Assembly (NCBI GenBank): GCA_963556145.1
Contig: OY744466.1
Coordinates: 4,960,001 to 5,024,000, forward strand
DNA: 64,000 bases
DNA from: Hygrocybe punicea
Taxonomy: Eukaryota > Basidiomycota > Agaricomycetes > Agaricales > Hygrophoraceae
Direction of reading: 5' to 3'
The position numbers and the translations under genes were made by a program. Numbering within the stretch: the stretch's first letter is position 1; each line of letters begins with the position of its first letter. This document shows positions 1-64,000 of the stretch, one piece after another. The notes below the pieces were generated by a model. That model did no database searches, was not told the origin of the DNA, and was given only the letters and a program-made list of their open reading frames with translations.

Positions 1-38
1 AGGATGATCCAATACAACGTTCAAACACTTTTTCTACC

Positions 39-306
39 TTGAACTGTCAATTTTTAGGTCCATTGGTAGATGGTTTTACAAATCATATTTGTGGAAAATA
101 TTCTTTGAATGATGTTTGGGATTTCTTAAGATGTTGTCTTCAGAGGTTTGCCCCAGATAACTTTGCCTGGGGACAAGAAACCAGTGTTCATTGTGTTTTA
201 CAGCAGCTATTATGCTCTGAGCAACCTATCATATCCTCCACAGTTGAATGCCCAATTCTGCATCCAGTTGACAGAGCACAACACACAGTGAATCATTGTC
301 TGGCAC
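39..306 (+). pseudogene. 5' part of orphan gene X1, split by a transposon
   Basis: The reading frame enters from the window edge and has a cysteine/histidine-bearing stretch ending in TVNHCL. It belongs with the piece at 6819-6896. Across the 10-11 bp duplication TGTCTGGCAC / TGTCTGGTCAC the frame continues as CLVTARSDNADSFQEW, which matches the position of KFTQWIDTF in the related gene at 11837. X-type proteins recur near transposons in agaricomycetes. Their C-terminal end (see 11837) loosely resembles the end of ubiquitin-specific proteases, but no catalytic Cys box is visible here. Function is unknown, and the gene is inactivated by the insertion at 307. Confidence 0.55.
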
Positions 307-385
307 CAGATTCAGCAAGTTATTATCAACTCACTTGGGATGCCTGAAAATGAGATCACCCAACTGGCTTGGGGATAGCTGAATC

Positions 386-815
386 AGGCTGAGATATATC
401 CTGGCCCAACTGAGATGGTCCAGGCTGATGTTCCCAGGATGTATCCTGGCCCAACTGACATGGTCCAGGCTGGTGTTCCCAGGATATATCCTGGCCCAAC
501 TAACATGGTCCAGGCTGATGTTCCCGGGATATATCCTGGCCCAACTGACATGGTCCAGGCTAATATTCCCAGGATATATCCTGCACCAATTGAGATGGTC
601 TAGGCTGGTGCTATCAAGTTATATCCTGGCCCAGCTGGCATGGTCCAGGCTGATATTGTCAAGATATATCCTGGGCCAACTAAGATGGTCTAGGCTGGTG
701 TTATCAGGATATATCCTGCACCAATTGACATGGTCTAGGCTGGTGCTATCAGGATATATCCTTGCCCAGCTGGGATGGTCCAGGCCAATATTGTCAGGAT
801 ATATCCTGGGCCACA
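386..815. repeat. 45-bp minisatellite, left inverted-repeat arm
   Basis: About ten imperfect copies of a 45-bp unit of the form ATATATCCTGGCCCAACTGA plus ATGGTCCAGGCTGATGTTCC CAGG. Each unit contains the self-complementary core GGATATATCC. The array is the mirror image of the one at 6375-6732, so the two form the long subterminal arms of the element. Open frames through the array (for example 428-931) are by-products of the unit length being a multiple of three. Confidence 0.9.
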
Positions 816-966
816 AAAAACTGCAAGACCACCATCTTTGTAGTCAATTGTGGGGTCATGTGCCAAGCCAGCACATTTCAGATCAAAGCAAATTTCTCCA
901 TTGCTTTGACACACATATCAACTCACAATAATGATCCTATGACAAGATTTCCTTCATGTTTGAATT

Positions 967-1903
967 TTAATTTGAAATTAGTGGTATCAAATATGCATAA
1001 TTGTTGTTTGTCGACCTTCTAAGCTTTGAGTACAAGTTGAAAGCAGAAGTCTTGCACTCCATCACATCAATGTAGAATTGATCAAGAACCAGAAATGTAT
1101 ATGCAATAGTGGTTAGGGTTATGATGTTGCTGGAAAGAGTTGGATGTTCAAAGCTGTATATCATGAGGAGGTGTAGTTGAGCATTGGCACCAATCAACAT
1201 TCTATTGATAAATTCCAGAGGTCTCCACAAAAGCCATAGATGTTCTCCTAGTTGGAGAAACATTATCCACATCTTCTTCTGCCATTACATAGTCAGCTTC
1301 GTCAGCCTGCACATCCTTGGCTTCTACATCCTCCTAGGATTGTGATGTTCAGTGTTGGGGGTACAGATTTCCATCATGCCCAAGATTTATCATGAGTCCC
1401 AACTCTCCCAGATCAGCAAGATCAAAAAATTGGCCAGTCCAATATTGGATTTTATGACAGGGATTGTCTTGGTATACCTGAAGACAACAATCTTTGAAGC
1501 AGTCATTGACCAAGCTAACAATCAAGACACTTCTGATACTTGATGCATGAGCTCTTTACTAGTAGAGCTTAACTCTATCAGTTTGGCCAAGTACATCTGT
1601 TCTTCCATTCTTGAAGATAATCATTCTGACTGTTATTTTGATTCAATAGACTTTAATTTGAACATGTAACAGAAATTGAATATACCTTTCCTTTGGAAGT
1701 TTGTAAAGCTTGAGGTTCTTCTGGCTCTTCTTCTGGTATATATATCTGTTCTGTAATAATTGGTTGTGATTATTCTCTTGTAGAGAGGAGAATTTCAGTT
1801 TCTTTTTGGCTAATATTTTGACTTCACCTCTAGAAGTGGTCTTTTTGACATATACTGTCTCAACCATTGTTCCTTTGTGTCTTTTGAACTTGTTTTTTGG
1901 CAT
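967..1903 (-). pseudogene. decayed KDZ transposase, N-terminal half
   Basis: Read on the - strand. The start at 1903 gives a basic N-terminus (MPKNKFKRHKG). It is followed, with stops and frame changes, by NDYLQEWKNRC near 1625, HKIQYWTGQFFDLADL and GLMINLGHDGNLCPQ near 1370-1460, and then FLVLDQFYIDVMECKTSAF ending near 1000. These blocks and their order match the CxC2-type cysteine-cluster region of KDZ transposases: the QNxYLQEW block, the HxIQxWxGxFF block, the LGLxxxLGHxGxxCP block and the xxECKTSA block. No catalytic RNase H-fold region is seen downstream, so the copy is truncated as well as shifted. It presumably once mobilised the 307-6818 element. Confidence 0.7.
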
Positions 1904-2116
1904 GGAAAAAAGTGATGATGATGATGCAAGTTAGTTAAGATTCAAACACACAAACAGGAATTGTCAGTGATGCTCCATGGTCCACTTGGTAGTGTAGCAG
2001 TCCAGTGTCTGGATCAGATTGAGTGTGAAGAAACACAATAATGCATTTGAAATCATGCCTTTATTCATATCAGCAGGAAAGCTGACAGGATTGATTTTTA
2101 AAACTTACTTGAGCAA

Positions 2117-2690
2117 GGCCAATAATACTTTCTGAACTTTTCTCTCTTGAGCTCCAATAGAAGCAGAGCTGGATGGATCAAAAGAGAAGTCAAAGTCAAA
2201 ATATTTCAGAAGCTGGTCTTCTGCTCTGGAAAATAAGCATGAAGATAATGGTATACCATAAATGCTGGATCTCCCCCTTCTGGAATATCAGCCAAGCGGA
2301 AATTGAGAATAGCAATTGATGAAGTATGAACAGAACACCATGCTCCCTGAATGACAAGATTCCCCAGCTCTGCTTGAGTTCCATTCCAAATCTCTTCCCC
2401 CATAACAATCCCCTCAAAAGAAGCCAGTTGAAGGATACATGCTTTACATTTTTTACTTACTGTGTATGGTGTTGGTATTTTGTTCTTCATTTGCTGGTCA
2501 TATTTTACATGGCATTTAGGGCAAATAAAAAAGGTATCCTTCTTCAAAATAAATCCAGAGCTTACAGAAAGTGTGATACAATTGTCCCTGCCAAGGACCC
2601 TTGGGCAATAGGCACAGCAAAATACTTCACCACCATTGCCACAAGAGCAACACTACTGGAAAAGGCAATTAGTACAGGAATTACTGCCTA
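2117..2690 (-). pseudogene. PHD-like zinc-finger protein, degraded
   Basis: On the - strand the frame from about 2690 reads CCSCGNGGEVFCCAYCPRV, then FFICPKCHVKYD and CKAC. This Cys pairing (CxxC..CC..C...CPKC) looks like a PHD/ADD-type finger. The frame then runs through LADIPEGGDPAFMVYHYL and, after a probable intron ending TTATTTTCCAG at about 2224, through LLKYFDFDFSFD to a donor GTAAGT near 2115. A stop sits just before the first CCSC and no start is evident. The layout recalls a basidiomycete orphan family that pairs such a finger with a small C-terminal domain; I cannot name a function. It lies upstream of the KDZ remnant on the same strand, so it may be element cargo. Confidence 0.45.
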
Positions 2691-3015
2691 TAATATTTGA
2701 CTGCACTGGTAGACTGGCTATTTGGGGAACAGCTTGGTCATCATCTGATTCGTTGAAAGGGAACTCAAGTCTTATTATTGCTGAGGTCCTTTGTGAGTTG
2801 AAATTGAGGCAGTGCAATGGCTTTCTTGCTTGCAGTAGTAGCTGTGGTGATAGGCATTGTAGTAGACAGAGTCAAAAAGTGAGTAAGAGAAGTGAATTTG
2901 GAGTTGCAGAACAATGACAGGCTTGCAATGAGGTGGCCTCCAATGGACCACCCAAATTTCAACAACTCCACTCACTCATTCTCATTTACCTCCACCTTCC
3001 TAGTTGTAAGTTACA

Positions 3016-3745
3016 ATATGCTGTTTTCAAAAGTCACAACCTTTTGAAAAATAAATCTTTTAAAGAGGAGAAAGCCAATCAAATATAAGAACTCATGAAA
3101 TAATGCACCAATTGACATGGATTTGGAGAGAAAGTTTTTCTGCTCCCTGAAAGCTATCTTGCTGTCTATTTACATTTTTAAAATCTTTGATGTGTAGAGA
3201 GTCACAGGTGAATTGTCATTTTCAGTGACTCCAACTTGTACAACGAATATCTCCCCAACCAATGCTTGGATTGACATGGTTGTGGAGAGAAACGTGTTTT
3301 ATTTTGCAAGGGCTACAAGGGCCCATACCATGTTTTTCTGTATTTTGGACTTGAGCAGATCACTGTAATGTTATTTATGCAGAGGGCATTTTTGTGTACT
3401 GCTCCTTCAAATTTTCAAAATACAGAAAAACACAGTATGGGACCTTGTAGCCCTTTCAAAATAAAACAGGTTTCTCTCCACAACCATGTCAATCCAAGCA
3501 TTGGTTGGGGAGATATTCGTTGTACAAGTTGGAGTCACTGAAAATGACAATTCACCTGTGACTCTCTACACATCAAAGATTTTAAAAATGTAAATAGACA
3601 GCAAGATAGCTTTCAGGGAGTAGAAAAACTTTCTCTCCAAATCCATGTCAATTGGTGCATTATTTCATGAGTTCTTATATTTGATTGGCTTTCTCCTCTT
3701 TACTGTAAAAGATTTATTTTTCGAAAGACTTTTGAAAATGGCAAT
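3016..3745. repeat. foldback (long palindrome) element, about 0.73 kb
   Basis: The left arm about 3016-3350 and right arm about 3410-3745 are reverse complements with few mismatches. For example, GACATGGTTGTGGAGAGAAA near 3272 pairs with TTTCTCTCCACAACCATGTC near 3470. A loop of about 60 bases separates them. The outer ends share TTTTCAAAAGTC. No coding capacity and no clear target duplication were seen. It looks like a MITE-like foldback nested in the larger element. Confidence 0.8.
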
Positions 3746-3959
3746 AATATTTTATTACATCCTTTTTTGTTCTTTAACATTTAATGTTTAATGTGAGCAA
3801 AACAGGCCTGTAATACAACAGTTTGGAAATGAATCTGACTGTAATACAGTAATACCTGCACAAAGGTACGAGTTGAGTTTTTTCCGAGTCTATGTTACTG
3901 ACTACTCTCACCTGTTCTCGCACGACAAAGTCACCAACGGCCTCACCCACACCCAAAAC

Positions 3960-4850
3960 CACAACAGGGCCGCTGGACTGAGGACAATGACCCAACCAAT
4001 GCCCTGAAGCACACCAACGCCCAGCAACAACAACCACGGCTCCACCACGCCCAACAGGGCCGTCAACAACAACGACCACCCCACCAACGCCCAACGCCAC
4101 ATCCAACAGGGCCACCAATGCCCGATGGTGACGAGGACGGCCCCACCAACATGCAACAGGGCCGCCAACGCCCAACGACGACGATGATGACCCTCCAAGC
4201 CCAAACCACACCAACAGGGCCCCAATGACGACAGCCATCTCACCAATGCCCAATGCCGTATCCAACAGGGCCGCCAATGCAACAATGGCCCCAGCAACGC
4301 CCAACAGGGCCGCCAACGCCCAACAATGATGAAGACGGCCCCACTATGCCCAATGGAGCCCCCAACAACGATGACAACGGCCCCACCACGCCCAACAGGG
4401 CCGCAAACGACAACGGCAGCCCCACTAACACCCAACCCCACACCAACAGGGCCGCCAATGACAATGGCCACCCCAACAGGGCCGCCAATGCCCAACGATG
4501 CGACGACGGCCCCACCACACCCAACAGGGCCGCCAATGATGATGGCCACCCCACTAATGCCCAACCCCACACCAACAGGGCTGCCAACAACAAACAACAA
4601 CAACAACGGCCCCACCATGCCCAACAGGGCTGCCAACAATGACGGCCACCCCATCAACGCCCAACGCCGCATCCAACAGGGCAGCCAACACCCGATGGTG
4701 ACGACAACGGCCCCAGCAACGCCCAACGAGGACGACAACGGCCCCAGCAACGCCTAACAGGGCCGCCAACGCCCAACGACGACGACAATGGCCCCACCAA
4801 CACAATGACCCCCTGCAGGGCCACTAACACCTTGCGAAACACGCCGCTAC
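3960..4850. repeat. GC-rich degenerate minisatellite
   Basis: Dozens of variants of CCCAACAGGGCCGCCAA(TG/CG) spaced 25-60 bases apart. All reading frames are low-complexity (Pro/Thr/Asn on +, Gly/Val/Trp on -) and do not look like genes. A similar block lies inside the hAT-like element at 49640-49930. In both places it is followed by the CAATTG palindrome described at 4836. Confidence 0.8.
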
Positions 4851-4893
4851 ATCAATTGATGTGTGTGCTGGCTTCGCGAGGTATGTAGGCTGT
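4836..4893. repeat. CAATTG-centred imperfect palindrome shared by three elements
   Basis: GCGAAACACGCCGCTACATC, AATTGATGTGTGTG and CTGGCTTCGCGAGG surround a CAATTG core, with TCGCGAGG to the right. Relatives occur at about 49950-50003 (CGCGTCAATTGACGTGTG ... TTTTGCGAGG) and 56378-56432 (GCCGTATCAATTGATACGTG ... ATTCGCGAGG). The second and third lie inside hAT-like elements with 8-bp target duplications. The block at about 3860-5030 is therefore probably a third, more decayed member, although its ends are not clear. Confidence 0.55.
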
Positions 4894-5844
4894 CTCGCTG
4901 ACATCCAACCGTGACTGCAATGACGACGGCCCCAACATCCAATGGAGATGGCTTACTTCTCGTGGAGTATGCCGTCGTGGGTCCATACAGTGCTGGAAAT
5001 CATGGGGCTATATTATTAATATCTAATACATGCTTCGAGAAAAAAACTACAACTACATTACTATAGAACCCTTGAAGTCACCCACCCTGGACCCATGCCC
5101 AAGGAATAGTGGAGAGGCCATCCCCCCCACTGGTGACATGTCAAGAAATGAATGCCTGCAACTATCCACAAGCTGCACCCTCACCAGGACTTCGGTGCCC
5201 TGACATCAAGCAGAGAAATTCGGCTCTCTCTGCTGGGGTGAGTGAAGTGGATGTGGAAGAGCACTGAAGGTTTCGGGGTTTTTAAATAAAATTGAACCAT
5301 CACATGATTGTAAACATGTGATTTTTGACGTGGGAATTAGTCACATCACTCAGGAATTGCTGGGTCACGGGTTTCGTCTGACTAGCAATCTTGCAGAATA
5401 TTTGTTCCAGCTTTCTGAAGTTCACTTTAGCCTCTCTGGTCTCTCTGAGCTCTCTTACCTCACTCTCACTCTCTAATCTACTACATACCACACAAACAAT
5501 AGCTTGGGAAATTCAGGCAATACTCAAAGCTAACTCAAAGCTCACTATAACAAATATGTCTCTACCACAAACAATGAAAAAGAAAAAACTTTGAACATCA
5601 AAGAGTTGCACCAGCTTTAAAAGAAGAGGAAGAGAGCCAACAAAACCACTTTCACCTGATGACAATGACATTCTTGACAAGGTTTGTGCCATTTTGATAA
5701 TGCTGCTTTTCATGCTGATGCATTAATCTTCAGTAGAAAATTGCCAATTGGTTTAAGAATGGGCAACAATCCCAATAAAATAAGAAGAAAGTAGGAGATT
5801 TCCAGGAGTCAGAAAGTCATGTTGAGAAGGATAATGGTGATTTA

Positions 5845-6090
5845 ATGGCTAAATTCTCAAGGCATTTTTCTAAATGGAAGGATAGTGACTTTTATGATGA
5901 GTGGTGTGAATTTACCCTGGGGATGGGTTCTGAAAGTACTGTCAGAATAATAATCTTGTTTGCAGCCTTTTATAGTGAAACTACCACTGCACACTGGAGG
6001 GATATTGAAGAAGATCCTCACAAGTTTTTTGAGTCAAGATCTATTCCTCAGAACATCCTTATCAAGAAGCCACCACACTTTACAAACTGA
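5845..6090 (+). CDS. short orphan ORF, unrecognised
   Basis: An 81-codon frame with normal amino-acid composition (Trp, Phe and charged residues; HWRDIEEDPHKFFESRSIP). It contrasts with the low-complexity frames around it. It probably continues in another frame after 6090 (LDHYWFTLQGEGKQPS, then LEVEDAEEDIE), suggesting a decayed or spliced gene of about 130 residues. It lies inside the 307-6818 element near its right minisatellite arm. I do not recognise the family; accessory cargo of the element is possible. Confidence 0.3.
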   Translation: MAKFSRHFSKWKDSDFYDEWCEFTLGMGSESTVRIIILFAAFYSETTTAHWRDIEEDPHKFFESRSIPQNILIKKPPHFTN

Positions 6091-6374
6091 TGTGCTAATG
6101 GGCTTGATCATTACTGGTTCACATTGCAAGGGGAAGGAAAACAACCATCACAGGTCAGATAGGAGTTGCATGCTTTAGATAAGCAGAGGTGAACTGCCAT
6201 CAAGAAGAAGACAAGCAAGCCATACTTGGAGGTAGAAGATGCTGAAGAGGACATTGAAGTATGAATATATATATATATGAATAAAAGAAAAAAAAGTATT
6301 GAATTGACAGCATAAATTGAACACTGATGTTACCAACAATGTTATAATTAGGAGAAGAATTAGGAGGGTATACA

Positions 6375-6732
6375 TATCCTGAAAACATCAGCCTGGACCA
6401 TTTCAGGTGGCCCAGAATATATCCCAAAAGCACCAGCCTAGACCAGTCCCAGTTGGCTGGGGAAAATATTAGCCTGGACCATGTTAGTTGGGCCAGGATA
6501 TATCCTGGGAACCCCAGCCTGGACCATCTCAGCTGGGCCAGGATATATCCTGGGAACATCAGCCTGGACCATGTTAGTTGGGTGAGGATATATCCTGGGA
6601 ACACCAGCCTGGACCATCTCAGTTGGGCCAGGATATATCCTGGGAACATCAGCCTGGACCATGTGAGTTGGGCCAGGATATATCCTGGAAACATCAGCCT
6701 GGACCATGTGAGTTGGGCCAGGATATATCTCA
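6375..6732. repeat. 45-bp minisatellite, right inverted-repeat arm
   Basis: About eight copies of the unit in the orientation CCTGGGAACATCAGCCTGGA CCATGTTAGTTGGGCCAGGA TATAT. This is the reverse complement of the array at 386-815. The palindromic core GGATATATCC recurs in each copy. Together with the unique stretch at 6735-6818 it forms the right end of the element. Confidence 0.9.
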
Positions 6733-6818
6733 GCCTGATTCAGCTATCCCCAAGCCAGTTGGGCAATCTCATTTTCAGGCATCCCAACTCAGTTGGTAAT
6801 ATCTTGCTGAATGCCCTG

Positions 6819-6896
6819 TGTCTGGTCACTGCAAGATCTGACAATGCTGATTCTTTTCAGGAGTGGGTGACTTGCCGCAGCATAAATATAAGATAG
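6819..6896 (+). pseudogene. continuation of orphan gene X1 after the transposon
   Basis: It begins with the duplicated target TGTCTGGTCAC. Read in frame with the piece ending at 306 it gives NHCLVTARSDNADSFQEW, then a stop at 6894-6896. The equivalent segment of the relative at 11837 continues for about 100 residues more, so the 3' part of X1 is missing or too decayed to follow. Confidence 0.45.
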
Positions 6897-6899
6897 AAA

Positions 6900-7625
6900 A
6901 CATGTATTCAACCCAAAGTACCCTGATGCGCCATGGCCCTGGGTCTGTCAGGGTCTCAATTTAGATTGTAAACCTTACAAATCATCCACCAAAGAATAAA
7001 TTTGGTGGTAGGCACACCCCTACCACCAAATCTGTCATTGTAGAGAGTTTCGTGTAATAACCCATTTTAGGACATAGCCATCGAGTCGGAACCATATTCA
7101 CATCTGAGTCGTTTACACTACTCACAAGTCCTCCATCTGCGCACTCACTGCTCACTGGTCACCAGCTTCAAAACCTCCCAATATATATCCCATAACTACA
7201 CTGCTAACGCAGAACTGTCTAGTCTCAAAAAGTGCTGAAACTGCCCTGATTGCACTTCCGAGTCGGCCTCATCCGCTCTACCAATACCGCTCTGCCCAAT
7301 TTGAACTTCTTGGATTTACATGCTGTTGGATGCATGGTCACCCAATTCCACCACACTTGCAATGGACTTGATGACAATTCAGGGAAAAACAGGCAACTTT
7401 GTAGCTATGTTTTCTCTCTTCAACAAATATCCTCATCTCGAGACTTTGAATTGTGGTACCACTCATTCCTCCGTCAATGATATTGACCCTGCCAGGTGCA
7501 CGGACCTCCATCACGGAGCATTATATGGGTGCTCAATAGGTCAGCTGGACCTTATGGTCAATTTGTATAAGAACTTGCCAGTTGACCGGATTTTGTCGAT
7601 ATCTTTTTCCCTCCTTCCTTTTCTT
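6900..7625. other. non-coding stretch left of the Harbinger unit
   Basis: No convincing gene. GGTGGTAGGCACACCCCTAC and its partner ACCACCAAATCTGTC near 7000-7045 form a short inverted repeat. The stretch probably contains the left end of the Harbinger element and the promoter of the gene at 7626, but no TIR or TTA/TAA duplication could be fixed by eye. Confidence 0.4.
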
Positions 7626-9150
7626 ATGAGTATGTCCTCTACTCACAATCCTTCGCCTATGTTACCACCTCTGGCATTAGCTTCTGCCACTCCACGCCCA
7701 CCTCTTCACCCTCAAGAGGCCATGCATGACGCTGATTTCCATGCCCCACATGACAGTTGGGCCCCATATAATCATGCCGTTGGCATGGCCCTGGCACCGA
7801 GTCCCTTCAAGTTCCAGCCAGTAAGTAAATGTCTACCGGAATGTCTACTGGAATGCCTGTACTCACCAATTCATTTACATCCCTTCAGCCACCATTGTAC
7901 GGTTTTCCCCCAAGGCGGGAACCTTTGACGTCACTCCCAGTAAGCAGTGACAATGTCTTGTGATAAATGGACGCTGACATTGCACGGCAAACAGCTCCTG
8001 TTGGATTCTCCTTACCACAACGGCACCAATTAGTCTGACTCTTACTTGGTATGTTTTGATGCCTGTTTGTTGGCCATTGAATCTTGAATTCGGCTGTATT
8101 TTTCATCAGAATGACTGGCATGGCTCGCAGATGTCGTCAGGGTTCAACCAATATGGACAGGAGAGCCGGAATGCCAGCTCCGGCTCTCAGGTTCACCTTG
8201 ATCACTCTCTTGTTCCTGTCCACGGATCTGATGGTGAGGGACCAGTCAATGTGCACTGTCTTGCCAAAGCTCGTGGTCACACTGCGGCTGAGAAAATTGT
8301 TGGCACGAGACAAAAGGGGAAGCTGCCAGAAACCAAGATACCCACTGAAAAGGCCAGAAAACAGAGTAGCAAGCGCAAGTCGCAGCTGCTGACAGATGAC
8401 AACAATGTCTTGAAGCCACAGGTGAAGCGAGGCCGGCCCAGAGGTGCCGTGAATTTCACACTTGAAGATATCAAGGTTTTGCTCGACGAGGTTGAGTCGA
8501 GGCTACCATTGGGAACAAATGGCTGGGCTGACATGCATCACTGATTTTCCCGTTGGTCACACCTTCATGCATGCCCTGTGAGGACTCAGGAGTCTTTAGA
8601 AACCAAGTTCCGAATGGTATGCTCACTTCATTGTATACCTTCATGTTCTACCACTCACTTTGTGACCTGCTAGATGGTGAGAACCACCAAGCCAACTGGA
8701 GATGCCGTTCGCCCGGCCCACATCCAACTTTCCTGGCAAATCGATGAGATGCTAAATGAGAAAGGTGGGATGTGTAATCCCGACAACTCAGATTTGGCCA
8801 ATGACGAAGATGTAAGCGACCATGTTAGCGCTGTCAGCATCAGTAGCGACAAGGAGACTCCCATGATTACTTGTGAACAAGCACCAGTCAGCAATGTGGC
8901 CGCAGTGGGCACTGCAGTCATGCGAGGCATATGCAGCTCTGCACCGTTTCGACAGAATGCACATGGTGGAAATGGTGCTGATCTGGTCCAGAAGATATCG
9001 GCAGCCTTTGGTCCTGCAGCAGAGGAGTCCCAAGACCAAGAGCGTTCACACAGGTCCCTCCAAAACACCCAGCTGCTGATGTCAACCCAACAATATTGCA
9101 ACTCGCAGATGCCCATTGAATCCTTATGCAGTGCAGGGCCGCGTTTATGA
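7626..9150 (+). pseudogene. Harbinger MYB/SANT-like accessory protein
   Basis: The likely start is ATG 7626 (MSMSSTHNPSP), followed by a Pro/His/Ala-rich N-terminus and an intron after SPFKFQP (GTAAGTAA). A basic region precedes KRGRPRGAVNFTLEDIKVLL and DEVESRLPLGTNGW, the tryptophan-bearing start of the MYB/SANT-like domain seen in the second protein of PIF/Harbinger elements. After one in-frame TGA (8542-8544) the domain continues FSRWSHLHACPVRTQESLET KFRM, with an intron at 8617-8673 and then VRTTKPTGDAVRPAHI. A coiled C-terminal part follows, with frame loss after about 9150. Known role of the family: DNA binding and nuclear delivery of the nuclease. It converges with the nuclease gene at 9853-11688, as is usual for Harbinger. 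Confidence 0.75.
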
Positions 9151-9852
9151 AGCCGATCGTGCATGGGATCTCTCTCAGTTGAAGCTGGAGATGAGCATAG
9201 GCGCAGTGGAAAAGCACAACATGAACCACCATGTTCATAGCGGGCAGTACTGTGGCCACAATGGCGCTAATAGTAAGAAGTTCTGCAACGAGATACACTA
9301 TGGAGACAGGGGCCGTAGTGTAAAATGGGTTATGGACAATGAGACGAGTGCCGATGAGCACATTGCGACCAAGCCCATGAAGTCCCAAGCCCTCTCCCGC
9401 AAACATGCTTTCAGGAGCTCCCTCTCTCCCCTATGCAATTCTACTATCTCTGCCATGCTTAATCCATCTACTTCATCTGTCTTTGTGAAGTTGGAACCCA
9501 TCTCTCTTTCACCTGACCCACCCAATGTCATGGAGGCATTTGCCCTCACACTCAAACCTCTGAGTGGCCCTCAAATCTCACTTCAGATCAGTCCCAGTCA
9601 TCCCGCTGCCCACACTTCTCAAAATAAAAACCCTGACTTCCAGAATTCTCCAAGGAAAGTATAATCTATTGCCTTCAAGTTCTTCTACCCCCACAGTCAT
9701 TACAATGTTCCAAGCTCTCGTCTTCTCTCTGTCACAGTCATTACTCACAGTCATTACTCAGTTTCTTGCCTCATTACTCATTAACTGTCCCATTCTTGCC
9801 ACCAGTGGGCCCCACAGTCTTTACCATTCGAAGTATGAACAATACACAGTCT

Positions 9853-11688
9853 TTACTCGTAATAGTCAGCCACAATGTGAAATCTTGATACACGATCCAT
9901 CCTCCGCTGCTCAGAAAAAACAATATCCTCAAATTGGTGCCAAATGTGCATCCCATCAGGATCCACGAGCCAATGCCTCACATACACAGACTGAATCTGG
10001 TTGTACCCTACTTGGCGACACCTCAAATTGTGAAGTTGGAGACATGTCTCTAGCAAGTCAGCACAGTCTTCCTTGTGTTGGACAACCAGTGGGATTCGTA
10101 GCCGACCAAAAGAACCTTGAAGGGCACGGTTACTAGGGATGACCAAGGGTTGACATATGTGATAGGGTGAGATTTTCCAAGGGTTTTGAAGGGTTTGTTC
10201 TTGAATCATTATCTATTGCAGATAGTGATAGAAACTTGGTGGGAATTTCAAAGAGTTATATATTTTCTAGTTTCTCTCCAAAATTTAGGTCAGATTTCTT
10301 CAGTAGTTATTGTGCAGTTCCATTTTCAAAAAGGAGTGTTTTTCAAAAACCATAGGGGTCCGCGTTTTTCAACCCCTATGGTTTTTGAAAAACACTCCTT
10401 TTTGAAAATGGAACTGCACAATAACTACTGAAGAAATTTGACCTAAATTTTGGAGAGAAACTAGAAAATATATAACTCTTTGAAATTCCCACCAAGTTTC
10501 TATCACTATCTGCAATAGATAATGATTCAAGAACAAACCCTTCAAAACCCTTGGAAAATCTCACCCTATCACATATGTCAACCCTTACCCATCCCTAACG
10601 GTTACCCCATTCCGCAGTCTGCCGATATGACAAAAGCTGCCAGTGAAGTTTTAGATGCTTCTCAACTTCCTCCGGTGTCCCTACAACCTTGTCGCCTGAT
10701 CGAAATGGAGCGCAGATACGACCACCACTTTGGGCGCTCCCACCTCGAGAAAATGCCGTATCTGCGACAACATAAAATCCTGGTGGTGTTTGAGTCTGCA
10801 GCTTCTCGTATATTGGCAACGTGACACAGGAGTCGTGCCAACTTCCAGGAGCATTGAGGTTGGCTGCTATTATGGGCCCTGCATATGAAATGAGATGAAA
10901 ATGATCATACAAAAGACAAACAGACACTCACCGCTCAAAGAGAAGACAAACACAGAGCTGATGAAATGCTCACACTTCCAACCATTGTATGTAGCATTCT
11001 CAATCTCATGATCCTCTGACACCTGTACAGGAAAATTCAAACCATCAATACTGGCGAAGGCACCAACTAAAAGTGGATGGCACTTGAGAACGAGTTCGTT
11101 GTGATGCTGGAATTCGGAGAGCTCACGGAACCACGATATCTTGGCATCCTCCATATCACGGAGGGTTTCATGTAGAATGCACATTCCGAATATGATATAT
11201 TGGGATACTGTTGCAGGAATCAGGGCGAAAATCTGTTGCAAGCTGACTTCATGCATTGTCGAGCTGAGGTAATGAAGTACCAAGCCCAAGGCACCTTCGG
11301 CATCCAATGAATGACGTGCACCATGCGGTGTTGCGCTCACATTGACATCTCCACGGGGGATCGGTGTATTGTACCATCGTCGCCCAAATCCTTCGGCCAC
11401 AATGGCCTCAAATGTACAGACATCGAACCTCATGGTGGTGACATAGGCGCTTTCACTTCGACTCTCCCGTAACTGCACCCACGGAGTAGCAATGCGAGGA
11501 TTTGGGAGGAGCTGGGGGCAGCAGAGGTAGGGCCGTGAAGGTTGTCGGTGTTGTGCATGAAGAATGCGTGCTTGTTCTGCTCCGTTGATCACAAATGCAA
11601 GTGCCAATGTGACAAGGCATGCTTGATGGTTGTCTTCCATCTCGTTCTCGTTCTCCTCTTCTTCCTGTATCAGGCAATAACGGTCCAT
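9853..11688 (-). pseudogene. PIF/Harbinger (HARBI1-like) DDE nuclease, split by a MITE
   Basis: On the - strand the first exon (11688-10932) holds the helical N-terminus and the first catalytic Asp block VGAFASIDGLNFPVQ. A GTGAGT...CAG intron lies at 10879-10931. The second exon has LNAPGSWHDS, the second Asp in FYVVADTAFSRG, and the catalytic Glu in SYRQTAEWGNR. The frame is then cut by the 464-bp MITE at 10134-10597 and resumes exactly after the duplicated GTAACCGT as ALQGSFGRLRIPL, HNLRCRQVGYNQIQSVY, ending near 9853. Apart from the insertion it looks close to full length for DDE_Tnp_4 proteins. It was probably active until the MITE inserted. Confidence 0.85.
10134..10597. mobile_element. 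464-bp hairpin hAT-type MITE
   Basis: The ends TAGGGATG...(CC)ATCCCTA are inverted. The 8-bp direct repeat ACGGTTAC flanks it at 10126-10133 and 10598-10605, as expected for hAT elements. The two arms of about 220 bp are almost perfect reverse complements around GGGGTCCGCGTTTTTCAACC CC near 10355-10378. A transcript would fold into one long hairpin. It sits inside the Harbinger nuclease gene. Confidence 0.92.
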
Positions 11689-11836
11689 GCAGTTCAGTCA
11701 CCTTATTTGGGTTGTCGAGGTTATGCTAGCTAACTGATTATTTTATGCCATGGTTTGTTCGACGCATTAAATCTGACGAATAAACTGATGGCCCTGGCCG
11801 TGAGAAAACTCAGAATTACACCTATCTCATATCTTT

Positions 11837-12132
11837 ATGCTGCGGAAATTCACCCAGTGGATTGATACATTCACTGTTGCCACTGCTTCAAGGTGCCTAG
11901 AGTGTAACAGCTGCCTACTTAGAAAATATTATTTTGTCCACAGCCCTTTGACACTTGCCTTTGATGTATCTGCACAAAATCTTGTCATAAGTCAGACTTT
12001 AACAGTGCCCATCAATGGTAATGATTTTACATATCAACTTAGAAGTATAATATATTATGCTTACAGCCATTTCACTGCCCGTGACATCACTCCTGTTGGT
12101 TTTGTTTGGTTTCATGATGGCGGTGCTTCCAT
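11837..12132 (+). pseudogene. orphan gene X2, 5' piece up to the CACTA insertion
   Basis: The frame reads KFTQWIDTFTVATAS, a CxxC pair (CLECNSC), then YQLRSIIYYAYSHFTARDI and GFVWFHDGG. The frame is 98 codons plus two bases long when it meets the CAT target duplication at 12130-12132. Resuming at 30765 completes an ATG codon and continues EYEGSLSSIENLYVGR to a stop. The pattern YxLRxIIY...HFTAR...WFHDG resembles the C-terminal box of ubiquitin-specific proteases, but that is a weak analogy. The N-terminal part is missing from the left flank. Related to X1 (39-306). Confidence 0.65.
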
Positions 12133-12632
12133 CACTGCTGACACCGCAATATTTTGCAGGATGCAAAATGATTGCAAAATGATTGGAAGCTTGTTAAAGT
12201 TTTGCATTTGATTTTAAACCGTGCAAAATCCAATTAAAATTTCACACATAATAACTCGTGAAATTCTATTTAAACACAAAGATTTGTGGGAATTTATCTC
12301 GACACAAAATTAATCAAATTCAAAAGTATTGTTCTGAGTGAAAATGTAGACAAAAGTGAAAGTTTTCCCATACCTTGTCAGCTGTCAAAATAATTGTAAA
12401 AAATATCAAATTCAATCAATTTTGCAAGACGTCAAAATCTTGTTTATTCAACCTCACCAAATGCAGAATTTTGGCCAAGGATTTTGCAAGTCACAACATT
12501 CCATATTTCACAATAAGATTTAGCCTTTGCAAAATATTTCGGAAATAAATCATTTTGCGTGGCCCACAATGCTTCGCGCACTCAAGTGTGTTGCTCATCA
12601 CACACTTAGCACACACTTAGTGAACACTTGAG
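12133..12632. repeat. left TIR of the CACTA element, about 500 bp
   Basis: It matches 30262-30761 in reverse complement over about 500 bases, with only scattered differences in the outer 430. The inner part carries repeated CACTCAAGTG / CACACTTAG / CACTTGAGTG motifs, like the subterminal binding-site repeats of CACTA elements. Confidence 0.92.
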
Positions 12633-12693
12633 TGCACGCCTGAGAGTGGAGTAAAGGTTTTTTATTTCATTCGCTAAGTAAGAGGACTAAAAT

Positions 12694-15233
12694 TTACGAC
12701 CCGCCGTGATCTTTGAGGAAACCTTTGGAAATGGAAGACATAGCCTGCTTAAGCTTGCGAGATTTGTGGTGCCCCCTTAATCGATCTCGCCATCGATGTT
12801 GAGGAAGTGGTGGCTCTCCCTTCTCAACTCTGGTCAACCACGTTTGGTAAACCATTTCAGACCACTCAGTCCAGCACCCATAGTTTTCTCCACTTGCATC
12901 ATACGTCCAGGGCAGAGGAAACCAAGACACCGTGGCGGTCTGGGCGCCATTGCCTAACAGGGAGCCCATCAGGTTTGGTAAATTAAAAGCACAAACATAC
13001 CGGTGTAACAGATATACGTCCCACAAAGTAAAAGGATCTCATCCTTGCTCAAGTCATCATCCCAGAGGCAATCAACCGAATTGCTATCTTGAACTGAGAA
13101 CCCATCCCGATGCAGGAGTACCGCAGATGACGGGCCTTGTAAGACGGTGTGGAAGCTTGTTTCCTGCACAGCCAGACGCCACAAAACCCCGCCTCGGAGA
13201 AGTGCTGCTCGACCCCCATGACCACTCAAGATCACGGCACGCTGGTGCAGATATGCATCATAGTCTCTTCTTGAGAATTTGCACCCGGAGAGTTGAATGG
13301 GAACGGTGGAGGGGTGGAATGACAACGAGCTGGGAATTTCCCTAAGGGGGTGAAGAGTTCGGAATTGAATTCCCCTCTGCAGAAGGTTTCGAGCAATGTC
13401 TACTTCCTGACACCCAGCATCCAATCTGCAGATGTAAAGCACATCAGCAGGTTGAGAGACGGCGATCTTCCATGGGACGGTCGCAGCTCGCCCAAAGTCA
13501 AAGAAATAAAGCCCAGACGGCAGACGGCGAAGGCGCTTGATGCGATATGTGAGGACCAGAGGCTGGCGGCTGTCCCGACTCAAGTCCCACAAAGGTTGCT
13601 CAGGTTGCAGACCCGAGACAAGGGCTTCAAAAAAATTTAAGGCAATCGCGCCGAGCCCCGTCATGAAGATGGGATCATCCTGTCATGTCAATCCGACTGC
13701 GCAAAGGAAGGCCTGTATGGCCTGGGGTTCCATGGGGCGAGCCAGATGGGGAACCGGTATTGGCGGCACGAATCCGTGGTGCATGGATAACAGGTGCACG
13801 ATTTCGTACATGTCCGGCGTTTCCTTCACGGGCTGAATGTCATCTGCCGTGAGGGGTGGCGACGGTGACCTCTGGGTTCGGATTCCAGGGTTGTGATCAG
13901 GATCTGGTTGAATCTCCTCTTGCCGTGGCCCCCAGAAATCCTCATCGTAATCATTGTCCTCGTTGTCGTGGTCATCCTCCGGCCCAAACTCCTCACAGCA
14001 GTCCCATTCATTCCAGAAAGCATCATAGTGTCGCTGATTTGCCCCATAATTCCCTAACATTTCTTCTCTCGCACTCCGCAGAACCGCCTTACATATGAGC
14101 TGCGAAGGAATCTCGTCGCTTTTGACCCATTCAAATACTTTCGTGCTAACGGTGGGTGGATTGCGCTCACGATTCAACCGAGTCTGACGAGCTGAAGGGG
14201 ATTCCTTCTCCAGCTTCTGAGCATTCATCCTTTCGCGCTCAGCAAAGAAGTCCTTCCACGTGGGCTGGGCCTTCATGGGATGGGTGCTGGAAAGAGCCGG
14301 GCTTGCTTGGTCCTGGAGGTCCTGTGAAGCTGAAGGTGCCGTGGTGAGGAGATGCGAAGATGCTGAGGGACCAGAGGTGAAGAAAGTGGTCACGTCCTGT
14401 AGTTTATGGGGAGGAGGAGCCAAACCCTGGAGCCAGGTGTGCTGGCGAACGGCTTGTGCTTCTTCCGCTCTCCAAGGATACCAAACAGGGACGTGGTAAT
14501 GACAGAACCACTCCACTGCTGGTTGCATTTTTTCGGGATCCAATAGGTCTAGGAAGACCCCTACGTGAGGAGCAAATGATGAAAAGGTGTGGACAGAAGA
14601 CGAAGCGACCCCGGCCAACCAGGACTGGTCAAAGCCAGCCTCTGCCAACCAGGTAAACCAGTCCGGGATGAGGGCGTCGCGGAAGTGTGACTCTCCTGCA
14701 GCCATGAGAAAGGAGAGGGCGGCCATGGAAACTACAAACCAGTCCCTCGAAATGATGGCACGCCATCGCGCAATGTAGTGGCTTTTGTGAGGTCGTCCAT
14801 AGCCCCATGCAGAGGGGTGCCAAGGCAGTAGGACAGCAATGGGGTATTTCTGCGCCAACAAGGCGATGGCGTGGACCAGCCTTTGCTCGAGCTGAAGCCA
14901 ATGGCTGGCGAGGTAGGGACGAAGGCGGAATCCCCCCTCCTCCTTCTTGAGGGGCGGCATGTGGGCGAGGCGGTCGAATGGATAGCCACTGAATGAGGGA
15001 TGGACCGGCAAGAAGCTCAGATAACCGAACGCCGAGGTCCACCACCGGGGATGTTGGTAATCCTGCAGGCGGCCAGGCGATCAGGTCTGGAAAACGTTGG
15101 TCGTGAGGAGGTGAGGCGGTTTGGGTGGAGGAGGGGATATACTGCGGGAGGAATTGGGGGAGTAGTAAAGCACCCCGTTCAGGAGGTGCGCCCGTCCTTC
15201 AGAGTGGTCCAGCGGCTGTGGTGGAGCAGACAT
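12694..15233 (-). pseudogene. orphan protein A (transposon-associated, about 830 aa)
   Basis: The likely start is ATG 15233 (MSAPPQPLDHSEG). A frameshift near 15075 separates FPDLIAWPP from RLQDYQHPRWWTSAFGYLSF. A long frame then holds HWLQLEQRLVHAIALLAQKY, WGYGRPHKSHYIARW, SRDWFVVSMAALSF, an acidic linker (DDHDNEDNDYDED) and FVPPIPVPHLARP. An in-frame TGA at 13683-13685 follows. The same frame continues LYFFDFGRAATVPWKIAV, ADVLYICRLDAGCQEVD, GRAALLRGGVLWRLAV and ILLLCGTYICYTG, then a GTATGT intron, then NYGCWTEWSEMVYQTWL to 12694. This domain order is a large agaricomycete orphan family that recurs with mobile elements. No catalytic motif is known to me. Two lesions suggest loss of function. 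It is preceded by upstream cassette copy 1. Confidence 0.7.
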
Positions 15234-15299
15234 GACGTCCAAATAACCAACACAAGGGATGAGGTGATGGCGGGAAAAGTACGCAGGATTGAAGGGCGT

Positions 15300-15960
15300 G
15301 GCAAGATCAGGGCGAAGAAGGAAGGCGTGTCTGGGAGCCCAAAACACGCTTGGGAAACTGAAGACCTGACCGGGAGGAGCACTAAGGTACAGGAAGTGGG
15401 ATTGGTGTCTGGGAGCCCAAAACACGTTAGATAGATGATGGAGGAGGCAGCGGGCGCGTGTCTGGGAACCCAAAACACGCTGAGGAGAAGGAGAAAAAAA
15501 CAAAAAGCCCCAATAAGGCGAGCCCACCCAAACAAAGACAAACAACCAAAAAAGGTCTCAACGCCTTGCCTTCTAAGTTCTTCATCAGCGTCTTATGGGT
15601 TCCCAGAGACGCTGAGCCCACCCCTCATTCCCTCGTCCGTCGCATGACCCGGGAACGTTTGCCATCTGCCCCCCGTCACTTTGCTCGAACCGCTGGCCGT
15701 ACGTCCTCGCTCACCAAATCTTCAGCGTCTTATGGGTTCCCAGAGACGCTGAGTCAGCTCCTCACTCTGTCCCTTTCGCTCACTAAGTCTTTCCCTCATT
15801 CCTTTTCCTCATTCTCTCGTCTTCAAGTCGCCCGGGGACGTTCACCATTCACCTGTCGAATCACGCCATCCTCGCTCACCAAATCTTCAGTGTCTTATGG
15901 GTTCCCAGAGACGCTGAGTCGGCTCCTCACTCCCCTTCTTTGCTTCAGTCACGCAAGTAC
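15300..15960 (-). promoter_or_regulatory. shared upstream cassette, copy 1 (ahead of gene A)
   Basis: This stretch, read on the - strand, matches 19068-19480 and 25041-25455 almost base for base in its central 400 bases. It ends just before gene A. It contains six interrupted palindromes: three of the form CGTGTCTGGGA(A/G)CCCAAAACACG (near 15328, 15400, 15455) and three of the form GCGTCTTATGGGTTCCCAGA GACGC (near 15588, 15726, 15887). Its orientation relative to the downstream gene is the same as for the other two copies. A promoter or transposase-binding role is inferred, not shown. Confidence 0.7.
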
Positions 15961-16199
15961 TTCATTTCATTATCATGCCGTGCACTTTAGTACAAGTCGT
16001 TCTACGCCTCCACGATCTCTGCTGTTCCTTCAACAATCACTAGCTTTCTCAGTCCCAACAGTTGCCTAAGTTTGTCTTTGTCCATGTCGGCGAACGGCGT
16101 CCATGGGTCTTCGAGTTTCTTCTCGAAGACGAGCATTTTGTGCAATTCGAGGTTCTCCTGAATGACGGCGGCGACCGATCCCGCACCCTACCTATGCTA

Positions 16200-17860
16200 T
16201 CAGATCAAGAAAGAGCGAGATGGATCAAATGTACCTGCACCAATGGCGACATCCAAAAATTTGATGTCAGGTATAGAATCAAGAACAAAACCAACCCATT
16301 TAGCACGACCAACCGGTCTGAGAGCGTATGGTCCTAGTCTACCTTCTTACGTTTGTTGGTGGCCTGCTTGGTCTGAGACAGTGAGTACTGAGTGCATATG
16401 GGCATACATGGATACTCACTGGTTTCTCCCAGATGCATATGTCGAAACAATTTCTGACGAGCCAGAGGCAATGAGATGACGCTCAGGAGAGGAGATGGCC
16501 TGAATCCAATCTAATGAAGAGACTTAAGTTGACTTCTCATTGGTTTACGTACCTCAACTGTCTGAATCAACGCCTGGCCTGAATTCATCTCCATTCATTA
16601 TTGCTGTGCAGTTTGACTGATGAACAACTCACCTCCGTCGTGATGCAAGGTCTGGACAACCCCTTCTGAATTTGTGTTGAAGAGGTAGACATTACCGTGA
16701 TCACTTCCACATACGACCACATTGGCCTGCTCGGCGAAAACCCCCTTCTTCACATATCTTCGAGTGACTGCCATGCTGAAGGATCGCACGGGAGAAGTCC
16801 GAGTTATGTTATATAAATCAAATCCCATGCTCAAGTTGTCAACGAGGACGAAATTTTCTGATGGGCAGACACTAGCATTCCCTCTATGAAATTCACCTCA
16901 GTTTGCTGGACGTTTTTCACATCAAATCACTCACATGCCAGACTTGAACACCTTGGACCATTTCTTGACGGATGTCTCTGCATCTCGACAGGAACTAGCC
17001 AAACGAGGATCAGCAGGACGCTGTGGCCAGTATATACGTTCACTCACACTTCTCCGGACTCCAAACTGAACACCAATAGGTTCTGATAGCCACTCGTGAA
17101 GTGGATAGCGCGAGGGATGGTCAGGTCCAGCATGTGCTTATTCCATAGGCTCGTGAGAGTACCTGTATTTATCTAAGCATTCTTTTGAAGTTTCCTTTAC
17201 TCCGAACTCACCGTTCTTCTCCAGGCAATAAACCTGAACCTGACCATAGTGACTCGATGTTGCGAGTTGGCTGCGTGTTGGATCAAATGCCAGGGCCTCG
17301 ACACTGTCACTAACGGCAAATGCGCGGGTGTTCAACAACTCCAAGAACTTGCCCTGATCTTCATCAGTGCCACCGTTGAATGAAATGAGGGGTATACTCA
17401 CCCCAAACCTGCTTTGGCGATATACTGACACCATTCCTCTTCCAGTTCCGAAGCAAAGTGTTTCGCCCGTGACTCCAGCTTCTGAAGCTAGCCACTTTAT
17501 ACAGGTGATTTGCCCCCACTTTCCTCCGTTGTCATGGATCACCTGGATGCATTTGTATTTTTCTAAGATCCAAACCTGAATGGCTTCGTCATCTCCTACA
17601 TCACGTCATCAGTGCTGTGTTCCCAAGTCACTGGTCTCCCTACCTCCACTTGCAAGTTGTTCACCATCGTGAGCGAAGGCAAAGCAGTTGACGGCCGCAG
17701 TGTGGCCAGCAAGCCGTCTAGCTAGTCGATATTGCTGTCTGGAAATAAGGCAATGAATAAGCTTGGAGGAACCAGACGTACATCTTTTTGCACAAAAATT
17801 TGATCCCAAATTTCTTGAATGGTTGACGGCATGAAAGAGTATTAGGACTTTCTGCACTGA
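16200..17860 (-). CDS. WD40-repeat protein B
   Basis: Several exons on the - strand. The first visible one has LARRLAGHTAAVNCFAFAHD followed by GEQLASGG, with an intron and then GDDEAIQVWILEKYKCIQVI. Next come WGQITCIKWLASEAG, ETLCFGTGRGMVSVY and VEALAFDPTRSQLATSSHYG. The distal part has NMSMGFDLYNITRTSPVRSF, VVVCGSDHGNVYLFN and, near 16460, HLIASGSSE. The GH...W(D)-type spacing marks a WD40 propeller. The exact start and 3' end are uncertain, and the stretch 16840-17137 is hard to read through. A closely related copy lies at 52160-52672 beside another E-type gene. Such proteins act as scaffolds; no partner can be named. Confidence 0.7.
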
Positions 17861-18086
17861 CGGCGTATTCAGTATATATACTCAAAATATATAATTGTGT
17901 TCTCCATTCTTTTGTGAGGATGAACAATATCATTCTGTTGTGACGTCGTGTTGGCACGCTTACGAGAACATAACAAGGACACAAATAGTTCACCATTTAG
18001 AGAATTATCATACAGAAAATGACTCAAAGGGGAACAAGGATCATAAATAATAAATAGGGACTCCACGAAAGTGCACCTCAGAAATA

Positions 18087-18905
18087 ATGCAGACCGCTGG
18101 TATTATTTGCCGACATCTACCACTCATCACAGGACGTATTATATTCACAACCCAGAGACTTCCTGACCCACCAATGATCACCCCACGGATGGATTTTTAC
18201 GCAGAAGAGCGAGACTTGACCTCCTTGGCAAAGGAACAAAGCGAATGCAGCGATGAAGCCATGTCGGAACTATCCGTTCTAGAAAGTGACGAGGAACCCA
18301 TCAGCGGTCACAAAATCCCTAAACCACCAGGTGAGGCAGGCCGCCCAGGCAGTGGTGGTTACAACTTGAAAGATGTGCTGGGATGGGCCAAGGCAGAATT
18401 TGACCAAGTGCAGGTAGCATGAATATTGCGTGATGAATTGAAAAAAAGGAGTTGACTTCGAGTCGTAGAAATGCCTCCGCTCCCAAGCCAACGAGAAGCT
18501 GAGCTGGGATAAAAGCTATGCACATCAAAAAGACAGCACGATACGTGCCATTTGTCTTCAAGTAAGCAACTAACCTCAGCTAAACTTGCCCTCAGGAGCT
18601 CACACACTGCACAGGCATCCAAAAAGCATCCGATTTTAGACCAATACGTCAACCATTGGCCAGTCCGGTCTATGCTGAAACTTCACCTCAAGTACACCTC
18701 AGAGTCGGCTCGACGCACGAAGGAGAAGGCCATCGCCAAGAAGGTGGAGCAAGTCGTTGGAAAGGCGGTCGCCGTGAGAAAGGCCCTTCCCAAAAGGAAA
18801 GGAGCAGTGACAGAGAGAGACCAGGAGGACAAGGATGACAATGACAATGACAATGACAATGGCGATGGCGATGGCGACGATGGCGACGGCGAGGAGATGG
18901 CTTAA
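18087..18905 (+). CDS. orphan protein C (GEAGRPGSGGYNL family)
   Basis: Three exons, 18087-18413, 18469-18561 and 18615-18905, all with GT-AG borders, give 236 uninterrupted codons. Acidic serine-rich N-terminus (SELSVLESDEE), then the signature GEAGRPGSGGYNLKDVLGW, a helical segment (QKCLRSQANEKLSW), KHPILDQYVNHWPV, LKLHLKYTSESARR, a Lys-rich stretch and an Asp-rich tail ending DGDGEEMA. This signature is an orphan family often found next to transposons in agaricomycetes. The basic/acidic pattern suggests a nucleic-acid- or chromatin-associated factor (inference). It diverges from WD40 gene B over about 230 bp. An earlier or later Met is possible. Confidence 0.7.
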
Positions 18906-19734
18906 GTTTCTAGAGATCGTCATTTTTAAATTTGTACGATCGGAACCGGTATGCAGCTAAGAAAGAGGTCGAGGTGTGGGTCCGTTTCCAAACGATGTGT
19001 AGTATGAAAATGAAGCGTTTGCGTGACTGAAGCAAAGAAGGGACGTAAGGCCAGCAGTTTGAGTGATTCAACGGGGTGAATGGCGCACGTTCCCGGGCAA
19101 CGCGACAGATGAGGGAGTGAGGAGCTGACTCAGCGTCTCTGGGAACCCATAAGACGCTGAAGATTTGGTGAGCGAGGACGTACGGCCAGCGGTTCGAGCA
19201 AAGTGACGGGGGGCAGATGGCAAACGTTCCCGGGTCATGCGACGGACGAGGGAATGAGAGGTGGGCTCAGCATCTCTGGGAACCCATAAGACACTGATGA
19301 AGAACTTAGAAGGCAAGGCGTTGAGACCTTTTTTGGTTGTTTGTCTTTGTTTGGGTGGGCTCACCTTATTGGGGCTTTTTGTTTTTTTCTCCTTCTCCTC
19401 AGCGTGTTTTGGGTTCCCAGACACGCGCCCGCTGCCTCCTCCATCATCTATCTAACGTGTTTTGGGCTCCCAGACACGTTGTTCGCTTCCTCTTCCACCA
19501 GTGCTCCCCCCGGATTCCCCGTTACGCGTCAGCGCCCCCGGATTCCTCCCTACGCGGCTTCGGCGTGGTCTCATTGCCCCATTCCTGCGCATGAGTGCTT
19601 TTTTTTCTGCCGGCCTCTCACCGCTCGTTGGGCCACTCAGGGATCAACCCTGGGACCAAGTGGGCCAGCAAGCTTTGAGACGCCGCAGATGCTTGGCCGA
19701 AGTCCTGCTCCTGAGCTCACGATCTTTTCTCCAG
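18881..19734 (+). promoter_or_regulatory. shared upstream cassette, copy 2 (ahead of TET/JBP)
   Basis: It runs from the tail of gene C (GGCGAGGAGATGGCTTAAGT) through TCTAGAGATCGTCATTTTTA to CTCACGATCTTTTCTCCAGA. It matches 24840-25709 with only scattered substitutions. The 3' end of the duplication extends into the first codons of TET/JBP. It includes four interrupted palindromes near 19131, 19268, 19403 and 19459. Near identity implies recent duplication or continuing gene conversion. Confidence 0.75.
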
Positions 19735-21232
19735 ATGCTCTGGTTTCCCCGCGCTCAACTGGTAAGCCTCCCACCCTTTGGGAAACCCTGGCTGACGTTG
19801 CCAGTAGACCCGCTCGGGCAGGCCCTTCTCTCCTTATGGCGTTTCCCCTCTTCCCTGCCCAGATTCTGTCGATTTCGGCCGCCTTTTGGAGGAGGCCACT
19901 TTGCGCGACTCCGAAGAATTGGAGGAAGAAGGCACCGAGGTCGATGCCATCGGAGTCGCGGCAAAACGTCCCCCCTCACCCCAATGGCTGGAAGCGCCCA
20001 AGGCGAAACGAGTTTGACAGAACAACCCGCAAGTGCCAGCATTCTCCACCTCTCGGCAACACGCGAAACGCCGCCGCCAGCGGGAGGCAGGCCGCCAGCT
20101 CAATGGACATGTGCCGCGAGCCAAGTCCCTAAAAGCACACGTGCAACCTGCCACCCCGGTCTTCACTGCCCTGGCAATGGAGGGCCTTCCTGCGATGTCT
20201 TGCAGCTACCAGGCGGTCCCAAAGAGCTTTTTGGATGCGCAGAAGGCTTATACGCTGCTGGAATTGATGAGCTTGGGGCTTCGTTTGATTCACTGGGATG
20301 GCTAGTGAGCACTTGATGTTCTTGACCTGAAATAGGAGGCTTATTCCACTGCAGTGAGTCACGGCCCATTTACGACCTGCAGAAGCAAATCATCGCATGC
20401 CTGGCGGGGCAGCCGCGCGACCTGACCTATGCAGCTCCTGTAGAGGCCGTCTATCTATTCTTCTTGCTTGTAGCTGAGAATGCCCAGCTCAAGCCTTCAG
20501 TGCATGCTCATGGGCCATTTCCTGTCCTCAATGTGGGGATTACACATAGCCTGGGCACAACGAGGCCAGTCCGGGTGAACAATCGTGAGCACACTTGGGC
20601 GGCTGAGTCGCTGTTAGGCAATCCACACCTCCAGCGACTAGCAAGCTCGGCCAGCGGTGAGTCCTGGGGCCATCATCTAGGGAACTGCGTTTTGACCTCA
20701 TACTCCAGCTGCTTTTGCCCTGTGGGCACCCAAAATTTACCAGTACTACCGAAGCCATTTGGAACCACTTTACTCTCAGATGCCTCATCTCCACCGGAAC
20801 TTCAATGGCGGCATCTTCCCAAGCGCGGCCTTCAATTTTGGGCCCAACATCTGGACATTTAAGCACCGGGACAGCATGAACTGTCTATTTGGATGGTGTG
20901 CTATCCAGGCTTTGGGTCACTTCGATCCCAAAGCTGGAGGCCACCTAATTCTGTGGGATCTAGGGTTGGTCATAGAATTTCCCCCTGGTGCTCTAATCCT
21001 AATCCCATCAGCCACCCTCACACACTCGAACGTCCCAGTGCAGCCTGGTGATACCCGGGCATCCTTCACCCAGTATTGTGCGGGTGGTCTTTTTCGCTAC
21101 GTCGACAATGGTTTCCGAACAGAGGCCCAATTGCGTGATGAGGATCCTGCTGCCCTGGCTCAGGCACTAGAGATGAAGAAAACTCGTTGGGAAATGGGCC
21201 TTGGACTTTCAGCACCCTGGATGAATTGTTGA
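19689..21232 (+). CDS. fungal TET/JBP-family 5-methylcytosine dioxygenase (one premature TGA)
   Basis: Four exons (19689-19761, 19863-20304, 20355-20656, 20709-21232), all GT-AG, give 447 in-phase codons. The N-terminal part is charged and basic (RQHAKRRRQREAGRQL). The catalytic double-stranded beta-helix follows: AAFNFGPNIWTFKHRDSMN holds the iron ligands H325 and D327, then FGWCAIQALG, GGHLILWDLGLVIEFPPGA, the distal iron ligand H378 in SATLTHSNVPV, and R389 in RASFTQYCAGGLFRYVDNGF to bind 2-oxoglutarate. These are the signature residues of basidiomycete TET/JBP proteins, which oxidise 5-methylcytosine in DNA. Codon 76 is TGA (20015-20017, after AKRV), upstream of the catalytic domain. The last residues appear shifted by one base (GLGLSAPWMNC). 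The start chosen is the first in-phase ATG before exon 1's donor; an upstream start inside the cassette is possible. Confidence 0.9.
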
Positions 21233-21239
21233 CTCAGGT

Positions 21240-22198
21240 AGAATAAATAAGTGAAATTGACAGGTTTGATTTCACCACTATTGACCCTGATTCCAGTGTT
21301 TTCATGCAATTAATTAAAAGTTTTCAACACAGTAGATAAGAGCAATTTTGTAAGAATTAGAAGTCGATCAAAGTTGCTTTGAATGATGGACAAATCTCTT
21401 TCTGAATGCCAACCCCTTTGGAAACTGCAAGGGGCATTTCTGCTGAACACATTCCACGAAACTGAGGTGATGAGGTGAGCAGATATGAAGTGGCAAGGAG
21501 AGGGTAGTTCACCTCTTTACTGCAAAATCTGCCAAGGCGGCATCTCTACTGCACATGTTGACTACTTTCTGAGTTTTTCCAAGTCGCATGACAATGGTGT
21601 CGCCCCTCCAGCGGGAGCCAGGTGCAATTCCTACCAACACTTTATTGGTGGGCAGGAGTCGATGGTTCTTGCAAAATATTTGGAAGGTATAGGCATGGTT
21701 TGCTTCATAAACGGTGACCAGACAGTCATGGATGAATGGCTGGGTTTTTAAGTGGGCTAACGCCCCTTCGAGCAGAGGAAACCAGCGTGTGCCACTTTCA
21801 TGGGTTGGGATCTTGGTGTAGATAGGACGGCGTGACGATGACGCATACAGACGTGCCCGTATTTGGAAGTAACGATCCTATGCGGTATTGTATTGACAGG
21901 CTTAACTAGCGGCATTGGAGACTTACTTTGCTGGTGGGTGACATGGGTGTGCGGAACGAAGGCATTTTAATTGACAGAGATGATGACCCACAGACCATTT
22001 ATTGTGGCCCTATAAGCTTGAAATTAACAATTATTACTATGCCCACAGGAAGCTATTGTCAATTCCTTTGGCTTGAACAAATTTTCTCCTTGGTACCGCA
22101 ATGATCCGAAGAAAAATTTTCATCACAATTAACTGGCAACACAATCAGTAAGCTGTAGAAAAAGGCAATTTTTACGACAGAATCATCCTCCATTCACC
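21240..22198. other. gene-poor interval between TET/JBP and E
   Basis: The only sizeable frame (21485-21751, with CKICQGGISTAHVDYFL) has no recognisable family and no support from splicing or homology. The rest should hold the TET/JBP 3' end and the E promoter. Nothing else seen. Confidence 0.4.
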
Positions 22199-24449
22199 AT
22201 GTTTAGCATGTTGAGATTTTCGGCTACTGCTACTACCGCTGCTGCTGCTGCTGCTGCTACTGCTACACCTGTAACTGCGCCAGCTATGGGAGCAAGCTCC
22301 GGGCCCGATGCCACCATCCAGGTGAGAACCGCTGAATCCACCAGAAATCTAACATATCTGATCCGTCTTTATACCTGCAGCCACCACCGCCCAACGACCC
22401 CATCGAGGTAGGTGCTGGTTGTAAGCAGGACCACTCAGGCCACCAGGACCAGTCAGGCCACCAGGCCATGCAGACGGATCCAATCAACGGTGGATCCGGC
22501 AGTGGGACTGCAACATTAGCAGCTGGGCCACAACTTCGACACCCTAGCCCAGCAGGGAGTGAATCCAATGACAGCGGCCGACGACGTGGTCAGGTGAGAT
22601 GTGTCTTTCTGGTTCACTTGCAGTCAGTGCTGAAGGTAGTGGGAAGAGTTCTGCACAGAAGGTAATGGTCGTCGAACAAGAGTGTTTACAAACCAGGAAT
22701 CGGTTGGCAGAACATGAGGCCACAATCGAGCAGTTGCGTTTCGAGGTAAGCTGTGCTCCAGCGTTTGGGATGGCAACTCATGGAGGCACCTCAGCTAAAA
22801 AAACTTCAACAAGACATCCCGGCATTCGTTGACGCACTTGAGGAACGATTGAGAGTAGCAGAAAGTGCAGCTCAACTGGCCGAAAAACGGGCGCAGCAGG
22901 CGGAACAGGTACTTCAGAATGCTCAGCAGGCCAGGAGCAGCCATCGCGGTGCAGAAATGCCACAGGATATTTGTGATGGTGATGACGTGGTTATGAAAGA
23001 GGCTGCACAGGGTGGAGAGGAGCCCCAGGTAGAGTCCAATGATGACCATCATATGGTGAGAACCAAGAAATAAAACTAGCTGATGACTTATTTGTCGACC
23101 CAGGGTGCTCCGAATGATAATTCAGCGCAAAATGTGCCGCCGCCGATGCTGTTTTCAAGGCCACGGGCAGGGGCAGGACCTACCCTCAAGGCCACGTTCA
23201 AGCCACAGCCACTCTTTCACCCCTCGGCTTCACCTGAGCCAAATGTGTTGCCGCAGAAACAGGTTGGCACCAGGTCATCAAATTAATCCCTGCTGATGAA
23301 CCTGCCAATAGCCAGAAATGTTAGAGCAGAAAATGGACTGGTTGCTCGCCAGTGTTCAAGAACTGAAGTTTGGATGGCCTCAGCCAGGCGCCCCTAGGCC
23401 TCGAACAACCCGAAGACTGCCAGCCCACCGATTTAAGCCAGCACCAATGAGAAACCGCAGCCCCTTAAGAACCGGGAAACTGGTGAGTTGCTTCACACTG
23501 CAGGCGATGAAATGCCAAACCAGAACTTGCAGAAAGATGTTCGAACTGCCATGAACAATCTGTTGGGCATTGAACATGACAAAGACGCATTGCGCATCCT
23601 TCCTCCACCACCGGACGACCTTGACTGGTATGAAGATGACCGGGGTGGACCAGGACCCTCCATATGCCCCATGACGCCTGACTGGGGCAATCTCCGTGGA
23701 GAATGGAACTACCGACTATATGAATTGTTCATCGGTTACGTTGAAGCGCCACCTCCTGATGGCTGTGGATATGCCTTGGATGAGGAGAGTTGCGTTGAAA
23801 TTCACGAGATGTTCTTCGGGCGATTGTATCGCCTCAAGCGGGAGATCCAGGCTGCATCCCCCAAATCTGGAGAGAGAGAACACCAAACCAGGGAATGCCT
23901 TGCCCAGGCCAAGAAGTCTGCCTTGACGTGGCAAAGGCCGAACACAAGACGCAAACAGGTGAGCAAATCCTCACACATGGCGTAGCATAAATGCCAATCA
24001 ACGGATAGCTGTTCGACAGCAGGCTCGAAATCACACTGAGCAACAGAACGACACCCTCTGGAGAGATTGACACAGCTTGGAATTGCATGTACGAGGTCGT
24101 TGACCAACTTGATGCCCAGGGCATGAGCTCAGACGAAAGCGATAACGACGAAGCAGGCAGAAAAGTCTATGTTGCAAGAAAGAAGGCTTGGCATGATAAG
24201 GAAATTACAAGACTCCTGAGGTTAGTCGATCGGGATTACAACACGAAAAATTGCTACGGCAACACCAGGGCTGGGAATCCCCCCCGCCATCGTGTGGTTC
24301 GAGGAGGAAAGGAGAGCAGGCGCGAGGCACCTCCTGGCCTGCCGTTGAATTTCTATGATCGGAACTGGTATGCAGAGCTGACAAACCGGGAGAAGAAAGA
24401 GCTTGGGGCCACGAAAGAGGTCGAAATGCCAGACATCATGGAGGCGTAG
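22199..24449 (+). CDS. orphan protein E (GMSSDESD family), multi-exon
   Basis: It starts MFSMLRFSATATTAAAAAAA at 22199. At least seven exons with clear borders follow (for example donor after DATIQ at 22321, acceptors at 22380 and 23509). A coiled-coil middle (LEERLRVAESAAQLAEKRAQ) and a Pro-rich linker precede the conserved part: LLGIEHDKDALRILPPPPDD, MTPDWGNLRGEWNYRL, EIHEMFFGRLYRLKRE, LDAQGMSSDESDNDE, LLRLVDRDYNTKNCYGNTRA, GLPLNFYDRNWYAELTNREK, ending PDIMEA. No internal stop was found. A relative (E2) lies at 35577-50745. The family recurs with agaricomycete transposons; no biochemical role is known to me. Position between TET/JBP and transposase suggests an accessory mobility or DNA-binding factor (inference). 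Confidence 0.75.
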
Positions 24450-24839
24450 GTCCGTTTCTGAATAATCTGTACTAATTGATATGAATATGGAGCATTTGCA
24501 TGACTAAGGCAAGGTTTACCAAAAGAGAATGAGGAGCCGGGAACGACGCTGAGGACTTGGTGAGCGAGAACTTAAGGCCAGCGGTTCGGGGGTAAATGCG
24601 AACGTTCCCAGGCAACCCAAAGTACGAGGGAATGAGTGGTAGGCTCAGCATCTCTGGGAACCCCTAAGACGATGAGGACTCAGTGGGCGAGGACACGTAA
24701 GGCCAGCAGTTCGAGTGATTCAATGGGGTGAATGGCGAACGTTCCTGGGCGACTTGAAGACGAGGGAATGAGGAAAAGGAATGAGGAAAAGACTTAGTAA
24801 GTGAAAGGGACAAGGGAACGAGCAGTCGGCTCAGATGGC
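24450..24839 (+). repeat. degenerate remnants of the upstream cassette
   Basis: It contains scrambled pieces of the cassette: AGGCCAGCGGTTCG, GAACGTTCCCAGGCAACC and CAGCATCTCTGGGAACCCCT AAGACG near 24648. It lies directly before the intact copy 3, so the intergenic block seems to have grown by repeated local duplication. Confidence 0.6.
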
Positions 24840-25709
24840 GACAATAGCGATGGCGAGGAGATGACTTAAGTTTCTAGAGATCGTCATTTTTAAATTTGTA
24901 CGATTGGAACCGGTATGCAGCTAAGAAAGAGGTCGAAATCGTGGAGGCATGGGTCCGTTTCCAAACAATGTGTAGTATGAAAATGAAGCGTTTGCGTGAC
25001 TGAAGCAAAGAAGGGACGTAAGGCCAGCAGTTGAAGTGATTCAACAGGGCGAATGGCGCACGTTCCCAGGCAACGCGACAGATGAGGGAGTGAGGAGCTG
25101 ACTCAGCGTCTCTGGGAACCCATAAGACGCTGAAGATTTGGTGAGTGAGGACATACGGCCAGCGGTTCGAGCAAAGTGACGGGGGGCAGATGGCAAACGT
25201 TCCCGGGTCATGTGACGGACGAGGGAATGAGGGGTGGGCTCAGCGTCTCTGGGAACCCATAAGACACTGATGAAGAACTTAGAAGGCAAGGCGTTGAGAC
25301 CTTTTTTGGTTGTTTGTCTTTGTTTGGGTGGGCTCGCCTTATTGGGGCTTTTTGTTTTTTTCTCCTTCTCCTCAGCGTGTTTTGGGTTCCCAGACACGCG
25401 CCCGCTGCCTCCTCCATCATCTATCTAACGTGTTTTGGGCTCCCAGACACGTTGTTCACTTCCTCTTCCACCAGTGCTCCCCCCGGATTCCCCGTTACGC
25501 GTCAGCGCCCCCGGATTCCTCCCTACGCGGCTTTGGCGTGGTCTCATCACCCCATTCCTGCGCGTGAGTGCTTTTTTTTCTGCCGGCCTCTCGCCGCTCG
25601 TTGGGCCACTCAGGGATCAACCCTGGGACCAAGTGGGCCAGCGAGCTTTGATACACCACAGATGCTTGGCCAAAGTCCTGCTCCTGAGCTCACGATCTTT
25701 TTCTCCAGA
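24840..25709 (+). promoter_or_regulatory. shared upstream cassette, copy 3 (ahead of the transposase)
   Basis: Near-identical to 18881-19734, starting with GGCGAGGAGATGACTTAAGT and ending CTCACGATCTTTTTCTCCAG. It carries interrupted palindromes near 25104, 25242, 25377 and 25432, with another (ACATGTTTTGGGCTCCCCAG) just after it at 25720. The transposase ATG follows at 25894. Role inferred as for copies 1 and 2. Confidence 0.75.
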
Positions 25710-25893
25710 CTCGCACCCTGACATGTTTTGGGCTCCCCAGACACCAATCCCACTTCCTGTACCTCAGTGCTCCTCCCGGATTCCTCGTTACGTGGCTTTG
25801 GCGTCCAAGGACGGGTCTTCTTGCTCTATTTCCCGAGCCATACCCCCTCGTCTGAGTTGCCAAGAACCACCGCTTTCGCCTCATTAGCTCCGC

Positions 25894-28800
25894 ATGCCGA
25901 CCTGCTTCTGTGCCTCCTTCGGGTGTGCCACGAAGGGAGGCCTCGACCCCACGACGAATTCTCCACAAGGAGTACCAGTGGACCACCGCACCTTCAAATC
26001 CCACCAGCTCCAAGACCGTGCCACAATTGCTCGCGATGCCACCCGGCGCGCCATAGATGCCCGCGATGCCGACATCGCCCAATACATGGCATCCATGACC
26101 CTCGCAGACCAAGTTTCCAGGGCGTTTACTCAACCAGGCGGACGGCTTTGGTCCAAATCCAACCCAGCTTCACAAGGTTCGGCGATGACCTCGCAGAATT
26201 TATCACTCGGTTTGCCAGAACCCTCAATCGCAGCAGACCGCCCCCACGTTCGCCCCCATGCTCCGAAAGCGCCCGGCCCCTCCAGTCCCCAACCCTCTCA
26301 ACACAGCCGAGTGGATTCACACATCCGTCGCCTGGTCGGGATCGAGGCGTCTGTGAAGGACTTGGCTCGGAAGGTCTCCCTAGCCCTCACGGAACTACGA
26401 AACCACCCTGGGGAGCTGCCATCGCCCCCTCCTTTGAATCCGCTGTTGTCAACCTGCACCGAGCTCCGAAATCAATTGGACGCTGTCAAAGGGAAGCAAG
26501 CTGCGGTGGTTGAAACCAAGAGGTCCATTGGCGAGCGACTGGATGAAGTCCAGCATCAGCTGGACCAAGGCAAACAGGAGTGGAAACAGAAATTGGCACA
26601 GCACCGCAGGGAGGTGATCCACGAACTGAAAACCGACCATCACTTTACACCCTTCCTTCAGCATGTCGACCCCATTCTTCAAGTCTCCCTTTTTTTGGTA
26701 GTTGCCTGCCAGGTGGTGCTGAACGTTGGGCGTCGCGGATGCCATTTCATGCTTTCAATGCTGCAGTACGTCGTCCAGCTCACCCTGATGAGGGCTGGGC
26801 CCCGCCTTTCACCTCGAGAACAAAAGCTTATGTCCGACTTTCCGGTCGATCCTCGCTCCGCCGTGGACCACTTTCATCTGGATGGGAAGAGCGTCATTTA
26901 TGCGGTCTGCCCGAATCCGAAATGTCACCGCACCTACAAGCCGACTTTCAAAGGCGACTCACCCATTGCTCAATACCCACAACGCTGCACTCACTGGGAG
27001 TTTCATGGCGGCCCACATTGCAAGGAACGCTTGACCAAGCCCCAGGCGATTATGGGTGAGGAGATCCAGGTTCCCATCAAAACATTTGTTTCCTTTGACT
27101 TCAAGGACTGGGTAGCTGGGCTGACTTCTCGACCTGGGTTGGAGGATTGCATGGATTCTTCCTGGACAAGGAAAGCTGGCAGTGTGGATGAAATGCACGA
27201 CATTTTTGACGGCACATTCCTTCGTGAATTCCAAGGCCCTGACAAGCAGCATTTCAGCATTGGGGGTGACGAAGGCCGCTACGTATTTAGTCTTTGTGTC
27301 GACTTCTTCAACCCGTATACCAATAAACAGGCCAGAAAGAAGGCTTCCATTGGCCTCATATCCCTGGTCTGCCTCAACCTTCCCCCTGAATTGCGTTACA
27401 AGCCAGAGAACATGTTTTTGGCTGGCATCATTCCTGGCCCCAAAGAACCTCCACTCGCTGCAATCAACCATTACCTGACCCCACTCATCGATGACTTCTT
27501 GGACTTTTTGGTGACTGGGGTCAGATTCTCGCGCACTCACCGCCATCCTGGTGGCCGACTGGTGCGCTGTGCACTGGTCGTAGTGATCTGTGACCTCCCC
27601 GCTGCAAGAAAAGTGGGGGGATTTGCTGCTTTCTCTCATGATCACTTCTGCTCCATCTGTCATTGCACTCGAGCCACGCATGGCTATGGAAACACGGACT
27701 ACGACTCTTGGATCCGACGCTCCGATGCCGACTGCTGGGCTTGCGCTGAACAGTACCGCAGTGCAGGTGATGAGAAGGCGAGACAGGCACTCTTCGACAA
27801 GTCAGGCATTCGTTGGTCGGAATTACTTCGACTGCCTTATTTCAACATTGCCCGCTGTGTGGTAGTTGATGGCATGCACAACCTCTTCCTGGGCTTGATC
27901 AAAGAGCACTTTGAAGGGATTCTTGGCATTCACCTGAAAAAAGCGGAGGAACTGCCAGTGGTACCAATCGAATTTTCTTCCACTTGGCAGGAATTCTCTC
28001 CCAATGAGCAGAAGAGCGTCCAAAAGCTTCAGAAATACCTACAAGGCCCCATGACAGCTGAACTGGTGGCCGACCGCCCGAAGATTGTCCAAAAGTTCAT
28101 GAGATGCCATGCGCGTGCCCTTGAATTTACCTGTGCCGAGCTCAAGTGCCCAGCGGTGGATTTGGACCTGCATCGAAAGGCTTCAAAAATTGACCGGGTT
28201 GATGCCATCCTCGCCTGGGTAGGTTGCCCTTCCTGGCTACCTGAATGGCTTGCTTATCTTCACCCCACAGCGTCAAGTTCAACCAGAAAAGCGAGAGACT
28301 GGTGCCAACACATCAACTGCCCATGGCCATGTATTGACGACGGAGGAGATGGAGGAGATCTGGTCTGATATCAGGAATATGGTGACACCAAGCTGGGTGA
28401 CTTCGGTTCCCCAGAATTTGGGCTCTTCCGCTCATGGAAAGGTAAAGGCAGATCAATGGCGGGTACTGGGAATGACCTATTTGCCCGTGTCACTCGTTCG
28501 CCTTTGGACTATAGTCCACGGTGGGAATGAGCGCTCAGAACGATGCAGCAAGATTCTTTCCATCACCATATCCCTTCTTTCAGCCATAGTCATTGTCTCT
28601 TCTCGAGTAACCTCCCACCGCCATGCTGGCCTGTACCTGCAGCATTTGCAGTCATACCTTCACGGGATCCAGGAGTTGTTCCCCGAATACCATTTCCACC
28701 CAAATCATCATGTGGCGTTTCATTTACATGAGTACCTGTTACTCTATGGCCCTCTCCACGCATGGTGGACATTTCCTTTTGAGCGGATTATCGGTACGCT

Positions 28801-30160
28801 TCAGCGAATTCCTACCAGCAGCAAAATGGGTGAGCACTGCAGTAAGTAACCTGTAGGCCCCAAATGTACTGATAAACTCGTAGGTGAATTAGAGGAGACC
28901 TTGTCCAGGTCATATACTGGATCTGCAAACCTACGCAGCATTTTATGCAAATCCCAGTGCCCACAAGCCCTGCAACATTGCCAAGTAATGTTTGAGAAGC
29001 TTTTGAACCCCCAGGTTCGCGACTCACTCATCACCGACATGCTCACTGCATCCTTGGGCTGGGACGTGACCAATGAAGAAGATGCAGCTACTTGGAATGA
29101 AAACACAGCCCGCTCTATGCCTGCAGGCCTCCGTCATGCTCTGGCTGTGTCCTTAGGCTCTGACCCGCCAAAGAAGGCACAGCTTCTCTCCCATCTGACG
29201 GTCCATGGCATCACCTATACCGTGTCATCTAAACATGAGGGTAATTCCTGCATTCTTGTACAGATGGAGTGTCATATCCCATGCAGCTCCGCTGGATTCC
29301 GACGAACTCCGCTCCGGACTTTTCCGCCGACTTATCTTATCTTATCTTATCTTATCTTCTCGCGTACGTTATTGTTCTTCTCTTGTTAAATACTATTCTT
29401 CCCCATCTCCGTTTACTCCGACCTCCTTTTCTCTTCCTCCCCTTTGTTTACTTGTCACCGTACATAGCAACCTTTTATCCCTTTTATTTTCTTCCGAACT
29501 CCGGTCCTCTTTCCGGAGTTCATATTGTCTTCACGTCTCCAAGGACATGACAATTAGTTTACCAAGTATATAAACTAGAACTACAATGTCCTGTAACTCC
29601 GTTCAGAAAATCAACTTGAGTTCCTTATTTCTTACCCACTCTCAAACTTAAGGCTTTCCCTTAAGCTCATTAGTTATCTTAGTACTTAGTTCGGAACTCC
29701 GGACTAACTCCGCTCCGTCCACGTCTTCTCAATACGACTTAAGGAAGTAGTGAACCTACTTCAAGAGTTGACGTCTCCGCTCCTCCGAAGAACTCCGATC
29801 CTTCCGGAGTTGCACGCCTCTAACACGGAGGTGGAAAGTGATCCAGTTCCGGCTCGCATTGAATACATTGTGCAACTGCCCACCCCACAAGGCATAGCTA
29901 CCCACGTCGCCATCCAACGCCTTAGGCCTGCATCAGCAGTTGATGATCCGTTTGAGGTCTTTCCCATACTCCGTGCTCGAATGTGGGGTGTGCAACTGGC
30001 TGATCTGGAAATCATCTCCATAAATCACATCCATGCCCACTTCACCTACCTGTTATCAAACTGGGAGGAGCAGGATGTCAAGGTCGTTATATCAATGTCG
30101 CGTGTAAGCAGCCATATCCTGCCTTGGTGAATGGTGCTGACTCAACTTCAGGTGTATTGA
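25894..30160 (+). CDS. CACTA tnp2-type (Plavaka) transposase, interrupted by a solo LTR
   Basis: The start MPTCFCASFGCATKGG has the Cys-rich opening usual for Plavaka proteins. Exons are 25894-28218, 28271-28829, 28884-29269, 29831-30103 and 30152-30160. With the LTR (29270-29830 including one target copy) removed they give exactly 1184 codons with no stop. Motifs in order: a zinc-binding CPNPKCHRTYKP...C block, MDSSWTRKAGSVDEMHDIFD, FLAGIIPGPKEPP, FSHDHFCSICHCTRATHGYG, SGIRWSELLRLPYFNIARCV, VVDGMHNLFLGLIKEHFEGI, HLHEYLLLYGPLHAWWTFPF, ERIIGTLQRIPTSSKMGELE and a C-terminal PVPARIEYIVQLP domain. These match the Transposase_21 (tnp2) family. It would cut and join the CACTA ends at 12133 and 30761. 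Only the LTR insertion disables it. Confidence 0.93.
29270..29825. mobile_element. 556-bp solo LTR inside the transposase gene
   Basis: It begins TGTCATATCC and ends CTCTAACA (TG...CA). It is flanked by TGGAG (29265-29269) and CGGAG (29826-29830), a 5-bp duplication with one mismatch. It contains four TCTTA steps near 29335, a TATATAAAC box near 29569 and many ACTCCG/CGGAGT steps, and no coding frame. Excision leaves the transposase frame continuous (ILVQME then VESDPVPAR), so it entered an intact gene. Confidence 0.8.
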
Positions 30161-30261
30161 TCTGCCAGCACAGGTTTTAGGGCCCAATTAGTTGTATGAC
30201 GTAGCATTAAATTAAATGAATATCAAGGCGTCATCCATGTGTGAATGTTATCATTTTGTCA

Positions 30262-30761
30262 CTCAAGTGCCTCCTTAGTGTGTGCTGAGTGTGTGATCAG
30301 TGACACGCTTGAGTGTGTGAAGCATTATGGGCCATGCAAAATGATTTAGTTCCGAAATATTTTGCAAAGGCTAAATCTTATTGTGAAATATGGAATGTTG
30401 TGACTTGCAAAATCCTTGGCCAAAATTCTGCATTTGGTGAGGTTGAATAAACAAGATTTTGACGTCTTGCAAAATTGATTGAATTTGATATTTTTTACAA
30501 TTATTTTGACAGCTGACAAGGTATGGGAAAACTTTCACTTTTGTCTACATTTTCACTCAGAACAATACTTTTGAATTTGATTAATTTTGTGTCGAGATAA
30601 ATTCCCACAAATCTTTGTGTTTAAATAGAATTTCACGAGTTATTATGTGTGAAATTTTAATTGGATTTTGCACGGTTTAAAATCAAATGCAAAACTTTAA
30701 CAAGCTTCCAATCATTTTGCAATCATTTTGCATCCTGTAAAATAGTGCGGTGTCAGCAGTG
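30262..30761. repeat. right TIR of the CACTA element, about 500 bp
   Basis: Reverse complement of 12133-12632. It ends TGCGGTGTCAGCAGTG at 30761, followed by the duplicated CAT. Confidence 0.92.
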
Positions 30762-30764
30762 CAT

Positions 30765-30858
30765 GGAATATGAAGGAAGCTTATCCTCAATTGAGAATCT
30801 GTATGTTGGTAGATCAAAATGTGCAACAGCAGTTATATATGTTGTCTCAGATACTTAA
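30765..30858 (+). pseudogene. orphan gene X2, 3' piece after the CACTA insertion
   Basis: It completes the codon begun at 12131-12132 and reads EYEGSLSSIENLYVGRSKCA followed by TAVIYVVSDT and a TAA stop at 30856-30858. It is the intact end of the target gene. Confidence 0.65.
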
Positions 30859-30908
30859 TGGACAATGAGTCGGACTCCGACGGACCTGCCATGCAACGCA
30901 ATGGCCCT

Positions 30909-32110
30909 CTAGCTCAAGTAATGACTTATAAATTGCGGACGTCGTGCCAACGACTTGTCCAATGCCGCGCAACTATACATCTCGCTACTGTATTTCGAAC
31001 ACAGTTGTTCTATTGAATCTATTGGCTTCGGATGTTTCTTGTCCTCAAGCTTCATAACCGAGCCGCGGAGGCCCTCCAAAGTATGTTCCTCGCCCCCAAG
31101 CTTCATAACCGAGCCGCGGAGGCCCTCCAAAGTATGTTCCTCGCCCCCAAGCTTCATAACCGAGCCGCGGAGGCCCTTCAAAGTATGTTCCTCGAGCCCA
31201 AGCTTCATAACCAAGCCGTCCTCCAAAATATGTTTGTCTTCCTCAAGCGGAGGCGCTCCAAAGTATGTTTCTCGTCCTCAAGCTTCATAACCAAGTCGCG
31301 GAGAGGTTTCTCGTCCTCAAGCTTCATGTCCAAGTCGCGGAGAGGTTTCTTGTCCTCAAGCTTCATAACCGAGCCGCGGAGGTCCTCCAAAGTACGAAGG
31401 ATGCAATCTAAGGCATCCTTTCCCTCACTGCCGCCACCGGATTCACTCAACCATTTTAGTGCTTCGGAAACCCGAGATATATCAGAGTCAACCTCGTCGA
31501 CTGTGACAGTATAAGTGCCAAAACAGGCTCGACACTGACAACATTGAGACGTACCAGTAACTGAACTCGGAACTGCACGACGAGCATGACGGCGAATGGG
31601 AGTAATCACCGTGCGCTTTAGCAACTTGTCTGCGATATGGCAGTACACAAATAACGTCTATTAATCAGGATCCCGTCATGCATGCACAGTGTTGGAAACA
31701 TACATTTTTCCAGAGCATCCATTTTCCGAGCTTCCTCCAGGCCCGGGAGTCTATTCAGCGGCGTCAATTCTAGTTGCCCGAGATAATGCCCATTAGTCAA
31801 GAACCTTTCACGTATGCACGGTGTAGAAACGTACCTGTCATCTGGAGCGGCGTCAGATGCGGATGCTTCTGATGTGTTGTGGAAGCTGGTTTGGCATTCG
31901 CACTGGCACTTCCGAGTTAGATGAATCAGATATTATTAATAAACACTGAATCCACTTACGGCTGAGTCGACGAGGGTCCGATGGGTTAATTTTGGGGAGA
32001 TGCACAAATAAATAATCCAATTTTTTCAAAAGGTACAAACATACCCCAGTGTTACCAACGTTGGAAGATGTCGATGCCACACTGCCGAAGAAGAATTTAA
32101 CAGGCATCAC
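30909..32110 (-). pseudogene. orphan protein with 17-residue tandem repeats
   Basis: On the - strand a set of short exons (about 32110-32045, 31955-31845, 31775-31710, then 31650 downward) leads to DKLLKRTVITPIRRHARRAV, a Cys cluster (CCQCRACF) and ISRVSEALKWLSES. It ends in tandem repeats of LRGSVMKLGGEEHTLEG. A frameshift near 31235 separates two repeat blocks. The repeats come from a 51-bp DNA unit and have a leucine spacing that could form a coiled coil. I do not recognise the family, and the exon borders are tentative. Confidence 0.4.
31024..31385. repeat. 51-bp tandem repeat
   Basis: About three near-identical copies of GTATGTTCCTCGCCCCCAAG CTTCATAACCGAGCCGCGGA GGCCCTCCAAA, then shorter decayed copies. 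The unit length is a multiple of three, which keeps the - strand frame open. Confidence 0.85.
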
Positions 32111-32476
32111 AGGTCAGATTCTGAATGCCTTTACTTTTCGACAGGGAGGCTTAGAGCCACAGCAAGGATACTGATAATGATGAGCGTGGCTGAGAAACGC
32201 ATGATTGTAGAGGGTCTGAGATTGTTCGAGAAAGAGGCCTGCTCTATCTGAAATGATGGTGACCGGCACTGACGAGCAAGCGAGGAAAACATCGATCTAA
32301 TATAGGAAGATTATCAAGCGATGACGAGGGTCAAAAGAAAGGGTTGATCCTTTTGATATGATTGGCAAGAGCGATCCAGGACTGATGTGTGGTCTTTGAC
32401 AAATGCTGACATTTTCAGCCGTGACAACCGTTACCTAGGCATCCAACATTAGCTCGCTGGTCACACAGGGGGCAAA
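32111..32476. other. interval with no gene seen
   Basis: Ordinary-composition DNA with no convincing frame, between the repeat-protein gene and the terminus of the second CACTA-like element. Confidence 0.4.
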
Positions 32477-33070
32477 CACACCTGACCCCCGACTATTTTG
32501 CAGGCTGCTAAATCAGTGCTAAATCTTTTGCAAGTTGTTTGAATTTTGCACATCTATTTTAGCCCATTTAGTTCTTGATAAATGCTAAATTTGGATTCAT
32601 TTATATCTATAAAGATTAATCATTTTGATTGAGATTTTGCACACACTAAATGCAAATTACATGTTCTTTTAAGAGTGACAAAATCATAGATTTGCCTTCA
32701 ATTTATTATAGATGTCATTGAATCATTCACAAACCAAATTAACAACCTCACAAATGTTATGTCCATTAGCCCTTAAAATAAAATTTTTGCAACAAACAGA
32801 ACGATTTATTTGTGGCTTTGTCAAAATTTAAATTTAGACAGCCTACCAATTTATAGCCTGTCTTGTGTGCAAAAGGATCATGTATTGATGTATTAATTCC
32901 AAGTTTTTTTTTTCCATGTACAACTGACCAAATTTATCATTTCTAAACAATTGCAAACAAGTCAAAATGATGAATTTTGCTGGTGTGCTAAATTCATTGC
33001 CCGCTCAAGCGGTCCGCTGAGTGCCCACTGAGTGCCCACTGAGTGCCCGCTGCCCACTAGATGCCTGCTG
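32477..33070. mobile_element. terminus of a second, diverged CACTA-like element
   Basis: CACACCTGACCCCCGACTAT TTTGCAGG at 32477 agrees at 22 of 28 positions with the outer tip of the 18.6 kb element (CACTGCTGACACCGCAATAT TTTGCAGG). It is followed by the same style of AT-rich sequence (GCTAAATC...TTTTGCAAG) and a block of GAGTGCCCACT repeats near 33015-33060, equivalent to the GAGTG motifs of the first TIR. The matching right end was not found; it may lie beyond the window or be lost. Relatives of cargo E and B lie to its right. Confidence 0.55.
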
Positions 33071-33463
33071 GATGCCCACTGGACACTGAAATACAACCAA
33101 GTGTTTCACAACAACTGCCATATTATTTCTATGCCTATGTAAGTTTTGACAAGATAACATGTCTGACAAATGAACCAGAAAACACAGGAACGAGAAAACA
33201 CATAAGCCATCGCAGACTAATAAATTGTGAGCCATAAACCAGTAGCAGGGAATGAACAGCTTGCCTCCAGTTTTTGAGAGCAGGATGGCTTGGGCTGTGG
33301 TAAAGAAGTGGCAGGGGCACCAGCTGGTGCAACCACAGGCACAGCTGCTGTGGAGACACTTAGCCCGAATGGACCCGCTGCTGGAATGGGTAACAGAGAT
33401 GGTGTGGCCTAGACTGTTTTCAGTGATCGACAAGGCAGATTGCTGCACAGGATTATTCTCCGT

Positions 33464-34709
33464 TCATGCTCTCTTGTGGTGGAAGCTTTGCGTGTTGTTT
33501 TGGTGGCAACTGTTGGGTGACCATCGGTGCAGTGAGACTTCGGGCAAGAAAAAATCTCCGCTTAAACATCGAAAGTGGACTGTTACACTATTGCAAGCTG
33601 AAAGTGAGCTTGTGTGTGACTTCACTGAGAAGGTCCTGCACATACCATCTTCAATGCCAATTGCCACCTGTGTATCCTCCTCAATCGGTCTGAAGGGGGT
33701 GAATGGCTTGGGAATATTCTGGAAAAAATCCCATGCAGTGTGATCCCATGTGAATGGGGCAGGGATATCATGTGTCAGGAATAAGGTAACCTTGTCCTGT
33801 TGTGAGCGATCCCCGAGGGTAGTGATCGTGCCGATGCGGGGAGTATCCAGTGAAAAAGATGAAAGTACCGAAGTAAGAAGATCAAAATGTTGGAACGGTA
33901 ACCTGTAGCCGACCCAACAACAGATGAGGCAAGTAACAGCAGCGGGCATGCCATTCTTGCCTGTCGGAAAGGGCTCATCTCTCGAAGAGCTGGATCTGCC
34001 AAACCTTGTGAAATTCAGAGATAGAAATATGATCCTTGTCTGGGAATTGAGCCGGATCGACAATGGTAGCCTTGGTGCCCAAAATTAACATAATATTTTT
34101 CATCATCAAAGTTGTTGAATTCTTCCATAATAAATGGGTCGACTCTGCAATGAAAAACGTGGAACATACGTGAAAACCTGTTTTAGCAAGTTGAATTGTC
34201 AATTACCATTCAGGATTTGTACAGCGCTTCAGAAACAACAGAAGTGTTGCCATATTTGACATTGAAGAAACTTCTCGAGATTGGTTCATCATTTGGATGG
34301 GTTTCATCTCCTCCCAAATGGCAGCAATACAGATGCCACTGACCATCCCGTTCCTGCTGGGTAAGATGTTCTTATTTCGATGAAGCCTCCACAACGAGAA
34401 ATCTCGGCCTTTCGCACGGCAGTTTGTTTGGTTCTGTGGGCTCTAGTGTAGCCAAGCTTGGGCGGTCATGGGGTGGGCTGCTGCCCAGACTTCGTCAAGA
34501 TGAGAACGTGATTCCAACTGTTTGGATGAATATTGTAGAAGCACCTCGACGTCATGCCATTTCTGTCGAATGGACAATTTTAATGTGAACAGGCCAGGAT
34601 TCGGTGGTTCTAGGTCATGCTCGGAAGGAATGTGAGTTAGGCACTCAAAGACACCAATGAAGACTGGGTTCACTGGCACGAAGGCTAACCAGCCATAGTT
34701 TGTATCCAA
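33464..34709 (-). pseudogene. orphan transposon-associated gene, two or more exons
   Basis: The - strand exon 34709-34443 reads YGWLAFVPVNPVFIGVFECL, then LKLSIRQKWHDVEVLL. A broken middle piece (34394-34203) follows. A longer frame (34063-33464) holds RIGTITTLGDRSQQDKVTLF, LTHDIPAPFTWDHTAWDFFQ and IPKPFTPFRPIEEDTQVAIG. The first exon recalls the opening of A-type orphans (position between an N-terminal PxHP segment and a helical WxxLE segment) but the similarity is low. It sits just inside the second CACTA-like terminus, where A sits in the first element. Function unknown. Confidence 0.4.
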
Positions 34710-34739
34710 TGAGGGTTCATGTAATTGTGAAGTAGGGTA

Positions 34740-35570
34740 CAGTTGGTGAACAGATCAGTTTCAAGATTTGAAGTGGTTGGGTTGGGCGGAGGAATGGTGG
34801 GAATGGTTCGAGAGGAGTTGGCAGAATACCATAGCATGCCATCAATGTTGCTCAAAGAACCTGAATCAATTTGAGGACAGAGGTCAGTATTCAGAACAAG
34901 CGAGGTTCACGGTGAACGAACCTGATGTCATGAGGAGCAGAGACGAGGTCATAAAAGAAAGTGTGGGGAAGCATTTACAAAGACAATGGGTGGCAGACAG
35001 CGCAACGAACATAATGGATTGGACAGTTGGAAGTCACAATCACTGAAGAATGGAGTGGGAGTCTGCAGGGTAGAAACCACTGAAGTGCGGATGAAGAAAA
35101 GATGTGTACCGTGACTGTGACCATCACCATGGCGGTGACAGGTGACATGTGACAAGTTTAACTCTCAGTGGAAAAGTTCGTCCACTTCTACCGTCATGTG
35201 TGCACTGGGTTTCCCATGCGGACTCCAATTCCTCCATTGCTTCCTGGGCTCTCACTTTCTTCCTATGATTGTGTGCACTGGGTTTTCCATGCAGACTCCA
35301 ATTCCTTTCGGTCTGATCACTTCCTCCTTGTTGTTGGCTTCACGCGCACGATGTCGTGGTGTCTTGCCGCTCGCTCCATCGTCACTCTAGTGTGCTGCAT
35401 TCCTGCTTTGGCATCACTCAACTCTGCGTACCCCTTGCATTTCCTGCTTCTACCGTAACATACACAAGCTTTCATTCACCATAGTATTGATTTCCTGCCA
35501 AATCTGGCCATCACCATTCGCCTCTCATTCCTATCAGTCAAGTGCAGACATCACCACCTCTAAATCGAAT
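34740..35570. other. gene-poor interval with a short tandem duplication
   Basis: No convincing gene. TGTGCACTGGGTTT(C/T)CCATGC followed by GGACTCCAATTCC(T) occurs twice, near 35200 and 35272. The rest is unique sequence of ordinary composition. Confidence 0.4.
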
Positions 35571-35576
35571 TCTTCT

Positions 35577-35847
35577 CCGGCATCAAGGCATCTCTTGTCC
35601 CACGTCAATAGCTCCTGATACCACTTTGCGCCATAAAAGTTGATGGGTAGCTTTGGGATAGCATCCCTGATGCTGTCTCTTCCGCCGACTCATTTGCGAC
35701 ATCGGGGAGGATTTCCGGCTCGAGTGTTCCCGTATCCATTCGTAACATTGTAGTCCCTGTCCACACAGGCTAAACACACCCCGATGATCAGCAAGCGCCA
35801 TTCCAGCCTTTTCACTTGAAAGACCTTGCTTTGCCTCCTCCCGTCAG
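35577..35847 (-). pseudogene. orphan E2, 3' end (after the LTR element)
   Basis: The - strand reads KVFQVKRLEWRL, then CVDRDYNVTNGYGNTRAGNP, LPINFYGAKWYQELLTW and CLDAG. Each block aligns with the end of protein E (LVDRDYNTKNCYGNTRAGNP, LPLNFYDRNWYAEL). One stop (NPPRCRK*) interrupts it. It is joined across the element 35848-37600 to the GMSSDESE block at about 37620. Confidence 0.65.
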
Positions 35848-37600
35848 TGTAGTGGTTGTGCCTGACAGATCACGTGACCAGTCCCTTAGTCAGTAGCCTT
35901 TCCGGATGTAGTAGTCAGTCGATCTTGTCCTATCCATCCCATCCACCCAGACCATTCCGTGCGATTCCGTCCCTGATCCCGAGAGGTCCCTCGGGACCAC
36001 TCCATCGTGGTGATGAGAGTGCGATTCGAGCCACGCCACCGGAGACCACAACATTCCACTTGCACAGACCCTTTTTGAGTACAGCAACAGAGATTTTCAA
36101 ACACAGAGTACCCCCCTGAGAGCCCACCCGCACGATTCCACGCAGCACACCCATGCAAAACACTACAAAAAACAATCTCCGATGGCCCCAGCGATACGTC
36201 CGCATCATCCTACATGCCCCGCGACCATCTTCACGACTTTTTGTCCAACCTCACCATTCCACACAGCCACCTCGCGCAGCCACGTCACCAGCTTTGCCCA
36301 CCAAAAACCCGACCAACCACGCCCAACCACGGCACCCCACACTCCTTAGAAGACCCCCACGAGGTTGCCGAGCCAGACGACGTATACAACAACGCTGTCG
36401 CGCAGCCAGGTGCGCCCTCGATATCACAGTCCCCGTGTTTGACTTACCCTTTTTCATTAGGACACCCACAGGCGCGCTAATCAACACACAGACACTCACG
36501 GTACCCCCGCGTTTGCACGAAAGCCCCACCTACCCCGTCCTAACCTGCGCTGTCCCCACCAACCCTGTTACCACCCTCAACCACCCTCTGCCACGTCGCC
36601 CAACCGCCACGTCACCGTGTCGACTGGCACCGCTCGCACATGCCGGCACCTTTTTCCTCGACCCCATGGGCTCAGCGCAACACGCCCACGTCGACCGTCT
36701 CGCGCGTACAACACCAGCATGGCCCCAACAGCCCATGCCCACGCGAACGACGCATCTGGCCCCACCCAGCGCAACTCGGCAACACACCTCCCAACCACAC
36801 ACCCACACGAGAAACCGCAAGCCCCACGCTGGCTCGTTTCACGGCCCCACACGCCCGTTCCCAGCACCATCAACCACCCCCGCGCATCCACAGCCCATCC
36901 CAACGTGAATGGCACACCCCGCTCCTCCATACCCCGTCCACACATGCGCAGCCCCGCGTCCCACACCCCTACACGTTCATGCACCACCACAATGGCCCAT
37001 CCCCACGATACGACACCCCCAAACGACGTATCCAACAACGCAAGTCCATCCGCACCAAGCCCATGGCCATATCCCCCACGGCCCCATGCACGGAACGTAC
37101 CACGACGGCCGTGCCCTGAACGGACACCCCACCCACGTATTGTACTACAACCCCACGTCCCCCTGCATTGACCCGTGCCCAACGACCCACCCGCTGAACC
37201 CGCGCCGCACCATGCCGCTTCTATTTTCACATTCCACCACTTTTTCCCCACCTTTTTTTGTTCACCACGACCCACCTTTGTTAGATCCATATGGAGTAGA
37301 CTAGTTTACACCCTTGCTTTTCTTTGTGTGCTCTGCATTCCCTTTTTTGTTTTCTGCTTTTCTTTCAGTCCTTCCAGTTGGTTTCTGGGCTTTTCGTTCT
37401 CTTTTGTTAGCGACGAGGGCATCGCTACAGAGAAGGGGGGCACTTGTAGTGGTTGTGCCTGACAGATCACGTGACCAGTCCCTTAGTCAGTAGCCTTTCC
37501 GGATGTAGTAGTCAGTCGATCTTGTCCTATCCATCCCATCCACCCAGACCATTCCGTGCGATTCCATCCCTGATCCCAAGAGGTCCCTCGGGACCACTCC
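35848..37600. mobile_element. 1.75 kb non-autonomous LTR element (TRIM-like)
   Basis: Two 156-bp direct repeats, 35848-36003 and 37445-37600, both start TGTAGTGGTTGTGCCTGACA and differ at only a few positions. A polypurine tract (AGAGAAGGGGGGCACT) precedes the right copy, and TGGTGATGAGAGTG after the left copy is a possible primer-binding site. The interior is C-rich with long but low-complexity frames and no gag or pol motif. Target duplication is not clear. It lies inside E2. Confidence 0.75.
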
Positions 37601-39168
37601 CTCGGTTTCAACCTCACTTTCATCAGAGCTCATCCCTTCTCGTCCAAGCATATTGATAACACTATGAAGATCATCCCATATCTGATCAATCATTCCATCT
37701 GGATTCTCTCTGTTGTTCAATGCAATCTCCTCTCTCATAAGGTAGAGCTGCTGAGGATCTTCATGAGTATTTTTTTTCCCTCCCTTTGGATGCATCTTTG
37801 CAATGGATTCTTACCTGTCGCCTCCTCGTGTTAGGTCATTGATGGCCCAGCATCCTGAGGTGATGCGACCTCACCCTTTCCTCGGCTTCCTGAGCAGACT
37901 CGATACCGTCCTTGGCGGCGAGGGTCTCGTTTTTGTTGATGCGCCGCTTGAGACATGAGAGTCGAGAGCAGAACAACCCCGAAATTGCATCGTCAGTCAA
38001 TCGCAAGTCGTGTTTTTCCTTCATGACCTCGTTGAAGTGCTCCATGAATATTTCAGTGAGCTCTTGATTCCATTGCGATCTTAGTGGATTACTCATAGGA
38101 AACTCCCAGTCAATCGTCATAGGCTTTAGGCTTGGACCGTAACCATCCTCCTCAAATGCCTGGAGTTCTTCAAGTGAGACCTGATGGCACTCCAACACTT
38201 GGAGGTCTGTTTTGACACCCAAGAGCTTGTTCATCTCATCCCATACCAGTTTCTGTCGCTACATCAGTTACCATCACATTACTGGTTTAGCACTTCATAC
38301 CAGCTTTTCTGTGTGGTCCGCATCCCAAGGGCGTTCAATGGTGGTTTTAAATCGGCCATGCCTCCACCTGTTACCAGTCACCCTGGCTCGCTGTCCTGTT
38401 TTGGAACCACCCCGAGGAAGCTGGTTCACCACAACTACGGTGCTGACGAGTGCTTCCACATTGCTGTTGAGCAGCTTTAGTCAGTCGTTGATGCATCTTC
38501 TGACCATTGGATCAGGCTCGAAGTTTTTATTTTGCATGAAGGGCCTGGTGCCTCCTCATGGACGTGCAAATTTGATCGGTCTCGGAACAGGAGATGGGAC
38601 TCCTCTTCACCTCGCTTCGGCATGCTGACTCTGTCAAAGTTTCATTTCTTCAGTGGTCAACATCATTGGCCCGCTGGACTGACCTCGCCGTCTTCCTCTT
38701 CATCTTCTGACTTGAAAGCCATGTTGCCAACAACCTCCAATTCCTCCCTGATGTCATCTTCCATTGAATCCTCACTTTGGTCCTGGTTGAGCGGCCAGCG
38801 AGGTGCCAGAATTCTCCTGCACGATGGAACTTGAGTGGGTGTTTGTATGCTGTCATATACCATTGACTCCTCGTGGATATCGACCCTTGTGCTGCCCTCC
38901 CTTGCATTGACACTGTCAAACGGGCGCATTTGACCTCGCAGCATGAGAGTGCGCATCTTAGCATGCTCTTGCTTCGCAACACTCAGCTTTTCAGAAGTCA
39001 ACAAATCAACACCAGATCAACGACACATCTGAGCCTTACCTCCACTTTCAACCTCCAATTCTGTACCTGCAACATCAGGTATTGCTGTTGATTGCATTCA
39101 TCATTTCCTACGATTCTGACTTTCTTGGTCTGGAACTAGGCAATTTTATCAACTCCTCTGTAACTGTG
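37601..39168 (-). pseudogene. orphan E2, middle exons
   Basis: - strand exons include 39004-38650 (LSVAKQEHAKMRTLMLRGQM and an acidic stretch), 38234-37836 (MNKLLGVKTDLQVLECHQVS, SLKPMTIDWEFPMSNPLRSQ, WNQELTEIFMEHFNEV) and 37795-37610 (IWDDLHSVINMLGREGMSSD). The order and motifs parallel protein E: LLGIEHDK, MTPDWGNLRGEWN, LYELFIGYVE, QLDAQGMSSDESD. It is interrupted on the left by the LTR element and on the right by the KDZ element. Confidence 0.65.
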
Positions 39169-39175
39169 GCTCGTA

Positions 39176-40425
39176 CACTTCAGTCCACCACTATTGTACA
39201 TCTAGTTAGATGTAACATAACGGTATGTTGTGTTCCATCTAAGTGTTCTACCAGGCCTGGTCTTCCCAGGGACAATTTATTAGTCCCAGGGACATTTCAC
39301 CAATGGGATATATTTTCAGACCACGGCTAAAATGGGACACTTTCAAAAGAGGCCCAGCAGATGATTAAATATCCCAAGGGATAAATTTGAAAGAGAACCA
39401 TGGTCTAAATATGAGTACCATGGGATTCTAGAGCTTATATTTGGCTGAAGTACGGGACAATATATATTTTGAGAATCTACAAAATCATAGTCCAAGGGAT
39501 ATGTTACCAATGCAGAAGAAGACTGTGGGACACTAACTGGCACACAAATGTGTCCCATGGGACATTAGTCTACTATGAATATTTCTCATGGGATACTTTG
39601 ATTTTGAGGAAATATACTATAGGACATTTATTTGACCATGAATATTTCCCATGGGATGTAAATGTGTTCCATGGGATGCTTCCATTATATTGAACTTATA
39701 CCACGGGATATTTATTCTACCATGGATATATCCCATGGGACATTTCCATTTGTTCAAATTATACCACGGGACATTTAGTCTACTGTAGAGATGTCCCATG
39801 GGATAGTTAAAATTATACCACAGGACATTTATTCTACCATAGATATGTCACATGGGATATTTTAAATTATACCATGGGACATTTATTCTAACGTAGATAT
39901 ATCCCATGGGATATTTCCATTTGTTTGAATTATACCATGGGATATTTACTTTACTGTGGAGATGTCCCATGGGATATTTTAAATTATACCATGGGACATT
40001 TATTCTACCGTAGATATATCCCATGGGATATTTCCATTTGTTTGAATTATACCACAGGACATTTATTCTATCATAGATTTGTCCCATGGGATATTATACC
40101 ACGGGACATTTACTCTACCATGGATATATCCCATGGGACATTTCCATTTGTTCAAATTATACCACGGGACATTTATTCTACCCTCGATATATCCCATGGG
40201 ATATTTCCATTTGTTCGAATTATACCACAGGACATGTATTCTACTGTAGATATGTCCCATGGAATACTTACCATTATACCACGGGACATTTATTCTCCCA
40301 TTTATTTATCCCATGGGATACTCACAATTAAACCACGGGACATTTATACTACCATAGATACATCCCATGAGATATCTCCATTTCATTCAGCTTATACCAG
40401 CTCTAACATCAACCATCATTTACCA
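39176..40425. repeat. left TIR of the KDZ element (TCCCATGGGA minisatellite)
   Basis: After about 160 bases of unique terminus, some 15 imperfect units of 60-65 bp follow. Each carries ATATCCCATGGGA(TA/CA), TTTCCATTTGTT and TATACCACGGGACATTTATTCTAC-like blocks. The 10-bp palindrome TCCCATGGGA is present in nearly every unit. Mirror image at 47830-49112. Confidence 0.9.
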
Positions 40426-40459
40426 CAACAGCAGCGATGTCAAAGCTATCATATACATG

Positions 40460-43400
40460 TCAAAGTAAGGTGTCCAGTTCACATGAGTCTGAGTACATGC
40501 GGTGCATATCAGTAAATGCAACAGACTCGGCTTCTTCAAACAGTTCATCCTCTTGCTGCAAACATTCCTCATCAATCTCATCATCATCACTTCCATTGTC
40601 ATCCAGCTGCGCAGCACTCTCCGACTGTACCTCTGCATCTCCAGGCCCCCAAAACTGATCAACACAAGGAATTCCATGCACCTTCGATTGCCACTGTTCA
40701 CATAATTGACGTAACTTATTTTTTCGTAGCAGTAATTGATAGATGACATCGGGATCACCTGCTCATAAGGATTTAGTCAAGTGAAAATGTTTGATCCGGT
40801 ACTCACTGTGATTGGCACTAGTCTGCTGCAATATCACCCACTTTTCATTCATCCAGTGCTGCATGGCAGCCCTCTCTTTCCGAATACGAGCTTCTTCCTC
40901 CAAGCAGCAGTCACGGTTGAGGAGAGCCCTGATCCCATCACGGATATTCTCGCTCGTGAGCCAGGCGGGCGCTGGCTCTTCTGCCTCATCTAGTCCAGAG
41001 TCTTGCCAGATGTCATCATCGACATCCAATGCAAATAGGCCACGACTATCAATCGGTTTGGGGAGGAGAACATTCCGGAGGGTCCTCCTCTGTCTCGCCA
41101 GGTCATTCATTTGCTTGCAGCACTCGTTGTACTTCTTTGCAAGCTTGAGAATGCCTGGCTCGCGGTGCTTAATAGATGACATAGTATGGGTCATGAGCTT
41201 CCGTTCTGTTGAAACATTAGATTACACTACAATGGTGGATAGTGTGTTCATACCATTGACTGCATGCCTGTACGAACACTCGAGGCGTTCAATCTCAAAT
41301 TTCCGTTGCCGCAAACGATCACGTATCCGAGTCTTGAGAGCTCGGGCATTCATCCTGATTTGGAGAAAGATATCCGCCTTCAACTTCTGCACAGTCATGC
41401 GCTGGCTGACACCAAGGGCAGCCCTTTTTCGTCGTATACTTTCTGCCAGTTGGGCGCACCTCTGCTGGGTCTCGGTGAGCAGGATCCCGATATCAACGAC
41501 CTCCAGTTGTGGCACGACACCATCCTGTAGCTGATCCTCTAGATGGCGAACACTTGTTCGGTGTTCTTTCAATGATTTCTCCAGAGCCAGGATGGACTCA
41601 ATTTCTTGATTGCCTGAATTTCTTTATTGACCTATAAATGGAAGTTAGTTACATTTATTTTAGGAAGCGAGGAGCACCAACGCAGCATAGGTTTAGTTTG
41701 CGCTTTCACCTGCTGCTCCACTGTTCTCGCAACTCGTTCACAGGGATTCCAAGGTCCACGAGCACTGCCTCAGCATCCTGCTTTTGATCTTGACAATCAT
41801 ACCATTTTCGGGCCAGCCAGTCACCAAGACCATTGAGGGACACTGCAGCAAGATGCCGCACTTGAGTATCCAGAACAAATAAGCGCTGGAGAAACTACAT
41901 CACATCATAGTTAGCCCGTAAAACAACAACGAGAAAGGGCTGCACCCCTGATACACGCAAAATGGCAACCAGCTTCTTGATGGAACTCCAAAAACGTTCA
42001 CGGCCTTCCCCATCAGACAATCCAAAACCTAAACATTTGCGTGGGTGATAAATGACTTGACAGGGCCATTGATGGCCATACACGTGGAAAATCGAGATTG
42101 CAAAACTTAGCCGATCGCTGAATTCAGGGAAGAATCCCCATTTGACAAAGCTTCGATGAAGCTGGCACCTGATGTCATAGAGCAGGCCAACTGTTAACGA
42201 TTGCGGGAGGTTATCGAAGAGCTTTTTCAAGAGCACTAGAACATAGTGTTGCTTTTCGCCGGCTGAAGTCATATTCACCAGCCACAGCACCCGGTCATGA
42301 CGGCATAACATGGCCATCAACCCTGTGTCGGCAAAAAATTGGGTGCTTGCCTTGCAGCGCTTCTCATTGGCTGCGGTGAAGGATTCGTGACATCCATTAA
42401 GTACCGATGTCGGAACTTTTAATGGACCCTCATAACCATCATCCCAGTTGGTGGTGTGACCTTGGTGGGGGGTAGATCTGTGTGCCTCCACATAATCTTC
42501 CATGGCTTGGACTTCAGCTGCGCCAATGAAAGTCGATGGGTATGGGGTTTCAGAGTCCGTGTCAGTGTCAGCATATGAGCCTCTATGACACTTGTGCTTA
42601 AAGCATGCATCCACGCAGGCTAAAACATCAGGGCTAGCCATCAAAATCAGAAAGATCAGAAAGGGTGCACTAAAAAGGGATAGTCACATGTGCCTGGAAT
42701 TGTGAGGGAAAACACCACCAAAACAGAGCAGGCAACAACTCTGCAGGTATTCACTTGGCCTAGAAAGGTCCGGCATAGTGGACAGGCCTTGGCCGTCGGT
42801 GGAATTTCAGTCCGTCAGAATGTCCATCATGTCATTTGATGCACTGAATGGGGGGCCATTGTTATCAGTGGAATTTTCGCCTGTTGATTGATGATGAACA
42901 TCAAGTCTCGATGGCATACAGGGAGATTGAACAGAGACTTGGCGTGCAATCTCTATAAGACCTTGAATGTGGGCCTCGGCAGCCTCACAAAGTTTCATGT
43001 ACCAGCGGAAGGCTGCAGTGAACCGACGTCGTAAAGACCCCTAGAGTGACATTAAATAAACTCCATACACTCAAAAGTCATAGAACATTACCTGGCCATG
43101 AAGCTGATGTCTCCGATGGTGTAAGGATGACTCCAATGACTCCGAGAAGGTGCTCATATTAGGTGGTATGTGAATGAAGAGTTCACGAGCGAATGTCAAC
43201 AAGGTGATATCAACAGTGAGGGATGGGGCCAAGGGAGCACAAGGGAAAAGTCCTTGCGAGAGCAGCTGCTGAGCTGCGGGGGCACACGAACACACATTGA
43301 TCATAATGCATTCCTGGCCTAGGTGAAATATTAGACTGGAGAACATGAATCTCGAGGAAAACTTACCATGAAAATATACACATACTATAGCCAATGTTCG

Positions 43401-43946
43401 CACATTGCTGCCACATGTGCAATTTGGGGGGTTATTTTGCAGACGGTCTTGGAGGGATTGGGTCTCTTGCATGAGACGGAGGTGAAACAGGACTAGCAAA
43501 GTAATTAAACTTGTCCACCGGGCATACTGGTGCTTGCCCTTGCGGCGCTGAGACTCCGGTTGAGCAAGGTCATGTTCCTGTTCAGAGGGATTGAGATCCA
43601 CGCTGCTGCAGTATCCAATGTTGTCTGATTGAAGGGTGTTGTAAGAGTCGCCGTGGGGTGGCGTTGCTGGCTGATTGCTCGATCCTGACTCTGTGGAATG
43701 GTCTATCGGTTGGGTGAATGTCCTGCAACCGGGCAATGTGAGGAGCACCTCTGGGCCAGGTAAGAATAACTCCACTGAACGATGGGGGTGCTTGGGGCGA
43801 GGAGCGTGGGTGAGCGGGATGAGACTCGGCAGTTGAGGGGGTACACTTGATGAGGCCTGAGTCCCTGGAGAGGAAATGATGGCGCTAGGTGCTGGTGAGG
43901 TTGGCAAATGACGTTTGTACCTTGCTTTGGGTCGGCGAAATGACAT
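40460..43946 (-). CDS. KDZ-family transposase
   Basis: Start ATG 43946 (MSFRRPKARYKRHLP). N-terminal low-complexity part, then the cysteine cluster CTCGSNVRTLAIVCVYF ... NVCSCAPAAQQLLSQGLFPC (CxC1-like) with LARELF-type helix. After introns come EYLQSCCLLCFGG, and then the catalytic core: ASPDVLACVDACF, FFADTGLMAMLCRHDRVLW, GLLYDIRCQLHRSFVKWGF, VYGHQWPCQVIYHPRKC and GFGLSDGEGRERFWSSIKKL. The C-terminal region has LFVLDTQVRHLAA, GDWLARKWYDCQDQKQDAEA, FALDVDDDIWQDSGL and an acidic tail to 40460. These blocks match full-length KDZ transposases. A one-base deletion seems to break the frame near 41708 (REQW then EQQVKAQTKP). It would mobilise the 39176-49112 element. Confidence 0.85.
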
Positions 43947-44014
43947 TCTGAACTGGACAGTCTTGTGAGCACAAACTGAAATGGAGTGGAGAGCGGGAAC
44001 GACATCAAGCTCAC

Positions 44015-44773
44015 CAGGTAAAGATGAAAGCTAAAGAGGCGCTAGAGTGATTTCCACATGAGTTATGAAAATTAGCCCAGCGCGAAATGTGTATCTAACT
44101 CACCAGCAGTCCACCACCCGATGGACAGTGCCAGAACACAATCTGCGCCCGACAGGGAGGAGTCAGAGGACTACAAGACATTTCCCGCTGAAAATGTGGG
44201 AGTCGCGAGTTGGTTTATTGCACGAGAATGTCCCTGGGACAATACCGGTTTGGGATGTTCTAGTTTGCCGTGGGACACTTTTAACCACTTCCTCATGTTT
44301 TGACATGTCGTCCCCCATCCTCTAGCCATCATGGCTTGCCATTCCTACCCTCTATCTAGTTTTACTTGTAGCTCCCTCGGTGTAGTACTCGATCAGCAAT
44401 GGTCAGTTCCCTTTTGTCTCCCCCTTTTTACCTTTGGTCTCCCACACCGCTGGCGATACAGAGTACATCGTCAGACTGTATCAGGTGAAGAAAACAGTGC
44501 TTTTCTAATGAAATTACTTTCAGAACTGCAGGACCCATCGACCCGGTCCTCCCGCTTTTTGGCAGTGAGTTCACTCAACTTATGAAATCTCACATTGACT
44601 CATTTGGATACATAGAGCGGGTGTCGCATGCTCACACGGTCATGCTAGTCCATTTTCCATTGCCATTGGTGTCGGTTGGCGATCTCAGGCATGATCCAGC
44701 TTCAACATGCAAATATTGATGCACATTTGATATATAAATGATTCAGGCCACGTTTGCCCTTTCCCCACAAACA
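44015..44773. promoter_or_regulatory. divergent intergenic region of the KDZ element
   Basis: It separates the transposase (- strand, starts 43946) from the HMG-like gene (+ strand, start 44774). No convincing gene inside. TGGTTTATTGCACGAGAATG TCCCTGGGACA near 44212-44241 carries a TCCCTGGGA palindrome like the TIR core, and TATATAAATG lies near 44731, about 40 bases before the HMG gene ATG, as a possible TATA box. Confidence 0.4.
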
Positions 44774-47643
44774 ATGGCCAAAAAACCCATGTCTACGTCT
44801 ACTCCTGCCATGGGCATCAATGCACCGTGCCAACTATGGTCTTCCCAGCACGCACCCACCGTGGAATTGCATTTCGTGCACTCGAAGGGGAACTCCAAAC
44901 TTTCTTCCCACAGAAGTGTTCGTGAAAGACAAGGAAGAGCCCTGCTCCCTGTGAATGGCACGTCGAATGGGGACACCATGGATTCTCCCTGCCAACCGCG
45001 AGCTCCTGGTAGCCCTGGTGCTGAAGAAGGATCCAACACGTTGGACACACTTGACGGAGTACACGCGCCGGAGGTGGACAAAGGAGATCCCGATCAGGTG
45101 AAGGGTACTGAGGACGCGGCCGTCGAGGGTGTACTTGACGATGAAGGCGATTCAGTGGTCGGTGACGGACTTGATCCAGACGCTGAGGGCCAGGTGCCTC
45201 AGGTGAGCATTCAGTTTGTTTTCTGTGCCTTCGGCTGACTTGAGCTTTTATTCTTTACTTCATGTGCAGGCCGCCGCTGATGAGGAAATTGCTCCCTCCC
45301 CGCGTGAATCCATTAGTGCCAAAGGGACCCCAGTCCCTAGTTTTTCCCAGCGGGAAGGGTCCCATGACAAACCTGGTTCGTACTCAGTCATCTCAATGAT
45401 GCCTCGACTGTTAACTATTGCATTAGAGGGGTCTGGAACATCCGGCAGCGACTACTCTGAGGCGCGGCAGGTGAAAGCTGCTGAGCGTCGCAGGGAGACA
45501 GAACGAGGCCATAAAGCTAGTGATATGGAATCAGAGGATGCACGCGTAGACCGTGAACTCTCCGGGGATGCTGTTACAGAGGATGACAACTCTGCAGTTC
45601 GATCACCTACCAATAAGTCGACCGATGCCCCGCAGGATGCTGACGATGGTGATGAAGAGGCGAATGATGCTCCCGAGGACCGTTGGGCCAAATCCCCTGG
45701 ACCGCTATCCAAAGCAGCTAAGGCAGAGGCACAGGCGTTTGCTGCCAGAGTCACCGCAGAGGCCAAGCAAATTGCTTGCAAACACAAGAAGAGCACGTGG
45801 GAAATTATGCTGGCGGCTGGCCTAGGTATTCGTACGTCTCGCTCGAAGAACCCCTTCAACATGTTCAAGAAGTGGTATGCGCACCACCATTCTAATGATG
45901 GCCGTAAGTTATTCGTGCTTACACCGTGCTTGCAGCTAATTCTCTGAGTGCAGAGAGCTACACGGAATATGGCAAAACCATGCATAAAGCCTATAAGACC
46001 ATGGTATTGTCAATTGAGGACCCCACTCAACGTGCTGAAGTCATGAAACCCATTTGGAATTTCACAGATGCCTTGGACAAGTCTGAGACTGGCGGACCTC
46101 ATACCCTCAAGTCGGTTGTGGCGACGATGCAGACCGCGAAGGATTAATTTACCAACTTGGTGAGTACATCAACTGTGTGTGTTCGCAGTCATCTCACCTC
46201 ACTCTCAGGCATCATCATATCGAAATTTAGAGGAAATTGAAGTTGTCGGCACCATCATCTACACTGGGTTGGATGTTGCCACCCGGCAAACGTCGTCCAT
46301 TTTCGCAGGGTCAGATGAGATGTTCGAGTTGATCAAGACCTACGACGTCGACCTCTGGCGAATTCTAGACACGATAACTACCAGCGTCAAGTGAGTTCCT
46401 GCACTTTACAATACTCCATTGCCTGACACCCTTGCCAGATCCATTGTGTATCGCAAGAGAGGGTTAAATATGCCAGCAGCAACCCTCGATGTAGAATGCC
46501 GAGGCCAAGAAGCCAATCGCGATCATGATCGCTGTGTTTTCACGGCCATGATGCAGGAGAGTCTTGGTACATATTTCCTGCGAGATTCAATGTATTTTTT
46601 GCTTACACTGTTACAGATAAACTTGATGGGGTGGTTGGGAAGAAATTCACTGGCCGAAGTGGCTGAAGACTGCCGCGAACCACCATCTCTGCCTTCAGGG
46701 TTGGCCCGACGATGTCACACCGCCTGGGCCCGGTTTTAACTTCAAGGCATTAGGCTCTCAATCGCTTAACCTCCTTGTCGGGGGTTACATCGAGAATGTG
46801 AAGAACAATAATACAAAAAATATCTTTCTGCACATCGTGTCATGGAGTGAAGGTGTGCAATTCCTGACTCACACATGAGTTTTTCTAAACTACAGCGCAG
46901 ATGATATTGCTCGCCCCGACAACGACCCTGTCAAGAGGATCATACCATTAGTTATATCAAGCTCCGGTGTTGCTCTCCGGCTCCTCAAGGATTGCCCAGA
47001 ATGGGCTTCCCGTGTTGATAAGAAGTTTCGTGCCAGGCATGGCTCCACGACCTCTAAACGGAAATATGTTGGTTGGGATGACGGCGAGGATACAGCCCAG
47101 CAAATGGGGGCACATGTCCGACAGCCCCGTGATCGTGTCAACCGCAAGTCAACGGAGCGGGAAGTCCTTGATGAGGATTCGCTTGAGTCGGATGATGGCA
47201 CTCGTCGTGCCAGCAGAAACCCCCGCGGTCATCGTCAGAAGCGGACTTACAGTGAGGATGAATCCACGACTGATGACCAAAGGAACGACAAGCGCCATAG
47301 GGTGGATTCCGAGGATGATACCTCAGAAATGCCGAGGGAGAAACAGTATCGACGGGCTGTTGGTGAATATCGTGCCCCTACGCAAGGTGCCCATCCCAAT
47401 GAGTCCAAGAGATGTTACCCACCAAAGAAACATTTTCTTGCACCTGCTGCAAGCCCGTTAATGCGACCAACAAAATGGTCTTGCTATGTGGGTGATGTTC
47501 AAGGTCATAGGAACAGGGACCATGGTGCCTCCAACCGATGGGTAAAGGGCGGCAGCAAACTGGCAACCACATCCGAAGCAGGCCCCTCCTGTTACAGAGA
47601 AGTCACGATGACTGACGAAAGTGGGAGTGATGACAATGATTAA
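44774..47643 (+). CDS. HMG-like accessory protein of the KDZ element
   Basis: Start ATG 44774 (MAKKPMSTSTPAMGIN). Seven or so exons with GT-AG borders. Acidic and Ser-rich N-terminal half, then a basic segment and a divergent HMG box: GIRTSRSKNPFNMFKKWYAH, ESYTEYGKTMHKAYKTM. Further conserved parts are VVGTIIYTGLDVATRQTSS, LDTITTSVK, ALGSQSLNLLVGGYIENVKN and LVISSSGVALRLLKDCPEW, followed by a long charged tail (RKSTEREVLDEDSLESDD). A divergent HMG-domain protein is a reported companion of KDZ transposases; a DNA-bending role is inferred. One in-frame TAA at about 46145 (TAKD*FTNL) suggests mild decay. Confidence 0.7.
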
Positions 47644-47829
47644 GAATGGACTAATATAGTTAGGTTGATCGGTCAGATTGAGCTGCGGCTCTTATATCCC
47701 CTGATTGGTAAGGACAATGTTTAGTTTGTTGGTAGAATTTTATGCAGATATGTGGGTGAATACAATGGACAAGTAATGTCTGGGAGAATAAAAGTCCTCT
47801 GGGACATACCAGATGGTACAGATGTAAGA

Positions 47830-49112
47830 AATCCCATGGGATAATTCTAAGAAATAGAAATCTCCCATGGGACATATCTATGGTAGAATAATGTCTCGTG
47901 GTATAAGTTTCACTATCCCATGGGACATCTCTACAGTAGAATACATGTCCTGTGGTATAATTCAAACAAATGGAAATATCCCATGGGATATATTGAGGGT
48001 AGAATAAATGTCCCGTGGTATAATTTAAAATATCCCATGGGACATATCTATGGTAGAATAAATGTCTCATGGTATAATTTGAAATATCCCATGGGACATA
48101 TCTACAGTAGAATAAATGTCCCGTGATATAATTTGAACAAATGGAAATGTCCCATGGGATATATCCATGGTAGAGTAAATGTCCCGTGGTATAATATCCC
48201 ATGGGACAAATCTATGATAGAATAAATGTCCTGTGGTATAATTCAAACAAATGGAAATATCCCATGGGATATATCTACGGTAGAATAAATGTCCCATGGT
48301 ATAATTTAAAATATCCCATGGGACATCTCCACAGTAAAATAAATATCCCATGGTATAATTCAAACAAATGGAAATATCCCATGGGATATATCTACGTTAG
48401 AATAAATGTCCCATGGTATAATTTAAAATATCCCATGTGACATATCTATGGTAGAATAAATGTCCTGTGGTATAATTTTAACTATCCCATGGGACATCTC
48501 TACAGTAGACTAAATGTCCCGTGGTATAATTTGAACAAATGGAAATGTCCCATGGGATATATCCATGGTAGAATAAATATCCCGTGGTATAAGTTCAATA
48601 TAATGGAAGCATCCCATGGAACACATTTACATCCCATGGGAAATATTCATGGTCAAATAAATGTCCTATAGTATATTTCCTCAAAATCAAAGTATCCCAT
48701 GAGAAATATTCATAGTAGACTAATGTCCCATGGGACACATTTGTGTGCCAGTTAGTGTCCCACAGTCTTCTTCTGCATTGGTAACATATCCCTTGGACTA
48801 TGATTTTGTAGATTCTCAAAATATATATTGTCCCGTACTTCAGCCAAATATAAGCTCTAGAATCCCATGGTACTCATATTTAGACCATGGTTCTCTTTCA
48901 AATTTATCCCTTGGGATATTTAATCATCTGCTGGGCCTCTTTTGAAAGTGTCCCATTTTAGCCGTGGTCTGAAAATATATCCCATTGGTGAAATGTCCCT
49001 GGGACTAATAAATTGTCCCTGGGAAGACCAGGCCTGGTAGAACACTTAGATGGAACACAACATACCGTTATGTTACATCTAACTAGATGTACAATAGTGG
49101 TGGACTGAAGTG
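47830..49112. repeat. right TIR of the KDZ element (TCCCATGGGA minisatellite)
   Basis: Reverse complement of 39176-40425 with a few percent difference and small differences in unit number. The outermost 150 bases are essentially identical to the left end. Confidence 0.9.
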
Positions 49113-49138
49113 GCTCGTAAAGCCTATCCACACCTGAG

Positions 49139-50274
49139 TAGTGTTTGAAGGTCCGGTCCCTAGGACTGGGAAAAAACCGGGACCTAACCGGACCAGACCG
49201 GAAAAAAACCGGACCTCGGTTGAGGTTCATCCTTTTTTCTCATTAAAAAACCAGTTGCGGTTAACTTAACTTACATTACTAAGGACCGGGTTGCAACCAG
49301 TTTTAACCGGTTGCAACTGGACTTGCAGTCTACACGAAGTAATATTTATTTATTAAACTAATTAGACTACAACTTAGGGAGATGAGGCTGGGTTTATATA
49401 GGCCGTGTGGCGTGCGCACGGACCATGTCAACAAGTTTGGCCACAAATGCTGGCCAAACAAGAACACTAACGAGTACCTATTTCCCACATCGACCAAGAC
49501 CGCAGCAAACAACCACGACGGCCACAAGGAAGCGAGAAAAGGCAGCGGGGGGTGGTGCGCCCACTCCCGCTGCAGAAAAAGTATGTTTTTCATTTTCATT
49601 TTTCATTTATTGTTCTATGCTAATTCCTGACCAACATGATGACCCACGCCAACGGAGCCACCAACGCACCCGTCAACACACTGCCCACGCGTCCGACGCG
49701 ACCACCACTGCCACCATCAACGGGACCGCCAACGCTGCCATCAACGGGGCCGCAACGCCCCCACCAAAACGCCAACACCCACCACTGGGGGCCATCAACG
49801 CCGCAGGTCCGCCAACGCCGTCATCAATGGGGCCGCAATGCCCCCACCAACACGCCAACACCCCCACCACTGGGGGCTGTCAACACAACGGGACTACCAA
49901 CGCCGTCGTCAACGGGGCCGCAACGCCCACACCCCAGTCCACCTCGCATCCACACGGCGACGCGTCAATTGACGTGTGTCCGGTTTTGCGAGGTTGAAGA
50001 GAGTGTGTGGGTGTGCAGAAAGACTCACCAATGGGGTCGCCAACGGCCCAACACGCCCCCAAAACCATCAGTTATTAATTATTAAGAATGATTTAGCTAT
50101 TTAGATAATTAGCGTGATTTTCCCCGGTTGGGTCCACCCAAAATCAAAAAATGAACCGGTCCTCATAGGTCCGGTTCAGGTTTTTGACAAATTGTGCGAT
50201 GAGTTAACCGGTCCGGTTCCGGTTAATGTCCAAAAATGGCAAAAAACCGGACTGGACCGGACTTTAAAACACTA
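49139..50274. mobile_element. 1.14 kb hAT-like non-autonomous element
   Basis: The ends TAGTGTTTGAAGGTCCGGTC (49139) and ..GGACCGGACTTTAAAACACTA (50274) are inverted. The perfect 8-bp direct repeat CACCTGAG lies at 49131-49138 and 50275-50282. Subterminal CCGGTCC/GGACCGG motifs are frequent on both sides. The interior has a GC-rich CAACGGGGCCGCCAACGC minisatellite (49640-49930) and the CAATTG palindrome block. No transposase. It sits in E2, about 20 bases from the KDZ insertion. Confidence 0.92.
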
Positions 50275-50282
50275 CACCTGAG

Positions 50283-50745
50283 GACTACTCGGTTTAGTTT
50301 TGCCCAATGTGGTCCTGCTCTGATGAATCGCTGTACATCAACCAATAGCAGTTTGGTTGTTTTCGCCCAGTTTAGTGAGCTCGTGAATCTACAAAATGAA
50401 GTGGCACTGACTTGTCTGAGGATAGCTTGCTTCGTCATGTCATGTCAAGTCACCCTCAGGCCCATGTCGGTTCGCGAATGATGAACATTGCCCCAGAGAG
50501 CCTACTTGTTCAAGACCATCTAGGCCGCCCAAAGCATCGCCGGTCATTTCCTGTACCGATGGCTCTGCAGCCATCATCTCTTGCTCACCTTGTCCCTCTG
50601 GCTGCCATTCCGTGTCTTGCCGAGAATTCTGTTCGATGACATTCGGTGGCGCTGCCCAAGGATTAGCCTCGTTGTCCGCCATGGTGACATCGATGTCTAC
50701 GTGGGGCATGGCAAGGCTGACCATGTTCGACAAGGTTGAGAACAT
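50283..50745 (-). pseudogene. orphan E2, 5' exon
   Basis: The - strand start MFSTLSNMVSLAMPHVDIDV at 50745 mirrors protein E (MFSMLRFS...). It is followed by a Gln/Glu-rich stretch (NSRQDTEWQPEGQGEQEMMA). The next part (RAELTKL-like) runs into the hAT and KDZ insertions before resuming at 39168. TTTTTATACATA at 50776-50787 on the + strand gives a TATA-like box on the coding strand. Confidence 0.5.
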
Positions 50746-52140
50746 GATAGAGTGGTGTGTGTGTGGTTCAGGACATTTTTATACATAACCAAGCGGTCTA
50801 GGGATAGGAGCGGAATAAATTGTAACAATAAGTACGTGACTGTCAGAGAATGACTCCCTGCCCACTGACCGAATAAGGAAGCCGCCATATCCAAATGAGG
50901 AAACTGCTTCCTATTGCCCTGCGAAACCACCGCTATGATTCAACCAGCGGCTCCCACCATGAAACTGCTCAGGGTAAGCGATGGATCATCTGCACGGTTC
51001 CTTCTTCATATTCGTTCCAATTCTCCGATCCAATGGCCCTGACATATTCCATATTCCAACTCCTTATCCACTCACACTCAATCTTTCCATATTTGTACAC
51101 AATCGTTATTTCCAAAGTATAGTACAAATGGTTTGAATTGTTATTTGGACATACAGCTGTTCTGCTGACTCTTCCAAGACCTATGAGAGTTCTCATGCTG
51201 TTTGTCCATTGCCTAGTGTGTTGTTCCTGTCGTCGCACCGAGCTCCGGCTGCCAAGTTCTTCATATGCAGCTTGAGGCTATCTCGAACAGGCCAATAGTC
51301 TGCATACTTTTTGAGCTCTTCAAATTTAACTGCCATCTTTCCCACTGTTGAGTGAGCCAGTGCTGATCAAGCAAGACTCTTCCCTACCCTCATCACAGAT
51401 TAGATTGACCAGCTCTTTTTTCTGAGAGGCATAACTCTTCGTGGGACTGAGCATCCTTGCTGCTTGCTTACATACAAATTTCTGTTACAGTCAATACCTT
51501 GAAATCTTTATATCCAGTGAGTCATACCTCGATTTCTTCAAATCGTTTTGCATCCCAATTTACTGCATGCTCCAGGTTATAGCCACCTCGACCTGGCTGT
51601 GCCACTTCACCGTGTGGCTTCGGAATTTCCTCTCCAGGGACTGATTACTCTGACAATTCTGACAATTCCAAACAACAACTTTGGCTGTCGTCGGAATAGA
51701 TTTCGTCGATGTTAACACCAATTGGCATTGGATTTAGCCTAGCTGCATGTTCAACTCAAGTGGTAGTAGGTGGTGGCGGGCTTGGAGTTTTGATATCAAA
51801 GTGTATATGGGTTGTCAGAAGTGGTAGATGCCTTCGGATGACGGGAATGGCCGTCATTCAATGATGAGTGTCAGACAGAGGATGCAGTATATGTACTACT
51901 GATTACACAAGCCCCGTGTAACATCGTTCACACATAACACCAATTGTTGTATTCCTGAGTCAAATTAAAACCTGTGACTTTGTCATCATGATTGACTCCT
52001 GCAATTAATTTATGAAGACAATAATCAAGGGGCTACATATGTCTCCACCATTAGTACATTGTAACTCGTCCAACTTCTACAACCATGAACACAGCCCAGC
52101 TGAAACAAGTGATACTTCTCCTTCCGTAAATTGACGATGC
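50746..52140. other. divergent interval between E2 and the second WD40 gene
   Basis: No recognisable gene. Short frames (50895-51122, 51441-51644) have compositions typical of non-coding DNA. It should hold the promoters of E2 (-) and WD40 (+). Confidence 0.4.
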
Positions 52141-52159
52141 TAAAAGATATTATAGGATT

Positions 52160-52672
52160 ACAGCCTGATTGCTCGCCTCAAAGGCCACACTCAGCCCATC
52201 CATTGTCTTGCCTTCAACAACAAGGGAAACCTACTTGCCAGTGGAGGTAATATCCTTGGAGGCTATTTATATTTCCCTGACCCAAGCACTACCAGGTGAC
52301 GATGAAACAGCTCATATTTGGGTGGTAAAAGGCTTTAAATGCTTACAAATCCTTCACAATGGGAGCCATAGATGGGGACAAGTAACATGCATGAAATGGC
52401 TGAGTCCAGAAAATAATCATGGCGAAACTTTGTGCTTTGGATTGGGCCGAGGCCTGATTTTAATCTATGAGCAACACAAAGTAAGTGCAATCATCGTTCA
52501 ACAGAACGGTGACCAAAGATGCGCATTAGGGAAATTTGGTTCAGCTGTCATCAACGGTTGCTTTTGATTTTGATTGCGTGGAAGCCTTTGCATATGACCC
52601 AAAACACAATCGACTTGCGGCTTCTAGCCACAACAGGGCAGTAAAACTCTGGAGTATCAAAAAAAGCGGTGA
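52160..52672 (+). pseudogene. WD40-repeat protein, truncated relative of B
   Basis: The exons read YSLIARLKGHTQPIHCLAFN, NKGNLLASGG, intron GTAATATCC...ACCAG, DDETAHIWVVKGFKCLQILH, WGQVTCMKWLSPENNHGETL, CFGLGRGLILIYEQHK, a frame change near 52555, then VEAFAYDPKHNRLAASSHN and VKLWSIKKSG. Block by block it matches WD40 gene B in the 18.6 kb element. The distal half of B has no counterpart here, so the copy is truncated after 52672. Confidence 0.65.
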
Positions 52673-52937
52673 GTCACACACATCTTCCTGGTTACGAGTC
52701 CCTATTAGGGAATCATTTTGTATATGGTCAGTTTTCAGTTCAGGGTCAAAAACGCCACAAACGCCAATTTGCCTTACCGTGGGAACAAATTTAACAAACT
52801 GTGGGAACAAATTTGAATTCCTGGGAATAATTATGAAACTGTGTGACCTTCTTCCTCTTGTAACTGTGAGAACTTATTGTCCTAATCAGTGTGAACAATA
52901 AGGTCGGAGCCAAATTTGTAATGGTGAGAATGTCTGA

Positions 52938-53459
52938 TCAGAGCTGCCGAACTTGGAATTGTGAATGAGCTCCACTCTCACAAGTTGTTTGGTAAAGAAG
53001 TGTATTCAGAAATATAGAATAGTAACAAAGTCTGACACTCACATGATGCATATGTGTCCTGAATGAAGTTGAAGAATTCTTGTTTGCTATGATCTTGAAT
53101 TGCAATCGAGCTTTGTCCAGCTTGGAAACATCTGTTTTCAACAGAATCCCCTGTGTTTTGAATCATCTTGGATAGCATGAGGTATTATTAAGATTCATGG
53201 TATGAGGGCATGTGCACTTACCTCAAGTTATCCAAAATTGTTCTGACAATGTCCAAGATCCATGAGTTGTGTCCTGGTGGCAATATGTGTGGACATGTCT
53301 TTTCCACTCAGCAAAAAAGACGAGTGACTCAATGTCAGTCTGACCAAACCAGACTATTTGATGCATGGGCCTGACATTGGTTATATTGATTCTCTTGCAC
53401 ACTGGCCATAACTCAATTATACAATTATCTACAGTGTTTTTGACAGATGTCAAAGACAT
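52938..53459 (-). pseudogene. decayed relative of orphan G
   Basis: The - strand piece 53459-53223 reads WFGQTDIESLVFFAEWKRHV and HTYCHQDTTHGSWTL. The next piece reads SSIAIQDHSKQEFFNFIQDT. They align with protein G: WFGQTYVEPLAKIGEWWVFL, VHTHCNKETKSWMWD, GSIAIRDQGKQQFFDFVRST. Several stops and frame changes are present. It adjoins the inverted repeat starting at 53384. Confidence 0.5.
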
Positions 53460-55380
53460 TCCTTGTATTTATTTAATTTTTGTGACTGGGAAACCTCTGC
53501 CGAATGGATGAACAGATCGAACGCTGTCTGTCAGGGGTCTGGGAGCTGTGACACATTTTATTTTCCTACAAACTACCATACAACAGTTGTATGATCGTTT
53601 ACAGCATATTCAACACATGGGCATGATGTTGGTTGTGTTGATTCTCTTTACCCACTGCCCACAAAAAAATTCCACAGCCATAGTGTAGATGGCTGTGGAA
53701 TTTTATTATGGCCAGTGGGCAAGATAATCAACCTAACCAATGTCATGGCCATGTGTCAAATATGCTGTAGTGGGTTGTACAACTGTTGTACGGTATTTGT
53801 AGGAAAACAAAATGTGTCACAGCTCCCAAACCCCTGGTGATGTTATGTGAAAGTTTGTTTCACCAAGAATTACCGGAGTTGACTTTGTTCAGGTACCTTC
53901 TTGTTGTTTGTGGGTTTCTAATATCCAAATAACCTATCAGGAAGGGATTTATGGGTATATGTACTATATGAATCAATAGAATGTAATAGTGAGGTTTCTT
54001 CAATTAAGAATTGAGACTTTGAGTAGGGATGAATAGCAATTGGGTGTGTGATGTACTGAAAATACTAATATTCACTACTGGAATATAAAAATATGAACTA
54101 ATGAATACTGATAACAATATTCGCCAGTTGAATATGAACTGTTTTGGCTACAGGGCCTATTCAATCAAGAGTATCTCTGGGTATTATAATATCTGACTTA
54201 AATCCAAAGCTTCAAACGCACATTGGCTACTAGTTCAGGGATATCTTTAATACCTTTTGAATACTCTGTTTTGTTTAGGATAAAATCTTAACCTTAGAAG
54301 TGTATCTAGCTGACTAATGCTGACTAATGAATTGATTGGACTGAGTGAACTGAGTGAATTCTCCTTGATGACAAGGGGAACTCAGAGAATGATAGAATAA
54401 GAGTGAACTAGACTGGATTGAAAGCACTAGCTACTACAATGAGTAACTACTAGTACTAATAGAATGAGGGATCACACTGTGTGAACCCAACTAGGAGTGA
54501 CTACTGAGTGGTGAGGGGGAAATCCTACTGACTACTGGAATTTGGGGGCCCTATTTATACTGTTGGAGAACAATGGGGGACTGAGAACAATAGGAAAGTG
54601 AGTACAATAGGACTGAGTCATGAGAACAATGGATGGCATCAAAGAGGCTGTGAACAATGGGCTCTATCTCCATTTGGACTGTTTAGAACAAAGGACTGCT
54701 CAGAACAATAGACCATTGTCTTTATGTAAGCAGACTATCACAATCACTCTCTGATGCATCCTATCTTATCACTATCTTATCATCCTCTTGTTCACATCTT
54801 ATCTAATCATTTCCCATTATCTAGCTGAGCCGCTTTTGATCAATACAAGTAAACAAGATTTGTAAACAATCCATTACTGCTAATATAGGTAGAAACGCTA
54901 GTTGGGCTTGTCTCCTTACACGTGCAATACAGAGAAATATATAATAAATACTAATGAGTGGGGGATGCGCCTCTGTACACCATACATAAACGGCTAAGTC
55001 TGGGCATTGCTAGTGAAGCCATAATAAATGATATAAAGGTAAGCATATATGCTATTTGTGTCTGTTCAGTAGCATGCATAACGTGGAAAGGCATAAAATG
55101 GGTACTAATGAGTGTAGGTGTGCATCCATAGTGTTGCACTTAAATATCTAAGTCTGTGGTCCGATGGTAAACCCATGACATTACACCCAAAACCATTTGG
55201 GGTCATGACAACGAACGGCGTTCGATCTGTTTGTCAACCGTTCGGCAGAGGTTTCTCAGTCACAAAATTTAAATAAATACAAGAAATGTCGTTGACATCT
55301 GTTGAATATGCTGTAGATAATTGTATAATTGAGTTATGGCCAGTGTGCAAGAGAATCAATACAACCAATGTCAGGTCACA
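53384..55380. mobile_element. about 2 kb element with 150-bp inverted repeats
   Basis: CTGACATTGGTTATATTGAT TCTCTTGCACACTGGCCATA at 53381 and onward to GAAACCTCTGCCGAATGG (53500) is repeated in reverse complement at 55208-55380. The interior has no recognisable gene (53850-55205 is AT-rich) and includes a nested palindrome at 53532-53840. Exact tips and target duplication are not resolved. Confidence 0.6.
53532..53840. repeat. 0.3 kb palindrome (MITE-like)
   Basis: The arms GGGAGCTGTGACACATTTTA TTTTCCTACAAA (53548) and TTTGTAGGAAAACAAAATGT GTCACAGCTCCC (53798) are reverse complements. Pairing continues inward to a perfect hairpin around TTCCACAGCCATAGTGTAGA TGGCTGTGGAA near 53670-53700. Confidence 0.8.
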
Positions 55381-55535
55381 GTATTTTTTTATGGCCAGTG
55401 GACAAGACAATAAATACAACCAATGCCATAATGTTCGATTAAATCGTGGTTGGTGACATATTTAAAGATACAAATATGGATTTGTAATATCTACAAGGTA
55501 CTTGTAGAATACACTCAAAAACGTGTCTGCAAAAG

Positions 55536-56622
55536 TAGTGTTGCTGTAGTTCGGTTCGGAACCTAGCCGAACCCGGTTCAAACCCCGAACCGAACCCTAA
55601 GTTCGGTCTAAGTTCAGCCAAGTGCTGAACCGGACCACGGGTTCAGTTCCGGGTTTCAAGGCCCGCCGGATTTCCTGAATGTCTCCAAACCGCGTTCAAA
55701 CTGCGAACGCGGATATTTTTAAGGTATTGATTTCATTTGTTTTTCGTATTTCTTTACTTACTATTTCGTGTTAAACGGCATCATGTGACCGGCCGTGACC
55801 TTTCACGCAACACCGTGACAGCAACATCAATGCGGGTTGAACACAACACAATTTGTGTTGTGTTCATCAAGGTATGTTTCGATTTTTTCTTAACTTTACT
55901 AATGTTATTTGCGACAGGCAACTCGACCGCGACCACATCACGACCACACCCACCTTGGCACAAGTTGAATGCCAACGCCAACGCAATGCCAAGGGACGCG
56001 GGACAGCAGCAACACCACCACCACCACCACCACCACCACCACCACCAGCGGCAACGGCAACGGCAACAGCAACGGCAACGGCAACCAGGCAATGACAACG
56101 GCAATGGCCAGCAGCAGCAGCAACAGCGGAAGCAGCAGCGCCGGCAGCAACGGCAGCAGCAGCAGCGGCAACAGCAAAAGCCATCCAACGGCAACGACAA
56201 CCACGACGGCCAGCAGCAGCAGCAGCAACAGCGGCAGCAGCAACGGCAGCAACGGCGGCAGCAGCAGCAGCAGCAACGGCCATGACAGCAGCAGCAGCGC
56301 CAGCAGCGCCAGCAACAGCAGCAGTGGCAGCAGCAGCAGCAGCAGCAGCGCTGGACAGCTCCCCCACAGCCCAACTACCTCGCGAAGTGCAGCGCCGTAT
56401 CAATTGATACGTGCCTGCCATTCGCGAGGAGAACAGAGCTCATGGGGTGAGCCCACCTCGGTCTGGGGTTCAGACCACATCTGAACCCAGACCGAATGCA
56501 GAGAGACGGTTCGATGCCGTCTGGGTTCCGGTTTGGCGCAGGGCCAAACCGGACCCGAAGTTCGGTCCGCGGTTCCGCCAAAAAGGGTCGGAACTGGACC
56601 GAACTGAACTTCGGCAACACTA
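55536..56622. mobile_element. 1.09 kb hAT-like non-autonomous element
   Basis: Ends TAGTGTTGCTGTAGTTCGGT (55536) and ..AACTTCGGCAACACTA (56622). The flanks TGCAAAAG (55528-55535) and CGCAAAAG (56623-56630) are an 8-bp duplication with one mismatch. Subterminal GGTTCGG/CCGAACC motifs are frequent. The interior has CCA, CAACGG and CAG microsatellites (55980-56350) and the CAATTG palindrome block at 56378-56432. The long Gln, Ser, Ala or Cys frames are products of the microsatellite. Confidence 0.88.
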
Positions 56623-57725
56623 CGCAAAAGATCCGAGTGGAGCACGAACAGACTTTGCACCTTGCTTCATGTTGGACCACAAGCTTGTGGTGTGATACCT
56701 TTCAACCTTGTTCACAAAATAGCAACCATGGTTGGTTTGTGAATCAACAATGAGTGAGATGTCTATCCGACAAAATACACTCATTGAAGGCTTTCCACCA
56801 ATCACACTTGACTCAATAGCATATAGGCCCTTGTATGTGCTTCGAACAAAGTCGAAGAATTGTTGTTTGCCTTGGTCTCGAATCGCAATGGAGCCTTGGT
56901 CTGGATTGCAGACATCTGTTTTCAACAAAGTCCCTTGTGATTGGAATGATCTTAAATGAGATGAGGGATTAACCTTTATGGTGTGAGAGAGGGTGTTTGT
57001 ACTTACCTCAATTCCTCCAACGTATAAAATGTTGTCACAATGTCCCACATCCATGATTTCGTCTCCTTGTTGCAATGTGTGTGGACCGTATAGATGACCC
57101 TTCCACCCACCAAAAACACCCACCATTCTCCAATTTTGGCTAGTGGCTCAACGTAGGTTTGACCGAACCAACGTGAACCGGGCACCTCACTATTCTGATG
57201 CATATAATCCCAATTACGTCTTGGATCACCCGGGAATAACACGTGGTGGCCAGTGTCGCTATGCATTCTTTTCAACACAATATTTGCCGGAAATAGTTCT
57301 CCATCCATCAACAATCTTGCTTGCAGGCGTATTGTGTGTGTCTTCATAAGGGCTATGTGGAGCAGGTTCTGCATCTGCATCCATTTCAAATGAACGGTAT
57401 TCATTTGTTTCGGTGGTGGTCACACATGGACTGTTCGACAAAGCTCCTCGATTCCAGCCAAGAAGCTTGACACATTTTCCAGCGTTATACCATATTGATT
57501 ACCACTATAAATTCTTCCATCAATCAAAGACCGGATGGCAATTATTTACACCCTCACATGTATGACATTCCCATGTCAACTCCACCAAAGACACAATCGG
57601 CTGATTTGAACTTTTCCCATGTTTTGTTTTTTCGATTGCATTGGAGCATCGCATGATGGAATTCTGGCCAAAACATGTATTTAACCTGGAATCATCGCAT
57701 TGCCAATGCTGCATTCACATGGCCA

Positions 57726-58045
57726 TAGGGAAATGCAGGGATAAGGGAAAATCCTGATCCGCAGGTATCCGTACTCTTAAGAGTACGAGTACGGATACAG
57801 ATTCTCGTATCCGTGGGCTTCAAAATGAGCCGGAGATCATCCAAAACGGTCAAGAATTGACTGAGATAGAGACTAAACATTGATTGGACTCTATCTCAGT
57901 GAATTCTTGACCGTTTCAGGTGATCTCCGGCTCATTTTGATCGGGAATCCGTGGGTAAAATCCGTGGATATTGCATCCGTATCTGTGGGGAGTACGAGTA
58001 CGGATACAGACAAATGTATCCTGGGATTACCCCTGCATTTCCCTA
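57726..58045. mobile_element. 320-bp hAT-type MITE
   Basis: Inverted ends TAGGGAAATGCAGGG...CCCTGCATTTCCCTA and a perfect 8-bp duplication CATGGCCA at 57718-57725 and 58046-58053. Internal arms include CAAAATGAGCCGGAGATCAT / CAGGTGATCTCCGGCTCATT TTG and repeated GAGTACGAGTACGGATACAG. It lies in gene G. Confidence 0.93.
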
Positions 58046-58299
58046 CATGGCCACATAAACCTATTCATTATAGATTGCATCAGGTATAAACTTATCTAGA
58101 TCACCAAGACAAAATACATACCCATTCCTGAATGCAAACCCCATAACTAGACTTGTGGTTCTTGATGTTGTGTATAAACCCCTCAAGGTGTGAAACGGTA
58201 TCGTATTCCTTCTGTGATATTGTGGTTGTAACAAATGCCAGGTCGTTTGTTGCGGCAGCTTTGCTGACAATGCATGTTGTAGGATCAAGAACAAAGATG

Positions 58300-59440
58300 A
58301 TTCAGAAGATTCGGTTGTTGTTGGCAGTTGGCGCTATTGTATTCATTGGTGTATAATCCATTTCGACATTGGAGGGAGACGGTGGGCGTGATTGGTGGCA
58401 ATAGTGAATGCTCCTCATCTGTAGGATTTCGGATGCCTTGAGAGTTTTCTATGAACCTCTGGCCAAGACACACAGACTGTGGGCAGATTCCAGATGAGAT
58501 ACAATTTGGATGTTTCAATGCTGATCTGCAATGTCGCTGACAAGAGCTCCCTTCTTTGTTCCAAAGGATGGTTCATGTCTGTACTGATGCGCATTTTCAT
58601 CCTGGACAGATATGGGTGCAAACTTCATAGCCAAATTCCTGAGCTCTAGGCATATTTCAAAACTACAGGAATGAAGGTGTCAATGATTTGATAATGTGAA
58701 CTATGAAAGGTACCAGATATGGGTATTTGTTGCTGAATTGGAGTTAGTCACAAGGAAGTGGGTTATCCAAGTTTAAGTTCAAGTTGCTGACTATATAATG
58801 ATCGGAACCAGGTCACGTGACAATAACATATAATAGGTAATGTGCTTATAATAGGTAAAGTATGGTGAATCAAGATTTAATTGCTTGACAAATGCATGTC
58901 GAGCGATATTTGGTAGGTTTGAAGTGTTTTCAACCATCTCAGTGAAATTTTTCTCAACTATCTCATGCAAGGGCATGTCAAGAGAAATCTGTTGGATTTT
59001 CCATAAATAGATATTATTATTCTGTTCTTTGATCTGTCATCTAGTGCCATCGATATGAATATCAAGAGGAATGCTAATGTTGGAATTATACTTGATATGG
59101 GTTATAAATGATAGGCATAACAATATTGACCTATTGTAGCTGATACACATGAACGAATGCTTATTGGACAAGGAGAATACTGTTAAATTAGCTATGTAGA
59201 TGTTGTTTCAGGACTTAGCATTGTTATTCATATTGGATTGGCCCGCTGAAAACATCTTGAACTGTATTTTCTGGAATTCACTGCAGAGACAGGAAAATAG
59301 TATGATCAGGAGAGGGTTCAAATGTGGTGTAACATCAGATGTAGCACAAATCCTGAGAGTCTCATTGTTTCTGTGTAATTTCAATCTGTAGTCTTTAGAC
59401 GTTTACTCGATTTACACTTTATATCATCTCAACCCAGTAT
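58300..59440. other. AT-rich interval, upstream of G
   Basis: Possible further 5' exons of G on the - strand (58621-58415 is open) but nothing recognisable. The rest is AT-rich DNA without clear repeats. Confidence 0.35.
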
Positions 59441-59441
59441 T

Positions 59442-59774
59442 ATGTTCTTCGGGCAAGCCAAACATTCTAAACTGACTTGGTGCAACCTCAATGACATTGC
59501 AGGTGATCAGATAAACATAAGTAAGTTTACTAACCATTTCTGGCATCGTATTAACATATTTGTAGCAATCACCCAATTACCAAATGACCGTTCCGAGGCG
59601 AGGCGGGAAAGAAGATTGCAAAAGGTGGTGCAACGGCGTGAAAGGGCTTTGCAACAAGAGATTGAGAGGTACGTCATGTCAAACGTTCCAAGACCACAGT
59701 TGATGCTTCCCAATAGTGTTATCATGATGGTCCTGACATTTGTTTTAGGTTACCTTGTTGCTGTATGGAAATAG
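59442..59774 (+). CDS. small orphan ORF with C-terminal membrane segment
   Basis: 110 codons. The middle is a highly charged helix (RRERRLQKVVQRRERALQQE), and the end LPNSVIMMVLTFVLGYLVAV WK is a single hydrophobic segment that could anchor the protein by its tail. The first 30 residues overlap AT-rich sequence and may be intron. I do not recognise the family. It is flanked by MITE-like repeats on the right. Expression is uncertain. Confidence 0.35.
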   Translation: MFFGQAKHSKLTWCNLNDIAGDQINISKFTNHFWHRINIFVAITQLPNDRSEARRERRLQKVVQRRERALQQEIERYVMSNVPRPQLMLPNSVIMMVLTFVLGYLVAVWK

Positions 59775-59945
59775 AAGCAGGAGTAAACAACTGGAAATTC
59801 CATCACAATATCAGCTTTACACTTTATTGTACATAATTTTACAATAGCCTATAAAATGATACTAATCAACTATTGTAGCAATAACAAAGAAAACCGACAA
59901 AGCCTTGTTGATCGGTCCAGATCTTTTGAAAGTCAAGTGTGTGCC

Positions 59946-60575
59946 AATCCATTCTGCATGGAATTTGGGCCAACATTTATTTTTACAGTTGTTGTGGCTT
60001 GCCGAACGGTTGACAAATGAATTGAATGCCATTCGGCAAGTGCATAAAGCCATCTAAGCAGTCACAAATATATTAATTCCTAAGTCTTGTCTTACATGTC
60101 TGAGTAGATACTTGTCAAATGTGTATTGCTTAGTATACAGTACCATCGACACAATGATTGCTGTAAATCTTCGCCCAGGTGTGTGATAACCCATAAGACT
60201 CGTAAGACAAGATTTTGGAATTAACACATTTGTAATTTCTTATATGACTTAACAAGCACTTGCCGAACGGCGTTCGACTCGTTCATCAACCGTTTGGCAA
60301 GCCACAACAACTTCAAAAAAAATGTTGCTGCCCAAATACCAGGCATAATCCATTGGAATAGATTAACCAGCAATGATTGCGCAATAGTACTGCATACCGA
60401 GCAATACCTATTTTACAATCGTTCACCAAGCCATGTAGCATGCATTAGTGTACTTGTGCTTAATGAGAATCTGCCAAATGGTGCTTCCATAACCTGTTCG
60501 TCAACCATTCAGCAAACCACAACAATTCTAAAAAAAGATGTTGCTGCCCAAATCCCATATAGAATGCATTCTCAT
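59946..60575. repeat. MITE-type repeats with CCGAACGG ends
   Basis: Three copies of a block of about 100 bases: 59946-60050 (reverse), 60257-60360 and 60470-60575 (forward). Each joins GCCGAACGG...CCGTTYGGCA to AGCCACAACAACTTC and ATGTTGCTGCCCAAAT. Related ends (CTGCCGAATGG, CCGTTCGGCAGAGG) occur at 53493 and 55240, in the arms of the element there. The first and second copies form an inverted pair of about 400 bp. Confidence 0.6.
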
Positions 60576-60579
60576 ACAA

Positions 60580-61160
60580 TTGGTGATAAGATTCAGCAAC
60601 AAACAATTTTAATAAGGATGCCGCTGCACTAACAGTTTTAAATATGGTTTGTCATATGTCTGGATGCTGGTATGCATGTTCTGTGATCATTGTACAACTC
60701 CCTACTTGACATATGTCTGACAAGCCATGTACAATGGGATTTTCGGAATTTCACCTGCCGACATCGTCTGTATAATAGAATATTACAAATACCTCAAGGC
60801 ATTATGTGTTAATGAGGAGTACCACAAAGGTTTTGAGTACTACTACACATCTATATAAGCTGCATAACAAAACCCATGAACCTGTACAAGTTTTGAAAAC
60901 TGCTACAAATATCTTGCGGTATTACAAATACCTGAAGCAGCACTCCAACAAATTCTTTTAAGTACATTCCATGTTCCTTTGATGGACTTCTACAAATGTT
61001 TTGAAATACTGTTAGGAATACTTTGACATCCTATTACAAAAATCTCGGCACAGTAAGTATTAGAAAAATTTGGTGGTGGTACAAAATATATTGTGAGATA
61101 GTCTTCATAGATACGAATACCAGAGGGCTGTGGATGTTGGAACAGAATACATATACCGTA
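60580..61160. other. AT-rich interval without a gene
   Basis: Repeated short phrases such as TACAAATACCT and TACAAATATCTTG; no coding signal seen. Confidence 0.4.
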
Positions 61161-61164
61161 TTAA

Positions 61165-63202
61165 TCCCTTTGATCAATATTCATATTTTTGAGACGCCTC
61201 CTTGTCTCCACAATATCATCCACATTATCGTCTAGATAGTCGTAGCCTACTCTGCGTTTGATTGAAATTCTGAATAATGGAGTGGGAGCGTATACATTTG
61301 TGTTCTTTCAATTCATGGCCACATCCTGAGAGAGTGTACAAATTAGTGGACATCTGAATTACAGCAAAGATATGAATGATACCTCTCACAGGGTGCACAG
61401 TAGCATACCATGTCACACAGTATCTTGAAAGTACTTGACAAGTATACTAAATATCATTACCATAACATTCAACATGGTATTGTAACAGTATTCAGACATA
61501 AACTACAATACTTGTGCTCAAATTCATCTGAAGGTATGAAGGCAAATGAGACTTATACCTTTTCAATAACATCAAGCCTTTTGTTTCACTACTTTTACTG
61601 TATTTACAGCAAAGTACTGTATAGTTTGGATAGAATACTTGCAGCCTAAGATGAATCAAAGTATTAAACCAGTAAGGAAGTTGGGCCACTTTTACTATTA
61701 GGATACCTTTTGAATCCTATCAAGATACAGTGTGAAATAGTATAGTACTGTTGCCATATTGTGGATTTAAGATACTGTGTCAATACTTTTAAGATACTTT
61801 TATTATAATAAAAGTACTGAAACAGTATCTTAAAAGTATTGACACAGTATCTTAGATCCACAATATGGCAACAGTACTATACTATTTCACACTGTATCTT
61901 GAAAGGATTCAAAAGGTATCCTAGTAGTGAAAGTGGCACAACTTCCTTACTAGTTTAATACTTTGATTCATCTTAGGCTGCAAGTATTCTATCTGAACTA
62001 TACAGTACTTTGCTGTAGATACAGTAAAAGTAGTGAAACAAAAGGCTTGATGTTATTGAAAAGGTATAAGTCTCATTTGCCTTCATACCTTCAGATGAAT
62101 TTGAGCACAAGTATTGTAGTTTATGTCTGAATACTGTTACAATACCATGTTGAATGTTATGGTAATGATATTTAGTATACTTGTCAAGTACTTTCAAGAT
62201 ACTGTGTGACATGGTATGCTACTGCGCACCCTGTGTCTGTAAAGTCATTTTCAACCAACACCAATGATCACAGGCATAAAATCATCTTGAACTTGTCTCC
62301 CCTCAGAGGAACCGCCAATACAGTGAATTGAACCTCAACAATATCACCAACTCTGAAGCAAATAGGATTTCCAGCCAGAAAGCTAATATGTTTTTTCTTT
62401 TAATCCAGGTATTTGTATCATAATGATCAAACACTCACTGAGATCGATTCCCACTTGACTCCAACTTGAAATAAAGGACCTGGTTGTCTATTCCATGGAA
62501 ATAGCGTGCATTGGCCATGGACGTTAGGATGCTTTTGGGATCAACATTGCGGTCGAATGGGATCTCACAAGAGGTGTCATTGGATCGGCGATCAGTAAAG
62601 TATTGGGTTCCTATTGCTAATGCCATGTATTCCATGTAGGTAGCTGGCATAAAGTCCTGTATCACATGTTTGGGGAAATAACGAGCTAGCTTCCGATGCA
62701 AAATATGAAGGTTATTGATAAAGGATTTGAAGCCTGGGCCCTGTGGTATTAAGACCTGTAACAATAACGCTTTGACAGATAAATGGGATTTGGCGTTCAG
62801 GTGAACTATTGGAGTTCTATAAAGTATTCTTGTAGTATAAGATATATTACCCCTTACATTGTTGTGATGGGTGGTAGATCCTTCTTTGCCAATATTGCTT
62901 GCAGGCTTAAGACCAATTCTTCTGGTTCTGTTGTATCTGTTGCTGGCATTGTAAATCTCCAGCAGTTTTAGCAATTGTTATGTATGACATTGATATTCAA
63001 AATCTGTGCATATGATCAACATGATAATCTTTTCAGTGTGATTACTGACATTTGCGGAATTCGCTAGTTGAGTATCATCGTCATTTAATCGTGTGGCTAT
63101 GAGGCTTTCCAAGTATTTGGCTGTCAATGTCATATCAGGGATGGGTGAATGTATGCGTATGTATGTCTGACATGCATCTGCAAAATTATAATGGTCATCC
63201 AT
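61165..63202 (-). pseudogene. orphan gene H, interrupted by a foldback element
   Basis: Start ATG 63202 (MDDHYNFADACQTYIRIHSP). Exons follow with GSTTHHNNVRG, an intron GTAATATA...TTACAG, LIPQGPGFKSFINNLHILHR, KLARYFPKHVIQDFMPATYM, FDRNVDPKSILTSMANARYF, HGIDNQVLYFKLESS, then FRVGDIVEVQFTVLAVPLRG and DKFKM. The foldback at 61387-62235 follows after DFTE. Near the 3' end IKRRVGYDYLDDNVDDIVET and RRRLKNMNIDQRD lead to a stop near 61165. One stop (near 62252, in MILCL*) and the insertion mark it as non-functional or nearly so. This domain order is a widespread agaricomycete orphan family of unknown function. Confidence 0.55.
61387..62235. mobile_element. 849-bp near-perfect foldback element
   Basis: Ends CACAGGGTGC(A/G)CAGTAGCATACC inverted, with the 3-bp direct repeat TCT at 61384-61386 and 62236-62238. 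The arms of about 420 bp are almost identical, so the same 79-residue frame appears on + at 61410-61649 and on - at 61973-62212; this is a consequence of the palindrome. A CACAG tip with a 3-bp duplication suggests a CACTA-type foldback. It lies inside gene H, where removal gives a readable DFTEVSFIS junction. Confidence 0.88.
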
Positions 63203-63209
63203 CGTTCAA

Positions 63210-63519
63210 TATGGAAGAAAAGGTTGATTGATATAGAGAAATACTTTTCTCCAAATGTATGATCATATCCTGATCACATGCTTCAGCACAAAATACACAT
63301 GTGACATTTTGATTCTCAAATTTCTGATTATAGGTATTGTGTGGATGTCATTTAGTGTTTCTGCATTTACATTTGAAACAGAATACATTTGCACAGCCAG
63401 CTATGGTGCAGCAATATCTTGATCCTTTTGTTGTTGTAGCCCCTGTATCAATTTGATTGTATTTGTCAGCTGAGCCGATATGTAACGAACTGGCAATATC
63501 TCCTTTTGGTTAGCGAATT
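63210..63519. other. interval without a clear gene
   Basis: AT-rich; upstream of gene H on the - strand. Contains short Cys-containing phrases on the - strand but no continuous frame. Confidence 0.35.
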
Positions 63520-63890
63520 TCTATTTATGAACGAACTTAGTCATCCCAGCATTGATCGAGCTCATCCATCATTTCTTTTGCCAAAGAGGTTGCTGTTTCA
63601 TTGAAGTCCAGTCATCCTGAAATTGGTTAAACAGTCTATCCATCATTTCTCCTGCTCAGACTGTTTCTGGTTTATTGAGACCCGGTTATCCCGACATTGA
63701 TTAGGAGCTAATGCACACTCCACCCACTCAAGATATTCTGCGTTTATTGAAACCCAGCCACCATGACATTGATCACATGTTAATCCATCATTTCCTTTAG
63801 TCAAAGATATCCAATTTTCATGAATCCCGGTTATCCTGGCATTGATAACATGTCCTTCCATCATCTCTTCCACTCAAAAGGTTCCATATT
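63520..63890. repeat. tandem repeat of about 90-110 bp encoding a Cys motif
   Basis: Three or four imperfect units, each with CCATCATTTC(T/C), a TTTATTGA(A/G)(A/T)CC(C/A)(G/A)GTTATCC-like block and (C/G)ACATTGAT. Read on the - strand, one frame (63873-63643) gives repeats of CDQCHGGWVSIN and NQCRDNRVSIN. It may be part of a zinc-binding repeat protein running out of the window, or only a DNA repeat. Confidence 0.45.
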
Positions 63891-64000
63891 TGTGGTGTTG
63901 TAGGATACACCAGCATATCAGGTGATTGGTCATCGGGATGTCATCTGTCCTATTGTTCATCTTCCATGCAGGTGGATTTAAAGTCGAGGAAACATTCAGG

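Follow-up and report, generated by a model that had tools for sequence, protein, structure and literature searches.

Architecture and state of the element

The window, the whole stretch of 64,000 nucleotides of Hygrocybe punicea DNA that was analysed, contains an 18.6-kb CACTA/EnSpm DNA transposon which is bounded by TIRs and carries both a tnp2 transposase gene and a TET-like gene (Table 1). The two TIR arms were 502 bp each and 97% complementary, and the termini had the 5'-CAC..GTG-3' form of CACTA/EnSpm elements, CACTGCTG...CAGCAGTG, within these long inverted repeats. The outermost bases read CACTG..CAGTG and not CACTA; of the exact CACTA ends proposed in the initial annotation, the paired long TIRs were confirmed, with CAT duplications beside them, and the terminal motif was not. 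In CACTA/EnSpm elements an accessory protein binds to subterminal repeats. From left to right the parts are arranged as gene A(-), leader module P1(-), a WD40-like gene(-), gene B(+), P2(+), TET(+), gene C(+), P3(+) and tnp2(+). PF28437 was annotated on homologs of the 465-aa gene A ORF, and Pfam matches of the WD40-like gene were weak and under cut-off. The homologs of tnp2 and gene A were mostly unnamed or metagenome proteins, and their locus tags gave no linkage information for other species.

Table 1. Positions of the element and its parts in the window.
Feature	Position	Strand	Remarks
Left 3-bp target site duplication, CAT	12130..12132	.	sequence of flank
Left TIR, starts CACTGCTGACACC	12133..12634	+	502 bp
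Gene A (our name), no assigned function	12972..15080	-	ORFs 13686-15080 and 12972-13682
Leader module P1	15386..15767	-	before gene A
WD40-like gene and small gene B	15940..18905		approximate limits; WD40-like ~16000-17850 (-), gene B ~18180-18905 (+)
Leader module P2	18870..19735	+	before TET; core 19115-19496
TET/JBP-type dioxygenase gene	19689..21231	+	conserved exons ~19862-20304, 20355-20656, 20709-21231
Gene C (our name), no assigned function	22200..24449	+	recognisable ORFs 23437-23985, 24009-24449; left limit approximate
Leader module P3	24834..25709	+	before tnp2; core 25088-25469
tnp2 transposase gene	25888..30130	+	first long ORF 25888-28368, exon-like stretches downstream; putative gene model
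555-bp insertion in 3' part of tnp2 gene	29270..29824	.	flanks ATGGAG/ACGGAG; E2 and E6 without it
Right TIR, ends GGTGTCAGCAGTG	30260..30761	-	502 bp
Right 3-bp target site duplication, CAT	30762..30764	.	

The first long tnp2 ORF scored 49 bits against PF02992 (Transposase_21, cut-off 28.6), which confirmed that a tnp2 transposase lies between the TIRs of the same element. Against the Plavaka transposase domain PF18759 the score was 14.4 bits, under the cut-off of 26.3, and the element was therefore assigned to CACTA/EnSpm and not to Plavaka; the Plavaka half of the CACTA/Plavaka label first given to the carrier had to be dropped. Plavaka was likewise rejected by the termini, for which TGT..ACA or CATCA..TGATG would be expected from the sections of PMC12730594 cited here.

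The window element is a relic, with a premature stop in TET and a tnp2 gene that contains the 555-bp insertion. The stop is a TGA at 20016-20018, which in the model from the ATG at 19689 falls in the N-terminal linker and shares the frame of the homologous part, and a 1-nt deletion near the TET C-terminus relative to sister copies alters the last residues. The gene first described here does lie inside the element with its four residues, but its frame is broken at these two places. In the three sister copies from the window subfamily the ATG at 20177 reads ACG; the 317-aa TET model used in our searches therefore represents the longest open piece and not the native protein. No open TET frame was found among the aligned copies of the window subfamily (E1, which is the window element, E4, E6 and E7), each of which had at least one premature stop, and the stops in the window copy and its sisters were TGA where another copy has CGA, i.e. 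CpG to TpG.

Fold and residue type of the dioxygenase

All four signature residues that had been claimed for the protein were found in the window copy at the claimed spacing (H, D at +2, H at +53, R at +64; FKHRD...LTHSN...TRASF). The iron ligands H, D and H were invariant in 51 homologs and the 2-oxoglutarate-binding Arg was present in at least 90% of them. Sequence by itself gives a weak TET assignment; the assignment draws on homologs and structure. PF12851 matched the window TET with an E value of 0.0098 and 15.6 bits, under the cut-off of 34.9, and among the 120 homologs listed one carried a precomputed PF12851 annotation (P0108, 46% identical). A Pfam search with the catalytic exon alone and a PDB sequence search with TET gave no match, and the profile version of the latter gave five chance matches, none of them a dioxygenase. 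Profile alignment of the TET clade with the PF12851 type of the same genome by hhalign gave an E value of 8e-4 and a probability of 24% with the catalytic motifs in register. In structural comparison the protein showed a double-stranded beta-helix whose nearest structures were 5mC oxygenases; the best match was CcTet, and identity to assayed TET enzymes in the structural alignments was 12-15%.

The residue at H+5 is Asn and that at H+11 is Cys, both invariant in the 51 homologs; the PF12851-type copies of the same genome had Gly at H+5 and Asp at H+11 in all three that were aligned. The AG type of Kojima (Gly/Ser at H+5, Asp at H+11) was ruled out by the Asn and Cys, and the PE type (HxE) by the HxD motif, the D of which is invariant in the 51 homologs, so that in Kojima's terms the enzyme is neither AG nor PE. 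In the sections of PMC11040006 cited here, CcTet has Gly331 at H+5 and Asp337 at H+11, and the H+5 residues Asn1387 of hTet2, Asp234 of NgTet1 and Asp350 of CMD1 are reported as residues that bind N4 of 5mC and exclude 6mA. With Asn at H+5 the enzyme resembles human TET2, and this one residue suggests that it would act on 5mC rather than 6mA. Human TET2 and Naegleria NgTet1 share with it the fold, the HxD..H..R signature and an Asn/Asp at H+5 reported to bind 5mC, but these are host genes and not transposon cargo, and their identity to it is 14-15%.

Distribution, leader modules and selection

A search of the 92.2-Mb genome with the TIR gave at least 43 matches, a lower bound since 40 of 57 candidates were scored. 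In the close TET clade (15 loci of 62-99% identity, of which 14 reach at least 72% and C6:2864519 has 45 residues at 62%) a TIR match lay at most 12 kb from 11 of the 15 loci, and one further locus was enclosed by a TIR pair; the corresponding 12-kb count was 1 of 31 loci of the distant TET clade (42-55% identical, one match entered per locus; the one locus lies outside the neighbouring element) and 1 of 66 PF12851 loci (the best 66 of 122 listed). The locus C40:5615575 was placed in the distant clade (49%) despite an overlapping short piece at 70%, and the close-clade count would be 11/16 with it included. The locus counts leave out secondary exon pieces, the three weakest matches (33-34%) and an N-terminal piece at C39:5557682 that lies between paired TIRs. 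The proposal that TET is cargo of a CACTA transposon thus holds at the level of the family, and the TET/JBP-type gene is supported as an inherited component of this CACTA family. KDZ carriage of the close clade is disfavoured by the TIR linkage of its loci, where KDZ distances are upper bounds from 150 of 429 KDZ candidates scored.

Three of the 15 close-clade loci had no TIR match nearby. The locus at C1:2551290, read over 21.5 kb, retained the end of a P leader, and tnp2, gene A and a TIR were absent; the TET copy there (C1:2551290-2551796) is either fragmentary or was brought there by a different vehicle. Loci of the distant clade were bunched per contig, with six on C6 and five on C36 (e.g. 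C6:2306933-2683406, C36:4495217-4832222), a pattern that centromere-like regions might show, and in the three such loci that were read, with ten ORFs scanned against Pfam, neither tnp2 nor KDZ was found as a carrier.

Nine elements had full-length P modules. Five of them (C8, C41 twice, C36, C3) carried TET and three P modules each, and four (C36 twice, C2, C40) had no TET and two P modules each; of the latter, the one on C40 has a single TIR match, and in the second one on C36 the left TIR is split in two pieces. The initial annotation had called for a check on whether each further copy of the TIR carries TET: such copies exist in number, and TET is absent from these four. It had also set TET-less copies, in combination with nested transposon ends around TET, against its own proposal; TET-less elements do exist, while no transposon ends of its own were seen around TET, which has P modules on its borders. 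Of the nine TIR pairs with both ends read, six had matching 3-bp duplications; the two C41 pairs and C2:4272028/4337948 did not. The outer flanks of the two C2 TIRs share the same 10 bp in inverted order. This pair thus looks like one element end present twice in a large inverted duplication and not like the two ends of one insertion.

A search with P3 returned 23 full-length copies at 94% or more, all within these elements, and two nearly full-length copies at 80% on C39 beside a more distant relative of gene A. In the window element three near-identical modules precede gene A, TET and tnp2, and we infer from the sequence that P is a putative promoter and 5' leader common to these three genes. 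Identity between P copies was 98.2-99.7% within an element and 95.7-99.2% between elements, two ranges that overlap, and the simplest reading is that the copies are kept alike by gene conversion. All 14 palindromes TGGG(C/T)TCCCA of the window lay within P modules or about 140 bp of their cores. When the window element was compared with E2 and with the part of E6 that was read, the same parts were present, some of their cassettes turned around at P, and E2 lacked the block of TET and gene C between P modules. Recombination between P2 and P3, which are direct copies, would remove TET in this way, which again appears the simplest reading.

A second subfamily is represented by E9 (C35:3850787-3873125), which is 71-81% identical to the window element and 90% identical in the gene A region. 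It is colinear with the window element, TET included, with TIRs that are 98% alike and with matching ATT duplications, so that the TET-bearing state is older than the TET-less copies. The tnp2 and gene A modules of E9 were 95% alike and about 70-80% identical to those of the window element, its TET leader was short and not homogenised, and its ten TGGG(C/T)TCCCA palindromes were all at the three P sites.

Ratios of dN/dS were obtained by the method of Nei and Gojobori with stop codons skipped, and the values are rough because many dS were near or above 1. Between subfamilies (E9, C3:5682795 and C40:4715782, the last without a nearby TIR, against E1, E4, E6 and E7) the TET ratio was 0.11-0.15 over 309-344 codons, and all comparisons with C1:2551290 gave 0.13-0.19. 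Corresponding E1-E9 values were 0.16 for tnp2 (772 codons), 0.22 for gene A and 0.29 for gene C. Among closer copies, the TET ratio of the window copy was 1.37 against E6, 1.38 against E7 and 1.12 against E4, that of E4 against both E6 and E7 was 0.64, and values within the other subfamily were 0.37-0.57; for tnp2, E1-E2 gave 0.51 and E1-E6 gave 1.13. The gene A end (C35:3870011-3873127 against window 12131-15234) was 90% identical between subfamilies that elsewhere differ by 19-29%, and dS was 0.19 for gene A, 0.71 for tnp2 and 1.18 for TET, which looks like a swap of this end between the subfamilies at P.

CpG decay, interpretation and related systems

Differences of C to T were found at 474 of 2910 CpG sites against 108 of 12549 other C sites (E1-E2, E1-E6, E2-E6), an approximately 19-fold excess which comes from element-element comparisons only. 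The preceding base had little effect (ACG 0.19, GCG 0.16, TCG 0.16, CCG 0.14), and RIP with a TCG preference was not seen. By region the fraction of CpG sites that differed was 0.12-0.41, with P2 and P3 among the highest (0.29-0.41); P decay was 0.28-0.41 in five of six comparisons and lowest for P1 against E6 (0.12, 3/25), and no protection of P from CpG decay was seen in this comparison by region. The CpG skew is of the kind that 5mC deamination leaves behind, and supports the premise that the host would methylate these elements. It also bears on the failure to detect hypermutation in Agaricomycotina which is cited by Kojima 2025 (in the sections of PMC12730594 drawn on here).

The reading we consider probable is that a predicted TET-type 5mC dioxygenase is an old, selected component of the element and shares its leader with the transposase. 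The element would then likely make an eraser along with its transposase and thereby counter host CpG methylation. The enzyme would be produced from the leader sequence that also serves the transposase and would act on the element's own 5mC, from which it may erase methylation. Recombination between P modules would invert cassettes and delete TET, and the TET-less copies left by deletion could use the eraser in trans. Several observations weigh against this reading: none of the aligned copies in the window subfamily has an open TET frame, and the window copy has a dN/dS of 1.1-1.4 against the others; CpG decay is not lower in P overall; TET is absent from four of nine elements, and three of the 15 close-clade loci have no TIR match nearby; the PF12851 score is under its cut-off; and three of nine TIR pairs lack matching target duplications. 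A fuller version is possible and is offered tentatively: a single recombining leader would drive transposase, eraser and a third gene, and would account for gene conversion, cassette inversion, shedding of the eraser and TET-less hitchhikers, with the enzyme being a further TET type, in addition to AG, PE and the PU type that clusters with Pucciniomycete sequences, built for 5mC and not, like CcTet, for 5mC and 6mA.

An enzyme with another job, i.e. one that hypermodifies bases (as CMD1), acts on 6mA or RNA, or serves the host genome at large, seems to us unlikely. It would sit easily with the low identity to assayed TET enzymes (12-15%), the hhalign result against the PF12851 type (E 8e-4, probability 24%) and the fact that the element shows no sign of protection, and Kojima leaves other activities possible for divergent types (PMC12730594, sections cited here); the Asn at H+5 speaks against it, since for the corresponding Asn1387 of hTet2 binding to 5mC N4 and a clash with 6mA are reported (PMC11040006, sections cited here), as do the best structural matches, which are 5mC oxygenases, and the marks of CpG deamination on the element. 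We regard as quite improbable that TET is a chance passenger, KDZ-borne or a host gene captured once, which brings no benefit to the CACTA element. A passenger might well be absent from four of nine elements and decay in the window subfamily with dN/dS near or above 1, in a genome with many other TET genes (122 PF12851 matches among those listed), but it would not be expected to stay colinear in a diverged subfamily, with a dN/dS of 0.11-0.15 between subfamilies like that of tnp2 and behind the same leader as tnp2, and the PF12851-type copies are rarely near a TIR (1/66, the best 66 of 122).

The least credible alternative, to which we give very little weight, places TET in a nested mobile unit with P modules as its ends, for which the CACTA element would be the present address only. 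Near-identical P repeats, direct and inverted, do surround TET, and elements with and without TET differ by one P module plus cassette. Such an origin is nevertheless disfavoured because P at 94% or more occurs only in these elements (23 of 23 full-length copies) and because the diverged subfamily is colinear; P is found before tnp2 and gene A as well, P copies are on the whole more alike within than between elements, as gene conversion predicts, and the TET-bearing state is the older one.

A CACTA/Plavaka carrier had initially been put forward as a different vehicle for TET, and such a vehicle is not new. In the sections of PMC12730594 cited here, Kojima 2025 describes 11 lineages of DNA transposons with TET, with the AG type on Kyakuja and Zisupton only and the PE type on EnSpm and Plavaka in Agaricales, reports EnSpm with TET in Agaricus bisporus and Puccinia striiformis, cites Iyer 2014 for the association of TET with Plavaka, and proposes escape from silencing as the role of TET. 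These fungal EnSpm/Plavaka elements resemble the present one in their CAC..GTG ends, 3-bp duplications, EnSpm-type transposase, TET/JBP gene and proposed methylation escape, but those in Agaricales are of PE type (HxE), whereas the present gene has HxD, an Asn at H+5 and a Cys at H+11; a shared leader module, cassette inversions and a selection test are not described in the cited sections of that account. KDZ (Kyakuja) elements whose TET is of AG type, Coprinopsis cinerea CcTet among them, also represent transposon-borne TET of the same fold in agarics, but belong to another transposase superfamily and have Gly/Ser at H+5 and Asp at H+11.

TnpA of maize Spm is a transposon-encoded DNA-binding protein which counters the element's own silencing, and both it and the VANC proteins are transposon proteins that do so as DNA binders, whereas here the protein is predicted to be a methyl-oxidising enzyme. 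The VANC proteins of Arabidopsis VANDAL transposons are anti-silencing, sequence-specific DNA-binding proteins in the parts of the two papers cited here (PMC5735166, PMC10398659). New here are the type of TET, a common leader that recombines, a gene set that is conserved, and the evidence on selection and on CpG decay; in the literature searched, no title or abstract opening describes a shared leader or such a selection test. The family itself addresses whether a transposon-borne TET serves the transposon, through a dN/dS between subfamilies as low as that of the transposase, a common leader and a defined loss, and natural elements with and without TET occur side by side within one genome.

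Several other features were observed in the window. A complete-looking KDZ element lies at 39176-49112, with 1037-bp inverted repeats that are 99% complementary, a 7-bp flanking duplication GCTCGTA, a KDZ transposase (190.7 bits) and a CxC1 domain; it gave no TET match with PF12851 or in the TET protein search, so that within the window TET is found in the CACTA element and not in the KDZ element. Arrays of a 45-bp tandem repeat at 302-858 and 6374-6812 are in inverted order about 5.8 kb apart. Three near-perfect palindromes were found at 3061-3702, 10134-10597 and 61387-62235, with arms of 287, 226 and 415 nt which are 97-98% complementary and separated by 12-68 nt.
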